The position numbers and the translations under genes were made by a program. The notes under the pieces were generated by a model. That model saw only the letters and a list, made by a program, of their open reading frames with translations. It did not search any database and was not told the origin of the DNA. This document shows, piece by piece, positions 1 through 64,000 of a DNA stretch of 64,000 nucleotides. The DNA is taken from assembly GCA_024691305.1 (NCBI GenBank), contig JAILNS010000036.1:124001-188000 (forward strand). Direction: 5' to 3'. Within the stretch, counting starts at the first letter, position 1, and each line of letters opens with the position of its first letter. The DNA is from Lachnospiraceae bacterium. GTDB taxonomy: Bacteria > Bacillota > Clostridia > Lachnospirales > Lachnospiraceae.

Positions 1-89
1 AAATCCGGGACCATCTGTACTTCATAACCGCAGACCTCACAGATAAGGTGTCCTTCCTGCATTTCATTTCCGCATTCAGGGCACTTCAT
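1..89 (-). CDS. Partial CDS: zinc-ribbon protein, N-terminus only (MKCPECGNEMQEGHLICEVCGYEVQMVPDF...)
   Basis: Reverse complement of bases 1-89 reads in frame from ATG with two CxxC pairs (CPEC, CEVC); runs off the window start and is not in the ORF track. Confidence 0.7.
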   Translation of the reverse strand, partial: MKCPECGNEMQEGHLICEVCGYEVQMVPD

Positions 90-111
90 ATTATCTCCTC
101 GTCCAAAAAAA

Positions 112-945
112 CTACATATTAACCACGCAATTATACATAAGCATTGCTATGGTCATAGGGCCTACTCCACCGGGAACCGGGGTAATGTAGGAACATTTAT
201 CAAACACGTCATCGTAATCTACATCACCGCACAGCTTATTGTTTTCATTCCTGTGTATGCCCACATCGATCACAACGGCACCGTCTTTAACATATTCGGA
301 AGTTATCATCTTCGGCTTACCTACTGCAACTATAAGTATATCCGCACGTTTTGCAACAGACTTAAGATCTGCTGTCTTTGAATGTGCTATGGTCACTGTA
401 GCATTTTCCTGAAGCATCATAAGTGCCATCGGTTTACCTACTATATTGCTTCGTCCGATGACAACACATTCCTTACCGGTAATCTCTATATTGCTTCTCT
501 TAAGCAGTTCTATGATACCGGCGGGAGTACACGATCTGAAACCTTTTCGTCCGATACAAAGAGCACCTACGGAATTTACACTGAATCCGTCAACATCTTT
601 AGACGGATCGATAGTCATTATCACACGGTCCTCATTGATATGCGAAGGAAGGGGCAATTGTACCAATATACCGTTTACCGCTGTATCTGAATTGAGCCTT
701 TCTATCAGACCAATCAGTTCATCTTCCGTTGTTTCTTCGGGAAGTTCATAACTCTCCGATCTTATCCCGCAGTACTCACATGCTTTTTTCTTATTGCCGA
801 CATACACGGATGAAGCAGGATCCGTCCCCACCTGAATAACGGCAAGACATATTTCTATGCCCGCTTCTTTAAGTCTCGCAGTCTTGGCTTTAACCTCATC
901 CTTTATCTGCAATGATATAGCTTTTCCGTCTATGATATTTGCCAT
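112..945 (-). CDS. folD: Bifunctional methylenetetrahydrofolate dehydrogenase / methenyltetrahydrofolate cyclohydrolase; start likely MANIIDG (945), not 966
   Basis: Full-length FolD with VIGRSNIVGKPMALMML and TPVPGGVGPMTIAML motifs. Confidence 0.96.
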   Translation of the reverse strand: MANIIDGKAISLQIKDEVKAKTARLKEAGIEICLAVIQVGTDPASSVYVGNKKKACEYCGIRSESYELPEETTEDELIGLIERLNSDTAVNGILVQLPLPSHINEDRVIMTIDPSKDVDGFSVNSVGALCIGRKGFRSCTPAGIIELLKRSNIEITGKECVVIGRSNIVGKPMALMMLQENATVTIAHSKTADLKSVAKRADILIVAVGKPKMITSEYVKDGAVVIDVGIHRNENNKLCGDVDYDDVFDKCSYITPVPGGVGPMTIAMLMYNCVVNM

Positions 946-971
946 CCTGATTCTCCTTTGTATCAATCGTC

Positions 972-2642
972 CTAAAAAAGACCCGTTATCTTACCGTTTT
1001 CGTCAACATCTATCCTGAAAGCGGCCGGCGATTTGGGCAGTCCGGGCATCGTCATGACCGTGCCCGTAAGCACTACGATAAATCCGGCACCGGCTGAAAC
1101 ATACATTTCACGGACATTTATCTTAAACTTCTTCGGACATCCAAGTTTTGAAGCATCGTCCGAAAGCGAATACTGAGTCTTGGCCATACATACAGGCAAT
1201 TTCCCGAATCCGAGTTTTTCTAAGCTTTCCATCTGTTTAAGAGCGCTTGCGGAAAAATCAACGCCGTCTGCTCCATATATCTTGCAGGCTACAGACTCTA
1301 TCTTATCCCTTATCGGAGCTTCATCATCATATATCAGTCTGAATCTGCTTTCCTTGTTCTCAAGAGTATATAAAACCTTCTTGGCCAGTTCAATTCCGCC
1401 GTCTCCTCCGTGCTCCCATACGGTGGAAAGGGCAAATTCACAGTTTCTTTCCTCACAGAATTTTCTCACGAACTCCGTTTCCGCTTCCGTATCTGACACA
1501 AATGCATTCAGAGCTACTATAACCGGTACTCCGTACTGCTGTATGTTTTCTATATGTTTTTCCAGATTTGAAATACCGCTCTTTAAAGCATCCAGATCTT
1601 CCGTATTAAGGTTTTCTTTTGAGACACCGCCGTTATATTTAAGAGCTCTGACTGTAGCTACGATCACAGCAGCGTCAGGTTTAAGTCCGGCTTCCCTGCA
1701 TTTAATGTCGAAGAATTTCTCTGCACCTAAGTCTGCTCCGAAACCCGCTTCCGTGATACAGTAATCTGCCATCTTCAGTGCGGTTTTGGTTGCTCTTACA
1801 GAGTTACATCCATGTGCGATATTTGCAAAAGGTCCGCCATGAACGATCGCAGGTGTATGCTCGAGAGTCTGGATCAGATTGGGCTTGATCGCATCCTTTA
1901 AAAGCGCAGCCATAGAACCTACAGCCCCGATATCGGAAGCCGTGACCGGCTCTCCCGAAGTATTGTAAGCCACAACCATTCGTCCCAGTCTTTCTTTAAG
2001 GTCATTCATATCTTCCGCAAGGCATAAAACAGCCATGATCTCACTTGCTACGGTAATGACAAAATGATCTTCCCTGACATACCCATCGGACTTTGCGCCA
2101 AGTCCTACAACAACATTTCTCAAAACCCTGTCATTCATATCCAGACAGCGTTTCCATACAACATTTCTGGTATCAACATTCAGTGCATTCCCCTGCTGAA
2201 TATGGTTATCCAAAAGTGCCGCACAAAGATTATTTGCGGAAGTGATGGCATGAAAATCGCCCGTAAAATGTAGGTTTAAATCCTCCATAGGAACAACTTG
2301 TGCATATCCTCCGCCCGCTGCTCCGCCTTTTAAACCAAAACAGGGTCCCAAAGAAGGCTCTCTCAAGGCAATGATCGCCTTTTTTCCCATCTTTCCAAAT
2401 GCCTGTCCCAGACCTACCGTGGTTGTGGTCTTACCTTCCCCCGCCGGAGTGGGATTTATGGCCGTAACAAGTATGAGTTTTCCATTGTCATTGGAAGATA
2501 TTCTTTTAATATATTCGTCGGAAAGTTTAGCCTTGTATCTCCCGTATAACTCTATTTCATCCTCGGCGATCCCCAAAGTCTTAGCTATTTCGGATATGGG
2601 ATATAATTCTGCTTCCTGAGCTATCTCAATATCTGATTTCAT
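972..2642 (-). CDS. fhs: Formate--tetrahydrofolate ligase
   Basis: [24 protein letters not shown]-loop, [35 protein letters not shown]; adjacent to folD. Confidence 0.97.
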
Positions 2643-2667
2643 ATCATTCTCCCTGTCTGATCACTGC

Positions 2668-5433
2668 TTACTGTATACCAAGTGAATTAAGAAGTTCCTC
2701 AAACTGAACCTCATTCATAAGTATCTCTCTGGGCTTTGTCCCCTGCTCTTCACCAACTACTCCGGTTTCGGCAAGCTGGTCCATTATACGGGCGGCACGG
2801 TTAAACCCTATCTTTAAAAGTCTTTGAAGTGCACCTATTGAAGCCTTTTCTTTATCTATTATGAATCTGCCGGCCTGAGCAAAATACTCATCATACTCAG
2901 AACCCGATGCATTACCTGTATTATCGGAGGAAGTTCCTGATGCAGCACCTATAGAATCAACCTGTTCACTTATATCTGCGCTTCCGCCCGGAACATAAGC
3001 AAGATCCTTAAAGAACGAAGTAACCTTATTTACATCCGAATCGGGCACATAAGCTCCCTGAACTCTCAGAGGTTTAGGAAGTCCCTGCGGATAAAAGAGC
3101 ATATCACCCTTGCCAAGTAACTTCTCTGCTCCGACCATATCAAGGATGGTTCTTGAATCAACACCCGAAGATACGGCAAAAGCAATACGGCTTGGCATAT
3201 TTGCCTTGATAAGGCCTGTTATTACATCCACGGAAGGACGCTGTGTAGCTATGACCAGATGTATTCCGCAGGCTCTTGCAAGCTGAGCCAGACGACATAT
3301 ACTTTCCTCCACCTCTCCCGGTGCTACCATCATCAGATCCGCAAGCTCATCAACTATTATAAGGATATGAGGCAGTTTCTCGGAGGGATCGGTGATCTGT
3401 GCATTATAGCCCTTAAGATCCCTGACAGAGGTCTCGGCAAACTTTGCATATCTGTCGGTCATCTCTTTTACAGCCCAGTGAAGTGCCCCGGCTGCTTTCT
3501 TTGGATCGGTGACAACAGGAAGGAGCAGATGAGGTATATCGTTATATACACTGAGTTCGACCACTTTAGGATCTATCATTATCAAACGAACATCTTCGGG
3601 TCTGCATTTATAAAGTATGCTCATTATGATCGTATTTATACATACGGATTTACCGGATCCGGTCGCACCTGCTATAAGCACATGGGGCATCTTGGCTATA
3701 TCATGAATAATTATCTGACCGCCGATATCCTTACCGACCGCAAAAGGCAGGGACGCTTTACTGTCCTTAAAGTTTTTGGACTCGATAAGCTCCCTGAATG
3801 CAACGGCTTCATTTTCTTTGTTGGGCACCTCTATCCCGACAGCAGATTTACCTGGAATAGGAGCCTCGATTCTTATATCTGTGGCAGCCAGAGCAAGTTT
3901 AAGATCATCGCTTAAGCCGACTATCTTGGAAACCTTAACGCCAAGTTCCGGTTGAAGTTCATATCGTGTAACTGCAGGGCCTCTGCTCACATCGGTGATC
4001 TTAGCCTTCACGCCGAAGGTCTCAAGTGTCATCGTAAGTCTCTCAGCTGTTTCTTTGAGTTCCTTTTCTCCGTTAGATCTTCCGGAAGACGATCCCGGTG
4101 TAAGAAGGGATATCGGAGGGAACTTATAACTGGTTGTTTGAGATGCTTTCTTTGGTACGGGTGCCGGTTTAGCCGAATTCTCCTCAGCAGATCCTTTTGT
4201 ACCTTCAGATACTGAAGTTGTTTTACGCGCAGCAGGTCTTACACCTGATCCTGTATGGCCTAAACTGTTCCCATATTCGGTAGTATATGACTCCTCAGGT
4301 GAATGGATTTCATGCACCGGTTCAGACTTTTGAGCCATTGATTCCAGATGATCATTTTCCGAACCGATATCATAGTTATAATCATATGAATCGACATCAT
4401 TTTCGTTTTCGGGAACTATCTCTCGTATTGCATCACTGCCTTCACCGGCGAGATTTTCATGCAAAGCGGCCGAACTACTGCGTTTTCTCTCAAACACATC
4501 TTCATCGGCAACCTTGATAAGGTGTTCATCTTTTCCACCCGGAACGTCATCTAATTCGGAATGGACGATTTCCTTTTCTATAGTGGTATTAAATGTTACC
4601 CCTTTACTCTTCTTATCCATTCGGAGAATCTGTTCGTTCTCTTTTTCTTCCGCACGCAGCTGCTTTTCAAGTTCGCGGGCATCATTTAACTCACGTTTTT
4701 TTGCAAGGCGTTCAGACCGTTGTTTTTGCTTTTCACGGATCAGTTCTTCTCTTTCAAGATTTCTTGACCGTCTGTCCTCCATACCTTCGTCATATATCAT
4801 CTGGCCCTGCTCTTTTAAACCTCTTATAAGAGACTTCCCTGCGATAATGACAACACAGATAATGACTGCAACGATCAAAAACAAAATGGTTCCGGTGCTT
4901 CCAAGCAGTTTTTCAAGATAGTAAGCAGGTATTGCACCTAAAACGCCACCGCCTTTTCTGTCGGCACTGCAACGTGAATATATTCCCGGAATATCGATCT
5001 GAAGATCGGTATTGATCGTACCGGTCGCCATATCGCACATAATCATAAATAAAAAGCATAATACACCAAAAGCGGTCAGTTTTCGACTGACAGTACGATT
5101 GCCCTTGTTGAATACGCTAAAAAGAACTATAAGAGCAGTTACAACCGGCAAGGCATAGGCGATAAATCCAAAAATACCGAACATTATGCCGCTGACGGTA
5201 TTTCCAAATAATCCAATGATCCCAAAATTGCATAAAAATAAAACTATGCATATTCCTATCGTAAGAAAGATCAAAAGATCGCCGTCAAATATACTTTCTT
5301 CCTCTACGGGAGCGCTCTTGGATGTGCGTGTTCCCGTTTTAGAGCCGTTTCCGGTCCTGCTTTTGGACTGTCCCGTCGGTCTTCCCGTATTCTTTTTTGT
5401 GGTCCCTGACCTTTTACCAGTGTTAGTTGTCAT
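2668..5433 (-). CDS. ftsK: DNA translocase FtsK/SpoIIIE
   Basis: N-terminal TM segments, Walker A (IAGATGSGKSVCINTII), ATQRPSVDVITGLIKANMPSRIAF, C-terminal gamma winged helix (ASIGALQRLLKIGFNRAARIMDQLAETGVV). Confidence 0.96.
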   Translation of the reverse strand: MTTNTGKRSGTTKKNTGRPTGQSKSRTGNGSKTGTRTSKSAPVEEESIFDGDLLIFLTIGICIVLFLCNFGIIGLFGNTVSGIMFGIFGFIAYALPVVTALIVLFSVFNKGNRTVSRKLTAFGVLCFLFMIMCDMATGTINTDLQIDIPGIYSRCSADRKGGGVLGAIPAYYLEKLLGSTGTILFLIVAVIICVVIIAGKSLIRGLKEQGQMIYDEGMEDRRSRNLEREELIREKQKQRSERLAKKRELNDARELEKQLRAEEKENEQILRMDKKSKGVTFNTTIEKEIVHSELDDVPGGKDEHLIKVADEDVFERKRSSSAALHENLAGEGSDAIREIVPENENDVDSYDYNYDIGSENDHLESMAQKSEPVHEIHSPEESYTTEYGNSLGHTGSGVRPAARKTTSVSEGTKGSAEENSAKPAPVPKKASQTTSYKFPPISLLTPGSSSGRSNGEKELKETAERLTMTLETFGVKAKITDVSRGPAVTRYELQPELGVKVSKIVGLSDDLKLALAATDIRIEAPIPGKSAVGIEVPNKENEAVAFRELIESKNFKDSKASLPFAVGKDIGGQIIIHDIAKMPHVLIAGATGSGKSVCINTIIMSILYKCRPEDVRLIMIDPKVVELSVYNDIPHLLLPVVTDPKKAAGALHWAVKEMTDRYAKFAETSVRDLKGYNAQITDPSEKLPHILIIVDELADLMMVAPGEVEESICRLAQLARACGIHLVIATQRPSVDVITGLIKANMPSRIAFAVSSGVDSRTILDMVGAEKLLGKGDMLFYPQGLPKPLRVQGAYVPDSDVNKVTSFFKDLAYVPGGSADISEQVDSIGAASGTSSDNTGNASGSEYDEYFAQAGRFIIDKEKASIGALQRLLKIGFNRAARIMDQLAETGVVGEEQGTKPREILMNEVQFEELLNSLGIQ

Positions 5434-7451
5434 ATATCAAAATCGTCATCGTCGGAATCGTTTACATCCCATTCCATATCTTCATCTTCATACGAATCTT
5501 CATCAAGATCTCTGTCAAAGTCGATAGTCTTTTGTTCTTTTTTGGGCGGTAACGGAAGCGGATTTGGTATCATTCCCGGAAGTTCATCAACCTGTTTGAG
5601 TTCTTCCGACTTTTCATCATTATCATCATCCGTTTCAGGTTCATATACTTCTTCAGTAACAAACCCTCCGCCTTCCACGACTACATCAAAGTCTTTATCT
5701 TTGGATGACAGAACAAGTTCGTCTTCTTCATCGTCAAATATATCTTCTGCATCATCGTCCAGAGCCTTGATACTTGCCCAAGAGATCGATTCCGGAAGAA
5801 CTTCTTCCTCTTCGGTTTTTGCCTGTAATTCTGTATTATCGGAGGTTAGCTGAGGTTTGATCTCTTCGAGTTCTTCATACTCGATACCATCACCTGCCTG
5901 ATCCTGACCTGATACAGTCTCATCTGTCATATCCATACCGGATGAGGTCTCATCTGTATTATCATCAGCCTTAGGCTTAACATCCGAAAGGGTCATATAC
6001 TCTATGCCATCATCATTATTATCGGATCTGCCTTCGACATCATTAGAAGGAGTAAGCAGCAAAGCTTCAACTGTTGATTGTTCATGTGCTCTTTTCCGGA
6101 CATCGTCTGCATTATCGTTATCTTCGTCTTCCTCGTCCTCATCTTCCTCTTCTTCGTCATCCGTTTCGGCAGGAAGATGAAACATCGCAGATATTCCTGC
6201 TCCGGCCAGAGCAGTATAGGCAATAAGCGGAAATGTGTTGTCATGCAAAAAACCGATACATGTCATCGGGGTTATCGCACATAATAACATGAGTATCCAA
6301 GGAAACTCGTATTCAACTCTGTTACGTCCGATGGTTCCCAAAATTGTCATCGCCGCAACACCGACCAAAATCATACATTGTATGAGACATGAAAGTCCTA
6401 AAGAAGCATCAACAAGAGAATATTCCGGTGCCTGTGTGGTAAGTGTTACTTTAAGCCATGTCTGAGCTGCAATATCTATACCATCAATATTAAATCCACC
6501 ATCCAGCCCGATACTGAGGGCAAATCCTATCACGATACATAAGAACATTATGATATACGGGATAAGATAATTGTGCTTATCCGGGTCGCCTATTTCATAC
6601 ATAAGTGCAAAAAACCACAGAACCAGCGCAAGGACCACGGTAAGGTCCATGTAGATCATATATCCTATCATGAGCCCTATTATTGCACCGATTATACCCT
6701 TGAACACTCCGCCGTTCATCTTTAAGAAACAGCTTATGAGAAAAAGAGAAAAAACGACTAAAAGTGCCACGAAACAGCCCGGACTTGAAGTAAATATCTT
6801 GGTAGTATACAGCGGTGAAAAGCCCAGAAACAAAACGGTCACCAGACCGGAGGTATAATTAACCAATCTGTTAAAAACAAAGAATGCAAGCATAATAGTG
6901 ATTATCTGGATCACTATCTGAAGCATCAAAACGGAGACCACCCTGTCGCCAAGAAACCTCATGATAAAACTGAGTATCATTATGTATGCATATGTGGCAC
7001 CATGAACACCCAGATCTCCTATTCCGGATTCTTCGTTAAACAGACCGACAGCAGCATCAAAACACTCGGATTCGGAAAGAACTACAGCTCCGGATGATAT
7101 AAGAATATAGCCTCTGTACAGAATCACCAGTATAAATGCAACACAGGTCAGAAGGATCTTTACAAGTCCTATCGTGGATGCCTTGACAGCAATATTTCGT
7201 GCAATAACACGATACAAAAGCCGTCCCACAAAAAAAGTGATCGAGCAGATTCCAAGATAGATGACTATCCATGCAAGCAAACCTATGTCGAGTGCCTGAT
7301 AGGACACTCCGGTAAGTCTGGCAAGATACCCATCTCCGGAAAAAAGGAAATCGACCCCGTAAAGGAATGCATACTGGGCACCCATTACAATGATGACCAG
7401 CATTGCAATTATCCAGATAAAATTTGTAATAAGCTTCCTTCTAAAAAGCAT
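5430..7451 (-). CDS. Polytopic membrane protein (glycosyltransferase-39-like topology) with a long acidic C-terminal cytoplasmic tail
   Basis: About 12 hydrophobic segments followed by about 240 aa of D/E-rich sequence; 4-bp overlap with ftsK. Confidence 0.7.
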   Translation of the reverse strand: MLFRRKLITNFIWIIAMLVIIVMGAQYAFLYGVDFLFSGDGYLARLTGVSYQALDIGLLAWIVIYLGICSITFFVGRLLYRVIARNIAVKASTIGLVKILLTCVAFILVILYRGYILISSGAVVLSESECFDAAVGLFNEESGIGDLGVHGATYAYIMILSFIMRFLGDRVVSVLMLQIVIQIITIMLAFFVFNRLVNYTSGLVTVLFLGFSPLYTTKIFTSSPGCFVALLVVFSLFLISCFLKMNGGVFKGIIGAIIGLMIGYMIYMDLTVVLALVLWFFALMYEIGDPDKHNYLIPYIIMFLCIVIGFALSIGLDGGFNIDGIDIAAQTWLKVTLTTQAPEYSLVDASLGLSCLIQCMILVGVAAMTILGTIGRNRVEYEFPWILMLLCAITPMTCIGFLHDNTFPLIAYTALAGAGISAMFHLPAETDDEEEEDEDEEDEDNDNADDVRKRAHEQSTVEALLLTPSNDVEGRSDNNDDGIEYMTLSDVKPKADDNTDETSSGMDMTDETVSGQDQAGDGIEYEELEEIKPQLTSDNTELQAKTEEEEVLPESISWASIKALDDDAEDIFDDEEDELVLSSKDKDFDVVVEGGGFVTEEVYEPETDDDNDEKSEELKQVDELPGMIPNPLPLPPKKEQKTIDFDRDLDEDSYEDEDMEWDVNDSDDDDFDI

Positions 7452-7456
7452 TGTTT

Positions 7457-8185
7457 TTATTCATCCCAGTTGTGATATACAGCCTGTACATCATCATCTT
7501 CATCAAGCAAGTCAAGTATACGCTGAAGGTTCTTTATCGCGTCTTCATCGGTAAGAGTTACATAATTTTGAGGGATCATTGTGACTTCGGCGCTTACAAC
7601 AGCGATCTTTTCCTTCTCAAGAGCGTTCACTACATCGGTAAATGCATCTGGATCCGTAAGTATCTCGTAACTGTCCTCTTCTTCGGTGAAATCATCTGCT
7701 CCCGCATCAAGAGCGATCATCATAAGATCATCGGGTTCGAGATCACACTCTTCACGGTCGATTATGATCTGTCCCTTTTTATCGAACATAAAAGAAACGC
7801 AACCCGGTGTTCCTACATTACCGTTTCCTTTTGTAAATGCACTTCTTACGTTTGCGGCTGTACGATTGATATTATCCGTAAGCGCATCGACTATTATTGC
7901 AATACCGTTCGGGCCGTATCCCTCATATGTCATATATTTGTAATCTGCTCCGCCGTTTTCACCCGCAGCCTTTTTGATGCCCCTCTCGATGGTATCATTG
8001 GGTACATTGTTTGCCTTGGCCTTGGCTATTACCTGAGCAAGCTTGAAATTATTGGAAGGATCGGGTCCGCCTTCTTTTACGGCAACTGCGATCTCACGTC
8101 CGATAATGGTAAAAATCTTACCTTTTGCCGCATCATTCTTTTCTTTTTTGTGTTTAATGTTTGCAAATTTTGAATGTCCTGACAT
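7457..8185 (-). CDS. yebC: YebC/PmpR (TACO1) family protein
   Basis: MSGHSKFANIKHKKEKNDAAKGKIFTIIGREI; GYGPNGIAIIVDALTDNINRTAANVRSAFTKGNGN. Confidence 0.96.
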   Translation of the reverse strand: MSGHSKFANIKHKKEKNDAAKGKIFTIIGREIAVAVKEGGPDPSNNFKLAQVIAKAKANNVPNDTIERGIKKAAGENGGADYKYMTYEGYGPNGIAIIVDALTDNINRTAANVRSAFTKGNGNVGTPGCVSFMFDKKGQIIIDREECDLEPDDLMMIALDAGADDFTEEEDSYEILTDPDAFTDVVNALEKEKIAVVSAEVTMIPQNYVTLTDEDAIKNLQRILDLLDEDDDVQAVYHNWDE

Positions 8186-8260
8186 AAATTACTCCTTATC
8201 TCCAAAACGGGCATACCCGCAAAAATGGCATTTTACATTAAATCATAACAATTTATTTTA

Positions 8261-9463
8261 TCATTTTATACTTATTCTATCAAGGATTATATCCCTGACC
8301 TCACCATCTGAAATATATACTCTGGGTACTCTTTTTCCTATATTGCACGCCGTTTCGTAGTTAAACCTGCCGGATACCGTTCCAATTTCTTCCATGGTAA
8401 TACATTCATCTGCATCTTTACCGATAAGAGTCACCATATCCCCCTTTTTTACGTCCGGAATATCGCTGACATCTATCATAAACTGGTCCATGCATACTCT
8501 TCCGCATATAGGAACACGTTTGCCTTTTACGATAACCTCTCCCTTGCCGGAAAGAAGCCTGGGATATCCGTCACCGTATCCAAGAGGGACTGTCGCTATG
8601 ATCCTCTTGTCAGGCGCAACATAGGTTCCGCCATAACTTATCTGTGTTCCGGGTTCAACTTCTTTGATATAAACTATATGACTTCTAAGACTCATGACAG
8701 GCCGAATGTCAACGATATCATGTACAACCTCATCGGAGGGCCATAAGCCGTACAGTGTGATACCTGCCCTTACCATATCCATATTGGCTTCCGAAAGTTC
8801 TATTATACCCGCTGAATTCGAACAATGTCTTAAAGGAATGCATACACCCGTTTCCTTTTGTAACCTTTCGGTAAACGACTTAAATACGGAAAGTTGCTTA
8901 AGAGCAAATTTTTTATCCTTTTCATCTGCCCTTGCAAAGTGTGTAAATATGCCTTCCGCTTCCAAGTTCGGATCATCTATGATCTTTTTTACAAACTCAA
9001 GACCTGATTCATCCGGCTTAATCCCTATACGGCTCATTCCGGTATCGACCTTGATATGAACGTAAGCTTTCTTACCCTGCTTTTTTGCCGTCTCAGAGAG
9101 TTTTTGGATCATCTCTTCTTCAAAAACCGCAGGTCTTATATCCAGTCTGACCAGATCGTCGTATGAATAATCAAAAGTATATCCCAGGATCAAAACAGGT
9201 TTATTTATTCCATGATCTCTCAGATCATAGGCTTCCTCGGGACACGCTACCGCATAACCCCATATACGTTCATCGTCATCATACAGTTTTGCGATCGGTA
9301 CCGCTCCGTGACCGTATCCGTCAGTTTTTATCACAAGTACCATTTTTGTACCCTGTGCGATATTGGAAAACATGGAATCCACATTATATCTGACGGCATC
9401 AAGATCTATAAGTGCATATCCTCTCTTTATCTGATCATATTCTTCCGGTTTCATTGAAAGCAT
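8261..9463 (-). CDS. alr: Alanine racemase
   Basis: PLP-lysine region MVLVIKTDGYGHGA; VPLGYGDGYPRLLS; GRVCMDQFMIDVSD. Confidence 0.95.
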   Translation of the reverse strand: MLSMKPEEYDQIKRGYALIDLDAVRYNVDSMFSNIAQGTKMVLVIKTDGYGHGAVPIAKLYDDDERIWGYAVACPEEAYDLRDHGINKPVLILGYTFDYSYDDLVRLDIRPAVFEEEMIQKLSETAKKQGKKAYVHIKVDTGMSRIGIKPDESGLEFVKKIIDDPNLEAEGIFTHFARADEKDKKFALKQLSVFKSFTERLQKETGVCIPLRHCSNSAGIIELSEANMDMVRAGITLYGLWPSDEVVHDIVDIRPVMSLRSHIVYIKEVEPGTQISYGGTYVAPDKRIIATVPLGYGDGYPRLLSGKGEVIVKGKRVPICGRVCMDQFMIDVSDIPDVKKGDMVTLIGKDADECITMEEIGTVSGRFNYETACNIGKRVPRVYISDGEVRDIILDRISIK

Positions 9464-9513
9464 CTCCTAACCTATATCTTATATATAAAAATCATACCCA
9501 TAAGATCTTTATA

Positions 9514-11088
9514 CTAGATCACTCCGGGTATAGAATCTATAATATCGGATGCGCTCATACTCACGTTTCCGCATCTGCTCGCCGCATCATCTCCCGCAAG
9601 TCCGTGCAGATATGCAGCGTAAGCAGCTGCCTTATGGGAATCCTGCATCTGAACCATCAATACGGCACACATTCCGGAAAGTACATCCCCACTGCCTGCC
9701 GTTGCCATCCCCTCATTACCGGTGGAATTAACATATATATCACTATCGCTGTGTGATGCGATAAGACTTCTTGCATCTTTACATATGATCGTGAGCCTGT
9801 ACCTGTCGGCAACGGTTTTTATTTCTTGTACCACCCGTTCTTTGGCATCTGATACGGATTTACCGGTAAAGTATGCATATTCACCCATATGTGGGGTAAT
9901 GATGACTGTTCGTTTTTCATTTTCAGCCAGTTTCTTTAGATATGACCCGTTGTCTGCTATTATTCTGATCGCATCCGCATCGATAAGAAGAGGTATCCCG
10001 GTATCATACAGAACAGACCTCACAAGAACCTCCGCGGACTCATCAAGTCCTATACCCGGACCTATAAGAATGCCATCCGCCCATTTATATGCTTCATTTA
10101 AGGAATCCACAATATCGTCAGGTTCCTCATAGAACAAATACATAGCCTCCGGCAGGGCAGTTTCGAGTGCAACACGGTTATTAACATGCGTTATTACCCT
10201 GACCATACCTATTCCCATGGAAAAAGCTGCTTTTGCGGCCATATAAGCAGCGCCGTATACATCCTCACTTCCGGCAATAACGAGTAGCTTACCGTATGTT
10301 CCTTTGTTTGCAGATCCTACTCTGTTGGGCCAGTCTATATCATTCCTGTCCGTTATCCTTTTATGAGCAGGTCTCTCCCCTGTTATGCTAAACTCATCGA
10401 TACCCATATCGATAAGTATCACATCACCGGCTTTTGCTGCTCCGGGATAAGTCACAAGACCGACCTTATTAAATCCGAATGTAATGGTAACATCAGCATT
10501 TATACATGGATATGAATACCCTCCTCCATCAGCCGGAAGGCCTGACGGAATATCCAGTGCATATACATATGAGCCGCTCGTATTGACCATTTCCGTAATC
10601 TTTAAGTACGCACCCGAAAGAGGACGCGACAGGCCTATGCCAAACAATGCATCTATAACTATATCCGACCTGTCTGTATGCTCTTTTAAATGCTCCGCAG
10701 CCTCATCTGCAGTTAAATAAATGATCGCTAAACCGTAATTTATGAGAATATCCTGTTCAAGAAGATTGGAACGTGTACTTTTATGTCTGTCCCCGATCAT
10801 AATAACGCTCACGTCCACATGCTTCTGGTACAGGAGTCTTGCCAGGGCCAGACCATCACCGCCATTATTTCCAAAACCGCATAGTACGGTAACTGAAGAT
10901 CCAGGCAGGTCTTCACTCACTAAACGGTTGTATATATATTCAAATGCACCATATGCAGCCCTTTCCATAAGGACTATATCGGGAACTCCGAGACCCTCAA
11001 TGGTATAGGTATCATATCTGCGCATTTCTTCTGATGTGACCAGAAATTCCATAGTATCCCTTTCACAAATCTTTATACCGGTTTTCAA
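9514..11088 (-). CDS. nnr: Bifunctional NAD(P)H-hydrate epimerase / ADP-dependent NAD(P)H-hydrate dehydratase
   Basis: YjeF_N (VTVLCGFGNNGGDGLALARLL) fused to YjeF_C carbohydrate-kinase fold (GTYGKLLVIAGSEDVYGAAYMAAKAA; GNEGMATAGSGDVLSGMCA). Confidence 0.95.
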   Translation of the reverse strand: MKTGIKICERDTMEFLVTSEEMRRYDTYTIEGLGVPDIVLMERAAYGAFEYIYNRLVSEDLPGSSVTVLCGFGNNGGDGLALARLLYQKHVDVSVIMIGDRHKSTRSNLLEQDILINYGLAIIYLTADEAAEHLKEHTDRSDIVIDALFGIGLSRPLSGAYLKITEMVNTSGSYVYALDIPSGLPADGGGYSYPCINADVTITFGFNKVGLVTYPGAAKAGDVILIDMGIDEFSITGERPAHKRITDRNDIDWPNRVGSANKGTYGKLLVIAGSEDVYGAAYMAAKAAFSMGIGMVRVITHVNNRVALETALPEAMYLFYEEPDDIVDSLNEAYKWADGILIGPGIGLDESAEVLVRSVLYDTGIPLLIDADAIRIIADNGSYLKKLAENEKRTVIITPHMGEYAYFTGKSVSDAKERVVQEIKTVADRYRLTIICKDARSLIASHSDSDIYVNSTGNEGMATAGSGDVLSGMCAVLMVQMQDSHKAAAYAAYLHGLAGDDAASRCGNVSMSASDIIDSIPGVI

Positions 11089-11741
11089 TTCGGTGATGAA
11101 TCATTATTGGTCGGCTGTCCCGAAGTTCCGGGAGCTTTAAGACCGCTTGGAACATATTTCATATCGAAGATATCTATAACTTCTGTCCCGAATATATCAT
11201 GCATATAAGAATACAGCCTGTGATTTGCCAGCTCCCTGTCCTGTTTTCTGACCACGTTTTTCTTAAGCTCTATTCTAAACTCATCGATCCATTTGCTTAT
11301 CTCCTCGATCTCACGCCCGTTTTCTTTGAGCCTGTCATAACAGTCTTCCATTGTCATCAGCATAAGATCCCGATTTACCCTGTCAATATCACGCGGATAG
11401 TCCAGAAGCTGATCCTGGTATTCATCTATGTGTTCATTACACTCTTCTATCAGCTTCTTGTGCTGATCAAGATCCTTTTGAGCCGTTGTGATCCCCGATG
11501 ATGCATCATCGGCAAGCGTCACCATTTCATCTAGCAGTTTTTTCTTGAGTGCCTTGACTTTCTTAAGATCGTTATTTATATTTCCCTGTGCCTTTAGCAG
11601 ATCATTAAGTTCGTCGGCTTTTGCTTTAATATGGCCCGGAACCTGGCCTCCGTCAAACAACTGATGCCATTTATTATCAAGCGTAAGAGGGGGTATTCTT
11701 TTTCCTTCAAGCGCCTTGAGAAATTCTTTATCTTTGTCTGC
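11085..11741 (-). CDS. Coiled-coil hypothetical protein between rex and nnr
   Basis: ORF MADKDKEFLKALEGKRIPPLTLDNKWHQLF... with predicted helical repeats; overlaps neighbours by a few bp at both ends. Confidence 0.75.
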   Translation of the reverse strand, partial: ADKDKEFLKALEGKRIPPLTLDNKWHQLFDGGQVPGHIKAKADELNDLLKAQGNINNDLKKVKALKKKLLDEMVTLADDASSGITTAQKDLDQHKKLIEECNEHIDEYQDQLLDYPRDIDRVNRDLMLMTMEDCYDRLKENGREIEEISKWIDEFRIELKKNVVRKQDRELANHRLYSYMHDIFGTEVIDIFDMKYVPSGLKAPGTSGQPTNNDSSPN

Positions 11742-11749
11742 CATAAGCA

Positions 11750-12382
11750 TCACCCTTCCAGATCCCTGAGATTATACGACAATTTCATCAGACTGTCCGA
11801 GAGATGAACGTTTTCCACACGTACATTCTCCGGCACATCAAGGTCGATGTGTGCAAAATTCCAGATGCCCTGTATTCCACAGCGGATCAGTCTGTCCGCC
11901 ACTTCAACCGCAGCATCTTTTGGAATAGTCAAAACAGCAATATCTATTGAATATTCTTTAATAAAGTCTTCCAGTTCCGACATCGGACGTACCGGCATGT
12001 TTCTGACCATAACGCCCTGCATATGAGGGTCAGAATCAAACAGTCCCTTCGTATGGAAGCCACGTCTGTCAAAATTTACATAGTTTGCCAGTGCCTGCCC
12101 GAGATTGCCTGCCCCTACGATTATAAGGTTATGGCGTTTATCAAGCCCCAGTATATGTCCTATCTCTTCATGAAGATAATCTACATTATAACCATAGCCC
12201 TGTTGACCAAATCCGCCGAAATTATTAAGATCCTGCCTTATCTGCGAAGCCGTAACATGCATCAGCCGGCTTAAATCCGCCGAAGATATGCGTTCTATCC
12301 CCTGATCTTTTAATTCACTGAGAAATCTGTGGTATCTCGGCAGACGGCTTATAACTGCCTGTGATATGTCTCCTCTTTCCAT
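11750..12382 (-). CDS. rex: Redox-sensing transcriptional repressor Rex
   Basis: N-terminal winged helix (ISSADLSRLMHVTASQIRQDLNNFGGFGQQGYGYNV) and Rossmann motif (LIIVGAGNLGQALANY). Confidence 0.96.
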   Translation of the reverse strand: MERGDISQAVISRLPRYHRFLSELKDQGIERISSADLSRLMHVTASQIRQDLNNFGGFGQQGYGYNVDYLHEEIGHILGLDKRHNLIIVGAGNLGQALANYVNFDRRGFHTKGLFDSDPHMQGVMVRNMPVRPMSELEDFIKEYSIDIAVLTIPKDAAVEVADRLIRCGIQGIWNFAHIDLDVPENVRVENVHLSDSLMKLSYNLRDLEG

Positions 12383-12437
12383 AAATACAACTGTCTCCTA
12401 ATTGATTTATCCATATATATAATAAAATTTTATCACT

Positions 12438-12455
12438 TTGTGAAAATTTTCTCAA
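12438..12455. promoter_or_regulatory. Putative Rex operator TTGTGAAAATTTTCTCAA
   Basis: 18-bp near-palindrome matching TTGTGA-N6-TCACAA with one mismatch, 56 bp upstream of the rex start in the rex/tmcAL divergent region. Confidence 0.6.
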
Positions 12456-12513
12456 TCATATCAGGTAATTTGTAACGGTAGCATCAAAACTTCCGCCATG
12501 ATAAAATACACTC

Positions 12514-13740
12514 ATGAAAACAGCAGGTATCATAGCAGAATTCAACCCATTCCATAACGGACACGAACATCTCATATCCGAAGCAAAAAGCAAATACGGT
12601 GCCGATCATTGTGTAATAGTAATGAGCGGTTCCTTTACGCAGCGCGGAGAACCTGCATGGATGTATAAGTATGATCGTGTAAAATGTGCTCTTATAAGCG
12701 GTGCCGATGTTGTATTGGAGCTTCCCGTATCTTATGCCACTGCAGGTGCAGAAGCATTTGCTTTTGGCGGTGTAAGTATCCTGCATGCGATAGGTATCAC
12801 GGATATTCTCATTTTTGGAACGGAAAACGATGATATCACTTCATTTGAAAAAATCTCCGAAGAACTGCTTGAACCGTCCGAAGAATATAAAGAAGCATTA
12901 AATGAAGGATTAAAGAAAGGGCTTTCTTATCCTGCGGCGCGCTGTGCTGCCCTTCCGGATCATTCGGATATATTGTCTTCTCCCAATAACATTTTGGGGA
13001 TCGAGTATCTAAAATCGCTCAGGATCTTAGGTTCCGAAATAAATCCTATAGCAGTAAAACGTATGGGAAACGGATACCACGATGATACGATAATGAAATA
13101 TGCTTCGGCCGAGGCAATACGAAAAGAGATCTCTCAAAATAACAATATCGAAAACATCAAAGGCTGTGTACCTGACAGTGTTTACGATATCATGTCGGAC
13201 GGTTATAAGAAAACATATCCCCTGACACCCGATGATCTAACGCTGATAGCAGCATATACTATGTTAAGCTCATCATTTGATGAACTGAGTTCTTATCAGG
13301 ATGTAAATCCGGATATAGCAAACCGTCTGTTAAAAGGGTTTAATATAAACAGCGATAAAGCCGATCATCCTCTTACGGAAACAATTCTTTCAATGAAGAC
13401 CAAGGAACTGACATATACACGCCTTAGCCGCTCGATCCTTCACAGCATACTCAGGCAAAAAGATATGACAAGGACACCGGAAAAAGCCCTGATTCCTTGT
13501 CCTTATACGCGTTTGCTCGGCTTTAAAGAAAGCTCATCGGATCTGATGCACAATATGGTCAAAAAAACCGCTATCCCCATAATAAACAAAGCTGCCGATG
13601 CTGATTCCGCACTCTCCGAAGAAGCTTTAAATATGTTTAATGCTACCATCCGCGCCGACAGGCTATATGATCTTTTGATAAAAAACAAATACGGCACCTG
13701 CCTTACAGACAGTTGCCGCATCAGTCCCATTATACTCTGA
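12514..13740 (+). CDS. tmcAL: tRNA(Met) cytidine acetate ligase, nucleotidyltransferase-like
   Basis: MKTAGIIAEFNPFHNGHEHLISEAK, VIVMSGSFTQRGEPAWMYKYDR motifs. Confidence 0.93.
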   Translation: MKTAGIIAEFNPFHNGHEHLISEAKSKYGADHCVIVMSGSFTQRGEPAWMYKYDRVKCALISGADVVLELPVSYATAGAEAFAFGGVSILHAIGITDILIFGTENDDITSFEKISEELLEPSEEYKEALNEGLKKGLSYPAARCAALPDHSDILSSPNNILGIEYLKSLRILGSEINPIAVKRMGNGYHDDTIMKYASAEAIRKEISQNNNIENIKGCVPDSVYDIMSDGYKKTYPLTPDDLTLIAAYTMLSSSFDELSSYQDVNPDIANRLLKGFNINSDKADHPLTETILSMKTKELTYTRLSRSILHSILRQKDMTRTPEKALIPCPYTRLLGFKESSSDLMHNMVKKTAIPIINKAADADSALSEEALNMFNATIRADRLYDLLIKNKYGTCLTDSCRISPIIL

Positions 13741-13804
13741 TCGGTCACGTTATAATCTGATCGATTTTATCTTACGATGATTTATATATTAATCAGTGAT
13801 TCTT

Positions 13805-15211
13805 TTATTCCTGCCCGTTCCAGCAGTATGTACAAAGATTCTCCGGTGGAAGACCTACTGCATCCAGCATATCATCAAGACGGTTAAACCTTAGTGAGGT
13901 AAAATTCAGTTTCTTCCTTATACCTTCCACCATATTCTCGTATTCTTCGGTATCGGGATCGGAATACTTCTTTAGCTTTTCATCCGATACTTCTCCGTTC
14001 TCGAGCTCCATTATCACATTTCTTGCGATCAGTTCCATCTCGGAATTTGACCTGGAGAAATTCAGATATTTACATCCGAACAAAAGCGGAGGACATGCAG
14101 GTCTTATATGCACCTCTTTTGCTCCGCTCTCATACAGGAATTCTGTTGTTTCACGAAGCTGTGTACCTCTGACTATGGAGTCATCTATCAGAAGCAGACT
14201 CTTATCTTTTATAAGTTCATGCACCGGAAGGAGTTTCATGTGCGCGATAAGATTGCGCTTGGTCTGGATAGTCGGCATGAAGCTTCTGGGCCATGTAGGT
14301 GTATATTTAATAAAAGGTCTTGAAAAAGGAATACCTGATTCATTTGCATATCCTACAGCATGTGCGGTTCCGGAATCCGGAACCCCCGCCACAACATCAG
14401 CTTTGACATTATCTCTTTTTGCCATGTTGGCACCGCAATTATAGCGCATTTTTTCGACATTTATACCTTCATATACCGCTGACGGGTATCCGTAATATAC
14501 CCAAAGAAAAGTACATATCTTCAGATCTTTGCCCGGATTGACCAAAGTCTTAACTTTATCCGCATCAAAAACAACAATCTCACCCGGACCAAGTTCACGA
14601 TCATCGCTGTATCCTAAATTGAGATATGAATAACTTTCAAAGCAGACGCACCTGGCATTTTCTTTTTTTCCAAGGATCACCGGTGTTCTGCCGTGCTTAT
14701 CTCTGGCTGCATATATTCCTTTGGGTGTCAGGATGAGCAGAGACAGTGATCCTTCAATTACATCAAGGGCATATTTTATACCCTCTATCAGATTATCCTT
14801 ACGGTTGATAAGGGCTGCTACCAACTCTGTTGCATTGATCTCTCCGTTACTCATCTCGAAGAAATGGGTTCCGTCTTCGACTATTTCCGCAACAAGTTCC
14901 TCGGCGTTGTTTATCTTACTTACCGTGGTTATCGCAAAAGATCCGTGATGAGATCTGACAAGTATCGGCTGCGCTTCGTAATCGGATATACAGCCTATGC
15001 CCATATTTCCTTCCAGATCAGGTATCTCCTTATCAAATTTCGTACGAAACTGAGTGTTTTCAATGCTGTGAATTGATTTGGAAAAACCATTCTCCGGATC
15101 ATAAACTGCCATGCCCGCTCTTCTGGTTCCCAGATGAGAATGGTAATCCGTACCGAAATACAGATCAAATGTACATTTTTCCTTAGATGCCACTCCGAAA
15201 AAACCGCTCAT
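13805..15211 (-). CDS. Amidophosphoribosyltransferase (PurF)-like protein with Ser at the usual Cys nucleophile position
   Basis: Gln-amidotransferase II-like N-terminus (MSGFFGVASKEKCTFDLYFGTDYHSHLGTRRAGM) and PRTase motif LLLIDDSIVRGTQLRETTEFL. Confidence 0.85.
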   Translation of the reverse strand: MSGFFGVASKEKCTFDLYFGTDYHSHLGTRRAGMAVYDPENGFSKSIHSIENTQFRTKFDKEIPDLEGNMGIGCISDYEAQPILVRSHHGSFAITTVSKINNAEELVAEIVEDGTHFFEMSNGEINATELVAALINRKDNLIEGIKYALDVIEGSLSLLILTPKGIYAARDKHGRTPVILGKKENARCVCFESYSYLNLGYSDDRELGPGEIVVFDADKVKTLVNPGKDLKICTFLWVYYGYPSAVYEGINVEKMRYNCGANMAKRDNVKADVVAGVPDSGTAHAVGYANESGIPFSRPFIKYTPTWPRSFMPTIQTKRNLIAHMKLLPVHELIKDKSLLLIDDSIVRGTQLRETTEFLYESGAKEVHIRPACPPLLFGCKYLNFSRSNSEMELIARNVIMELENGEVSDEKLKKYSDPDTEEYENMVEGIRKKLNFTSLRFNRLDDMLDAVGLPPENLCTYCWNGQE

Positions 15212-15244
15212 AAATGTTATTCCTCCGAATCTGATTCTATATAC

Positions 15245-15784
15245 TTATCCCTTCGATGCGCCTCGCATATCAATAGCCCAGAATACCACCCTGGCGACAA
15301 CAAAGAAACAAATTCCCATAACAACGCCGACAAGATTAAGCCATGCATCATCTGTCTGAAAATGTCTGCCTGCCACATACTGCTTAAAATATTCGGTAAA
15401 ATATGCAAGCGCTATGCTTATTATCGCAGCAAACAAAACTCCCGCCGTTCGTCCGACAGGTTTTGTAAAGATCAGGCATGCCACTATACATAAACCAAAT
15501 GACAACATAAAAAACAGCACGAAATGTGCAAGACATCTTAAGAAAAGATTGAGAGCATTGACCTGTTCGGAAGTCAGTTCCTCATCAAATACCGCATTTC
15601 CGATCTTTAAGATCACTGCCTGGGTGATCCTGCTGGAACTTTCACCATCCTGTAAGGATACACGGATAAGCCCGTATACAAAAATAAACATAAACAGTGC
15701 ACAAACAAAAACCACGATAAAGCCAAATGCTTTTTTTGTTCCGGACGTATCAGACTTCATATCACGCATCAGGCTCATCCACAA
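15245..15784 (-). CDS. VanZ-like membrane protein (true start possibly nearer 15760)
   Basis: EYFKQYVAGRHFQTDDAWLNLVGVVMG matches the VanZ signature; 4-5 TM segments. Confidence 0.7.
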   Translation of the reverse strand: MWMSLMRDMKSDTSGTKKAFGFIVVFVCALFMFIFVYGLIRVSLQDGESSSRITQAVILKIGNAVFDEELTSEQVNALNLFLRCLAHFVLFFMLSFGLCIVACLIFTKPVGRTAGVLFAAIISIALAYFTEYFKQYVAGRHFQTDDAWLNLVGVVMGICFFVVARVVFWAIDMRGASKG

Positions 15785-16190
15785 GATTCTTAACTATGAC
15801 AAAATGATTCTTACCGTTTTTATATTCATATGACACGCTGTCCATAGTCTGTTTTACCATATATATTCCCAGACCGCCTATAGCGCGTTCATCAACAGAC
15901 AGTGTTATATCAGGATCCGGTTTAGCAAGAGGATCAAATGCAACACCCGAATCGTAAAGATGAATCGTTGCCACCTTGGGATCGTTTCCCGAAATATCTA
16001 TATCGATCTGAGCGTCACCCGTATTGGGAGCATATGCATAACTTGCTATGTTGATATACATTTCTTCAACTGCAATATCGATCTGCATCTGCACTCTTAT
16101 AGGACACCCGTTTGCTTCAAGTTCTCCATCGATAAAAGAAAGCACATTAGGCAGGTTTTCAGTTAAAGCCTCTATCCTAAGAGTCTTCAT
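15762..16190 (-). CDS. RsbW/SpoIIAB-like serine-protein kinase (HATPase_c_2 anti-sigma factor)
   Basis: N box IDIAVEEMYINIASYAY, G1 YDSGVAFDPL, G2 GGLGIYMVKQTMD. Confidence 0.85.
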   Translation of the reverse strand: MKTLRIEALTENLPNVLSFIDGELEANGCPIRVQMQIDIAVEEMYINIASYAYAPNTGDAQIDIDISGNDPKVATIHLYDSGVAFDPLAKPDPDITLSVDERAIGGLGIYMVKQTMDSVSYEYKNGKNHFVIVKNLVDEPDA

Positions 16191-18373
16191 TCCTTATCCT
16201 TTCCCGGACCGTAATAGGTCATACATAACATTGTAAGATCATCGAACTGTTCAGCACCCCCGACAAAGTCTTCAATAGACTCCGCCACATTGGAAAGAAC
16301 CTTTTCGGGTTTAGCATCAGGCTCACTGTTTAAAGCTTCGAGCAGCCTTTCTGTGCCGTACAGTTCGTCCTCTATATCCATAGCTTCACACACACCGTCA
16401 GTATATATAAACAGGGCATCTCCGGGGTGCATCACAAATTCATGTTCTTCAAATCTCATGCCATCCATACAGGCAAGAGCCGGAGAATGCTTATATATAA
16501 CGTAATCATATCCTTCTCCCGCACGTTTTATGAGCGGATGTTCATGGCCGGCATTGGAAGCCTTTCCATGTCCTGTTGATATTTCTACAATACCAAGCCA
16601 AACGGTAACAAATAATTCAGCTTCATTTCCCTCGCACAACTGGTCATTGACATCTGCAAGAATCTCAGAGGGAGTCCCTCCCATCTGCGCTCTGTTCTTT
16701 ATAAGTGTTTTGGCAATAACCATAAACAAAGCCGCAGGAACACCTTTTCCCGAAACATCAGCCATTACCATTGCAAGATGATCGTCGTCCACAAAGAAGA
16801 AATCGTAAAAATCGCCTCCGACTTCTCTTGCCGGATTCATAGTAGCATACAGGTCAAACTCGTTTCTCTCTGGATAGGGAGGAAATATACGAGGTAACAT
16901 ATCGGCCTGGATCTGGGTGGCCACATTAAGTTCTGCACCAATACGTTCTTTTTCTGCCGTGATCCGTGTGATCTCCTGAATATATATATTGGTACGTGCA
17001 GAGATATCGGCAAATGTATCGGCAAGTATCTCTATTTCGTCACCTGTATGATATATCTTGTCCATCTGGAACTGAGGATGATCTCCGTTTAAGGAAGCAA
17101 CCTCCTTGGACATTGTTTCTATCGGTTTTACAATTCTTTTAGCCAGCACAGAAGCATTTATTATCCCAAACATACTTATGAGGATAAGCACTATTACCAT
17201 GACCCTCTTCACGGGTTTGATCCCCTCGTCAAATGTCGAGTTTGCAGTTGAAGCAATATCCTCGTAATTCTCCTTAAGCATAGAGGTTGGTGTATCTACC
17301 TGCTCCTTGCTCGCAACCGATACGACTGCCCATCCTACCGTAGGAATTGTGGCACCCGACATATAATAATCACCTTCAGAGGTTTTAACAAGATGTACAT
17401 CTGTATTTCCGTCAAGAACGGCCTTTACAAACTCGGCAAGTTCCGTATCGGAAGACTCGCGAAGATCTGTGGCATCATCAGATGAATGCACTTCAAATAT
17501 CTTATGTCCCTCCGGAGCAAATACTGTATGTCCGTACTGATTAATGATGCAGACAAACCCACCGTACTGTTCTGAAGTGGTAACTGCTTCCTCCATTGAA
17601 TTCAAAAACAGATCTGCGCCTACAACTGCTGTCAGTTTTCCTCTTTCATCATAAACAGGCATCGAACATACAATTCCCAGTCTTCCCGAAAAAGCATCCA
17701 CCTCGACATCAGAGAAAAAGATTTTGCCCGTCTCTTTCGCTCCGATAAACCAGGGACGCTCGGTCACAGGGAAATCCATTATTTCATCTTCCGATACATA
17801 TTTGGAAGACGGAACCTGATCCGTTATAACCATCAGCCCGCTCTGAGTACCGATAAAACATGAATTAAGCTGGGCTTTACTGTCAAAAAGTGCGATCATA
17901 AGGTCGGACATATTACCGAGTAATCTGATTTCTTCCGCATATTCCGGATCGGATATGTCTACTCCCGACTCATAAAGAAGTTGTACACTGGTCTTTCCTT
18001 CGTTTGACTTATCGGGAACGGATACATCTTTACCCGGATATTTATTATCATCCGAATATAGCTTGGTCGCAAAATCACAAAGCATCCACACATTGCTCTC
18101 AAGATCACTGAACAGGTCGTCAGCAATATAGGCATCCAACGCCGTTGTCCTTCCCAGATTGGCATTTATGACATTATCCATCGTCTCCGCCGATATCGTT
18201 GTCATGGATTCGACCTGTTTATCATTTGTATCTTCCACTATATTCGTAAGCATTCGCGACTGGTATATGGTTATCCCCACAAGTGCCAGAAGGAAAAAAA
18301 TAATATTGAAAAAAACCAGATTAAATATTTTATTTTGTATTCCGCCTATTACAAGGTTTTTTATCTTTTTCAT
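16187..18373 (-). CDS. Membrane SpoIIE/RsbU-type PP2C phosphatase with Cache-like sensor and HAMP domain
   Basis: N-terminal TM, about 300-aa extracellular region, HAMP region, PP2C core (PAREVGGDFYDFFFVDDDHLAMVMADVSGKGVPAALFM; DALFIYTDGVCEAMD). Confidence 0.93.
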   Translation of the reverse strand: MKKIKNLVIGGIQNKIFNLVFFNIIFFLLALVGITIYQSRMLTNIVEDTNDKQVESMTTISAETMDNVINANLGRTTALDAYIADDLFSDLESNVWMLCDFATKLYSDDNKYPGKDVSVPDKSNEGKTSVQLLYESGVDISDPEYAEEIRLLGNMSDLMIALFDSKAQLNSCFIGTQSGLMVITDQVPSSKYVSEDEIMDFPVTERPWFIGAKETGKIFFSDVEVDAFSGRLGIVCSMPVYDERGKLTAVVGADLFLNSMEEAVTTSEQYGGFVCIINQYGHTVFAPEGHKIFEVHSSDDATDLRESSDTELAEFVKAVLDGNTDVHLVKTSEGDYYMSGATIPTVGWAVVSVASKEQVDTPTSMLKENYEDIASTANSTFDEGIKPVKRVMVIVLILISMFGIINASVLAKRIVKPIETMSKEVASLNGDHPQFQMDKIYHTGDEIEILADTFADISARTNIYIQEITRITAEKERIGAELNVATQIQADMLPRIFPPYPERNEFDLYATMNPAREVGGDFYDFFFVDDDHLAMVMADVSGKGVPAALFMVIAKTLIKNRAQMGGTPSEILADVNDQLCEGNEAELFVTVWLGIVEISTGHGKASNAGHEHPLIKRAGEGYDYVIYKHSPALACMDGMRFEEHEFVMHPGDALFIYTDGVCEAMDIEDELYGTERLLEALNSEPDAKPEKVLSNVAESIEDFVGGAEQFDDLTMLCMTYYGPGKDKE

Positions 18374-19587
18374 CTTGATTCCGGATCTTCTCCGCGTGCG
18401 ATCTTGATATTTCTCTTATCTTCATACATAAGCTTATCTGCGTGCTCCATGATCTGTTTAAAGTCAAACGGAGCTTCTCCGTATCCTATCCCGCATGCTA
18501 TAACACATTCGTGTTCAGCATTTTGATTCAGCTTATCTACTTCTTTTTTCCATTTACTCACAAGTTCATCGATTTCTTCACGGGTAAGACCAAGTGCAAT
18601 AACTATGAACTCATCTCCGCCTACTCTGAATCCGTAAATATCATCTGACAGGATTTTTTTTACACTTTCTCCGGCCCTGATGATCAGATTATTACCGGCA
18701 TCATGACCATATTTGTCATTAGTCTTTTTAAGATCATTCAGATCCATATTCAGAACCGAAATCCTGTCGGCAAAAGAAAATCTGTTCAGCACAAGTTCGT
18801 TTAATTTTGCTTTGTTATATAACCCCGTAAGATTATCATGCTCATTCTCATAAACGATCTGTTCACGAAGAAGTGCGTTTTCCAAGTATAATTTAAACTC
18901 GTTATATAACATGGATTTATATCTTAAATCCACATCTTCTTCATCCAATACATATAATCCGTAGCCCGCACCTGTCATGGCACGTCCGCTGCAGCAACAT
19001 GTATACGATCGGTCGGATAGCCCGGAAAAAACTGCCGTGGTATCACTGTCATTAAGATAAGGTACCTGATCAACCCTCAGCGCCTGTATGGTATCTATAG
19101 ATGTATCAATATAATACCTTATAACTACTTCATGCCTTTCTATAAATAAAACCACACTTTTAGCTTCAAAATATTTAAGTGCGATCTTCATGCATCCGCA
19201 AGGATTGTTTGAAAGTGCACCTATAAGATCGCTTTGACATGATGATATCCTTCGCCATTCTTTGGTATATTCCGATAGTTCCCTGAATAGTTTTGCATAA
19301 TCGCTTATGTCGTATATATGATGTATAAGGCTCTGTTTTCCCTTATAATAGTCGGAAAAAGATCTTACTTTATAATATTTTCCCTGCTCCTTATCGGCTA
19401 TTTCCCATTCGAGTCCGGCTTCACCGATAACTTCATCCATATATAATCTGGCCCATCTGGACCATTGACTGTCTTCGAAATCTATCGCATTATTACGGAA
19501 AATAATCTTCCATGACATATCCGTAATGATGAGTTCCGAGCTTTTGTCTATTAAACTGTTTTGGATTATAATATTTATATCCGACAT
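18370..19587 (-). CDS. GGDEF-domain diguanylate cyclase
   Basis: HDNLTGLYNKAKLNEL...YGHDAGNNLIIRAGESVKK...RVGGDEFIVIALG. Confidence 0.92.
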   Translation of the reverse strand: MSDINIIIQNSLIDKSSELIITDMSWKIIFRNNAIDFEDSQWSRWARLYMDEVIGEAGLEWEIADKEQGKYYKVRSFSDYYKGKQSLIHHIYDISDYAKLFRELSEYTKEWRRISSCQSDLIGALSNNPCGCMKIALKYFEAKSVVLFIERHEVVIRYYIDTSIDTIQALRVDQVPYLNDSDTTAVFSGLSDRSYTCCCSGRAMTGAGYGLYVLDEEDVDLRYKSMLYNEFKLYLENALLREQIVYENEHDNLTGLYNKAKLNELVLNRFSFADRISVLNMDLNDLKKTNDKYGHDAGNNLIIRAGESVKKILSDDIYGFRVGGDEFIVIALGLTREEIDELVSKWKKEVDKLNQNAEHECVIACGIGYGEAPFDFKQIMEHADKLMYEDKRNIKIARGEDPESR

Positions 19588-19615
19588 ATCCCGCTTCCCT
19601 ATCCGATATCAAGGA

Positions 19616-20461
19616 TCATTTTATTATCTCATCTATCGTGGTAACAGTACTGAACGTACCGCTATGATGAGAAATGATCTCTTTCATCTTCTGAAGCTCA
19701 AAATAGTTTATATAACATATAAGCGTTTTGTTTTCTCCGCTTATAGCACCATAAGAATCCATGATCGTACATGTCTTATTAAGTTTCTCTTTGATCTCTT
19801 TGATAAGGTCATCTGTATTCTTCGTGATGATGGTAACCTGTTTGATAGCCTCAAAGTGATCCGTATAGTGGTCTATGATAATAGTTGCCACCACATAAAC
19901 AAGGAGGCTTAGCAAAGCTGAGTTTCGGTTTATCAGAAGAAAAACAGCAGTATATACACATGCATTAAAGGCTATGAGCATATATGACATACTGAAGTTC
20001 TTGCCTGTAATATCCGACACTTTCCTGACGACAATGTTAGCAAATATTTCCGATCCGTCTATACATCCACCGTGCCGAAGGATAAGCGAAAGCCCGGCTC
20101 CGAGTATTGCACCTCCGAATACAACAGCCAGAAAATGCTCGGTATTTAATTCAAAAGGTATCTCCTCAAACACTTCAAGTCCAACAGTATAAGCTATAGA
20201 CCCTACAAGCGCCCTTATGCTGAAGTTTCTTCCCAATATTACATATCCTGCTATCAAAAAAGGAATAAAAACAACCAAAACACAAAGAGAAAGGTTAAAA
20301 CCCGTTAGTTTACTGATAATTATAGCTATCCCGGCCGTCCCATAGTCTATCGCACTGTTCGGAAGCAATATACATGCAACCGAAAAGCTGGCCATAAGAG
20401 CACCAACGATTATCAGTATATATGACATTATCTTATCTATGATCTGTTCATTGAATTTCAT
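19616..20461 (-). CDS. YitT family membrane protein with C-terminal DUF2179
   Basis: Hydrophobic N-terminal domain with GTAGIAIIISKLTGFNLS and GAGLSLILRHGGCIDGSEIFA; C-terminal alpha/beta domain. Confidence 0.9.
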   Translation of the reverse strand: MKFNEQIIDKIMSYILIIVGALMASFSVACILLPNSAIDYGTAGIAIIISKLTGFNLSLCVLVVFIPFLIAGYVILGRNFSIRALVGSIAYTVGLEVFEEIPFELNTEHFLAVVFGGAILGAGLSLILRHGGCIDGSEIFANIVVRKVSDITGKNFSMSYMLIAFNACVYTAVFLLINRNSALLSLLVYVVATIIIDHYTDHFEAIKQVTIITKNTDDLIKEIKEKLNKTCTIMDSYGAISGENKTLICYINYFELQKMKEIISHHSGTFSTVTTIDEIIK

Positions 20462-20531
20462 ATTTTATTCCATTTAAGCATTGTATATAACAGGCATTAG
20501 CATAATCAGTTAATCACAGCGAAACCGTCTG

Positions 20532-20834
20532 TCATTCAACCGTTAAAATATCGGAAAATCCCGTAACATCAAAAATCGATCTGACCGCACTCGGAGTATT
20601 GATTATCTTCATCTTACCTCCGCAGGCATTCATTGCTTTCTGAGCTGATAACAAAACTCTTAATCCGCTACTTGAAACATACACAAGGTCTGCTGCATCA
20701 AATACTATATTATTTACCATTCCGAAATATGGTCTTATAACTTCATCCAATTGCGGAGCAGCCATTGTATCAAGCTGTCCGGAAAGTTCCACCGTCATCT
20801 TATTACCCTGTAACTGTCTGTCAACGTTAAACAT
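20532..20834 (-). CDS. STAS-domain anti-sigma factor antagonist
   Basis: VELSGQLDTMAAPQLDE...DLVYVSSSGLRVLLSAQKAM...FDVTGFSDILTVE. Confidence 0.92.
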   Translation of the reverse strand: MFNVDRQLQGNKMTVELSGQLDTMAAPQLDEVIRPYFGMVNNIVFDAADLVYVSSSGLRVLLSAQKAMNACGGKMKIINTPSAVRSIFDVTGFSDILTVE

Positions 20835-20855
20835 ATAAGAACCCGTCTCCTTTCG

Positions 20856-21611
20856 TCATACTCCGTGATATCGCTTGCGCAGATATAATGCCAACCCGAT
20901 CATACCAAGAGTATCTATAAGATGAAAAATAACCGATGACCACACTATTCCTATATCCTGACCGAGTACGGAAAGTGTCACCATTTCAAGCCCCGTCGAT
21001 GATAGCAGGTATATGGATGCTGCGAGTATCGCAACAAGTTTTAAAGTCTTATCATCAAGAAATATTGCGGTCATTATCACGCCCAAAAGCAGTGCGATCA
21101 ACATTCCCTGATATTTAAAACTATGTGAGAGATTATAAAGGGAAGTATAATCATACTCTCCGCCTGATCTGGCAACAGCTCTGTACAGGTTAAGTGCAAA
21201 ATGCCTGTACACTTCGGAGAACACTTCATACATAAGCTGTACCCCCACAAAAATAACAAACCATGTTTCCAGTAATTTGCGTATGATCTCGGCATTTAAA
21301 GCTGAATTATCCTTACCGAAATACTCTTCCTGTAATGCGGCCATTTCCAATCGGTCATCGGCAGGAACAACAGAAATATATTTATTAATACGCCTTATTT
21401 GAACCACAAAAACACATGCCGATGCAATAAGTGTAAGCACCGCCACTACAAATTGGACACGCCATATAATGTCATCCGCCATATCAGGTTCCACACCGCC
21501 CCTGCGGATAACAGTGCGTACTATACCGGACACGGTAAATCCGATAAACCTTATTACCGTGACCGATAGTATCACATTTGATAGGATATGTTTCCTGGGG
21601 CTAAAATACAT
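20856..21611 (-). CDS. Polytopic membrane protein, family not recognised
   Basis: About 6 hydrophobic segments in a 251-aa ORF; collinear with neighbours. Confidence 0.7.
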   Translation of the reverse strand: MYFSPRKHILSNVILSVTVIRFIGFTVSGIVRTVIRRGGVEPDMADDIIWRVQFVVAVLTLIASACVFVVQIRRINKYISVVPADDRLEMAALQEEYFGKDNSALNAEIIRKLLETWFVIFVGVQLMYEVFSEVYRHFALNLYRAVARSGGEYDYTSLYNLSHSFKYQGMLIALLLGVIMTAIFLDDKTLKLVAILAASIYLLSSTGLEMVTLSVLGQDIGIVWSSVIFHLIDTLGMIGLALYLRKRYHGV

Positions 21612-21629
21612 ATAACATCAAATCCTTTT

Positions 21630-21830
21630 TCAGTTATTGTCTACGGGACCGGAAGCAGAATTCTTTATTCCGGCCACATCAAGAACGCCTGCAGCCGAAG
21701 CATATTCCAGATCATCATCATCAAGTTTTGTCACTTCATATCGACTTTCAACATCATCTATGATAGATTGAAGTTTTTGATTAGGTGAGAATTTCTGAAA
21801 ATCGAATAAACTCTTTAACTGTTTTTCCAT
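21630..21830 (-). CDS. 66-aa small peptide with bacteriocin/NHLM-like leader (MEKQLKSLFDFQKFSPNQKLQSIIDDVESRYEVTKLDDDDLEYASAAG-VLDVAGIKNSASGPVDNN)
   Basis: Strong SD AAAGGAG before ATG at 21830; acidic LDDDDLE motif followed by AAG resembles double-glycine leaders; C39 exporter encoded about 10 kb upstream in the same orientation. Confidence 0.6.
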   Translation of the reverse strand: MEKQLKSLFDFQKFSPNQKLQSIIDDVESRYEVTKLDDDDLEYASAAGVLDVAGIKNSASGPVDNN

Positions 21831-21935
21831 GGCTTGCTCCTTTCTGCACATTATCCGAAATGCACTGATATATATTTATACGCATAAGTCGGACAAATGG
21901 CAGAACATTTCTCATTCGTTTTTATAATCAGTTGA

Positions 21936-22412
21936 TCACGATATCCTTTTCCTAAGAGCCGCCAGGGCTTTCCTGTGTTCCAATTTCAGTATACCGTAGC
22001 TGATATTCATCATAGAGGCTATCTCTGTCAATGGATGATCATGGTAATAACGCAATACGATTATATCTCTCTGACGTTCAGGAAGTTCATCAAGTGCATC
22101 TGCAAGGTCCGATAACAAGCCTTCATTGATCAATTCGCTTTCAATGTCATCATTAGATGCCAGATCATCCGGAATTTCCTCCATCTTTGACGGACGTCTG
22201 AAGTAATCTGTAAGAGTATTTCTTGTTATCGTATAAATCCATGTAGAAACAGCAGCCTTTTTTTCGTCATAGCGATCGAGAGCCTGGTAAGCTTTTACAA
22301 AGACATCGGATGTAAGATCCTCCGCAAGGTCCACATTTCCTGTACGATGAATTATATATCCCAGTATCTTATCATGATATTGCATGTATAATTGTTCTTT
22401 ATCTATGCTCAT
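21936..22412 (-). CDS. ECF-type RNA polymerase sigma factor (sigma70 family)
   Basis: Region 2 DLAEDLTSDVFVKAYQALDRYD...STWIYTITRNTLTDYFRR; region 4 LPERQRDIIVLRYYHDHPLTEIASMMNISYGILKLEHRKALAALRK. Confidence 0.92.
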   Translation of the reverse strand: MSIDKEQLYMQYHDKILGYIIHRTGNVDLAEDLTSDVFVKAYQALDRYDEKKAAVSTWIYTITRNTLTDYFRRPSKMEEIPDDLASNDDIESELINEGLLSDLADALDELPERQRDIIVLRYYHDHPLTEIASMMNISYGILKLEHRKALAALRKRIS

Positions 22413-22473
22413 TCCACTGTAAACAAAGGGAATCCTGACTCTTCAAGACTCCCTTATCCCTATTGTTTTCTGT

Positions 22474-23106
22474 CTATTTTATCTTTTTTTCGATAGTAAG
22501 TTCAACAGTACTTCCCTTTACGGAAACACGAACATCATCAGCGATATTGGCAACTATCGACTTTTCCAGTTCATCCCATGCCATCTGTGCTGCAGGGTTG
22601 GTATTTTTGGCATCTTCTACATTATCTTTATACATGGATAATGACCATTGATAATCGGAAGATGCGAGTGATGAAGAATCTACGGCACCCAGCGAACTGT
22701 ACATAAGCGGTGATCCGCCATATTCAGTCTGAAGGCTTTCTACCTCATCCATTGTATAAAGACTGTTTTCAACTATCTCCCTGATCTTTCCCATGACACC
22801 CATGGCAGCATCATTCTGCTTGCGTTTGGACGCATCGATAAGAGCCTTCTTTTTAATATAATCCATGTCGGTTTCGGCCAAAAGATGAATATAAGCCTTA
22901 CCGTCCGAAGTGCTCTCAAGCCAGAACAACGCATCAAAATCCTCTGCTATGGCAGTTACCATACCCAGAGTTTCTTCTGCCAGTAAATGAAGTCTCATAA
23001 ATGTTTTATGATCAACATTTTCATATTCAGCAAATCTGTCGGTAATCTCAAGGGCCTCATCTCTTCCGATGCCCCATCCGTCTACCTTAATCTTATCCGT
23101 AACCAT
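22474..23106 (-). CDS. RsbW-like/degenerate HATPase protein, putative partner-switch component
   Basis: HLLAEETLGMVTAIAEDF resembles the N box of RsbW-like kinases but no clear G1/G2 boxes; adjacent to the STAS gene. Confidence 0.5.
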   Translation of the reverse strand: MVTDKIKVDGWGIGRDEALEITDRFAEYENVDHKTFMRLHLLAEETLGMVTAIAEDFDALFWLESTSDGKAYIHLLAETDMDYIKKKALIDASKRKQNDAAMGVMGKIREIVENSLYTMDEVESLQTEYGGSPLMYSSLGAVDSSSLASSDYQWSLSMYKDNVEDAKNTNPAAQMAWDELEKSIVANIADDVRVSVKGSTVELTIEKKIK

Positions 23107-23116
23107 AAGATTCTCC

Positions 23117-23416
23117 TTATTCTATAGTCAATATGTCTGAAAAACCTGTGACGTCAAAGATTTCCCTAACTTCCTCCGAAGTATTCTTAACGACCATACT
23201 GCCCTGTTTATTCATGATCTTCTGAGCAGAGAGAAGTACGCGAAGTCCTGCACTCGATATATACTGAAGATCTTTTATATCAAAGCACAACTCCGTAACA
23301 TCGTTTATTGACGATTTCAGTTCTTCCTCAAGTTGGGGAGAAGTTGTGGTATCGAGACGTCCTTCCAGTGAAACCGTAAGAACGCTACCGTTAACATCCT
23401 TTGATATGTTTAACAT
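23117..23416 (-). CDS. STAS-domain anti-sigma factor antagonist (second copy)
   Basis: VSLEGRLDTTTSPQLEEEL...DLQYISSAGLRVLLSAQKIM...FDVTGFSDILTIE. Confidence 0.92.
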   Translation of the reverse strand: MLNISKDVNGSVLTVSLEGRLDTTTSPQLEEELKSSINDVTELCFDIKDLQYISSAGLRVLLSAQKIMNKQGSMVVKNTSEEVREIFDVTGFSDILTIE

Positions 23417-23482
23417 CTTATTACCTCCAAATACGTTTATAGTTAGAAAAATACAACGATATGATTATATCAAATTTTATAT

Positions 23483-25390
23483 TTAATGTATAGGCTTTCC
23501 GATTTTTGCACAGACATCAGACTTAAGACTCACAGCATCAATCTTTCCTGTTCCAAGCATAGGAAATGACTCATACACGATAAAGAATGAGGGAATCTTA
23601 AATCTTGAAAGCTTACCCTCGAGTTCCTTACGGATAATATCTTCATCAAAACTTTCACCTTCGTTCAATATAATGCATGCCGCCACTTCTTCACCAAAGA
23701 ACTCACTCGGAACGCCTATAACCTTTACATTACCGATCATGTCAAGTTGTGATATGACAGCCTCAACCTCGCCCGGCATTATATTTTCACCACCGCGGAT
23801 TATAAGTTCCTTTAGTCTTCCGGAAAGGCAAAGATAGCCTTCTTTATTAATATAGCCAAGATCGCCTGTATGAAGCCATCCTTCTTCATCTATTGATTGA
23901 TCATCCAGCGCTCTCTTATAATATCCGGCCATCAGATTATACCCCTGAACCAGTATCTCTCCGGATTCACCCTGCTTACATTCTTCGCCCGTAATGTGAT
24001 CTGCGATCTTAATACTTATATTCCTGACCGGAAGCCCAACGGTGTGAAGGACATGCTCGTCACTGTCCTCATACTTTGTGATACTTACAGGTGCCATTTC
24101 ACTGAGTCCGTAAGAAGACAAAAAATGATCGTTTGGCAACCTTTGCTTGAACATCTGTATCTGAGCCTCTGTCGCAGCCGCACCCGATATGATCGTGCAT
24201 CTGATCGATGATAATTTTTCGTTATCAAAGTTCTTATTTTTCATAAGAGCTATGAGCATTGTAGGAACCGAATGAAAGATCGTGCATTTTTCACGGCTTA
24301 TCAGTTCAATAAGTGTATCTGTCCTTATATCTTTGGGTATATATATAACGGAATCCGCAACCGAATTAGCCATAAGACCTGCCACAAGGCCGAATATATG
24401 AAAAAGCGGCAAAATAAGGCATGTCTTATCAGTATTATTAAGCGTCTGATCCTGACTGTTAATGACAGCCGCATTTAAGATATTATAAGAAGAAAGAAGT
24501 ACCCCTTTTGGGATACCGGTAGATCCGGATGTAAATATCATCACACACGGATCATCAGATTCAACAAATAGTTCAAAGCGTTCGTTATATGCCCCTATCT
24601 CAGAGTATCTTGCGGTAAGATCGATCCCGTTACCGAAAAGATAATAATCTTTTATTGTACAGTCAGTGGTTTCTTTGACTGTTTCCTTAAATTTGTCCAA
24701 ATCCCTGATCTCTACGGTATTACCAAGACATATAAAATCAGCATCTCCGACTGTAGCACATCTGATAACCTCTTCGGCTCTCATAGAAGGATTGATCAGT
24801 AAAGCTATTCCGCCAAGTTTTTGGATCGCATAAAAAGTAAATACCCAGTTGGGAGTATTAATGCCGCAAATACCTACGTGAGATCCCTTATGAACACCTT
24901 TTGCGGACAGGTCGTGGGCGATGATATCAGAAGCTTTATCTATATCCGACCATGTATAGTTTACGCCTTCATATATGATCACATCGGAATCCGGTCTGCT
25001 GCTTAATTTGTTTTTCAAAAAATCCTTAAACGATAAATAAATATATTCTTCTTTTTCAAAGTTCGCCCTGTTATCTTCAACCGGTTCCATTTCGGTAACT
25101 ATCGGAATAAGGGTATCAAACCCGGTAGTAGCAAAGATTGCTTCTACTTCCTTGCTTACATTTATAACGGACATTGCGTCATCTCTGTATTTCTTACGGC
25201 ATATCAGTAATTCCCTAAGACCTGCCGACGAAATATAATCCACATTCTTAAAATCTATGATAACCCTTCGTATATCAGAGGGAATAGCAGCAATCTCTTC
25301 TCTTAATGCCGGGGATGTAATGGTATCGATCCTGCCGTTTACTATAAACATTATCTCATCTTTAGCCGGGTATTCTTTGTAAATCTTCAT
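23483..25390 (-). CDS. STAS domain fused to AMP-forming acyl-CoA/acid ligase (ANL superfamily)
   Basis: N-terminal STAS (FIVNGRIDTITSPALREEI...YISSAGLRELLI) then ANL motifs VMIFTSGSTGIPKGVLLS, LSSYGLSEMAP, GWLHTGDLGYINKEGYLCLSGRLKELIIRGGENIMPGEVE, GTGKIDAVSL. Confidence 0.93.
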   Translation of the reverse strand: MKIYKEYPAKDEIMFIVNGRIDTITSPALREEIAAIPSDIRRVIIDFKNVDYISSAGLRELLICRKKYRDDAMSVINVSKEVEAIFATTGFDTLIPIVTEMEPVEDNRANFEKEEYIYLSFKDFLKNKLSSRPDSDVIIYEGVNYTWSDIDKASDIIAHDLSAKGVHKGSHVGICGINTPNWVFTFYAIQKLGGIALLINPSMRAEEVIRCATVGDADFICLGNTVEIRDLDKFKETVKETTDCTIKDYYLFGNGIDLTARYSEIGAYNERFELFVESDDPCVMIFTSGSTGIPKGVLLSSYNILNAAVINSQDQTLNNTDKTCLILPLFHIFGLVAGLMANSVADSVIYIPKDIRTDTLIELISREKCTIFHSVPTMLIALMKNKNFDNEKLSSIRCTIISGAAATEAQIQMFKQRLPNDHFLSSYGLSEMAPVSITKYEDSDEHVLHTVGLPVRNISIKIADHITGEECKQGESGEILVQGYNLMAGYYKRALDDQSIDEEGWLHTGDLGYINKEGYLCLSGRLKELIIRGGENIMPGEVEAVISQLDMIGNVKVIGVPSEFFGEEVAACIILNEGESFDEDIIRKELEGKLSRFKIPSFFIVYESFPMLGTGKIDAVSLKSDVCAKIGKPIH

Positions 25391-25399
25391 TAATACACC

Positions 25400-26608
25400 T
25401 CACCTGATAAAGTATTCATTAAACAAATTAGGGAACACATCCACTCCTGCGGCAGACCATACGCATGCCGCAACGCTTAATATCATTACCACACTGTACC
25501 ACAGATACTTATGATCATTCATAAATCCGCCCACTCTTTTGATAAGATACCGGTTATAAAAAGCAACAACCAGGCTTGTAAGCATAAAAACCACTATAGC
25601 TAAAACATAATACGCATACCCTGTTTCAAATCCCGATACCAAAGGAATATACATAATGACACTTATGATGACCAAATGAACACAGTAATACCTGTTAATA
25701 TTCTGTGAGACAAAATTGACTCCTTTCATAAAACGATCCGGTAATATATTTGATATAAAATAAATAAATGCGATCAAAGCAGTATTGCATATCAACTGTA
25801 TAAATGCGTCCTGAAACGGAACTCCACACATCATATACCAGTTGTCAAATATCTTAAAAAAATCCTGATCACAAGAAAGGCCGATATAATAGTATGCTAT
25901 CCACACAACAGTACAGGGAACTATCAGTGCTCCATAAAAACCGGTTTTATCTTTTACATGCTTAAGGATATCACCGAATAGCATTCCGAATGCCGGATAT
26001 ATGAACCAGTTAAAGAACGGAAAATAGCTCTCGGATTCAGTCATTATAAAAAGTCCGAAAAGCTGGTCAAGAGGATAATGTCCGGTATGTATCTTCAGAT
26101 TCAAAAAAGTCCCTATAAGATTTATTGCCAGTGAAACACCAAATACCTGCCATGGTTTTAACTTAAGTAACCGGAGCAATCCAAGAGCAATAAAGAACAG
26201 TCCGGCAAACTGCATGATATCACTGGAAAAAACGAGGAATACCATTCCCCGTGATACACTGTCACCTGTTAAAAAATAATCCAACAATCCGGGAATGGCA
26301 TACCTAAATATGTTAAGAAGTTGGCCTGTCATAAGCAGACCAACTCCTCTCTTAGCATATTCTTTTGCGGAGACACTTCTGGAATAGACTACACCTATCC
26401 CCATACATATCATAAACGCCTGAGCCCCTATCGTACCGGCAAGTATATCATTGATAATATAGGAAACAGGATCATCCTCATATCCTACATACAATTCGTC
26501 GATACAATGTGTAAGGATCATCATAAATATGGAATAAGCTTTTACTAAATCTATTTCCTTCTGGCGTCCACCATTTACCGGATCTTTGGAAAAGATCTTT
26601 TCAATCAA
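25400..26608 (-). CDS. Polytopic membrane acyltransferase-like protein (acyltransferase_3/DUF1624-like)
   Basis: RQKEIDLVKAYSIFMMILTHC near the N-terminus, about 10 TM segments. Confidence 0.65.
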   Translation of the reverse strand: MIEKIFSKDPVNGGRQKEIDLVKAYSIFMMILTHCIDELYVGYEDDPVSYIINDILAGTIGAQAFMICMGIGVVYSRSVSAKEYAKRGVGLLMTGQLLNIFRYAIPGLLDYFLTGDSVSRGMVFLVFSSDIMQFAGLFFIALGLLRLLKLKPWQVFGVSLAINLIGTFLNLKIHTGHYPLDQLFGLFIMTESESYFPFFNWFIYPAFGMLFGDILKHVKDKTGFYGALIVPCTVVWIAYYYIGLSCDQDFFKIFDNWYMMCGVPFQDAFIQLICNTALIAFIYFISNILPDRFMKGVNFVSQNINRYYCVHLVIISVIMYIPLVSGFETGYAYYVLAIVVFMLTSLVVAFYNRYLIKRVGGFMNDHKYLWYSVVMILSVAACVWSAAGVDVFPNLFNEYFIR

Positions 26609-26620
26609 TTCTCAAACTCC

Positions 26621-29545
26621 TTATTTGTGTGCACGCTGTCTCTTTAACTGTCTCATCTTACGCTGATGCGCAATGAGTATAAGGAAACATGTGACCGCTA
26701 CGCCAAATGCAAGTGCTGCTCCGGCTATAAGCCATGTCACTATTCCCTTTGCTGTAGCAACCTCCTGAGCTATAGCATAAGAAGAAAATCTGTCGGTACG
26801 GAATGTAATGGTATTCGGATTATCATCCAGGTCAGGAAGAACGCTTAATTCTCCGTTATGAACACGCAGTACCGAATATGTCTTACCGTTTGAATATACT
26901 GCATCAGGTATCTGAATGACAACTTCCATCGTAGTAGGAAGTTCGGTTACCTTCTCCGTATATCCATCAGAAGTCTTAAGCATTGTAAGGTCAAAGTACT
27001 GAACCGGTTTCTGGCCAACCGCATTCTTCATGATGCGTTTTGTTGCGGCATCAGGTTCGTCCTGACCGCTAAGGCTTACAGAAATATCTACATGCCCACC
27101 TTTTGCAAGCTGCATAACATCATCATATGTAAGCATTTTCTGAACAACTACATCAAGATCGGGAAGACTGGGATTGATATTATCATCAGATGCCTGCATA
27201 AGTTCGTCCCTTGACATATTCTGATAGTCAATGCTTGTCATATATGAAGGTTCATATGCGTTCTGTACATATGCTCCAAGACCGCCGGTATAGAATGCGG
27301 CATCAAGGATATCCATTGTATTTCCTGAAGCAACCATGGTGCTTACCTCATCCATTGTTTTTCCAAGCATCTGGGTAACTTCTGAATAAACTTCAACTTC
27401 CTCAACCGAAACAACTCCAAGCTGTTCATCGGTAGGAACCTCTATACCTTCGAGATTCATTTCCTCTACAAACTCATCTCCGCTATCACCTGAAGCTGCT
27501 TCACTCAGACTGACTGTTGACTGAGTTGATGCAGTATTCGTTTCAGTCTTCTTAACAGGTTCCACTTTCTGAGACTGATTTGTCTTGCCCGAAGCTGTAT
27601 TTGCGGCTTTACCGGCATCAGTCTGTAAGAATGCCGCAGAAATAGTATGCGGTCCCTGTACATTTGTGAAAGTATATGTATTGACTGCTCCCACCTGAAC
27701 TCCGTCTACAGCAACTGCAAGGATTGCAAAACCGGACTTGGGTGTGATCGTATATGTAAGGTTTTGTCCCTGTGCTACAAGTGATTTTCCTGCAGGGCTA
27801 ATTGATCCGCCCGTGGTTGCTACACCTGAAGATATTTCGAATGTAGTTACCGAATTCTTAGTAAATACAGCTGTGCAGGTGCAATCCTGATCAACTTTAT
27901 CTACTTTGAAATTAGCATCTCTGCTTACATACTGATTATTAACCTGCCAACCCTGGAAAGTATATCCATTTGCTGCAGTAGCCTTCAGTGTAGTACCCTG
28001 TCCTAACTGGAATGTGCCTCCACCGGTCACTGAACCGCCTTCTTTGGGATAAGCCGCAAGTGTGATCGTATGTGATGTCTTTTCAAACATAGCGGTAAAT
28101 TTTCGGTCCACGGTAAGATTGGATAACTTGATTGATGCATCCTTACTTACTATATAATCGCCTTCCTTCCATCCGGTAAATACATAACCGTTATATGCTT
28201 TTGCCGAAATGGTAGTAGTTCCGCCATATGTGATCGTTCCGCCGCCAACAACATTACCGGCATCGCCGTTATTTGCCGAAACACTTACATTCACATAACG
28301 CTGTGCAAATTTAGCGGTTACTGTCTGATTCGACTGAATATTGGACAAAGTATAGTTCGAAGATGTTGAAACATTCTTTCCGTCTATTATCCAACCCACA
28401 AAATAATAATTATTTGAAGGTGCTGCCGATACTGTGACTGATCCACCCTGTGAAACAGCTCCGCCGCCTGAAACGACCCCGCTGTTTGCAGGATCCACCT
28501 TTACACTTACGTTATAACTGTTTCTTTGAGGTGTAACAAGTGAAGATGCCGATATAGACCCATCTGAAACACTTGTTGCTATAACATTTATGGAACCGGA
28601 AGTTTCATCACTAGCTATGCTGAGTGTACCGTCAGATGTAATCTTAGTTCCTGTTGATCTGTTTCCTGCAACGCTCCATCTTACATCGGATACAAAATCA
28701 CCTGTACCGGATACGTTTGCATAAAACTTATAATCATTACCTACCGCAAGAGTGGCCTGTGCCGGTGAAACTGAAACCTTAGTAACTTTGGCTTCCTTAG
28801 GCAGAACATTACCTGTTACTGTTACGGCAAGTGCCTTCTGATAATTCATGTCTCTGTTTGAATCGGCAAAGTAAAATACTGCTGTATAAGTACCCACTCC
28901 AAGATTGGATTTCATGGACACATTGTAACGTGAAGCTTCACCGGGTGCTAAATGAGTTCTGTCACCATGAAGCGTAAGATCAAATGCCCCTCCGTCATTA
29001 GTCTTGGTATATATAAGATCAACTTCGGTATTACCGGTATTGGTAATATCTATCGGAATATAGTCACGTTCCGCTCCTACCTGTGCGTTTCCAAAATTAA
29101 GATTAGTCGTTCTTCTGCCATCCAACAAATCACACGAAAGACTGTATTTTTGATCCTCTTCCGCCTTTTTCTGTTCTGCGGCAGCAGCTTCTGCGGCAGC
29201 AGCTTCTTCTGCAGCTCTTTGAGCCTGTTCTTCAGCCTGTCTTTGTGCTTCCTGGGCAGCTGCATCGGCTTCTGCCTGTTTTTGCGCCTCTTCAGCCTCT
29301 CTGGCCGCTTCCTCATATGCAGCCTCACGTGCAGCTTCCTCTTCGGCTGCGGCCTGAAGCAATTCATTCCAAGCAGCTTCGTCTGCTTCAGTCCAATCGC
29401 TGCCTTCACCACCATCCGTATTTTCCACGGCTTCAGTATTTTCTTCAGCCCTGACTACCATGGATATCCCTGCAATATTCGAAACGAATACCGAAAGAGA
29501 AAGTACGATGGCAAGTAGTAGTGAAATCGTCTTCTTCATTTTCAT
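26621..29545 (-). CDS. Secreted, membrane-anchored surface protein: signal peptide, Ala/Glu/Gln-rich helix, Ig-like domain, four InlB-type B repeats, C-terminal TM
   Basis: Signal peptide MKMKKTISLLLAIVLSLSVFVSNIAG; GGG...F.GW repeats; C-terminal TM and KRQRAHK tail, no LPxTG. Confidence 0.88.
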   Translation of the reverse strand: MKMKKTISLLLAIVLSLSVFVSNIAGISMVVRAEENTEAVENTDGGEGSDWTEADEAAWNELLQAAAEEEAAREAAYEEAAREAEEAQKQAEADAAAQEAQRQAEEQAQRAAEEAAAAEAAAAEQKKAEEDQKYSLSCDLLDGRRTTNLNFGNAQVGAERDYIPIDITNTGNTEVDLIYTKTNDGGAFDLTLHGDRTHLAPGEASRYNVSMKSNLGVGTYTAVFYFADSNRDMNYQKALAVTVTGNVLPKEAKVTKVSVSPAQATLAVGNDYKFYANVSGTGDFVSDVRWSVAGNRSTGTKITSDGTLSIASDETSGSINVIATSVSDGSISASSLVTPQRNSYNVSVKVDPANSGVVSGGGAVSQGGSVTVSAAPSNNYYFVGWIIDGKNVSTSSNYTLSNIQSNQTVTAKFAQRYVNVSVSANNGDAGNVVGGGTITYGGTTTISAKAYNGYVFTGWKEGDYIVSKDASIKLSNLTVDRKFTAMFEKTSHTITLAAYPKEGGSVTGGGTFQLGQGTTLKATAANGYTFQGWQVNNQYVSRDANFKVDKVDQDCTCTAVFTKNSVTTFEISSGVATTGGSISPAGKSLVAQGQNLTYTITPKSGFAILAVAVDGVQVGAVNTYTFTNVQGPHTISAAFLQTDAGKAANTASGKTNQSQKVEPVKKTETNTASTQSTVSLSEAASGDSGDEFVEEMNLEGIEVPTDEQLGVVSVEEVEVYSEVTQMLGKTMDEVSTMVASGNTMDILDAAFYTGGLGAYVQNAYEPSYMTSIDYQNMSRDELMQASDDNINPSLPDLDVVVQKMLTYDDVMQLAKGGHVDISVSLSGQDEPDAATKRIMKNAVGQKPVQYFDLTMLKTSDGYTEKVTELPTTMEVVIQIPDAVYSNGKTYSVLRVHNGELSVLPDLDDNPNTITFRTDRFSSYAIAQEVATAKGIVTWLIAGAALAFGVAVTCFLILIAHQRKMRQLKRQRAHK
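27626..28516 (-). repeat. Four tandem protein-level InlB B-like repeats (about 70 aa each)
   Basis: Units at about aa 344-414, 416-488, 490-562, 567-640; first three share GGG(A/T)...YxFxGW...AxF. Confidence 0.8.
29147..29395 (-). repeat. Low-complexity Ala/Glu/Gln-rich helical segment in the surface protein
   Basis: EEEAAREAAYEEAAREAEEAQKQAEADAAAQEAQRQAEEQAQRAAEEAAAAEAAAAEQKKAEE. Confidence 0.8.
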
Positions 29546-29640
29546 CCTCCTCTGAAAACTGACTTTCGCATCTGTATGTTTATACGAGGTTCATTTCCAA
29601 GTGGCAATATTTTTTGCATAAACAAAAATCAGATACATAC

Positions 29641-29646
29641 ATTATA
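29641..29646 (-). promoter_or_regulatory. Candidate -10 box (TATAAT) for the surface-protein/partner-switch transcription unit
   Basis: Minus strand ACAATATAATGTATG about 95 nt upstream of the 29545 start; -35 not convincing. Confidence 0.35.
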
Positions 29647-29702
29647 TTGTATAGCCACATAGATTTTAATACAACATATCCAACAAACTTCCATCAAAAA
29701 TG

Positions 29703-29727
29703 CAAAAAAAAGCAGCTACCTGCCCCA
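29703..29727 (-). terminator. Weak intrinsic terminator after the second ABC gene
   Basis: Minus strand GGGGCAG-GTAG-CTGCTTTTTTTT directly after the stop codon. Confidence 0.5.
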
Positions 29728-29729
29728 TT

Positions 29730-31913
29730 TCAAGGATCGAGTCTCTGCTTTTTGACAAGTTTTGCAAAGTGACCGTCAAGATTTACAAGGTCATCATATT
29801 TGCCTTCTTCAACTATATGTCCATCCTCCATAACAAGTATCCTGTCACAGTTTTTTACCGTTGATAGTCTGTGTGCAATAACGATCCTTGTGCATTTAAA
29901 TCCATCCAGTGCATCTTTTACCTTCCTCTGCGTCTTATTATCAAGAGCGCTGCTTGCTTCATCAAATATAAGTATAGCAGGTTTGGGTGCTATCGCACGT
30001 GCTATAAGGATCCTTTGTCTCTGTCCTCCGGATATACCTCCCTGTCCCTCGGTTATGTAGGTATTCATGCCCATAGGCATGTTTCTTATATCTTCCGCTA
30101 TACCGGCTTTTTGCGCAGCATCCCATGCTTCTTCCATGCTGAGTCCGGGTGAAGAAAGTGCAATGTTTGAATATATATCTCCCTTAAATAACTCCCCGTT
30201 TTGCAAAACCGTACCGATGTTTTTTCTGATAAATCCGGGATCGGTATATGCAAGATCATATCTGTCATAGTACACAGCGCCTTTTTCAGGTTTTTCAAAA
30301 CCAAGAAGGAGCTTTACAAGTGTAGACTTTCCACATCCTGTTCGTCCGACTATAGCAACATATTCTCCCGCTTTTATATTTACAGACATATCCTCGAGGA
30401 TATAGGGAGATCTTTCATCGTACCTAAAGTATACATGGCTAAGTTCGACGCTTCCGTTAATATGTCCGGGCTTATTCTTTTCTTCGGTCAATTCGGGACA
30501 TGTGTCTAATATAGGTGAGGACATATCAAGAAGTGCCGGAAGTTTACTGAAATGGGATATCACTCCGGCAAAGGCCAAAGATGCCCCCATTAGACGACCA
30601 TAAGAAGCCGAAAAAGCATAATATCCGGATCCGGTCATTCCGCTTACTATAGAAATATAATAAACAACTATATTACCGGTCAAATATACCGCCAGAGCAA
30701 AAACTTTATTGTATTTTACAAAAAACGGCGGATTATAAGTTATCTTAGCCACATCCGAATAAGCATTTCCCCATTTTGCAAAAGCCCTGTTTTCCGCCCC
30801 GGTAAGTCTGATCTTTTCTATTCCGTTTAGCAGCGCATATGTGAGACTGTTTTCTTTTGCGGAGGATTCCTGCAGCATACGTGATGCCCTCACCCTTGCA
30901 GGTATAGCGGTCACATACACAAGGCATGTAATAAGAAATATCAGTATACAGGGCCCAACAAGTTGCGGACCAAATGAAGCGATCTGAAACAGATACAATA
31001 AAGAAAGTATCCCAACAAGACCAAATCCGAATAATCCTTCTGCAATATTCCTGCCAAGCGAACCCAAAGCGTAAATCCTGTTTGCAAATTCACCTGAGGA
31101 ATATTTGTTCACAACACTTGCCGGCATTGACAAAACACGCATCATGGCAGCAGCTTCAACGGATTGTGATACTTTAAGGGCAATGCGTTCATTAAGCAAT
31201 CTTTGAGCCGCATGCAAAATCTGATAAGCAAAAGCCCCTGTAAAAAGAAATGCGGCAGCTCCGATAACCATATTCATCTCTTTATTCTTAAGTATCGGTC
31301 CTGTGATCAATCCATATAGATATGGTTCGATCATGCCTGTCAGTATCACGGTCAGTGTAACTGCTATTGCCATAAATACATCGCCCGGTAATATATTCTT
31401 TTTGATATATTGTAAAAGATCATATACGCCGATCTTTCTCATCGGCAGCGGCTCATAAAAACATATGGCGCTGCCCGCCAGCATATTGGCATTACTCTGT
31501 TTTATTCTGATCTTCTTCCCCGTAAACGGATCCGTATAACAATATCCGGACAGACCACGCGGGATAAGTGCAACCGGATGATCGTCTTTTTTCATAAATC
31601 CGATCATGGGTATGCCGGCGTTCTTGTACCACTTAGGATCAAGGTCGACCTCTCTTGTCATAAATCCAAGCGGTTCGAATATAAACTCGATCTGTTTCTC
31701 AAGGCTTTGAATGTCATTCGGAATGTAGGTACTCTTAAGATTGAAATATTTAATAATATCCTTAAGTGCCTGCCTGGACATGGTAGGATCATCCGCAAAT
31801 TGTCCACCCTTGCCTTTATCAGATATCACTCCTGACATACGGGCAAAGGACTCCCGAAGGTCCTTTTGATCGCTTTCTATTCTTTGATGGATCTGCTCGT
31901 CAAACCAGTTCAT
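29730..31913 (-). CDS. NHLM-type ABC transporter (permease+ATPase) with divergent N-terminal domain
   Basis: VAIVGRTGCGKSTLVKLLLGFE, ISGGQRQRILIARAI, ILIFDEASSALDN; N-terminal ~170 aa lacks the C39 Cys motif. Confidence 0.88.
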   Translation of the reverse strand: MNWFDEQIHQRIESDQKDLRESFARMSGVISDKGKGGQFADDPTMSRQALKDIIKYFNLKSTYIPNDIQSLEKQIEFIFEPLGFMTREVDLDPKWYKNAGIPMIGFMKKDDHPVALIPRGLSGYCYTDPFTGKKIRIKQSNANMLAGSAICFYEPLPMRKIGVYDLLQYIKKNILPGDVFMAIAVTLTVILTGMIEPYLYGLITGPILKNKEMNMVIGAAAFLFTGAFAYQILHAAQRLLNERIALKVSQSVEAAAMMRVLSMPASVVNKYSSGEFANRIYALGSLGRNIAEGLFGFGLVGILSLLYLFQIASFGPQLVGPCILIFLITCLVYVTAIPARVRASRMLQESSAKENSLTYALLNGIEKIRLTGAENRAFAKWGNAYSDVAKITYNPPFFVKYNKVFALAVYLTGNIVVYYISIVSGMTGSGYYAFSASYGRLMGASLAFAGVISHFSKLPALLDMSSPILDTCPELTEEKNKPGHINGSVELSHVYFRYDERSPYILEDMSVNIKAGEYVAIVGRTGCGKSTLVKLLLGFEKPEKGAVYYDRYDLAYTDPGFIRKNIGTVLQNGELFKGDIYSNIALSSPGLSMEEAWDAAQKAGIAEDIRNMPMGMNTYITEGQGGISGGQRQRILIARAIAPKPAILIFDEASSALDNKTQRKVKDALDGFKCTRIVIAHRLSTVKNCDRILVMEDGHIVEEGKYDDLVNLDGHFAKLVKKQRLDP

Positions 31914-31928
31914 ATAATCCGTTTCCCA

Positions 31929-34076
31929 TTAATCATTAGTAACAAGTTCGGTATATATACCGCCCTTTTTATATAGCGTTTCGTGTGTCCCGCGTTCGGC
32001 AACAACACCCTTATCCAATACGATTATCTCATCACACTCTCTGACAGTAGACAGTCTGTGAGCAATTATGATACATGATATCCCCCTTGCTTTTATAGAC
32101 CTCATAACCTCATATTCAGTCTCTGCATCAAGGGAACTCGTTGCTTCATCAAGAATTATTACAGAAGGATCCTGCGCAAGAACACGTGCTATCTCAAGCC
32201 TTTGGCGCTGACCTCCGGATAGATCTCTTCCGTTTTCACTCAGTTTCAAATGATATCCTCCGGGTCTCATAAGTATTTCATCGTGAAGGCCCGCATCCCT
32301 GGCTGCAAGGATAACTTCAAAATCTTCAATGGATCTGTCCCAAAGACGGATATTATCCGCCAACGTATCTTCAAAAAGAACGATATTCTGATCAACCATT
32401 GCAACGGATCCGGTAAAGATCTCTCTCGGAATATCTTTTATATTTTTGGAGTCAAAAAGGATCTCCCCTTCCCATGGTTCATAAAGTCCCGTAATAAGTT
32501 TGCCGATAGTGGATTTTCCGCTTCCGCTCTCGCCCACGATCGCAACGCTCCTGCCCGGTTCAAGTTCCATATTAAAATCAGTGACTACAGGGTTCCCCAG
32601 TTTGGAATAGCCGAATGTCAGATTCCTTATCGAAACCTTTCCCGTAAGTTTTGAGTAGTCATTAAGTATATCACCGGACCTGACATAAGGATCAGCAGGA
32701 TAATCTAAAATGTCTTCTATCTTCTCCGATCTGGTTCTCAGTTCCGAAAGTGACCGTCCGGGATCCGTATGAGTCATTACAGGTTGCATGAGTATCAGAA
32801 GAAACTGCTGTATCATTACAATGATACCTAGTGTAAATCTTCCGTTTATCGTAAGATAAACCCCAAAAACAAGTACGATGTAACTTGTAAGCATGTTAAC
32901 TATCTGCGGGATCACACCGAAAACGGCATCAAATTCAAACATTTTAACATGTTCGCCATAAACAGATGCCTGATATCCTGCCCATTTATCAAAAAAACCC
33001 TTTTCGGCACCTGCTGCTTTGATCGATTCATTCATACTTATACCGGTCATGGTAGCCGAATAAAGTTTTGTGGAATCACGCAATTTAAGACGTGCCATAT
33101 TGTTTTTTTGTTCAGATATAAACTTAAAAGACAAAAGATTTATCAGAAGGGACAAAAGACCCGCAAGAGCCAGGACAGGGCTTAATGAAAATATGATACC
33201 TGAGTAAAATACTACCATAAGACCATATAAGACAAACTGTATAATACTTTCGGTAAGCGCAGAAGCTATAAGTGCATTATCTGACTGTCTGACCATTAGA
33301 TCGGCGTTTAAACGCTGTGAAAAAAAATCCATTGGAAGTCTTAATATCTTCCACATAAAAGCCGCATTACTCTCTATGGCAAGTTTTCCTTTGATCTTCA
33401 GGGAATAAACAGTTCTGACCGTTTCTGTTACTATACGGACGAAACACAAAACAGCAGTCAGGATCATAAAAGGTCTAAGCCACGAAGCAGCTGCTCCGGA
33501 AAGGAGTTTATCATAGAACACCCTGTTCATTACCGGGTCGATGATTCCCAAAATACAGATCAAGGCAGAAGTTATAATAACAAATGCAAAAAGACCGCCT
33601 ATTCCTTTTAGATGTCTTAAGAGATAAGACAGATCGTTTTCTCTTTTCCCCGAAGGAACAAAGCCTTCTCCCGGAGTAATGATAAGACAAACTCCCGTAA
33701 AAGACCGGTCAAACTCGTCCATTGACACTTCTATCCGGCCTCTTGCAGGATCATTTATAACGGCTTTGTTTTTTTTGAACCCGTCAAGTACGACAAAGTG
33801 ATTAAAATCCCAATGTATAATACATGGAAACGTTCCTTTTTCCCTGACAGCCTCAACACTCATCTTGTAGCCGTTTGCTTCAAACCCGTAATTTCTGGCT
33901 GCTATGGATATGTTTTTCATATTGGAACCGTCTCTGGATACGCCGCAGTCGACACGTACCTGTTCAAGCGGGACCCATTTACGGTAAAAAGCCATGATCA
34001 TGGCCAGACATGCTGCTCCGCATTCCAATGCTTCAAGCTGCATTATGACAGGGACTTTTGCTATGCGTTCACTCAC
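31929..34076 (-). CDS. NHLM-type C39-peptidase ABC exporter
   Basis: C39 Cys motif VPVIMQLEALECGAACLAMIMAFY, His region IIHWDFNHFVVLDGF, Asp in INDPARG; VAIVGESGSGKSTIGKLITGLYE and LSGGQRQRLEIARVLAQDPSVIILDEATSSLD. Confidence 0.94.
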   Translation of the reverse strand: MSERIAKVPVIMQLEALECGAACLAMIMAFYRKWVPLEQVRVDCGVSRDGSNMKNISIAARNYGFEANGYKMSVEAVREKGTFPCIIHWDFNHFVVLDGFKKNKAVINDPARGRIEVSMDEFDRSFTGVCLIITPGEGFVPSGKRENDLSYLLRHLKGIGGLFAFVIITSALICILGIIDPVMNRVFYDKLLSGAAASWLRPFMILTAVLCFVRIVTETVRTVYSLKIKGKLAIESNAAFMWKILRLPMDFFSQRLNADLMVRQSDNALIASALTESIIQFVLYGLMVVFYSGIIFSLSPVLALAGLLSLLINLLSFKFISEQKNNMARLKLRDSTKLYSATMTGISMNESIKAAGAEKGFFDKWAGYQASVYGEHVKMFEFDAVFGVIPQIVNMLTSYIVLVFGVYLTINGRFTLGIIVMIQQFLLILMQPVMTHTDPGRSLSELRTRSEKIEDILDYPADPYVRSGDILNDYSKLTGKVSIRNLTFGYSKLGNPVVTDFNMELEPGRSVAIVGESGSGKSTIGKLITGLYEPWEGEILFDSKNIKDIPREIFTGSVAMVDQNIVLFEDTLADNIRLWDRSIEDFEVILAARDAGLHDEILMRPGGYHLKLSENGRDLSGGQRQRLEIARVLAQDPSVIILDEATSSLDAETEYEVMRSIKARGISCIIIAHRLSTVRECDEIIVLDKGVVAERGTHETLYKKGGIYTELVTND

Positions 34077-34512
34077 TTAAGCCTCCCCGGTCATTAAGAA
34101 AACCTATAGGTTTTATGGATTCTAAGACTATCTGTCCTTCATATACACCATCAGGAAGCACAGATTCAAACTCATTTAATTCTACGACACCTACAAATCC
34201 CAGATTATCATTATATATATATCCTATCTTCACATCCTGGTCTGCTATATGCATAAGCATACCGGTCTTAACACTGTCCTGAACTGAAGACGGAATATCC
34301 GCATATGCGATACCGTCTATAACCTCTACCCTGACATTTACAGTATCCTCTATGTCTATCACTGATGCAAAGATAATAAACCCTGCAAGCAGTGCAATGA
34401 TCGCAGAAAGGAACATCCACAAGCGGGGACCTGTAACCTTTAAGTGATCACGCAACTGCTCGGGCGTAGAAATCTGTTCTATGCTTTCTTTTCTAAAAAT
34501 ACTCTCTTTCAT
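34069..34512 (-). CDS. Short HlyD/NHLM-type secretion protein
   Basis: FRKESIEQISTPEQLRDHLKVTGPRLWMFLSAIIALLAGFIIF resembles the N-terminus of NHLM secretion proteins; overlaps the C39 exporter. Confidence 0.75.
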   Translation of the reverse strand: MKESIFRKESIEQISTPEQLRDHLKVTGPRLWMFLSAIIALLAGFIIFASVIDIEDTVNVRVEVIDGIAYADIPSSVQDSVKTGMLMHIADQDVKIGYIYNDNLGFVGVVELNEFESVLPDGVYEGQIVLESIKPIGFLNDRGGLSE

Positions 34513-34582
34513 AAACAAGAATATACTTTTTCAGATATAGGTCATACGCGATCAATGCGGGATCAACCGGTATGTTCAGGTT

Positions 34583-35743
34583 TCAGGCATCTAAAAACGC
34601 TATCGTATCCGCATTCATATATTCTTCATAAAGTTCATTGAGTACCGAATCATCCTTGACCTGTCCGTTTTCATCGGCATCTTCAAGATCACGAAGATCG
34701 GAATGGTGATAATATGTAGCATTTCCGCTTTCATCATACTCAACGATAGCTTCTTCATCGATCATGATAAAGCCTGCTTCTATAGTCATTTTTTTCATCC
34801 AATGATTACTGCCGACATATAATTTTCCGTTAGCAACAGCAAGAGGATAAGCCGTACCGCCCGCCGTTACATAACCTGCATATTCCGGTGCACCGTCTTC
34901 ATTGTAGAAGTATATATCCGCATCAATAGCCCCGGGATCGCCCTCATCGTCGGCAGCATACATATATGAAGTCACAAGAAGGACATCAACTCCGTCAATA
35001 TTTACATTTGCAAATCCCCAGCCGTCCTCAAGTGTATCAACTATCTGGGTGAAAGTATCACATCCCGTAATATCCGGAGGAGTATGTTCCTCTTCATCGG
35101 GAATAAGAGCACTCTCCTGCTTATCGGGATCATATATAGCTTCTGCGACACCCTGAATGTCAAACCCGTCAAGATCGGGAGCTGTGACACTAAGAGAATA
35201 AGATGCGCCTGTCTCAAGATCAAACCAGGTGCACAGATCGGCGTAACCTTCATCACCTATATAACGGTATGTCTTACCGGTCATCTGACCGCCTGCCCAA
35301 TTTGCAAGGGTGATATCATCCTGAGCGGCCCACTCATAATACATTCCGGAGATATCTGCTTTTTCATCACATGTCATCTGTTCTCTGGCTGTAAATGTAT
35401 TACCGTCAAGGTCAAATGTCATCTGCACGAGTGGTGCTTCATCTGCTTCCATCTTGCTGAATACAACATTTGTTGCCCCTTCGGGAGCGCTGAATCCGTT
35501 GGGAACAAGAGCTGCTGCTTCTCCCTCGGTTATTTCTGTCCAGGGATTTGCCAAGCCCGTGTTCTCTTCCGTTGCTTCTTTGGTTTCCTCGGCCTGTTCC
35601 GTTGTTTCTTCGGCAGGTGCGGCAGTTTCCTCGGAAACAGTCTCTTCAGTCGCTGCATCTGACGCCTGATCGGCGGATGCGCCACATGCCGTAAGCGACA
35701 GGGTTAATATGCCTGCCAAAAGTAATGCTGTGAATTTTCTCAT
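34583..35743 (-). CDS. Secreted lipoprotein of unknown function, possibly first gene of the exporter unit
   Basis: Lipobox LTLSLTACGAS; acidic linker; about 300-aa globular region. Confidence 0.8.
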   Translation of the reverse strand: MRKFTALLLAGILTLSLTACGASADQASDAATEETVSEETAAPAEETTEQAEETKEATEENTGLANPWTEITEGEAAALVPNGFSAPEGATNVVFSKMEADEAPLVQMTFDLDGNTFTAREQMTCDEKADISGMYYEWAAQDDITLANWAGGQMTGKTYRYIGDEGYADLCTWFDLETGASYSLSVTAPDLDGFDIQGVAEAIYDPDKQESALIPDEEEHTPPDITGCDTFTQIVDTLEDGWGFANVNIDGVDVLLVTSYMYAADDEGDPGAIDADIYFYNEDGAPEYAGYVTAGGTAYPLAVANGKLYVGSNHWMKKMTIEAGFIMIDEEAIVEYDESGNATYYHHSDLRDLEDADENGQVKDDSVLNELYEEYMNADTIAFLDA

Positions 35744-35783
35744 TTCTACTCTCCTCTGTGAAAACTATATTCTATATTATGTG

Positions 35784-35823
35784 AAAAATCTCACTGGCAG
35801 AAATGCCTGCCGATGAGATTTAA
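35784..35823 (-). terminator. Intrinsic terminator/attenuator-like hairpin between tRNA-Gly and the lipoprotein gene
   Basis: Minus strand AAATCTCATCGGCAG-GCATTT-CTGCCAGTGAGATTTTT. Confidence 0.75.
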
Positions 35824-35837
35824 CTTAAAGCGATATG

Positions 35838-35843
35838 ATTATA
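35838..35843 (-). promoter_or_regulatory. Candidate extended -10 (TATGTTATAAT) upstream of the hairpin
   Basis: Minus strand TTATGTTATAATCATATC between tRNA-Gly and the hairpin. Confidence 0.4.
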
Positions 35844-35866
35844 ACATAAAAACAATATATATAAAA

Positions 35867-35936
35867 GCAGGATACGGGAATCGAACCCGCCTCCTCAGCT
35901 TGGGAAGCTGATATACTACCAATGTACTAATCCTGC
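35867..35936 (-). tRNA. tRNA-Gly (anticodon CCC)
   Basis: Acceptor GCAGGAT/ATCCTGC, anticodon arm TCAGC-TTCCCAA-GCTGA, T arm GCGGG-TTCGATT-CCCGT. Confidence 0.95.
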
Positions 35937-35947
35937 ATCAAACCGGG

Positions 35948-36295
35948 TTATTTATCACCACCGGTCATATGCTGTACAGTTTCGTATACCATAATACGAG
36001 AGTTGTCCATTTCAGGCATTCCGATAAACATACATCCGTAACTGAAAGTCTTATCAGCGATCTTTTCAATACGAACGATCTCTACAAAAGCATGTATCGT
36101 TTCCTGGGTCCATATCTTTAAAAAAGATTCATATACGGCACCGATCTGTAAAGCTTCGGAGCACGTAAAACCGATACCGGTCTTAGACACATCCGTAATC
36201 TCGATAGCCACTTCCTCAGGATTAGTTCCGTCAAGTCTTTTTATCACTATCGACGACTCTAACGGATGTCTTTCACTTCTTCGTCTCTCTTCCAT
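35948..36295 (-). CDS. PilZ-domain protein (start likely MEERRRSERHPLE at 36295; ORF extends to 36388)
   Basis: RRRSER...ITDVSKTGIGF matches RxxxR and D/NxSxxG c-di-GMP motifs. Confidence 0.85.
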   Translation of the reverse strand: MEERRRSERHPLESSIVIKRLDGTNPEEVAIEITDVSKTGIGFTCSEALQIGAVYESFLKIWTQETIHAFVEIVRIEKIADKTFSYGCMFIGMPEMDNSRIMVYETVQHMTGGDK

Positions 36296-36406
36296 ATAAA
36301 CCTCATAAGCCTTTGCGGTTCCCCCGACATACCAGTGGGTCAAACAGGTTATACCAACCGTTAAACGTGAAAAATACGAACTATACAAACAAAAATATAA
36401 TACCCC

Positions 36407-37504
36407 TTAATAAGCTCTGGTGTCAATTACCTCCTGTGTCAGCATAGTTACCGGATATGTCGTTCCATCAACCGAAACCTCGTTTACCGACTGATATGAA
36501 CTGTACAGGGTCTCACTCACATATTCAAGCTTATCGGGAGAACCGCCTTTCTCCAAAGTTTTAATGATATTCTCAACCCTGGGACCATGTAAGGGATTAC
36601 ATTCCACTATGCAGGCTATGGTACCTTCCAGGCAGTAGTTAATGGCATTTTCATTTACTCCGTCAAAAGAAAGCACAAGGATATCTCCGTTTTGTATATC
36701 TCCACCCGCATGTAATCCGGCGGCCTCTATAGCTTCGATCGCTCCGAGCGCCTCATTGTCATTTTCACAGTAAACTACATTAATATTGTTGTAGGTCACA
36801 AGCATCTGAGCCATAACTTCACGCCCTTTAGCCTGCGTAAAGTCACCCGGAGTTTCCTCTCTTAAATCCCATCCGTATTTTTCGACATAGTCGTTTAATC
36901 CGGCACTTCTGCCGATCTGGGCTGAAGATCCCAAAGTCCCCTGTATATTGACTATATGAATATCCTCGCCTTTCATACCAAGGTCCGAAGTATACTGATA
37001 CAGCCATTCACAGGCTTTACATCCTTCCAGATAGAAATCGCTTCCAACCCAGCAGGTAAAGAGATCATCGTTCGCAACATCCACCATACGGTCGACTATG
37101 ATGACCGGAATATCCGCCTCTTTTGTTTCCTGCAAAACGCTATCCCATCCATCCTGTGTTACCGGTGCAAGTACGATATAATCAACACCCTGCTGTATGA
37201 AGCTCCTGATAGCAGTTATCTGCTTCGATTGTTTTTGCTGTCCGTCCTCGAATATCAGTTCATAGCCCTTGTCCGAAGAAAAAGCCTCCCGCATAGACCT
37301 GGAATTCGCGCTTCTCCAATCCGACTCGGCTCCAAGCTGAGAAAATCCAACCGTAACAAAATCTGCCGCTGATGCGGCAGACCCGTTATTATCTGCTTCG
37401 TTATCCGATGATCCACAGCCTGATACCATGAATAATACGACTGCAAAGATCACGGATAAGAACTTATTTAATATATTTTTTCTAGTTCTTTTGCTTACAC
37501 TCAT
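36407..37504 (-). CDS. Sugar ABC transporter substrate-binding lipoprotein (YtfQ-like)
   Basis: Lipobox VVLFMVSGCGSS; FVTVGFSQLGAESDWRSANSRSM; periplasmic-binding fold. Confidence 0.9.
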   Translation of the reverse strand: MSVSKRTRKNILNKFLSVIFAVVLFMVSGCGSSDNEADNNGSAASAADFVTVGFSQLGAESDWRSANSRSMREAFSSDKGYELIFEDGQQKQSKQITAIRSFIQQGVDYIVLAPVTQDGWDSVLQETKEADIPVIIVDRMVDVANDDLFTCWVGSDFYLEGCKACEWLYQYTSDLGMKGEDIHIVNIQGTLGSSAQIGRSAGLNDYVEKYGWDLREETPGDFTQAKGREVMAQMLVTYNNINVVYCENDNEALGAIEAIEAAGLHAGGDIQNGDILVLSFDGVNENAINYCLEGTIACIVECNPLHGPRVENIIKTLEKGGSPDKLEYVSETLYSSYQSVNEVSVDGTTYPVTMLTQEVIDTRAY

Positions 37505-37521
37505 TACGGTTATCCGGAATG

Positions 37522-38580
37522 TTATTTGGATTTACGTGCCAGCACGATACTCTGAACCACAAGGAAGATACAAAGCATAACCGCTACTGTTATACCTGTC
37601 CACCAGGCCTGATCGAACCCTGCACTTGCTACGATGTTTTTTATAGTGCTGAGTGACATTACACCAAACAATGTTCCGATTATATTGCCGACTCCGCCTG
37701 TAAGCATTGTACCACCTATGATCGACGATGCAATAGCATTCATTTCAGCACCACTGGCATGTGATGCAGAGCCGCTTCCAACATGCAGGAAATACACATA
37801 TCCACCGATTCCGGCAAGTATCGAACATATAAGATGAGCTATGAATTTGGTCCTCTTTACATTTATACCTAACATAAGAGCACTCTGCTTATTTCCACCT
37901 ACAGCATAGAAGTTACGTCCAAGTTTGGTCCAGCGTAAGAACACAAACATAAGGGCAACTATAACCAAAGCAACTATCACGCCTATCTCAACATATGCAT
38001 TAACAAAATCGCCGTTTTTGTTAATGCTTCCTACACCCGGAATATATACTCTCGTGTCCTTAAGAGCCACAAAAGCTTCATTTGCAACATTGAAGGGTTC
38101 GGTATTAACTATAGTCGTCATGCCCCTGGCAAAGAACATACCGGCAAGAGATACTATAAAAGGCTGGATTTCCAGATATGCTACCAGATATCCCTGAACT
38201 ATCCCGTACAATAATCCTATCAAAAGTGCAAGTCCCATGGATGCGATTATGGATCCGCCTTTTTGATCGATCAAAACAGCACAGCTCATACATACCAGAG
38301 CGGTAACTCCGCCAACAGATATATCTATACCCCCGGTTATCATTACCAGACTCATACCACAGGATAATATGATAAGAGCAGCATTTTCATTTAAGATATT
38401 ACAGAATGTCTGCGGCTTAAGAAACCCTTTTCCCAAAAAGATCATGGCAAATGCATACATTACTACAAAAACCACTATAGTTATCGCAAGCAGCAGGTTG
38501 GTATCCGACATGTTATTAATCAACTCTTTAAATGACTTTTTGGATTTCTGTTCCATGTCATGCCACCTCCTTAACAGCAT
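37522..38580 (-). CDS. Sugar ABC transporter permease (YjfF/YtfT family)
   Basis: LSCGMSLVMITGGIDISVGGVTALV; adjacent to ABC ATPase. Confidence 0.92.
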   Translation of the reverse strand: MLLRRWHDMEQKSKKSFKELINNMSDTNLLLAITIVVFVVMYAFAMIFLGKGFLKPQTFCNILNENAALIILSCGMSLVMITGGIDISVGGVTALVCMSCAVLIDQKGGSIIASMGLALLIGLLYGIVQGYLVAYLEIQPFIVSLAGMFFARGMTTIVNTEPFNVANEAFVALKDTRVYIPGVGSINKNGDFVNAYVEIGVIVALVIVALMFVFLRWTKLGRNFYAVGGNKQSALMLGINVKRTKFIAHLICSILAGIGGYVYFLHVGSGSASHASGAEMNAIASSIIGGTMLTGGVGNIIGTLFGVMSLSTIKNIVASAGFDQAWWTGITVAVMLCIFLVVQSIVLARKSK

Positions 38581-39643
38581 TATCGGACTTGAATTTCTTC
38601 ATGATCTCCCGCACTTTTTCTCTTACAACGGGTGCCGATGCCACTACGAGTATGATAACCACTACGGCCTTATAAGCCGGCAGTGCCGAGGAGTTTACAT
38701 TAAATTTGTAAAGAGTGGTGGTCAAAGCCTGTATAACATATGCGCCGAGTATGGAAGCCCACATGTTGAACTTACCGCCGCCAAGAGCATTACCGCCAAG
38801 GGCTACAGCCAGGATGGCATCCATCTCTATATCTTTGGCGATGACGGAATAATTGATCGTTGATAGTCTGCTTGTCTTGATAAGACCGCAAACAGCCACA
38901 CAAAGGCCAAGTATAACAAACGCCAGTATCTTAATGACTACAGGATTTAATCCGTTTAATTTCGCAGCCCTTTCATTGATGCCCACAGCCTGGGTATAAA
39001 GCCCAAGCGTGGTAAATTTAAGGACAAGAAAGATTATCAGGACACATATCGCCGCAATAAAGAACGGCACCGGGATCGGTATTCCGGGAATGATCCCTCC
39101 GAAATAAGTAAACCTCACATCATTCACAATAGGTAATTCATTATTATTTATCCATGCTGCGATCGAACGGCCTGCAGTATACAGGATCAATGTGGCTACC
39201 ATGGGTTGTATCTTAAAGATAGCAACCAAAACACCGTTAAATGCTCCGAACAAAGCCGCAACTACGCAGGCAGCCAGAAAAGCTACTATGATCGGTGCCT
39301 GTAACTCTTCAGATCTTGAATTCGATCCGCAAAGAATCCTTAGTATCACGGATCCGGCTATAGCTATCGCTGCCCCTACCGATATATCCTGACCTCCGCT
39401 GGCGGATGTTACCAGGGTCATACCTATAGCCAGTATCGCAAGTTCCGATCCGTAATCCAGAATAGTTATCAGGTATCCGCTAAGAAGCGGATCGCCGGCA
39501 CTGTTATATCCAAGTGTGACCTTAAAAAACGAAGGATCTGCGATCAGGTTAAAAAGAAAGATGATCATAAGTGCCGCTACGGGAATAAACATCTGGTTTC
39601 TGAAAATATTGGATACACCAATCTTAGATTTAATCCTTTCCAT
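38558..39643 (-). CDS. Sugar ABC transporter permease (YtfT family)
   Basis: AIGMTLVTSASGGQDISVGAAIAIAG; overlaps neighbouring permease. Confidence 0.92.
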   Translation of the reverse strand: MERIKSKIGVSNIFRNQMFIPVAALMIIFLFNLIADPSFFKVTLGYNSAGDPLLSGYLITILDYGSELAILAIGMTLVTSASGGQDISVGAAIAIAGSVILRILCGSNSRSEELQAPIIVAFLAACVVAALFGAFNGVLVAIFKIQPMVATLILYTAGRSIAAWINNNELPIVNDVRFTYFGGIIPGIPIPVPFFIAAICVLIIFLVLKFTTLGLYTQAVGINERAAKLNGLNPVVIKILAFVILGLCVAVCGLIKTSRLSTINYSVIAKDIEMDAILAVALGGNALGGGKFNMWASILGAYVIQALTTTLYKFNVNSSALPAYKAVVVIILVVASAPVVREKVREIMKKFKSDNAVKEVA

Positions 39644-41157
39644 TATTTATCACCTCCCGCTATCGTGCTCATTATCTTGGTCTGATTGAGATCATCTCCT
39701 GACAATTCTCCGACCTTATTAAGATCCCTCATGACGATCAGTCTTGAACAGGTTCTGAGCATTTCGTCCGTCTCGGATGATATGAATGTAACACTCATTC
39801 CTTCACTTGCAAGTTTTAAAACAAGTTTCTGAATATCCACCTTGGTACCTATATCGATACCTCTGGTAGGCTCATCAAGTATAAGATACTCAGGGTGCGT
39901 AAGGAGCCACCGAGCAAGTATTACCTTCTGCTGGTTTCCACCCGACAGTGATTTGATCGGAGTGTCTTCACTTGCCGTCTTAACTGACAGCATCTTGATA
40001 TATTCGAGCGCCAGTTTATATTGTTCGCTCTTTTTATAAGGCTTAAAGAAACCCTTGAGGACCTGCGAGGCCAAAAGTATATTCTCGCGAACACTCAGGT
40101 CCCCGATGATACCGTCAACCTTTCTGTCCTCGGGAAGATATCCGATACCGTTCTTCATGGCATCTATGGGAGCTTTGATCTTAACCTCCCTGCCACCGAC
40201 TTTAACCTTACCGCCAAGCACCTTGTCGGCACCGAATATAGCTCTTACGCATTCGCTTCGTCCGGACCCCAAAAGTCCCGTAAAGCCGTTAACTTCGCCC
40301 TTATTAATATAAAAATCAAACGGTTTTATACCTGTATTTGAGTAAAGACCGCTAACCTCTACTACCGGAACTTCGTCCTTAACTGCCTTACTCTCTGATG
40401 AACTGTCTTTTATTTCCGACAGATCATCCATTTCCTTACCGAGCATCTTGCTGACAAGTTCAAGTCTCGGAAGATTTTCTATTTCATATTCTCCGACAAG
40501 CTGCCCATCTCTTAATACGGTTATCTTATCGCATACTTCATATACCTGGTCCAGGAAATGAGTCACAAAGATGATACCTACTCCCTTGGCCTTTAAGTCG
40601 CGCATCAGCTTAAACAGTTTGGCAACTTCGTTATCATCAAGACTGGAAGTCGGCTCGTCGAGTATAAGAACCTTACATTCCATGTCTACCGCTCTGGCAA
40701 TGGCGATCATCTGCTGTACCGCTATCGAGCAGTTTGAAAGCTGCATGGTTGCAGTAGCGGGTATGTCAAGAGACTTAAGGATATCGGTAGTAGCCTTATT
40801 CATCTGTGACCAATTAAGAGTTGCCCCTTTGCCACGTCCTATGAACATATTCTCCGCAACCGAAAGATTCGGGCACAGAGTTATCTCCTGATACACGGTA
40901 CTTATACCTAAGTTTTGTGCATCCTGAGGTGAACGGATACTTATCTCCCCATCATGTCCTTTTAAATATATGCTGCCCCCGTCTTTTGCGTAAACGCCGG
41001 TCAACACCTTGATAAGTGTGGATTTACCGGCTCCGTTTTCGCCCATCAGCGCATGGATCTCTCCTTCACATAATGTAAAGTCTACATTCTGAAGTGCTCT
41101 TACGCCGGGAAAGACTTTATCAATACCTTTCATTTCCAGTACAGCTTTATCTTTCAC
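39643..41157 (-). CDS. Sugar ABC transporter ATP-binding protein, two ATPase domains (YtfR-like)
   Basis: ALMGENGAGKSTLIKVLTG and SGGNQQKVILARWLLTHPEYLILDEPTRGIDIG. Confidence 0.95.
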   Translation of the reverse strand: MKDKAVLEMKGIDKVFPGVRALQNVDFTLCEGEIHALMGENGAGKSTLIKVLTGVYAKDGGSIYLKGHDGEISIRSPQDAQNLGISTVYQEITLCPNLSVAENMFIGRGKGATLNWSQMNKATTDILKSLDIPATATMQLSNCSIAVQQMIAIARAVDMECKVLILDEPTSSLDDNEVAKLFKLMRDLKAKGVGIIFVTHFLDQVYEVCDKITVLRDGQLVGEYEIENLPRLELVSKMLGKEMDDLSEIKDSSSESKAVKDEVPVVEVSGLYSNTGIKPFDFYINKGEVNGFTGLLGSGRSECVRAIFGADKVLGGKVKVGGREVKIKAPIDAMKNGIGYLPEDRKVDGIIGDLSVRENILLASQVLKGFFKPYKKSEQYKLALEYIKMLSVKTASEDTPIKSLSGGNQQKVILARWLLTHPEYLILDEPTRGIDIGTKVDIQKLVLKLASEGMSVTFISSETDEMLRTCSRLIVMRDLNKVGELSGDDLNQTKIMSTIAGGDK

Positions 41158-41188
41158 CTGTGATACCTCCGGTTTTTTGCTTCATAAA

Positions 41189-41222
41189 GGGCGCGGTAAG
41201 CGCTATATACGCTTCCGCGCCC
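41189..41222 (-). other. Strong intergenic mRNA stem-loop between SBP and ATPase genes
   Basis: GGGCGCGGtAAGCG-CTATATA-CGCTTCCGCGCCC; not followed by a T-tract on the minus strand. Confidence 0.7.
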
Positions 41223-41247
41223 GGTTCACATGTATTACTTTAAATCA

Positions 41248-42240
41248 TTAGATTCCGTATGTATTTACATCATCTTCTGTGATAGTTGTTGCATCGAAGC
41301 CCTTCTCTGTCATGATAATAGTCTTTTCAGAGATTGTCTCGCCTGCTTCAAGCTTTTTGATGATCTCATCGATATAAGATGACTGGAAAGGATTGCACTG
41401 TCCATCATAGTTCCAGTTCTTGTTGAGCAGTTCCTGAAGTGCCCACTTGTTGCAGTCAAAGCCCATGATTATAACGTCGCCGTCAACACCGTGAGAAATA
41501 TTTGCTGCGTCAAGAGCTGCTACAGCGCCCTTAGCCATATCGTCGTTCTCAGCGTAGATTACATTAAACTCTGCACCTGCATCGATCTGTGACTGAACGA
41601 TCTGCTGTGCTGTCTCTGCATTCCACTCTGCTGTCTGCTGTGTAACTATGTTCCAGTTAGATTCAGCTGCTACCTTGGTATCAAGTGCGCCGGTACGTCC
41701 CTGCTGAGCTGCAGAACCCATAACACCCTGGATATGGATTATGTTGTACTCGGAAAGATTCTGGCTTGCAAGCCAGTCAACAGCTGTCTGACCTTCCTGT
41801 GCCATATCGGATACGATACTTGCTACATAAAGATCTTCACTTGCATCGATGGTACGGTCAAAAAGGATAACCTTGATGCCTGCATCCTGTGCATCTTTAA
41901 GAACTGAATCCCAGCCTGATGTATCTGCTGCTGAAAGAAGAAGATAATCAACTCCGTCCTGGATGAACTTCTGAGCTGCTGCTATCTGCTCATCGTTCTT
42001 AAGTGAATAAGCAAATGATGCTTCATAGCCGTTTGCTTCAGTAAATGTAGCTTTCAGATCCTTATCGTTAGCTGTACGATAACCTGACTCATTAGGGTCA
42101 TTGTTGATGATACCAACCTTGATAAGTCCGGATCCTGATGATGAAGCTGCACCTGAATCAGATGAAGCAGCGCCACCGCAGGCTGTAAGACCTACAACCA
42201 TTGCTGCAGCCATAAGAACGGCCAAAATTCTCTTTTTCAT
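41248..42240 (-). CDS. Sugar ABC transporter substrate-binding lipoprotein (YtfQ-like), start MKKRILAV
   Basis: AGGAGG SD before ATG at 42240; lipobox MVVGLTACGG; IKVGIINNDPNESGYRTANDKD. Confidence 0.93.
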   Translation of the reverse strand: MKKRILAVLMAAAMVVGLTACGGAASSDSGAASSSGSGLIKVGIINNDPNESGYRTANDKDLKATFTEANGYEASFAYSLKNDEQIAAAQKFIQDGVDYLLLSAADTSGWDSVLKDAQDAGIKVILFDRTIDASEDLYVASIVSDMAQEGQTAVDWLASQNLSEYNIIHIQGVMGSAAQQGRTGALDTKVAAESNWNIVTQQTAEWNAETAQQIVQSQIDAGAEFNVIYAENDDMAKGAVAALDAANISHGVDGDVIIMGFDCNKWALQELLNKNWNYDGQCNPFQSSYIDEIIKKLEAGETISEKTIIMTEKGFDATTITEDDVNTYGI

Positions 42241-42297
42241 AGAATAACCTCCTACATTTAAACGTCTACCCAAAGGACCATTCCTTTGATGATCTCA

Positions 42298-42303
42298 TTA
42301 TAT
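42298..42303 (-). promoter_or_regulatory. Candidate -10 (TATAAT) of the sugar ABC operon
   Basis: Minus strand CATATAATG about 58 nt upstream of the start codon. Confidence 0.45.
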
Positions 42304-42344
42304 GAAGATCAAAAAAAGAGATAAATGGAGTTTTGTTTCTGTTC

Positions 42345-42404
42345 GGTTAATGTTTTTACGAGAAGGTTAAATAAAATAAATTAAGTTTAGTTTTTTTACG
42401 ATTT
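42345..42404. promoter_or_regulatory. Three tandem 20-bp imperfect repeats upstream of the sugar ABC operon, candidate AraC-type operator
   Basis: GGTTAATGTTTTTACGAGAA / GGTTAAATAAAATAAATTAA / GTTTAGTTTTTTTACGATTT; lies between the HK gene and the SBP gene. Confidence 0.5.
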
Positions 42405-42443
42405 GAGTTTGATTTTCTTCGATCTGTATAAATTTCCCTGTGA

Positions 42444-43910
42444 TCATCCCAAACTTTCCATGGATTCCGGTATGTTGTTAGGCAATTTGATCCTGACAGT
42501 TGTTCCCTCTCCGTAGGTACTGTCCACTTCTATACCGTATTCATCTCCGGCTCTAAGGCGAATCCTCTCATTGACATTATACAGTCCGAATATATCCTTG
42601 CTGTCCGGCTCCGGATCGGATATCCTGTCGCGTATCTGTTTAAGTCTTTCTTTGGTCATACCTATACCATCATCGGTTACGGTTATATAGAAATGATCTT
42701 CGTGCTTTTCTCCCGTAACTCTTATATGACCCATCCCGCGTTTATTCTTAATCCCGTGATACAGGGCATTTTCCACGAGCGGCTGTATGGTGATCTTGGG
42801 AATCGTATACCCGTAAAGTCCCCTCGGAACATCTATCTCATATGATAATATGTCCTGATACCTTACCTGCTGGATCTCAAGATAACTCCTCGCATGTTCG
42901 AGTTCTTCACCTATGGATATATTATCTTTTCCCTGGTTAAGTGAGGTCCTGAAAAACTTGGAAAGTGAACCGACCATACTTATAACCCTGTCCTGGTCTC
43001 CGGTTTCCGCAAGCCATACTATGGTATCAAGCGTATTATACAAAAAATGCGGATTGATCTGCGCCTGAAGAAGTTCAAGTTCAGCGTGTCTCAACCTGAT
43101 CTGCTCTACTGTAACCTGGTCAAGAAGATTCTCGATCTTATCTATCATGATGTTTAAGGATTCCCCTAGAGTCTTGACCTCATCTTCATATTCTATATGA
43201 GTACGGACACTTAAGTCTCCGGCCGCTACCTGCCTGGTGACATCCATGATCTCATATATGGGACGCGTTATCGATCTTGGAATATGTATGGAAAAAAAGA
43301 TACTGAACACTATGAGCACAAATGCCCCAATGAGCGTTATGATGATTATCATCAGAGAATTGTGTTCAAGCTGGTCTCTTGCATGCTGAATATCACGTAT
43401 CTCGCTGTAAATATATTCATTCAGGGTCTCACTCAACAATCCCGTAACTATCTGGACGTCGTTTTCCCAGATGACCATATTTTCTTCATATCTGTTTCCG
43501 GTAGAGAGATTTAATTCAATCCTCTCTATATACTTACGGAGATTTACCAGGTACTGTTTGGCACTCTTAAGAAGGGTCTCATCAGACTCGTCTTCTGTCA
43601 GCTCATACAGTCTGTCAACGATACCGTTAGCACTGTCAAGGAGTTCATAAACATCCGACTCTTCTATTGATTTGTTCTCTACGACAAGAAGATAAGTCTC
43701 ATAATCAAAGTCCTCTTTAAAATCCAGTGAAAACTCTCCCGCAACAACAGCGGATTCGATCATGTCCTTATATCTGACATTGCTTATCCAGAGATTTAAA
43801 AGACATATTATAACAAGCACTATCATGGGGATCAGGATAGTGAGATACGAGAATCTGATCTTATCGGTCAGACTTAGGTTTCTGTATATCTTTTTGACTT
43901 TGTCTATCAT
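42444..43910 (-). CDS. YesM/LytS-type sensor histidine kinase with HAMP domain
   Basis: ELELLQAQINPHFLYNTLDTIVWLAE; HAMP region; IQPLVENALYHGIKNK. Confidence 0.94.
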   Translation of the reverse strand: MIDKVKKIYRNLSLTDKIRFSYLTILIPMIVLVIICLLNLWISNVRYKDMIESAVVAGEFSLDFKEDFDYETYLLVVENKSIEESDVYELLDSANGIVDRLYELTEDESDETLLKSAKQYLVNLRKYIERIELNLSTGNRYEENMVIWENDVQIVTGLLSETLNEYIYSEIRDIQHARDQLEHNSLMIIIITLIGAFVLIVFSIFFSIHIPRSITRPIYEIMDVTRQVAAGDLSVRTHIEYEDEVKTLGESLNIMIDKIENLLDQVTVEQIRLRHAELELLQAQINPHFLYNTLDTIVWLAETGDQDRVISMVGSLSKFFRTSLNQGKDNISIGEELEHARSYLEIQQVRYQDILSYEIDVPRGLYGYTIPKITIQPLVENALYHGIKNKRGMGHIRVTGEKHEDHFYITVTDDGIGMTKERLKQIRDRISDPEPDSKDIFGLYNVNERIRLRAGDEYGIEVDSTYGEGTTVRIKLPNNIPESMESLG

Positions 43911-45523
43911 TTGCCTTCCCTGTACTGCGTGGGAGTCAACCCGGTTATCTTCTTAAACATATATGAAAAATAATGCGGATCCTTATACCCTGTATCGATC
44001 GCGATCTCCGAGCTCTTCTTTGATGTACACTTAAGTTCTTCCTTTGCTTTGCCTATCCTGTACTCGATAAGGTACTTGCTGAAAGTTTCTCCGGTTTCCT
44101 GTGAGAAAATGGTACTTAAATGGTTAGGACTAAAACGGACATACTCTGCAAGTGTATTTAATGAAAGTTCCTCGTCCATATAATGCTCTTCTATATAGCC
44201 TATTACCTTGTCGACCACATCCTTGTATCTGCTCTTTGAAATACTGTCACGCAGTTCTATGGACTTGCTTATAACTTCCCTGCAGTATGACTTAAGTGCT
44301 TCGACATCAAGCAGGGTTCCTTGTGAAACATCGGGTGAAGGGATATCATCTTTTTCATATCCAAGTCCCATGCAAAAATCCACAGCGGTAAAATAAAGAT
44401 CCATGGCAACATACTGGCGAAACATAGATGAACGCAGAGCATCTATGCCTGTATTGTTTAACAGCTCTTCTATAAAATAATCTTTTTCACTGATATCGCC
44501 CGTCTTAAGAAAATCGATAAGCCTTGCTCTGTCAAGGTTTTTGACATCCGCAGAACTGATAACGTCGTCATCATCCAGTTCCTGTTCACCGTAAATGAGC
44601 AGACTGTTATCCTGCCAGTATACGACTCTGTTTGATGTGTCAAAATATCTGTGTGCAAAAGCCGCTCCTGCCGCTTCATAACTTCTGTTAAGTTCACTAA
44701 GCCTTTCAACTATGCATCCGACACCGGCATAATATCTCACGTCCTTAAACGTAGAAACGATCTCAATAAATTCATCAGTGCACTTTTCTATTGTTTCTTT
44801 TAATTCTTTTTCGTTATCTCCGCCAAAGAGAATAGCCTGTCCATCCACATCCCGGTTGAACAAAATAAAACTGTCCGTACTTTTTGAAGACCATTCATGA
44901 AGGCTTTGGTATAATTCACTTCCTGCTTCTTCACGTACATCCGAAAGATCACTCTGTATATAAGTGGTAACCAGCAAAATACAGTAAACACTGGCACGCA
45001 GATCAAGCCCCAGGGCTTCGGATCTTTCGATTATCTCGGATACCGCTACATTGCCTCCCACGAGTTCATTAAAGAAGTCCTTACGTTCCTTAAGAATGTC
45101 TTCTTCCATGTCGCTTTGATATTTAATGGCATTTTCCCGGTCACTCTTTTTTTGTTCGAGGTCATCTTTTAACCCATTCAGTTCGGCAATAAGTTCCTGT
45201 GCACTGACAGGCTTGGTCAGATACTTGGCCACTCCTAAAGATATAGCTTCTTTCGCATAACTGAATTCCTCATACCCGGACAGTATTATTATCTCGGTAT
45301 AAGGAAGTTCCTTTTTGACCAGTCTTGTCAGTTCCAAGCCATCCATGAAAGGCATCTTGATATCGGTTATAACGATATCGGGTTCGCTTTTTCTGATAAG
45401 AGGAAGAGCCATTTCTCCATCCGGTGCCTCTCCGCAAAACTCAAAGCCGTGAGACTCCCAATCTATCTTTTTAATGCCTTCTCTTACAACATATTCATCT
45501 TCTACAAGAAATATCCTAAGCAT
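43907..45523 (-). CDS. YesN-type response regulator with C-terminal AraC DNA-binding domain
   Basis: Receiver MLRIFLVEDEYVVREGIKKIDW...DIVITDIKMPFMDGLEL; AraC helix-turn-helix SELSLNTLAEYVRFSPNHLSTIF...IAIDTGYKDPHYFSYMFKKITGLTPTQYRE. Confidence 0.95.
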   Translation of the reverse strand: MLRIFLVEDEYVVREGIKKIDWESHGFEFCGEAPDGEMALPLIRKSEPDIVITDIKMPFMDGLELTRLVKKELPYTEIIILSGYEEFSYAKEAISLGVAKYLTKPVSAQELIAELNGLKDDLEQKKSDRENAIKYQSDMEEDILKERKDFFNELVGGNVAVSEIIERSEALGLDLRASVYCILLVTTYIQSDLSDVREEAGSELYQSLHEWSSKSTDSFILFNRDVDGQAILFGGDNEKELKETIEKCTDEFIEIVSTFKDVRYYAGVGCIVERLSELNRSYEAAGAAFAHRYFDTSNRVVYWQDNSLLIYGEQELDDDDVISSADVKNLDRARLIDFLKTGDISEKDYFIEELLNNTGIDALRSSMFRQYVAMDLYFTAVDFCMGLGYEKDDIPSPDVSQGTLLDVEALKSYCREVISKSIELRDSISKSRYKDVVDKVIGYIEEHYMDEELSLNTLAEYVRFSPNHLSTIFSQETGETFSKYLIEYRIGKAKEELKCTSKKSSEIAIDTGYKDPHYFSYMFKKITGLTPTQYREGK

Positions 45524-45526
45524 AAA

Positions 45527-46561
45527 TTACCTCAAAAAACAATCCGGAATCCCGGTTTTAAACTCCCGTAAACTTATATTCGGCCATTCCTTAAGTTCCG
45601 GAAAGACAACCCTGTAAGCGTGCAACAGCTGATGATCTTTACCGGGGCCCGTATACTTCCTGCCGTATTTGGGATCTCCCGCTATCGGATGATCAAGTGC
45701 AGCCAGTTGTGCTCTTATCTGATGTGACTTGCCGGTATACAGTTTCACTTCAAGCAGCATATAAGGATCGGCATAATGCGAGCCAGTTACTGTATCAAGC
45801 AGTTTAAATGCCGTATGGATCTTATTTACCTTATCCGCTTTATCTATATCCTCAGGTCTGTCAGTATATACCTTAACGGTATTAACGGAAGCATCTTTTA
45901 CCAGATACCCGTATATATCCGTATATGTTTCCTCCGTAACCGGAAGTTTCTCATCGGGGCTTCCCGATGCAAGACACAGATAATATTTATCAAGATCCCT
46001 GGAACGCAAAAGTTCGCTCAGACTCTGCAATGCCTTAAGTGATTTTCCTCCAAGCATAAGTCCCGATGTGTTTCGGTCAAGCCTGTTTGCAAAAGCGGGC
46101 CTGAAGGTTCTAAGCTCATCTTCGGTGATCTTCCAGGTATTGAGCATATAACCGGCGAGCCATTCATTCACCGACAGAGTTCCTTTTTCGGATTTTTGAG
46201 ATAATATCCCGGCAGGCTTATCTATAAATATAAAGTCTTCATCCTCATAAACGATCTTAATATCATCAAACTTCTCATATGCGGACCGGTATTCCTTTAT
46301 TCCCGCGGGATCGTTTTTTTCAGTCCCATCCTGCCTGTTTGGGTCAGACATTTTAGCATATGTCTCCTCGGAAAAGAACATGCGGATCTCATCCCCTTCC
46401 GCAAGTTTATAACTTCCTTCGGTCTTTTTTCCGTTTACGGTGATATTCTTTTTTCTGAGCATCTTGCATATAAATGAAAGGCCGGCGCCCGGCATTGTTT
46501 TTTCAAGAAATTTATCCAGTCGCCGTCCGGCATCCATATGAGATATTATGATCTGTTGCAT
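45527..46561 (-). CDS. RluC/RluD-family pseudouridine synthase with S4 domain
   Basis: S4 N-terminus GRRLDKFLEKTMPGAG; RLDRNTSGLMLGGKSLKAL; KSHQIRAQLAALDHPIAGDPKYG. Confidence 0.93.
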   Translation of the reverse strand: MQQIIISHMDAGRRLDKFLEKTMPGAGLSFICKMLRKKNITVNGKKTEGSYKLAEGDEIRMFFSEETYAKMSDPNRQDGTEKNDPAGIKEYRSAYEKFDDIKIVYEDEDFIFIDKPAGILSQKSEKGTLSVNEWLAGYMLNTWKITEDELRTFRPAFANRLDRNTSGLMLGGKSLKALQSLSELLRSRDLDKYYLCLASGSPDEKLPVTEETYTDIYGYLVKDASVNTVKVYTDRPEDIDKADKVNKIHTAFKLLDTVTGSHYADPYMLLEVKLYTGKSHQIRAQLAALDHPIAGDPKYGRKYTGPGKDHQLLHAYRVVFPELKEWPNISLREFKTGIPDCFLR

Positions 46562-46565
46562 TGTC

Positions 46566-47174
46566 CTATAAAGATATCGCTTTTAATGTTTCCATCATAC
46601 CGTCAGCAGATGGACCGCTGTCCGTATCAAGTTCCGATAATTTATTTAAACGTTCCGTATATTTGACCGGATCGGAATATATCTTAACCGTTATATTCTT
46701 ATAGCCGTCGGCCTTTAAATGTTCATCTATATGCTTCTCGCATTCTCGCATTGTATCCGCACCTGCATTCTCAAGTAACCCGGTAACCATGCTGCCGCAT
46801 ACCGTTATATGCGAAACCGGATAGTTTGTTTTATACGAAGTCATATACAGATCATATGCCTGAAGAATCTTCTTTCCCACAGTCTCATCCTGTATATCAT
46901 CCCATCCGCCTGTATACGCCGAGATTATGGTATCGTGAGCACTCGGGCTGCATCCTTTTGCCCGCATAAACATTATCGTATTCACAAGGCTCTTGGATGC
47001 GGGAAGACACCCAAGTACCGCAACTATGGTAAGCAGATTGTTCCGGCTTCCCGTAGTTATATATCCTGCAGCAAAGACTGCGGCACACAGTGCAAAAAAG
47101 ACCACAGTACGTATCACGGTCATCTTCTTTCGGGCTGCTATATATCCGTATTCACCTTTATTTATTCTATGCAT
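46566..47174 (-). CDS. Small membrane protein of unknown function
   Basis: Two N-terminal TM segments, collinear with neighbours. Confidence 0.65.
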   Translation of the reverse strand: MHRINKGEYGYIAARKKMTVIRTVVFFALCAAVFAAGYITTGSRNNLLTIVAVLGCLPASKSLVNTIMFMRAKGCSPSAHDTIISAYTGGWDDIQDETVGKKILQAYDLYMTSYKTNYPVSHITVCGSMVTGLLENAGADTMRECEKHIDEHLKADGYKNITVKIYSDPVKYTERLNKLSELDTDSGPSADGMMETLKAISL

Positions 47175-47835
47175 AAATCAGTTCGTCGTATCCTTTTATA
47201 TAATGATCTGCCCTGGCACGCTTTATATCATCGCAATCTTTAGTCGCCGTATCATAAACCGCACATACCTTCATTCCGGCATTATGCCCTGCTTCTATAC
47301 CTGCTATCACATCTTCAAAGACCAGGCATTTATCGCATGGGACACTGAGCATTTTTGCTGCTGTCAGATATATTTCCGGATCGGGTTTTCCGTTATGTAT
47401 CTCATCGCCGGTCAGTATTACCGACATGTATTCGTCGATATGAAGTCTTGGGATCAGCTTCTCTACAAGATGCCTTGAATTACTCGTCGCAACTCCCAGT
47501 TTGATCCCCCGTTCTTTTAGTTTTAGGATATATTCTTCGGCATATGGTTTATAAACTATCTCGTTGGCATACTTATACTCTGCCATACGGTTCCATTCAG
47601 CACAGATATCTTCAACTTCCATCGGGATATCATAGGTTTCCCTGGTATATTCCGCAACCTGTACAAAACTCAACCCTTCCAGTGCTTTCTGATATGCATA
47701 AAGATCGGGATCTTTAACATATCTTCCCAGGAATTCCCTATCTATATCATGCCATATATGAAGTGAATCTATGATGGTTCCGTCCATATCAAATATGACG
47801 GCTTTAATTCCGTTTAATATATCGGTATTCTCCAT
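47167..47835 (-). CDS. HAD-superfamily phosphatase, beta-phosphoglucomutase-like (start MENTDILNG; the longer ORF overlaps queA)
   Basis: AVIFDMDGTIIDSLHIW; LGVATSNSRHLVEKLI; KPDPEIYLTAAKMLSVPCDKCLVFEDVIAGIEAG. Confidence 0.9.
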   Translation of the reverse strand: MENTDILNGIKAVIFDMDGTIIDSLHIWHDIDREFLGRYVKDPDLYAYQKALEGLSFVQVAEYTRETYDIPMEVEDICAEWNRMAEYKYANEIVYKPYAEEYILKLKERGIKLGVATSNSRHLVEKLIPRLHIDEYMSVILTGDEIHNGKPDPEIYLTAAKMLSVPCDKCLVFEDVIAGIEAGHNAGMKVCAVYDTATKDCDDIKRARADHYIKGYDELIYA

Positions 47836-47857
47836 AACCTTATCCGATAACACCTTA

Positions 47858-48883
47858 TCAGCAGATAAACATCGCATCTCCGAAAGAGAAAAAGCGATAC
47901 TTAAGTTCAACAGCTTCCTTATATGCATCCAGCACATGCTCTCTTCCCGCAAGGGCACTTACAAGCATAATGAGAGTCGATTCGGGAAGATGGAAATTGG
48001 TGATAAGGCAGTCAAGTACTTTAAATCTATATCCGGGATATATAAATATATCAGTATCTCCGCTTCCGGGAATAACGATCCCGTTTTCATCAGAAGCCGA
48101 TTCAACTGTTCTTGTGGATGTCGTCCCTACACAGATAATACGGCCTCCGGCAGCTTTAACTCTGTTTATCTTATCTGCTGTCTCATTAGTTACCTCATAC
48201 CACTCCGAATGCATCTTATGATCTAATATATCATCTTCCTTGACCGGTCTGAAAGTACCAAGTCCGACATGAAGAGTGACATATGCGATCTCGACTCCCA
48301 TTGCAGCTATCTCTTCCAAAAGTTCTTTAGTAAAATGAAGACCGGCCGTAGGTGCGGCTGCCGATCCTTCAAAACGTGCATATACCGTCTGATACCTGGA
48401 AGGATCCGCAAGTTTATGTGTAATATACGGTGGGAGCGGCATTTCACCGAGTCGGTCCAGAACTTCTTCAAACACCCCTTCATATGTGAATGTGATTATA
48501 CGGTTGCCATCATCCTTTTGATCTGTGATCTCTCCCATAAGGCATCCGTCACCAAAACTCACCTTCGCTCCTTTACGAAGTTTTTTTCCCGGACGTACAA
48601 GACATTCCCAGTCATCGGCAGATAACCTTTTTAACAAAAGAACCTCTATCGCAGCTCCCGTGTCGGCCTTTACCCCCAGAAGTCTTGCGGGAATGACCTT
48701 AGTATTATTAAGGACCAGACAATCACCTTTTTGCAGATATTTCTTTATATCCTTAAAATGCTCATGCTTAGTACTTCCACTCATCTTATCAAGTACCAGA
48801 AGCCTGGATGCGGTCCTGTCTTCAAGCGGATCCTGCGCGATGAGTTCTTCGGGAAGATCAAAATAAAAGTCGGATTTTTTCAT
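47858..48883 (-). CDS. queA: S-adenosylmethionine:tRNA ribosyltransferase-isomerase
   Basis: [50 protein letters not shown]. Confidence 0.96.
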
Positions 48884-49632
48884 GATAAAGTAAGCTCCAC
48901 GGGACAGTGATCCGATCCAAGTATATCCGTATGTATATGAGCTCCGCTTAACCTCTCTTTCATATCATCGGAAACGATAAAATAGTCTATACGCCAGCCG
49001 GCGTTTCTGCTTCTTGCCTGAAAACGATATGACCACCACGAATAAATATCTGCGGTGTCCGGATAGAAATACCTGAAAGTATCGGTATAGCCGGAATCAA
49101 GAAGACGTGTCATACAGTTTCTTTCTTCATCCGTAAACCCGGCATTATGATGGTTGGACGATGGATTCTTGATATCTATCTCTTCATGTGCAACATTAAG
49201 ATCTCCGCACAGCACGACTCCCTTTTTGGCCTTTAATCCGTTTAAATATATAAGAAAATCCTCTTCCCATTTCATACGGTAATCGAGTCTTGCAAGTTCA
49301 TTCTGTGAGTTCGGCGTATAACAGCAGACAAGATAATGATCTTCAAACTCAAGTGTTATCACTCTTCCCTCATGATCGTGCTCGTCGATCCCCAAACCGT
49401 AATTTACGGAAACAGGTGTATTTTTTGTAAAGATAGCGGTTCCGGAATATCCTTTTTTATCAGCATAATTCCAGTACTGTTCATAACCGGGCAGATCCAG
49501 TTCTATCTGTCCAGCCACAAGTTTGGTCTCCTGTAAGCAAAAAGCATCTGCATCCAGAGTATTAAAAACCTCCATGAAATTCTTTCCGACTACAGCTCTT
49601 AACCCGTTTACGTTCCACGAAACATATTTCAT
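48880..49632 (-). CDS. xth: Exodeoxyribonuclease III
   Basis: [58 protein letters not shown]. Confidence 0.95.
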
Positions 49633-49715
49633 ATATATACCTTTCTGATCTTATCTTAAGACTCGTAAATGTGATTTTTGTTCTTTAAACAACCATTTTA
49701 GTATAGCATACGTGA

Positions 49716-51755
49716 TCACTCTTCACCGAAAACATGATCAAAATAATTATAACCAAGCACATTTTTACAATAGTTCATACGGTTTCTTACTTCGATCCTG
49801 ATTTGGTTTACATAATCTTCCGGTATCACGGTATCTTCGGATACGGGAGTAAATCTGTTTTTTGATGAAATATAGGTTCCGAGAGTTGTTTTCCAATCAT
49901 AATTACCGGTAAATACGAGTGCTTCCTTATCTGAGAAAACGTCACGTCCTGGGAGCAGTCTCGAGTCATAGGCTACTCCGAAAAGATTACACAGTGTAGG
50001 CAGGATATCTAAACTGAACACCGGCTCATCTACAACAATGGGATCCATATCCTCAAGGCATCCACTCCAGATTATCAGACGGTTTGAATCACGCTCAAGA
50101 TAATTTGTAACATCAAACCCATACAATTCGGACAGGTTCGGCATATTTCCCGGTGATGCTCCGGTATCAAGATTATAAGGGAAATGATCTGCGCCCAATA
50201 CTATTACCGTATCATCTGCAATCCCTGCTTTCTCGAGTTCATCGACCAGATATGTCAGGGCATCCTCCAAAGGGATATTGCATGCAAGATAACATTTTAC
50301 GATCTCGGAATGGTCAAGATCCTTTACACGTTCATAGTTCTTGCTTGCCATCTGGTTGATGCTGCGTCCATACTGCCCGTGACCGGAAACCGTCATATAA
50401 TATATATCAAATGGTTGTCTGTTTATATATGTAGGCAATGTACCCTGGAGCATTTCAAGATCACTTGCGGGAAATCCGCTGGTCTTTAGATACTCTTCCA
50501 TACCGTTGCCTATCCCCATAAAACCGTCGGAGTACCCAAGCAGATTATGAGTTTCATGTCTGTCATATACATACATTGAATTGTCATGATAAGCCTTACC
50601 GTAATATCCTTCCTCAGACAATCTGTTGGCGATCGTTATCCATGTATTCTGAGATGTGATCAGCTTCATCGATTTTCCGCCTGATGTAGGGATCAGTCCA
50701 AACAGATTGGAGTACTCACCACCTGTAGTGCCCGCTACGGCCGGCTGATAATAATCGGGAAACTGTATTCCTTTGGTCGATAACCTGTAGAGCGTAGGAG
50801 TAAGCACGGGATCGATCAGATACCCCGAAAACGCCTCAGCGGTCATAAAGATCAGATTCTTACCCTTAAACAGACCGGTATACTCATTTTGCATTGTCGG
50901 TGTAAGTGAAGCCACATACAGATCCATTTCTCTTAATTTGCCATCGGTTGAATCTGCAAGTGCATTAAAGTCTATGTTCAAAACGTTGGGACCGTAAGAA
51001 ATCTGAACTTCTTCCTGAGGTGCATCCTCGACCGCTGTTTCAATCGCTTCAGGCTTAGCCTCCGGTTCTTCCGCTGTTTCTGCCAGAGCGGGTTCTTCGG
51101 TTTGTTCTGCTGTCATGATCACAAATTCTTCGGTTTCCGATGAATATTCATCTCCCATGATCATTCTTGCACTGTCAAGACGAAGTCCGGTACCAAGGCC
51201 CATATATCCGACAACATTCTGGTAATTATACTCTTCCGAATACATCATTTTATACTGTTCATTTTGATCCAGTAAAAATCTTCCCGATACAAAAAACAAA
51301 ACAGCGCATATGAACAATACACTGCCCGCAGGGATACTTCTTCTTTCAAATGATATTTTCTTATGAAGAAACAGTACAAAGATAATTAAAGGCAAAAAGT
51401 ACAGTATTATACAACTGATACCGTTAGGATTTAAGACAAGGCGCATAATATCGGCGGTAAATTCCGTTAACGCTCCGCCTGCTCCGTTTACGACGGTATT
51501 AAGATCATAAAATACATTAAATGACCTGAACACAAAGTACTCTACAAGATAAAAAACAGGTATTATGAACAATAATATACCTGTAATTATCTTATTTTTC
51601 TTTGGATCTGATGTGGGACGACTCAAAAGAGCAAGAACAGCACCGTAACATAACGAAAAAAGAAGCGTGATCACAAGTGATATCACTTCACGTTCCGTTC
51701 CGGCAAAAAATCTGAATAATAATTCATAATAGACAATCAGAAACAGGGCAAACAT
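49716..51755 (-). CDS. LTA synthase-family sulfatase-fold membrane enzyme
   Basis: N-terminal 5 TM segments, KNLIFMTAEAFSGYLIDP, AVAGTTGGEYSNLFGLIP, DTVIVLGADHFPY. Confidence 0.88.
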   Translation of the reverse strand: MFALFLIVYYELLFRFFAGTEREVISLVITLLFSLCYGAVLALLSRPTSDPKKNKIITGILLFIIPVFYLVEYFVFRSFNVFYDLNTVVNGAGGALTEFTADIMRLVLNPNGISCIILYFLPLIIFVLFLHKKISFERRSIPAGSVLFICAVLFFVSGRFLLDQNEQYKMMYSEEYNYQNVVGYMGLGTGLRLDSARMIMGDEYSSETEEFVIMTAEQTEEPALAETAEEPEAKPEAIETAVEDAPQEEVQISYGPNVLNIDFNALADSTDGKLREMDLYVASLTPTMQNEYTGLFKGKNLIFMTAEAFSGYLIDPVLTPTLYRLSTKGIQFPDYYQPAVAGTTGGEYSNLFGLIPTSGGKSMKLITSQNTWITIANRLSEEGYYGKAYHDNSMYVYDRHETHNLLGYSDGFMGIGNGMEEYLKTSGFPASDLEMLQGTLPTYINRQPFDIYYMTVSGHGQYGRSINQMASKNYERVKDLDHSEIVKCYLACNIPLEDALTYLVDELEKAGIADDTVIVLGADHFPYNLDTGASPGNMPNLSELYGFDVTNYLERDSNRLIIWSGCLEDMDPIVVDEPVFSLDILPTLCNLFGVAYDSRLLPGRDVFSDKEALVFTGNYDWKTTLGTYISSKNRFTPVSEDTVIPEDYVNQIRIEVRNRMNYCKNVLGYNYFDHVFGEE

Positions 51756-51757
51756 TT

Positions 51758-52357
51758 TTAAGACAACGCCTTTTTTAATTTCATTTTGGCACGCTGCAAT
51801 GCATTATCCGCAGACTTCGGTTCCATGGAAAGGATTGCTGCGATCCCCGATGTGGTAAGACCCGTAGCATGCAGTTTAAATACATCGCGTTCAGACTCTG
51901 TAAGTATCGTATCTATCAGATGATTGATCTCATCCACGGTTTCCTGGCTTATAAAGGCTGTTTCCGGTTCAGAGGAAGGCTCTCCAGCGATCTCTTCAAT
52001 AAGATTCTGTGACTCGTCGCCCTCTTCGGTGATCCTGTCAGCGGTAAGTGATACATAGTCATTTAACGGCAGATGCTTAAGACGCCCCGATGACTGAACC
52101 GCATTATATATCTGTCTTGATATGCACAGATCGGCAAATGTGGCAAAACTCGCATCTCTGCCGAAATCATAATCACGCACAGCCTTAAAGAGACCTATCA
52201 TGCCTTCCTGAATAAGATCCTGCTCATCACCACCCAAAATATACATACTGGAAGCCTTGGCACGCACAAGATTCTTATATCTGTCGTAAATGACCTCTAT
52301 ATCCTTAGTCTTACCCTCACGATATTCGGATATATATTGTTCGTCTGTAAGTTCCAT
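51758..52357 (-). CDS. sigH: RNA polymerase sigma factor SigH-like (start MELTDEQYI)
   Basis: GGDEQDLIQEGMIGLFKAVRDYD; cysS-mrnC-rlmB-sigH gene order as in Firmicutes. Confidence 0.88.
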   Translation of the reverse strand: MELTDEQYISEYREGKTKDIEVIYDRYKNLVRAKASSMYILGGDEQDLIQEGMIGLFKAVRDYDFGRDASFATFADLCISRQIYNAVQSSGRLKHLPLNDYVSLTADRITEEGDESQNLIEEIAGEPSSEPETAFISQETVDEINHLIDTILTESERDVFKLHATGLTTSGIAAILSMEPKSADNALQRAKMKLKKALS

Positions 52358-52383
52358 TATCACACGTTTCGGTACGACTCTCC

Positions 52384-53127
52384 TCACTTCTTCATTCGTT
52401 GTCTTACTATCTCATAGCTTAAGATACCTGCTGCTACGGATGCATTAAGAGAATCTATATCCCCCTTCATCGGTATGGATGCAATATAGTCACATTTTGA
52501 CTTAACAAGACGTCCAACTCCGTCACCTTCGGAACCTATGATCAGGCCTATTGGTCCTGTAAGATCTATATCATACATACAATCGCCATCCATATCGGCA
52601 CATGCAAACCATAAACCTTCTTTTTTCAGTTCTTCCATGCACTGTCCGATATTTGTAACTCTTGCAACCGGTGTATAACTTATTGCCCCGGCTGAAGCCC
52701 TGGCAACAGCTGCCGTAAGTCCCACCGCCCTGTCTCTGGGAATTATGACACCATGTGCACCGGCCTGATTGGCAGTACGTATGATAGCACCGAGATTATG
52801 AGGATCCTCAATCCCGTCAAGCAGGATAATAAACGGATCCTCGTTCGCCTCTTTTGCTTTGGAAAGTATATCTTCAACAGATGAATATTCATAGCTCGCA
52901 CCATATGCTATAACTCCCTGGTGCTTTCCCGTAGATGACATCTGATCCAGCCTGTCTTTTGATACATACTTAACATATATATCACGTTTTTTGGCCTCTC
53001 TTCTTATCGTAGATACAGGCCCGTCCTTACATCCATCCAGGATAAAAAGCTTATCTATCGGAGTGCCTGCTCTTAATGCTTCTATAACGGCATTTCTGCC
53101 TTCTATCGTAAGTTCTCTGGGTTCCAT
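52384..53127 (-). CDS. rlmB: 23S rRNA (guanosine-2'-O-)-methyltransferase RlmB
   Basis: SpoU motifs LDGIEDPHNLGAIIRTANQAGAHGVIIP, IGLIIGSEGDGVGRLV, SLNASVAAGILSYEI. Confidence 0.94.
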   Translation of the reverse strand: MEPRELTIEGRNAVIEALRAGTPIDKLFILDGCKDGPVSTIRREAKKRDIYVKYVSKDRLDQMSSTGKHQGVIAYGASYEYSSVEDILSKAKEANEDPFIILLDGIEDPHNLGAIIRTANQAGAHGVIIPRDRAVGLTAAVARASAGAISYTPVARVTNIGQCMEELKKEGLWFACADMDGDCMYDIDLTGPIGLIIGSEGDGVGRLVKSKCDYIASIPMKGDIDSLNASVAAGILSYEIVRQRMKK

Positions 53128-53145
53128 ATACTAACCTATATATTC

Positions 53146-53631
53146 TCAGTTCCTAAGATCCGGATCTGCAATACCTGTTTTGATAAGTTCGACCAATCGC
53201 TCATATCTGCCCTCAAGATACAGGTATCCTATCAGCGCTTCAAGCCCGGTTGCCTTACGATAGGCTATTACGGATGCATGTTTAGCCTTAGAGGTGTTGT
53301 TGGCATTTCTGCCCCTGTGGTAAACTGCCATCTCTTCCTCAGTAAACAGGCTTTCGATAGCATCTGCCACATCGGCCTGAGCCTGAGCATTTACGAGGCT
53401 TTTAGCTTTGTTATGTAAACTCCCGTTTTTTCCACCGCTATGTGTTATAAGTACGGTACGTATCACGAGATCATATATACAATCACCTATATATGCCAGC
53501 GAAAGTGCCGACTGTGATCTGGCATCATGAGTTCCCTGACCGAATGCCTCAAATATTGCCAGAGTCAGGTTATCACTTTCATGATCCTGACCTGATTTAC
53601 TTTGAGAAACAGGATCTATGCTCTCTTCCAC
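53146..53631 (-). CDS. mrnC: Mini-ribonuclease III
   Basis: SLAYIGDCIYDLVIRT; RGRNANNTSKAKHASVIAYRKATGLEALIGYLYLEG. Confidence 0.93.
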   Translation of the reverse strand: MEESIDPVSQSKSGQDHESDNLTLAIFEAFGQGTHDARSQSALSLAYIGDCIYDLVIRTVLITHSGGKNGSLHNKAKSLVNAQAQADVADAIESLFTEEEMAVYHRGRNANNTSKAKHASVIAYRKATGLEALIGYLYLEGRYERLVELIKTGIADPDLRN

Positions 53632-55037
53632 TTAACGCCCTCTCTTGTATCCTCCAGGATAATTCCCATATTGATGAGCTGGTCACGTATCTCATCCGCA
53701 CGTGCAAAATCTTTGTTCTTACGCGCCGACTGTCTTTCCTCTATCAAAGCTTCTATATCCGAATCAAGAAGTTCTTCTTTTTTCTCAACTATCAGTCCAC
53801 ATACATCGGTAAGCGTAAGAAGCTGCTTCTTTAATGCCTTAAGATAGTCTGCCGAACTGTTCTCCGAAGTATTACTGTTGATAAACTTAACCAGTTCAAA
53901 AATGACCGAAATGGCATCGGCGGTATTAAAGTCATCATCCATGGCAGCATCAAATCTATTCTCATACTCGGCTGCCTGTGATATAAGCGCCTTTTCATCT
54001 TCGGTCACAGACGATGCAGAAGAATTCTCATCCGCCTTGTCGATCAGATAATTCAAATTTGACATGCTCGTAACGATGCGCTCATAACCGTTCTTTGCCT
54101 GAGCCATTATCTCATCGGAAAAATTAAGCGGAGTACGGTAGTGGGCACTCAGCATAAAGAACCTGAGTACCTGAGGGTCGTATTTTGCGATGATATCACG
54201 GACAGTAAAGAAATTACCTGCCGACTTACTCATCTTGGATCCGTCTATATTAAGAAATGCATTATGCATCCAGTATTTTGCAAAAATAGAATCGTTTGCA
54301 GCCTCGGATTGTGCGATCTCATTCTCATGATGAGGGAATATCAGATCCTCTCCACCCGCATGTATGTCGATCTCGTCGCTTAAGTATTTCTTACTCATAA
54401 CCGAGCATTCTATATGCCAGCCGGGACGTCCCTCACACCAGGGTGAATCCCAATATGGTTCGCCTTCCTTTTTGGGTTTCCAAAGAACAAAATCAAGCGG
54501 ATCTTCCTTTTGCTCCTCACCCGAAACAAGAAGTGATCTCATCCCACCCTGCAGATCATCGAGGTTCTTATGCGAAAGTTTACCGTAGTCCTTAAACTTA
54601 CGTGTTCTGTAATATACCGTTCCGTCGTCGGCAACGTAAGCATAGCCCTTATCGATAAGAGTCTGTATCATTTCTATCATACCGTCTATCTCTTCCGTTG
54701 CTTTGGGATGAGTAGTAGCAGGACGGACATTTAAAGATTCCATGTCCTTCTTGCACTCTTCTATATATCTCTCGGATATAACGGAAGAATCAACGCCTTC
54801 TTCATTTGCCGCCTTTATGATCTTGTCGTCCACATCAGTAAAGTTGGATACATAATTTACCTTAAGTCCCTTATGCTCCATATATCTTCTGACCGTATCG
54901 AATACTATCATCGGACGTGCGTTTCCTATATGTATGAGATTATAAACGGTAGGACCGCATACATACATATTCACCTGTCCGGGAGTTATCGGTTCCAGCT
55001 CTTCTTTACGTTTGGTCATCGTATTATATAGTTTCAT
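53616..55037 (-). CDS. cysS: Cysteinyl-tRNA synthetase
   Basis: NMYVCGPTVYNLIHIGNARP; HAGGEDLIFPHHENEIAQSEA; MSKSAGNFFTV. Confidence 0.97.
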   Translation of the reverse strand: MKLYNTMTKRKEELEPITPGQVNMYVCGPTVYNLIHIGNARPMIVFDTVRRYMEHKGLKVNYVSNFTDVDDKIIKAANEEGVDSSVISERYIEECKKDMESLNVRPATTHPKATEEIDGMIEMIQTLIDKGYAYVADDGTVYYRTRKFKDYGKLSHKNLDDLQGGMRSLLVSGEEQKEDPLDFVLWKPKKEGEPYWDSPWCEGRPGWHIECSVMSKKYLSDEIDIHAGGEDLIFPHHENEIAQSEAANDSIFAKYWMHNAFLNIDGSKMSKSAGNFFTVRDIIAKYDPQVLRFFMLSAHYRTPLNFSDEIMAQAKNGYERIVTSMSNLNYLIDKADENSSASSVTEDEKALISQAAEYENRFDAAMDDDFNTADAISVIFELVKFINSNTSENSSADYLKALKKQLLTLTDVCGLIVEKKEELLDSDIEALIEERQSARKNKDFARADEIRDQLINMGIILEDTREGVKWKRA

Positions 55038-55060
55038 GACATTTATCCTCTTATCATCTA

Positions 55061-55753
55061 TTATTGTTTCTGTCCGGAATTCCTGTTTATTTCAGACTTT
55101 ATCTCATGCATTTCCTGCTCAAGTTCGATAAGCCTGTTTGTAAGTGCCGAATTTGCTTTCTGCAAACAGGTTATATCTTCTCTTACAGGATCCGGAAGAG
55201 TTATCTGATCCATGGAGTCCTGCGGTCTGTCAGGATTGATCCTCTTGACTACCCGCCCCGGTACACCTACAACAGTAGATCCGGGTGGAACCTCTTCAAG
55301 AACAACACTGCCTGCTCCGATCTTTGAATTATCTCCGATCTTAAAACTGCCGAGCACCTTTGCTCCGGTAGATATCATAACATTATTTCCGATCGTAGGG
55401 TGACGTTTTCCCTGTTCTTTTCCGGTACCGCCAAGTGTAACCCCCTGATAAAGGGTTACATCATCTCCGATTATCGTAGTCTCACCGATTATGACTCCCG
55501 CACCGTGATCGATAAATAACCTTCTGCCAATCTGAGCTCCCGGATGTATCTCGATCCCGGTCTTTTTTCTCGCCTTCTGTGAGATATATCTGGCAAGGAA
55601 ATAATGGCCTTTTAAATACAGCTTGTGTGCGCGCCTGTAATAACGTATAGCCCTGTAACTCGGATACAAAAACACTTCCATATCCGAATGGATCGCAGGG
55701 TCACGTTCTCTTATCACACTGATTTCTTCACGAATTTCATCAAGCCACTTCAT
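55061..55753 (-). CDS. cysE: Serine O-acetyltransferase
   Basis: Left-handed beta-helix hexapeptides GIEIHPGAQIGRRLFIDHGAGVIIGETTIIGDDVTLYQGVTLGGTG. Confidence 0.95.
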   Translation of the reverse strand: MKWLDEIREEISVIRERDPAIHSDMEVFLYPSYRAIRYYRRAHKLYLKGHYFLARYISQKARKKTGIEIHPGAQIGRRLFIDHGAGVIIGETTIIGDDVTLYQGVTLGGTGKEQGKRHPTIGNNVMISTGAKVLGSFKIGDNSKIGAGSVVLEEVPPGSTVVGVPGRVVKRINPDRPQDSMDQITLPDPVREDITCLQKANSALTNRLIELEQEMHEIKSEINRNSGQKQ

Positions 55754-55769
55754 ATGATCATATCAACCT

Positions 55770-56312
55770 TTATGACTGCATCGGGCATGAACCGCCGGCG
55801 CAGCATGACGAAGAATTAACATCCACACTCATCATGTCAAAAGGGGTATTTAAAAGAGCGACCGCCTGAGCGGATATTCCAAGTCCCTCCCCCGTAAAAC
55901 CAAGGTGTTCCTCTGTTGTTGCCTTCACATTGACCTGAGATATATCAAGCCCCATAGCCTCTGCCAGTATCTTTCTCATTTCATCTATATAAGGTCTCAT
56001 TTTGGGGGCCTGGGCAATTATAGTCGAATCCACATTTTCGATAACGAAGTGATTTTCAGATATTATGTCAACCACTCGTCTAAGCAGTTTGATCGAATCG
56101 GCGCCTTTATACTCAGGATCATTATCCGGAAAATGAAGTCCTATATCACCAAGGCCTGCTGCCCCGAGCAATGCATCCATTATAGCATGCGTAAGCACAT
56201 CGGCATCGGAATGACCATCCAGCCCTTTTTCATACGGTATATCTACACCGCCTATTATAAGTTTCCGGCCTTCGGTAAGCCTGTGTACATCATATCCTGT
56301 TCCTATTCTCAT
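55770..56312 (-). CDS. ispF: 2-C-methyl-D-erythritol 2,4-cyclodiphosphate synthase
   Basis: [58 protein letters not shown]. Confidence 0.96.
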
Positions 56313-58492
56313 TTAACATCCACCCACACGCTCATTTCGTTCTCACCGCGATTAGCCCACATATAGTATGGAATAAACTTAAGCGTCTTTATCTCACTGT
56401 GAAGCGGTTTATAAGTACTGTAGAGCTTACTGCTGCAGTTACTGAGATCTATTCGTCCGTTGGGACTTCCCGCAATATCGAGCGTCACATCCGAGTTTCT
56501 ATAATCACATCTGGTAATTCCCGGAACATACAGCATTCTGCACGGTGTACCGCATACTTCAAAGACCTCGGCATGACTTTGTGATTCAAATTTGTCAATA
56601 TCCAGTGCAAGTTTATATAATCCGGAGCCGTTATCGTTTTCTTCAAGGCAGTATACAACAGGACCGCGACTTAAAGCAACCCGTCCGAAGTCCTCCCTTA
56701 CATTTTCATCTGCGGACATTACCCGGATCTTCATAGGGAAGCTTATCCCTATCTTATTGTCTTCACTCCACTCTCCGCTTATATACAGATATCCGTTTTT
56801 TGTCTCCGTACTCAGTTTATCCGCTCCGGTAAGTTCATACTCACCTTCACACCAGTCGGGTATCCTGAGTGCCAGTTTAAACTTCTTCAGTTCTTCGATA
56901 AGCTCTGTGTCATCTCCTGCATTCATTCCGATACGTATCTTAACGTTTCCTTCCCAGGGAAGATCGGATTCTATACTTATATCTACCGGATATCCTTTAT
57001 TAACCATCGGATCATCTGCTTCACTTTCGGGATTCGTACCGGATAACTGCATGTATTTGGTAATATCTCCGCCTATATACTGATGAACATAGAAAGTATC
57101 ATCCGATTCTGTATATGCATATTCACCTATGGAAGTTATAAGCCTTGCTATATTCGGAGGACAACACGCACATCCAAACCATTTTTGTCTTACGCTCTTG
57201 ACATGCTTCTTACGTTCATCCAAAGCACATGCCTTGGGATCTACCTCCAAAGGATTTACATAGAAGAAACTCTTACCGTCAAGTGCCATCCCGCTGAGTG
57301 CCCCGTTATACAGTGCACGTTCCATTATATCCGCATATCGGCTGTCAGGACTTATCTGAAGCATCCTTCTTGCAAAGAAGATAAGACCTATCGCAGCACA
57401 GGTTTCGGCATATGCCGTATCATTAGGAAGATCATAGTCAAAAGAGAATGCTTCCCCCAAATGTGTAGCCCCTATCCCGCCGGTGATATACATACGACGG
57501 TTTACCATGTTTTTCCATAGGGTCTTACATGCTTCGTATAACTCTTCATCATCTGTAAGCCTGGCTACATCGGCCATACCCGAATACAGATACACTGCAC
57601 GTACCGCATGTCCGGTCGCTTCAACCTGTTCACGAACGGGGCGGTTTGCCTGATTGTATGCATATCTTTCCTCGTCTTCATGACCTTTTATGACCACATC
57701 GGGATGATACTCATTATCATAGTAGTACGGTTTCTTTCCTCTTTCGTCTATGAAGAAACGGCTTAAGTTTAAATACTTTTCATCGCCTGTGACCCCGTAA
57801 AGCCGTACGAGCGCCATCTCCGCTATCTCATGGCCGGGATAACCTTTAAGTTTCTCGGGTTCAGGGCCGAATACCAGATCTACATAATCCGCAAAACGCA
57901 TCGCAGCACCCAGGAGCTTATCCTTACCCGTTGCCTGATAATAAGCTACGGCACCTTCTATAAGATGCCCGAGACAATACAGTTCATGATGGTCTCTTAA
58001 ATTTGAAAAAGACATATCACGACCGTTGATAATATAATAAGTATCCAGATATCCGTCGGGAGCCTGAGCTTCGCACACGATATCTATCGCACTGTCCGCA
58101 ATCCTTTCGAGTGCGGGATCGGGATACTGAGAAAGCGAATACCCAACTGCCTCTATCCATTTGGAAAAATCCGTATCCTGAAACACGAATCCGTAAAACT
58201 TATCGGGATCGGGATGCTCGGGATCTTCAGGCAGAGCCTCAAATCCCCTGAATGTATATTTTGGAGCCATAAACGATGCTCCCTGCATCCGCATCTTCTC
58301 ATTTAATTTGCCTGCAACCTTAAAGTTACGCATACAGTAACTCGGGGTAGCGCCTTCCACACGGTCATTAATGGCTTCCCATTGATAGGGTATGACCTCG
58401 GTCCTTACAAGCTCTATCTCTCTTTTCCAGAAATCATCTGTTATATGTATATCTCTGATCTCAAGTGGGGTGGAGTATTCATATTTATTCAT
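56309..58492 (-). CDS. GH127-family glycoside hydrolase (beta-L-arabinofuranosidase-like)
   Basis: [14 protein letters not shown], (alpha/alpha)6-type core, Cys-rich [14 protein letters not shown] catalytic/zinc region. Confidence 0.92.
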
Positions 58493-58524
58493 ATTTCTAC
58501 CTCAACTTTTAAGCATCTGCTTTA

Positions 58525-60654
58525 TCATCTTTTACGTCTTGATGCCCATATGGCTATTCCTACGGCTATCATCGCTATAGGTAATATTATCATAATAAAG
58601 AGTCCCACAATAGTCCCGACGGCACTGTTTATTACAAGATTATCGACAGTATACTGCTTTGCGGCTATAACGGGAAGATTACCCGATACCTCTTCTCCTT
58701 CTTGGGCCGATACGTGCTGTGATAATATAGCATTAAACAACGACAGATTACTTCCGGCAACTATACTGTCGGCTTCATCGGTAAATATATCTATACTTCC
58801 GATAACGATAAGAGTTCCCGGCTTATCACTCCTTATAGCGGATAATCCTATGTAAAAAGGACCTTTATCCGTAGTTTCCGCATTTTCAGCATCGGTATTT
58901 TCTCCGACTTTTACAGTTACCGCTTCATCACTTGTTACGAACATTTCCGTATAACCGAATTCTTCACTATTGATATCATCTACCTTTAATCCGGCAGCAT
59001 ACGGAGTAAATACATAGCCGTTTGATATATTCTGAGTATATATGCTGTCAAGCACATCGGGCAGCAGATAATAAGCCACCTTGCTGTATATATGTCCCGC
59101 ATCATAATCCATTACTATACCTTCGGATCTGGTTATTCCAAATTCCGACATTATGCTCTCAAGATTGGGCTGCATTCCCGCATCATAACTGGTGGTCATA
59201 AGAACATCTCCGCCGTTACCGATATAGTCACTTATCTTTTGTGCATCATCTTTTGATATATCTTTCATTGCACCGTTGATGATAAGCAGCTGACAATCAT
59301 CGGGAACAGCGTCTAAAGTAAGCAGATTAAGAGTTTCCGAAGTTATATTTGCTTTTGCCATAGCCTCGGTAAAGCCCTGACCAAGTACGACCTCATCATG
59401 TCCTTCAAGAACATATACCTTGGGAAGAAGTTCTTCATCCATGGTCACATATTCTATCGCACTGGTTATCTGCCCTTCAGCATCATATGCATCTATACTC
59501 TGAGCATATGTCTGGTAATCGTACGAATAAACATATATGTCTTCGTAACTTATTACACGGCTTCTTTTATCGCTTACTACTATGAGCGAATTGTTGGCAG
59601 GTGCTTCTGATGTATATGCGGTATAGAAGGTCGGATTATCCACGGTACTTATATATTCGACCCTGATCCTCTTCGAGATATCCTCATAACGTTCAAGGGT
59701 TTCCGCAAGTGTAGTATCCGCAGTCCCTTCTGCCTGCCATACATATATGGTTATATCCTCATCAAGATTTTTTATATATTCTTTGGTTTCATCGGTAATG
59801 GCAAACATCTTGTTGTATGTTACATCAAGACTCGTGTACTCTGTAGGGATCTTTCTTACTCCGAAGTTTATCAGCACACCTATGGCTATCACTGCAAGTA
59901 TTGTCGTTATGCTAAATACCCCCAGTCCGATACGCCGCACACTCATGCTCCATCTTCTTTTTTCTATGACCTGAACAGCCAAAAACAGGGCAATACATGT
60001 AACGGTAATAAAATATACCACGCATGTAAGATCCAGAGTACCTGCGTTAAACGGACCTATCGATGAATACAGATCGTAACATGATAATATCTTCGTAAGT
60101 ATATTTCCTTCTTCCGAGATCAGTGTGCAGAAATTAGGCATCATATAGCCTATAAAAAGCACAACAAAGGTAGAGATAGCCGCAATGATCTGGCTCTCCG
60201 TTATTCCAGAAACAAACACGCCGATAGCTATGCATGTAAGCCCATAAAGCCAGAATCCCAGGATCGCGGTGTAGTTTTCTCCCATCGGAACCGTACCGTA
60301 TAAGGACATCACAAGCGGTGTAATACATATGATAAGCATATCTATGGTAAAGAGTGCCGCTAGTGCAAGATACTTGCCGAGTACTATCTTCCATACGGAT
60401 ACAGGGGAAGTAAGTGTAAGCTGGTCGGTCCGGTTTCTTCTTTCTTCAGACAGGACTCTCATCGTAAGTGCCGGAACCGCTATAAGCATGATAAAAGTCA
60501 TCGAACTTAAGGTATAAGACAGATACGGATATCCGTTCAAAAGATTAAATACAAAAAAGTATAGGCCGAACAAAGCCAGTATGACAGCCATGAAAAGCCA
60601 GCCTATAACGCCGTTGAAGCAGGCTTTAAACTCTCTTTTAAATACAGCGATCAT
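58525..60654 (-). CDS. ABC-2 permease fused to GldG-like periplasmic domain
   Basis: N-terminal ABC-2 permease (VLSEERRNRTDQLTLTSPVSVWKIVLGKYLA), then TM and about 400-aa GldG-like extracellular region, C-terminal TM. Confidence 0.85.
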   Translation of the reverse strand: MIAVFKREFKACFNGVIGWLFMAVILALFGLYFFVFNLLNGYPYLSYTLSSMTFIMLIAVPALTMRVLSEERRNRTDQLTLTSPVSVWKIVLGKYLALAALFTIDMLIICITPLVMSLYGTVPMGENYTAILGFWLYGLTCIAIGVFVSGITESQIIAAISTFVVLFIGYMMPNFCTLISEEGNILTKILSCYDLYSSIGPFNAGTLDLTCVVYFITVTCIALFLAVQVIEKRRWSMSVRRIGLGVFSITTILAVIAIGVLINFGVRKIPTEYTSLDVTYNKMFAITDETKEYIKNLDEDITIYVWQAEGTADTTLAETLERYEDISKRIRVEYISTVDNPTFYTAYTSEAPANNSLIVVSDKRSRVISYEDIYVYSYDYQTYAQSIDAYDAEGQITSAIEYVTMDEELLPKVYVLEGHDEVVLGQGFTEAMAKANITSETLNLLTLDAVPDDCQLLIINGAMKDISKDDAQKISDYIGNGGDVLMTTSYDAGMQPNLESIMSEFGITRSEGIVMDYDAGHIYSKVAYYLLPDVLDSIYTQNISNGYVFTPYAAGLKVDDINSEEFGYTEMFVTSDEAVTVKVGENTDAENAETTDKGPFYIGLSAIRSDKPGTLIVIGSIDIFTDEADSIVAGSNLSLFNAILSQHVSAQEGEEVSGNLPVIAAKQYTVDNLVINSAVGTIVGLFIMIILPIAMIAVGIAIWASRRKR

Positions 60655-61631
60655 TCTTCATCGCCCCCTTCCTCATAAGCCTCATCCGTCTGTGTCAGTT
60701 CAAGGAATACATCTTCAAGTGACCTCGACCTGCTGTTTAAGGAAAGAAGTATAAGCCCGTTTGATGCGGCACATTTAAAGACATCCGCCCTGATATCCTT
60801 ATCGGGCAGTGCAAATATCTTAAGAAAAACCGTTCCTTCTTCGGAGGATTCTTTCATCTCCGTATGATCAACGTCTTCAAGACCGTCAAAAACGGACTGT
60901 ATATGTGAAACGTCGGGTGTGTCATTCTCGACCGTAACCGTTATCTCTATCTCCTGAGAGCCGTTCACATGACTAAGCAGGTTCTCGGTCTCATCGGAAG
61001 CTACCAGTTTTCCCTTGGATATGATAAAGACATAGTTACATATCTCTGATATCTCGGAAAGTATATGCGAACTCAAGATGACGGTATGCTCTTTTCCAAG
61101 TTCTCTTATGAGATCTCTTACCTCGATGATCTGGGCAGGATCCAATCCCGCTGTCGGTTCATCAAGAATGACTATATCAGGCTTACCGAGTATGGCCTGG
61201 GCAATACCGACTCTTTGCTTATAACCCTTACTCAAATTCCTTATCAAACGTCCCGCAACATCGGATATTCCTGAAGTTATACATGCATCATCTACTTCCT
61301 GTTCTCTTTTGTCTTTGGGGATCTTCTTTAATTCTGCAGCAAAAGTAAGATATTCAAGCACCGTCATATCCGGATATAACGGTGGTATCTCAGGCAGATA
61401 TCCTATATGGGACTTTGCCTTATTAGCCTCCTTATATATATCATGTCCGTCGATTGTCACGGTTCCTTCTGTTGCCGCAAGATATCCAGTGATCATATTC
61501 ATGGTCGTGGATTTACCCGCACCGTTTGGTCCGAGGAATCCGTATATACGCCCCGGTTCTATTGTCAGATTAAGATCATCTACCGCAGTATGATCTCCGT
61601 ATTTTTTTGTCAAATGTGAAATCTCTATCAT
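60651..61631 (-). CDS. ABC transporter ATP-binding protein (GldA-like)
   Basis: GFLGPNGAGKSTTMNMITGYL; LSKGYKQRVGIAQAILGKPDIVILDEPTAGLDP. Confidence 0.94.
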   Translation of the reverse strand: MIEISHLTKKYGDHTAVDDLNLTIEPGRIYGFLGPNGAGKSTTMNMITGYLAATEGTVTIDGHDIYKEANKAKSHIGYLPEIPPLYPDMTVLEYLTFAAELKKIPKDKREQEVDDACITSGISDVAGRLIRNLSKGYKQRVGIAQAILGKPDIVILDEPTAGLDPAQIIEVRDLIRELGKEHTVILSSHILSEISEICNYVFIISKGKLVASDETENLLSHVNGSQEIEITVTVENDTPDVSHIQSVFDGLEDVDHTEMKESSEEGTVFLKIFALPDKDIRADVFKCAASNGLILLSLNSRSRSLEDVFLELTQTDEAYEEGGDEE

Positions 61632-61710
61632 GTCACACCTCCCTGAAGCATGAGTATATTATGCTAATGTGACGAAATTGTGTCCTTATCTGAAACGGAC
61701 ATTATTTTTC

Positions 61711-61739
61711 TTGCACACCGCCAATGCCTATGCTATAAT
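61711..61739 (+). promoter_or_regulatory. Sigma-A-type promoter of tRNA-Thr: TTGCAC-17-TATAAT with extended -10 TG
   Basis: ttgcac (61711-61716), 17-bp spacer, tataat (61734-61739), TGC preceding the -10. Confidence 0.8.
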
Positions 61740-61772
61740 GCATTTTGTGTCCGAAAAGGGGATACGAAAGAT

Positions 61773-61844
<72 letters not shown>

Positions 61845-61853
61845 TTAAAAAAG

Positions 61854-61882
61854 GCAGATGATGATTCATCTGCTCTTTTTTT
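61854..61882 (+). terminator. Intrinsic terminator after tRNA-Thr (probably bidirectional)
   Basis: GCAGATGA-TGAT-TCATCTGC followed by CTCTTTTTTT; A-rich on the other flank. Confidence 0.85.
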
Positions 61883-61885
61883 ATG

Positions 61886-62743
61886 TTATCTGTTTTTTTC
61901 GCCTATATGAACGATGCTCCGGTTATTTGGAGTAAACTGTTCAAAAATAAATATGTCGAAATTCTCTTTTGCCTTATCAAGTTCCGCCTGAGATCTTATT
62001 GTCCATGCTACGGGCTTTCCCTTAAAGAATTTCGTTGCGGCAAGAAATCCCAGATCCGATGTATGTTCGTGGTTATATGCGATAAAATCAGGTCTCGTCA
62101 TCCAATTTAACATAAGGTGCTTTAGCAGAAAATACAGCATACCCTTATACCCGTCTTTTCTCCTGAATTTATCGGAAAGCTGCCCTCTTATTATCTCATT
62201 ACGGTTCTTTCTGTACCAGGAAAGCGCCAGAGGATTAAAGCTCTCGATCACATATGATCCGTTATAATCTTTAAGAAGCTTATCGGCTATAGGACATACG
62301 GAAAAATCCATCCACTCAACCTTATATTCGATGATGAGCGGAACTTTGCCGTCAACAAGTTTAAGGAACTCTTCGAATGTAGGGATCTGCTCATCGGTGC
62401 CGCCAAGCCTGAATTTCTGAATCTCCTCAAGTGTATAGTCATATACTTTGCCGGGCTGTCCCGTCATACGTTCAAGAGTAAAATCATGAAATACGACAGG
62501 GATCCTGTCCTTGGTAAGTTGCACATCAAGTTCTATACCGTATCCTGCCTCCACGGCACGTCCAAATGCGGCCATGGAATTTTCGGGAATACCCTTTTTC
62601 TTATCATGAAGGCCCCTGTGTGCATACAGTGCTTCCTGATACGGTTTCCAGTCATGTATAGCCTGATTACGCGGTTTAACACACAACAGGAAAAGAACGA
62701 TCAAAACTACCACTACAATTAATACGATCCATAATATATCCAC
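61886..62743 (-). CDS. Glycerophosphodiester phosphodiesterase
   Basis: YAHRGLHDKKKGIPENSMAAFGRAVEAGYGIELDVQLTKDRIPVVFHDFTLERMTG. Confidence 0.94.
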   Translation of the reverse strand: MDILWIVLIVVVVLIVLFLLCVKPRNQAIHDWKPYQEALYAHRGLHDKKKGIPENSMAAFGRAVEAGYGIELDVQLTKDRIPVVFHDFTLERMTGQPGKVYDYTLEEIQKFRLGGTDEQIPTFEEFLKLVDGKVPLIIEYKVEWMDFSVCPIADKLLKDYNGSYVIESFNPLALSWYRKNRNEIIRGQLSDKFRRKDGYKGMLYFLLKHLMLNWMTRPDFIAYNHEHTSDLGFLAATKFFKGKPVAWTIRSQAELDKAKENFDIFIFEQFTPNNRSIVHIGEKNR

Positions 62744-62770
62744 GATGATAACTCCATTTCATTTATTGTA

Positions 62771-64000
62771 TCATTTGATGTTTACTTTGATATTTGTCAG
62801 CGCACATTCATCCCCTGTCAGACATATGTTTATATCCTTGACTTTATCGGAGATCATAAAATATGAATTGACCGAAATACCAAGATTTTCCGTAAATACA
62901 GTGACATAAGACGATTTCTTAAAAAAGCTCACATTACAGTCAAAGCCCTCTTTGTTTTTTTCTTTCCATACATCCCAGCTCTCGAAATCACCGGTCTTAT
63001 TGATAATGGACTTCCTTTCCTTGCACAAAGAACCGTCCACTGTCACTTCACCGTCCAGACGGATAAGCGCAAGATCATAGTGATCATTTCCTTTATAGGA
63101 TGTATACAGATTAATATACGGACAGTGCCATACAAGAGAAGCATATGGGAACGTCTTGGTATGGAAACTGATATTCGTCCCGTCTTTTAGCCTAACGGGC
63201 GGTGTGGCTGTATTTCTGTAATCATCAAACTGTATGTTCGGCAGATCTCCCGTCGGGCCGTCAGTGTATACAAATTTATCTGCCAGACGAGGAATAAATC
63301 CGTCTCCTATCTCATCATCACTTACATGGGCTGATACATCATATATGAAACAATTCTCACCGGTGATCGCGATATAGGAATACTTAATGCTGTTTTGTAA
63401 AGCCATAACGGCTTTTATCTTCTTCTTTTTGCTGTTTAGAGTGATCATCACATGATCTTCATATCTTACAGCTTCGATCTCGTATACCGTCTTGTCGGAA
63501 GCAGTATTTTCGGCATCTATTGTGTTTTCTTCCTGCTTATCCTTTATATCTATCTTCTTTTCCCTGACATTCGGCATTTCGACTTCTCCGTCGAACCGGA
63601 TACGTCCGTATTCGGAATAATGCATATCCTCAGCCCGTTTCTTATCAAAATGCACTCTTGCATCACGGGAATCAAACATGATGATGGAAGGAACACCGGG
63701 ATTTGTCTCATCTTCATCTTTGGAACGTACTTTCAAACGTATCTTCACGGTTTGCGGAGTAAGTCTGAATGCTTCGGATACACTGCTTCCGAAACTGTCG
63801 CAATCAAGTTCACTTCCGCCCGCGATCGCCGAAACCTCGTTTTCCGATTCTTTCATCTCATAATTAACATCGCGGTCTATCATGGATAACATGATCCTGG
63901 CAAACTTCGGGTCAAATTGTGTTTCGATACCCTTTACAATCTCCTCGCGAACCTTTGTCTGCGACATGTAATTTCTGTATCTTCCCTTACAGGTCATTCC
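62771..64000 (-). CDS. Partial CDS: C-terminus of an HD-GYP-type protein with a beta-rich C-terminal domain; continues past the window end
   Basis: MTCKGRYRNYMSQTKVREEIVKGIETQFDPKFARIML matches the end of HD-GYP domains (DAMT..R.YR...); about 350 aa unrecognised downstream. Confidence 0.65.
   Translation of the reverse strand, partial: GMTCKGRYRNYMSQTKVREEIVKGIETQFDPKFARIMLSMIDRDVNYEMKESENEVSAIAGGSELDCDSFGSSVSEAFRLTPQTVKIRLKVRSKDEDETNPGVPSIIMFDSRDARVHFDKKRAEDMHYSEYGRIRFDGEVEMPNVREKKIDIKDKQEENTIDAENTASDKTVYEIEAVRYEDHVMITLNSKKKKIKAVMALQNSIKYSYIAITGENCFIYDVSAHVSDDEIGDGFIPRLADKFVYTDGPTGDLPNIQFDDYRNTATPPVRLKDGTNISFHTKTFPYASLVWHCPYINLYTSYKGNDHYDLALIRLDGEVTVDGSLCKERKSIINKTGDFESWDVWKEKNKEGFDCNVSFFKKSSYVTVFTENLGISVNSYFMISDKVKDINICLTGDECALTNIKVNIK

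What the first reader, a model, noticed from the sequence alone, without database searches (positions are those of the whole stretch)
20532..34512. Candidate partner-switch-controlled peptide export system (NHLM/C39 exporters with STAS/RsbW/PP2C/ECF modules)
Seen: in one orientation with short gaps lie a short HlyD-like protein, a C39-peptidase ABC exporter, a second ABC exporter, a large surface protein, an acyltransferase, a STAS-ANL fusion, two STAS proteins, a degenerate RsbW-like protein, an ECF sigma factor and a small leader-bearing peptide. Known: NHLM exporters usually accompany RiPP precursors and modification enzymes, while STAS/RsbW/PP2C modules usually control SigB/SigF. I see no LanM, YcaO or radical-SAM maturase here. 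Inference: a peptide secretion system gated by partner switching.
Basis: partly seen in the sequence, partly recalled or inferred. Interest (0 to 1): 0.85.

Follow-up and report, generated by a model that had tools for sequence, protein, structure and literature searches.

The report
Sigma-factor-controlled peptide export system
This gut bacterium carries a peptide-exporting machine encoded together with its own regulatory switch, and in related bacteria the matching sigma factor appears to turn on many scattered genes for small secreted peptides; this is a little-described way for gut bacteria to control what they release.

Summary
The window encodes a short HlyD, a C39 peptidase exporter and a second ABC exporter (close to NHLM, under its cut-offs), then surface protein, acyltransferase, STAS-ANL, STAS, RsbW-like protein and ECF sigma, then leader peptide 'pep', membrane protein and STAS; PP2C and a true RsbW lie further downstream. 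In 122 related exporter loci, STAS, PP2C and RsbW genes cluster beside the exporter; in L158 they form one row, PP2C-STAS-ECF-RsbW-HlyD-C39. Pep occurs in 12 of 392 genomes, all with the exporter. Upstream of pep in other genomes I found an ECF-type promoter (TGCCR-N15/16-CGTATA). The window has two strong copies: before pep and before the surface protein that starts the operon ending in the ECF gene. In most pep-positive genomes it is enriched and often precedes unlinked double-glycine peptide genes; pep-negative relatives show no enrichment. So the ECF factor very probably drives a regulon of peptides exported by the C39 transporter. Partner switching as upstream control, and pep as an exporter-coupled anti-sigma or pheromone, are inferences. 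Nearest functional analogue: Bordetella BtrS/BtrA/BtrUVW. I found no published description.

The parts
34583..35743 (-). lipoprotein directly upstream of the exporter; homologue in G389 lies behind the ECF-type promoter
   Evidence: 46% identity over 398 aa to the L267 ORF that starts 19 nt after a motif site
34069..34518 (-). short HlyD-type adaptor (149 aa, one TM helix)
   Evidence: conserved before C39ABC in nearly all relatives; homologue in L016 matches TIGR03794 N-terminus E=1.8e-9; own sequence has no database hit
31929..34076 (-). C39 peptidase-containing ABC exporter (PCAT)
   Evidence: Pfam; NHLM_micro_ABC1 830.5 bits vs cut-off 853.3
29730..31913 (-). second ABC exporter without peptidase
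   Evidence: NHLM_micro_ABC2 639 bits vs cut-off 709
29700..29726 (-). terminator-like hairpin with T-run after the exporter genes
   Evidence: consensus match only
29581..29606 (-). ECF-type promoter TGCCA-N15-CGTATA (AA follows) upstream of the surface protein
   Evidence: exact match, PWM 24.1 of 26; same motif before surf in L153 and L154
26621..29545 (-). large surface protein: signal peptide, InlB-type repeats, C-terminal TM
   Evidence: Pfam PF18998 x4, TM scan; homologues next to pep-ECF in L153, L154
25400..26608 (-). membrane acyltransferase (HGSNAT/Acyl_transf_3 type)
   Evidence: Pfam
23483..25390 (-). STAS domain fused to an acyl-CoA-ligase-like ANL enzyme
   Evidence: Pfam STAS + AMP-binding
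23117..23416 (-). STAS anti-anti-sigma protein, serine in YISSAGL motif
   Evidence: TIGR00377 79 bits vs cut-off 53
22474..23106 (-). degenerate RsbW/SpoIIAB-like protein
   Evidence: AF2 pTM 0.67 and Foldseek top hits; family alignment A3
21936..22412 (-). ECF sigma factor paired with pep
   Evidence: Pfam; within g56, orthologues of 44-51% identity only in the pep-positive genomes searched
21877..21902 (-). ECF-type promoter TGCCA-N15-CGTATA (AA follows) upstream of pep
   Evidence: exact match, PWM 24.3 of 26
21630..21830 (-). pep: 66-aa leader peptide, conserved LFDFQ(K/R)F..N..L..I half, (A)AG/GG site, short variable tail
   Evidence: alignments A2, A4
20856..21611 (-). membrane protein (about 5 TM), recurs beside pep and surf in L153, L154
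20532..20834 (-). second STAS protein
   Evidence: Pfam
16187..18373 (-). PP2C/SpoIIE phosphatase with extracellular dCache sensor
   Evidence: Pfam; overlaps GGDEF and RsbW genes by 4 nt
15762..16190 (-). RsbW-type kinase with intact N- and G-boxes
   Evidence: PF13581 E=3e-19; sequence

Best explanation
It is a regulated secretion system for double-glycine leader peptides. The HlyD/C39-ABC/ABC trio cuts leaders after GG or (A)AG and exports the cargo. The co-encoded ECF sigma factor transcribes pep and the operon that contains its own gene (surface protein, acyltransferase, STAS-ANL, STAS, RsbW-like, ECF), a positive loop, and in most pep-positive relatives also scattered GG-peptide genes whose products would leave through this exporter. 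STAS proteins, the RsbW-like protein, RsbW and the Cache-PP2C phosphatase form the partner switch that holds or frees the sigma factor in response to an outside signal. Pep, the constant partner of the ECF gene, carries the exporter's cleavage signal and may report export back to the sigma factor. Shown by sequence: gene content, conserved associations, promoter sites, regulon content in relatives. Inferred: that this ECF reads these promoters (strong), that the C39 exporter handles these peptides (strong), that the partner switch acts on the ECF (moderate), pep's role (weak).
For: Conserved HlyD-C39-ABC2 trio; pep with ECF in most pep loci across several genera. Pep in 12 of 392 genomes, all exporter-positive (57/392; p=3e-11), including unlinked cases. 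STAS/PP2C/RsbW enriched within 3 genes of the exporter (p=3e-5, 1e-3, 4e-4), GGDEF control not. L158 row PP2C-STAS-ECF-RsbW-HlyD-C39, ECF/RsbW overlapping. Promoter: two strong sites in 64 kb, at pep and surf. Nine pep-positive genomes: 75 hits vs 15 for the reversed pattern; 12 pep-negative relatives 7 vs 19. 26 of 60 unlinked sites precede a GG-leader ORF vs 1-4.5% of random positions; 20 of 48 after removing duplicates, p about 5e-15. ECF orthologue (44% identity or more) only in pep-positive genomes among the g56 genomes tested.
Against: No experimental data. In the window's own genome only one unlinked GG-peptide gene (G000:C15, L284) has the promoter, within chance for that genome alone; total motif hits there barely exceed control (23 vs 19; 14 vs 5 for the stricter pattern). 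Two pep-positive genomes (G256, G200) show no motif sites. The exporter itself has no ECF-type promoter in the window. About half of the exporter loci show no partner-switch gene nearby. The RsbW-like protein lacks kinase motifs, and its fold match is modest. RsbW-like genes also occur in 18 genomes without this exporter.
Confidence: 0.66

Rival explanations
1. Pep is a peptide pheromone: a conserved export leader with a short, species-specific tail that is secreted and sensed, so the ECF regulon answers cell density.
For: Short (about 12-25 aa) tail that varies between species after a conserved leader, as in streptococcal GG pheromones (general knowledge; PMC7595303).
Against: The LFDFQ half is longer and more conserved than such leaders need and was not seen in the other predicted substrates; two members carry zinc-ribbon-like cargo instead of a short tail (L109, L113); no receptor kinase is conserved beside pep.
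Confidence: 0.25
2. The STAS proteins act directly on the exporter's ATPase domains, as MlaB does on MlaF, so partner switching gates transport and not the ECF factor.
For: STAS gene directly before HlyD-C39 in many loci with no sigma gene nearby. Precedent: PMC7367683 (abstract).
Against: In several pep loci (window, L144/L145, L029) and in L158, STAS and RsbW or RsbW-like genes sit with the ECF gene; STAS1 matches the anti-sigma antagonist model.
Confidence: 0.2
3. The partner-switch genes are mere neighbours that control an unlinked SigB/SigF-type factor or c-di-GMP; only the exporter-ECF-peptide part is one system.
For: About half of exporter loci have no such genes nearby; RsbW-like occurs in 18 exporter-free genomes.
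Against: Enrichment by gene rank, absent for GGDEF; RsbW-like with exporter 28 observed vs 6.7 expected; L158 and L177 gene order.
Confidence: 0.22
4. An ordinary bacteriocin or RiPP export cluster of NHLM type.
For: Exporter close to TIGR03796/TIGR03797; GG leaders.
Against: No maturase found; no NHLP/Nif11 hit for pep or the tested substrates; cargo is diverse, including zinc-ribbon-like proteins; the NHLP paper contains neither 'sigma' nor 'STAS'.
Confidence: 0.12

Closest known systems
Bordetella BtrS/BtrA/BtrUVW control of the type III secretion system (PMC7498569)
   Same: ECF sigma factor, small co-encoded protein suggested to be exported by the machine, STAS + RsbW-type kinase + SpoIIE phosphatase, regulon with an unlinked substrate gene
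   Different: Secretion machine is a C39 ABC peptide exporter in Clostridia, not a T3SS; no sequence relation of pep to BtrA tested; extra RsbW-like and STAS-ANL proteins; anti-sigma role of pep untested
NHLP/NHLM export trio TIGR03794/03796/03797 (PMC2887384)
   Same: HlyD + peptidase ABC + second ABC in a row, GG-leader substrates
   Different: Scores under the curated cut-offs; very short HlyD; no NHLP/Nif11 precursor or maturase in the window cluster; sigma and partner-switch genes attached
Streptococcal SigX/ComX control of bacteriocins (PMC4497675)
   Same: Alternative sigma factor switches on bacteriocin (GG-leader) peptides
   Different: SigX is not an ECF-pep pair; no STAS/RsbW/PP2C module (own knowledge)
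Faecalibacterium MAM and its PCAT (PMC8836110, PMC12184118)
   Same: GG-leader protein, PCAT, HlyD-like gene; an unexplained 'sporulation' gene cluster lies near mam
   Different: No relation to this exporter clade tested here; identity of those 'sporulation' genes not given in the text

Membership tests
NHLM/NHLP export system | TIGR03796 peptidase-ABC above curated cut-off | tested here: not met
   830.5 bits vs 853.3: near, below
NHLM/NHLP export system | TIGR03797 second ABC above curated cut-off | tested here: not met
   639.3 vs 709.4 bits
NHLM/NHLP export system | TIGR03794 HlyD | tested here: not met
   no hit for the window protein; homologue L016 hits the N-terminus only, 37 vs 156 bits
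C39 peptidase-containing ABC transporter (PCAT) | C39 domain with catalytic residues plus ABC exporter in one chain | tested here: met
   invariant Q13, C19, H93, D109
C39 peptidase-containing ABC transporter (PCAT) | cleaves GG-leader substrates | not testable with these tools
   GG-leader-like ORFs near the exporter in 56 of 126 loci; cleavage not testable
ECF sigma factor | sigma-70 regions 2 and 4 only | tested here: met
ECF sigma factor | autoregulated promoter | tested here: inconclusive
   motif before pep (pep-ECF operon in most relatives) and before the operon carrying ECF in the window; recognition not tested in vitro
RsbW/SpoIIAB kinase (for 22474-23106) | N-box Asn and DxGxG ATP site | tested here: not met
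   absent from alignment A3; fold similarity only
RsbV-RsbW-RsbU partner switch | STAS with serine motif, intact kinase, SpoIIE phosphatase encoded together | tested here: met
   window 15762-25390; L029 and L158
RsbV-RsbW-RsbU partner switch | anti-sigma binds the cognate sigma factor | not testable with these tools
   gene order only
Exported anti-sigma factor (FlgM/BtrA type) | binds the sigma factor and is exported | not testable with these tools
   pep-ECF pairing and cleavage motif only

The most novel reading that the evidence does not exclude
Pep is an exporter-coupled anti-sigma factor: its conserved LFDFQ half holds the ECF sigma factor, and processing or export of pep by the C39 transporter frees it, so the cell makes cargo peptides only when the export machine works. 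This would be a FlgM/BtrA-like checkpoint in an ABC peptide exporter of gut Clostridia, layered on a partner switch.
Probability: 0.27. Interest if true: 0.9.

Novelty: new variant of a known kind. Interest (0 to 1): 0.74.

Why it matters
It gives gut and rumen Clostridia a testable regulatory circuit for secreting many unstudied small proteins, with a promoter sequence that can be used to find them genome by genome, away from the exporter where cluster-based mining would miss them. It also offers a possible, untested frame for reading the 'sporulation' genes reported beside the MAM gene of Faecalibacterium.

Tried and rejected
Searching for maturases (none among scanned ORFs). Calling the exporters plain NHLM members: scores under the cut-offs. 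Pep as an NHLP/Nif11 leader: no hit. ECF promoter in front of the exporter genes in the window: none found. A variant promoter (TAACAAA-N12/13-GCGTA) in pep genomes G018 and G332 does precede pep, but gives few other sites and no GG ORF, so I make no regulon claim for that subgroup. AlphaFold of pep alone was weak (pTM 0.32) and was not used for fold searches. Sigma-70 consensus promoters in the region are at chance level. Seven motif hits in pep-negative genomes were not inspected for GG ORFs.
Full report
WHAT IS THERE. All genes lie on the - strand. Transcription order: lipoprotein 35743-34583; short HlyD 34518-34069; C39-ABC exporter 34076-31929; second ABC exporter 31913-29730; terminator-like hairpin at 29726-29700; surface protein 29545-26621; membrane acyltransferase; STAS-ANL; STAS1; RsbW-like; ECF sigma 22412-21936; pep 21830-21630; five-TM protein; STAS2; YitT; GGDEF; Cache-PP2C 18373-16187; RsbW 16190-15762. 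The last three overlap by 4 nt. The cluster follows a tRNA-Gly gene (35866-35936) and, upstream of that, a PilZ gene.

THE EXPORTER. It is a C39 peptidase ABC transporter with invariant catalytic residues. It sits next to the NHLM families TIGR03796/03797 but under their cut-offs; the short HlyD has no hit of its own, though a homologue in L016 matches the start of TIGR03794. It is the only close match in its genome and is patchy: 57 of 392 genomes of the order.

NEIGHBOURHOODS. I took 80 related loci from named GTDB genomes, 6 from relatives and 40 more. HlyD-C39-ABC2 is nearly constant. Of 122 usable loci, 62 have a STAS, PP2C, RsbW or RsbW-like gene. By gene rank these are enriched within three genes of the exporter compared with ranks 6-12: STAS p=3e-5, PP2C p=1e-3, RsbW p=4e-4, ECF p=1e-3; GGDEF, as control, p=0.56. 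Two loci are near-complete replicas from other lineages: L029 (STAS, STAS, RsbW-like, PP2C, RsbW, pep, ECF, exporter) and L153/L154 (RsbW-like, surface protein, TM protein, pep, ECF, C39, ABC2, RsbW-like, STAS, RsbW). In L158 the order is PP2C-STAS-ECF-RsbW-HlyD-C39 with ECF and RsbW overlapping; domains of all but the short HlyD confirmed with Pfam. Caveats: the 80 loci are the closest of 589 relatives, many are MAG contigs cut short, and genes were called as longest ORFs.

THE RSBW-LIKE PROTEIN. No Pfam or NCBIfam hit. AlphaFold from 14 sequences gives pTM 0.67; best PDB matches are SpoIIAB, UsfX and RsbW anti-sigma structures (E=0.016, probability 1.0, target TM 0.68). The N-box Asn and ATP-site glycines are missing, so it is probably not a kinase. 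It occurs in 46 of 392 genomes, 28 with the exporter (6.7 expected, p=2e-15), and in 9 of 12 pep genomes; 18 genomes have it without this exporter.

PEP. A 66-residue peptide: conserved LFDFQ(K/R)F..N..L..I half, a C39-type LxDDDL..(A)AG/GG site, then a short unconserved tail. It is next to an ECF gene in most loci. In 392 genomes it was found in 12, all of which have the C39 exporter (p=3e-11), including cases on other contigs. Seeds came from exporter loci, but the genome search was unrestricted. The sample is not corrected for phylogeny; the 12 genomes span seven genera.

THE PROMOTER. Reading upstream of pep in other loci showed TGCC[A/G]-N15/16-CGTATA. Of 23 pep upstream regions, 9 match with at most one mismatch vs 4 of 320 upstream regions of other genes (the motif was chosen on these regions, so this is not independent). 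The independent tests follow. In the window, which was not used to derive the motif, a weight matrix gives two strong sites, 24.3 and 24.1 of 26, the next 17.2: one before pep, one before the surface protein. The same motif precedes the surface protein in L153 and L154. In nine pep-positive genomes the stricter pattern has 75 hits against 15 for the reversed pattern; in 12 pep-negative relatives 7 against 19. Within genus g56 alone: 50 vs 5 and 7 vs 8. The exception G200, and G256 of another genus, have none. ECF orthologues of at least 44% identity exist only in the pep-positive genomes among the g56 genomes tested.

THE REGULON. Of 60 unlinked sites with enough downstream sequence, 26 are followed within 10-150 nt by a small ORF with a GG leader (for example VLNEDELEKVSGG, RLTDDELMKVSGG, LILDDEDLDRASGG), vs 1.1% of random positions in exporter loci and 4.5% in the same loci; without near-duplicates 20 of 48, p about 5e-15. 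Cargo varies widely; several are zinc-ribbon-like. Other sites precede lipoproteins, one of them 46% identical to the lipoprotein beside the window's exporter. In the window's own genome the case is thin: pep, the surface-protein operon, one GG-leader gene on contig 15 (L284, MADNMNMELNDENMAEAAGG) and possible lipoproteins; overall hits there are near control.

MECHANISM. Strong inference: the ECF factor reads this promoter and drives pep, its own operon and, in most pep-positive relatives, the GG peptides that the C39 exporter handles. Moderate inference: STAS, RsbW-like, RsbW and Cache-PP2C control the ECF factor. Weak: pep as exporter-coupled anti-sigma factor (about 0.27) or pheromone (about 0.25).

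COMPARISON. The nearest functional analogue is Bordetella BtrS with exported anti-sigma BtrA and BtrU/V/W (PMC7498569). Nothing in nine literature searches described this arrangement; the library is open-access only.

Noticed in passing
L024:518-859, L028:3470-3883, L078:14815-17466, L113, L251, L262: Many exporter loci and ECF-type promoters lead to GG-leader proteins with CxxC...CxxC zinc-ribbon-like cargo; function unknown.
   Followed up: no
L272 (G419:C11:3140-6000): Three tandem GG-peptide genes, each with an identical ECF-type promoter and nearly identical leader but different cargo.
   Followed up: partly
L084 (Anaerocolumna sedimenticola CBA3638): A named, complete isolate genome with the exporter, STAS, PP2C and two GG-leader cysteine-rich peptides nearby; no pep within the fetched stretch.
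   Followed up: partly
L016, L100, L155 upstream of pep: Variant promoter CTAACAAA-N12-GCGTA in a more distant pep-ECF subgroup, as if the -35 element changed with the sigma factor.
   Followed up: partly
L144, L145, L166, L153, L154: The RsbW-like protein is duplicated in tandem within one roughly 400-residue chain.
   Followed up: no
window 23483-25390: STAS domain fused to an acyl-CoA-ligase-like enzyme next to a membrane acyltransferase; only rare similar hits in related loci (L045, L046), role unclear.
   Followed up: no
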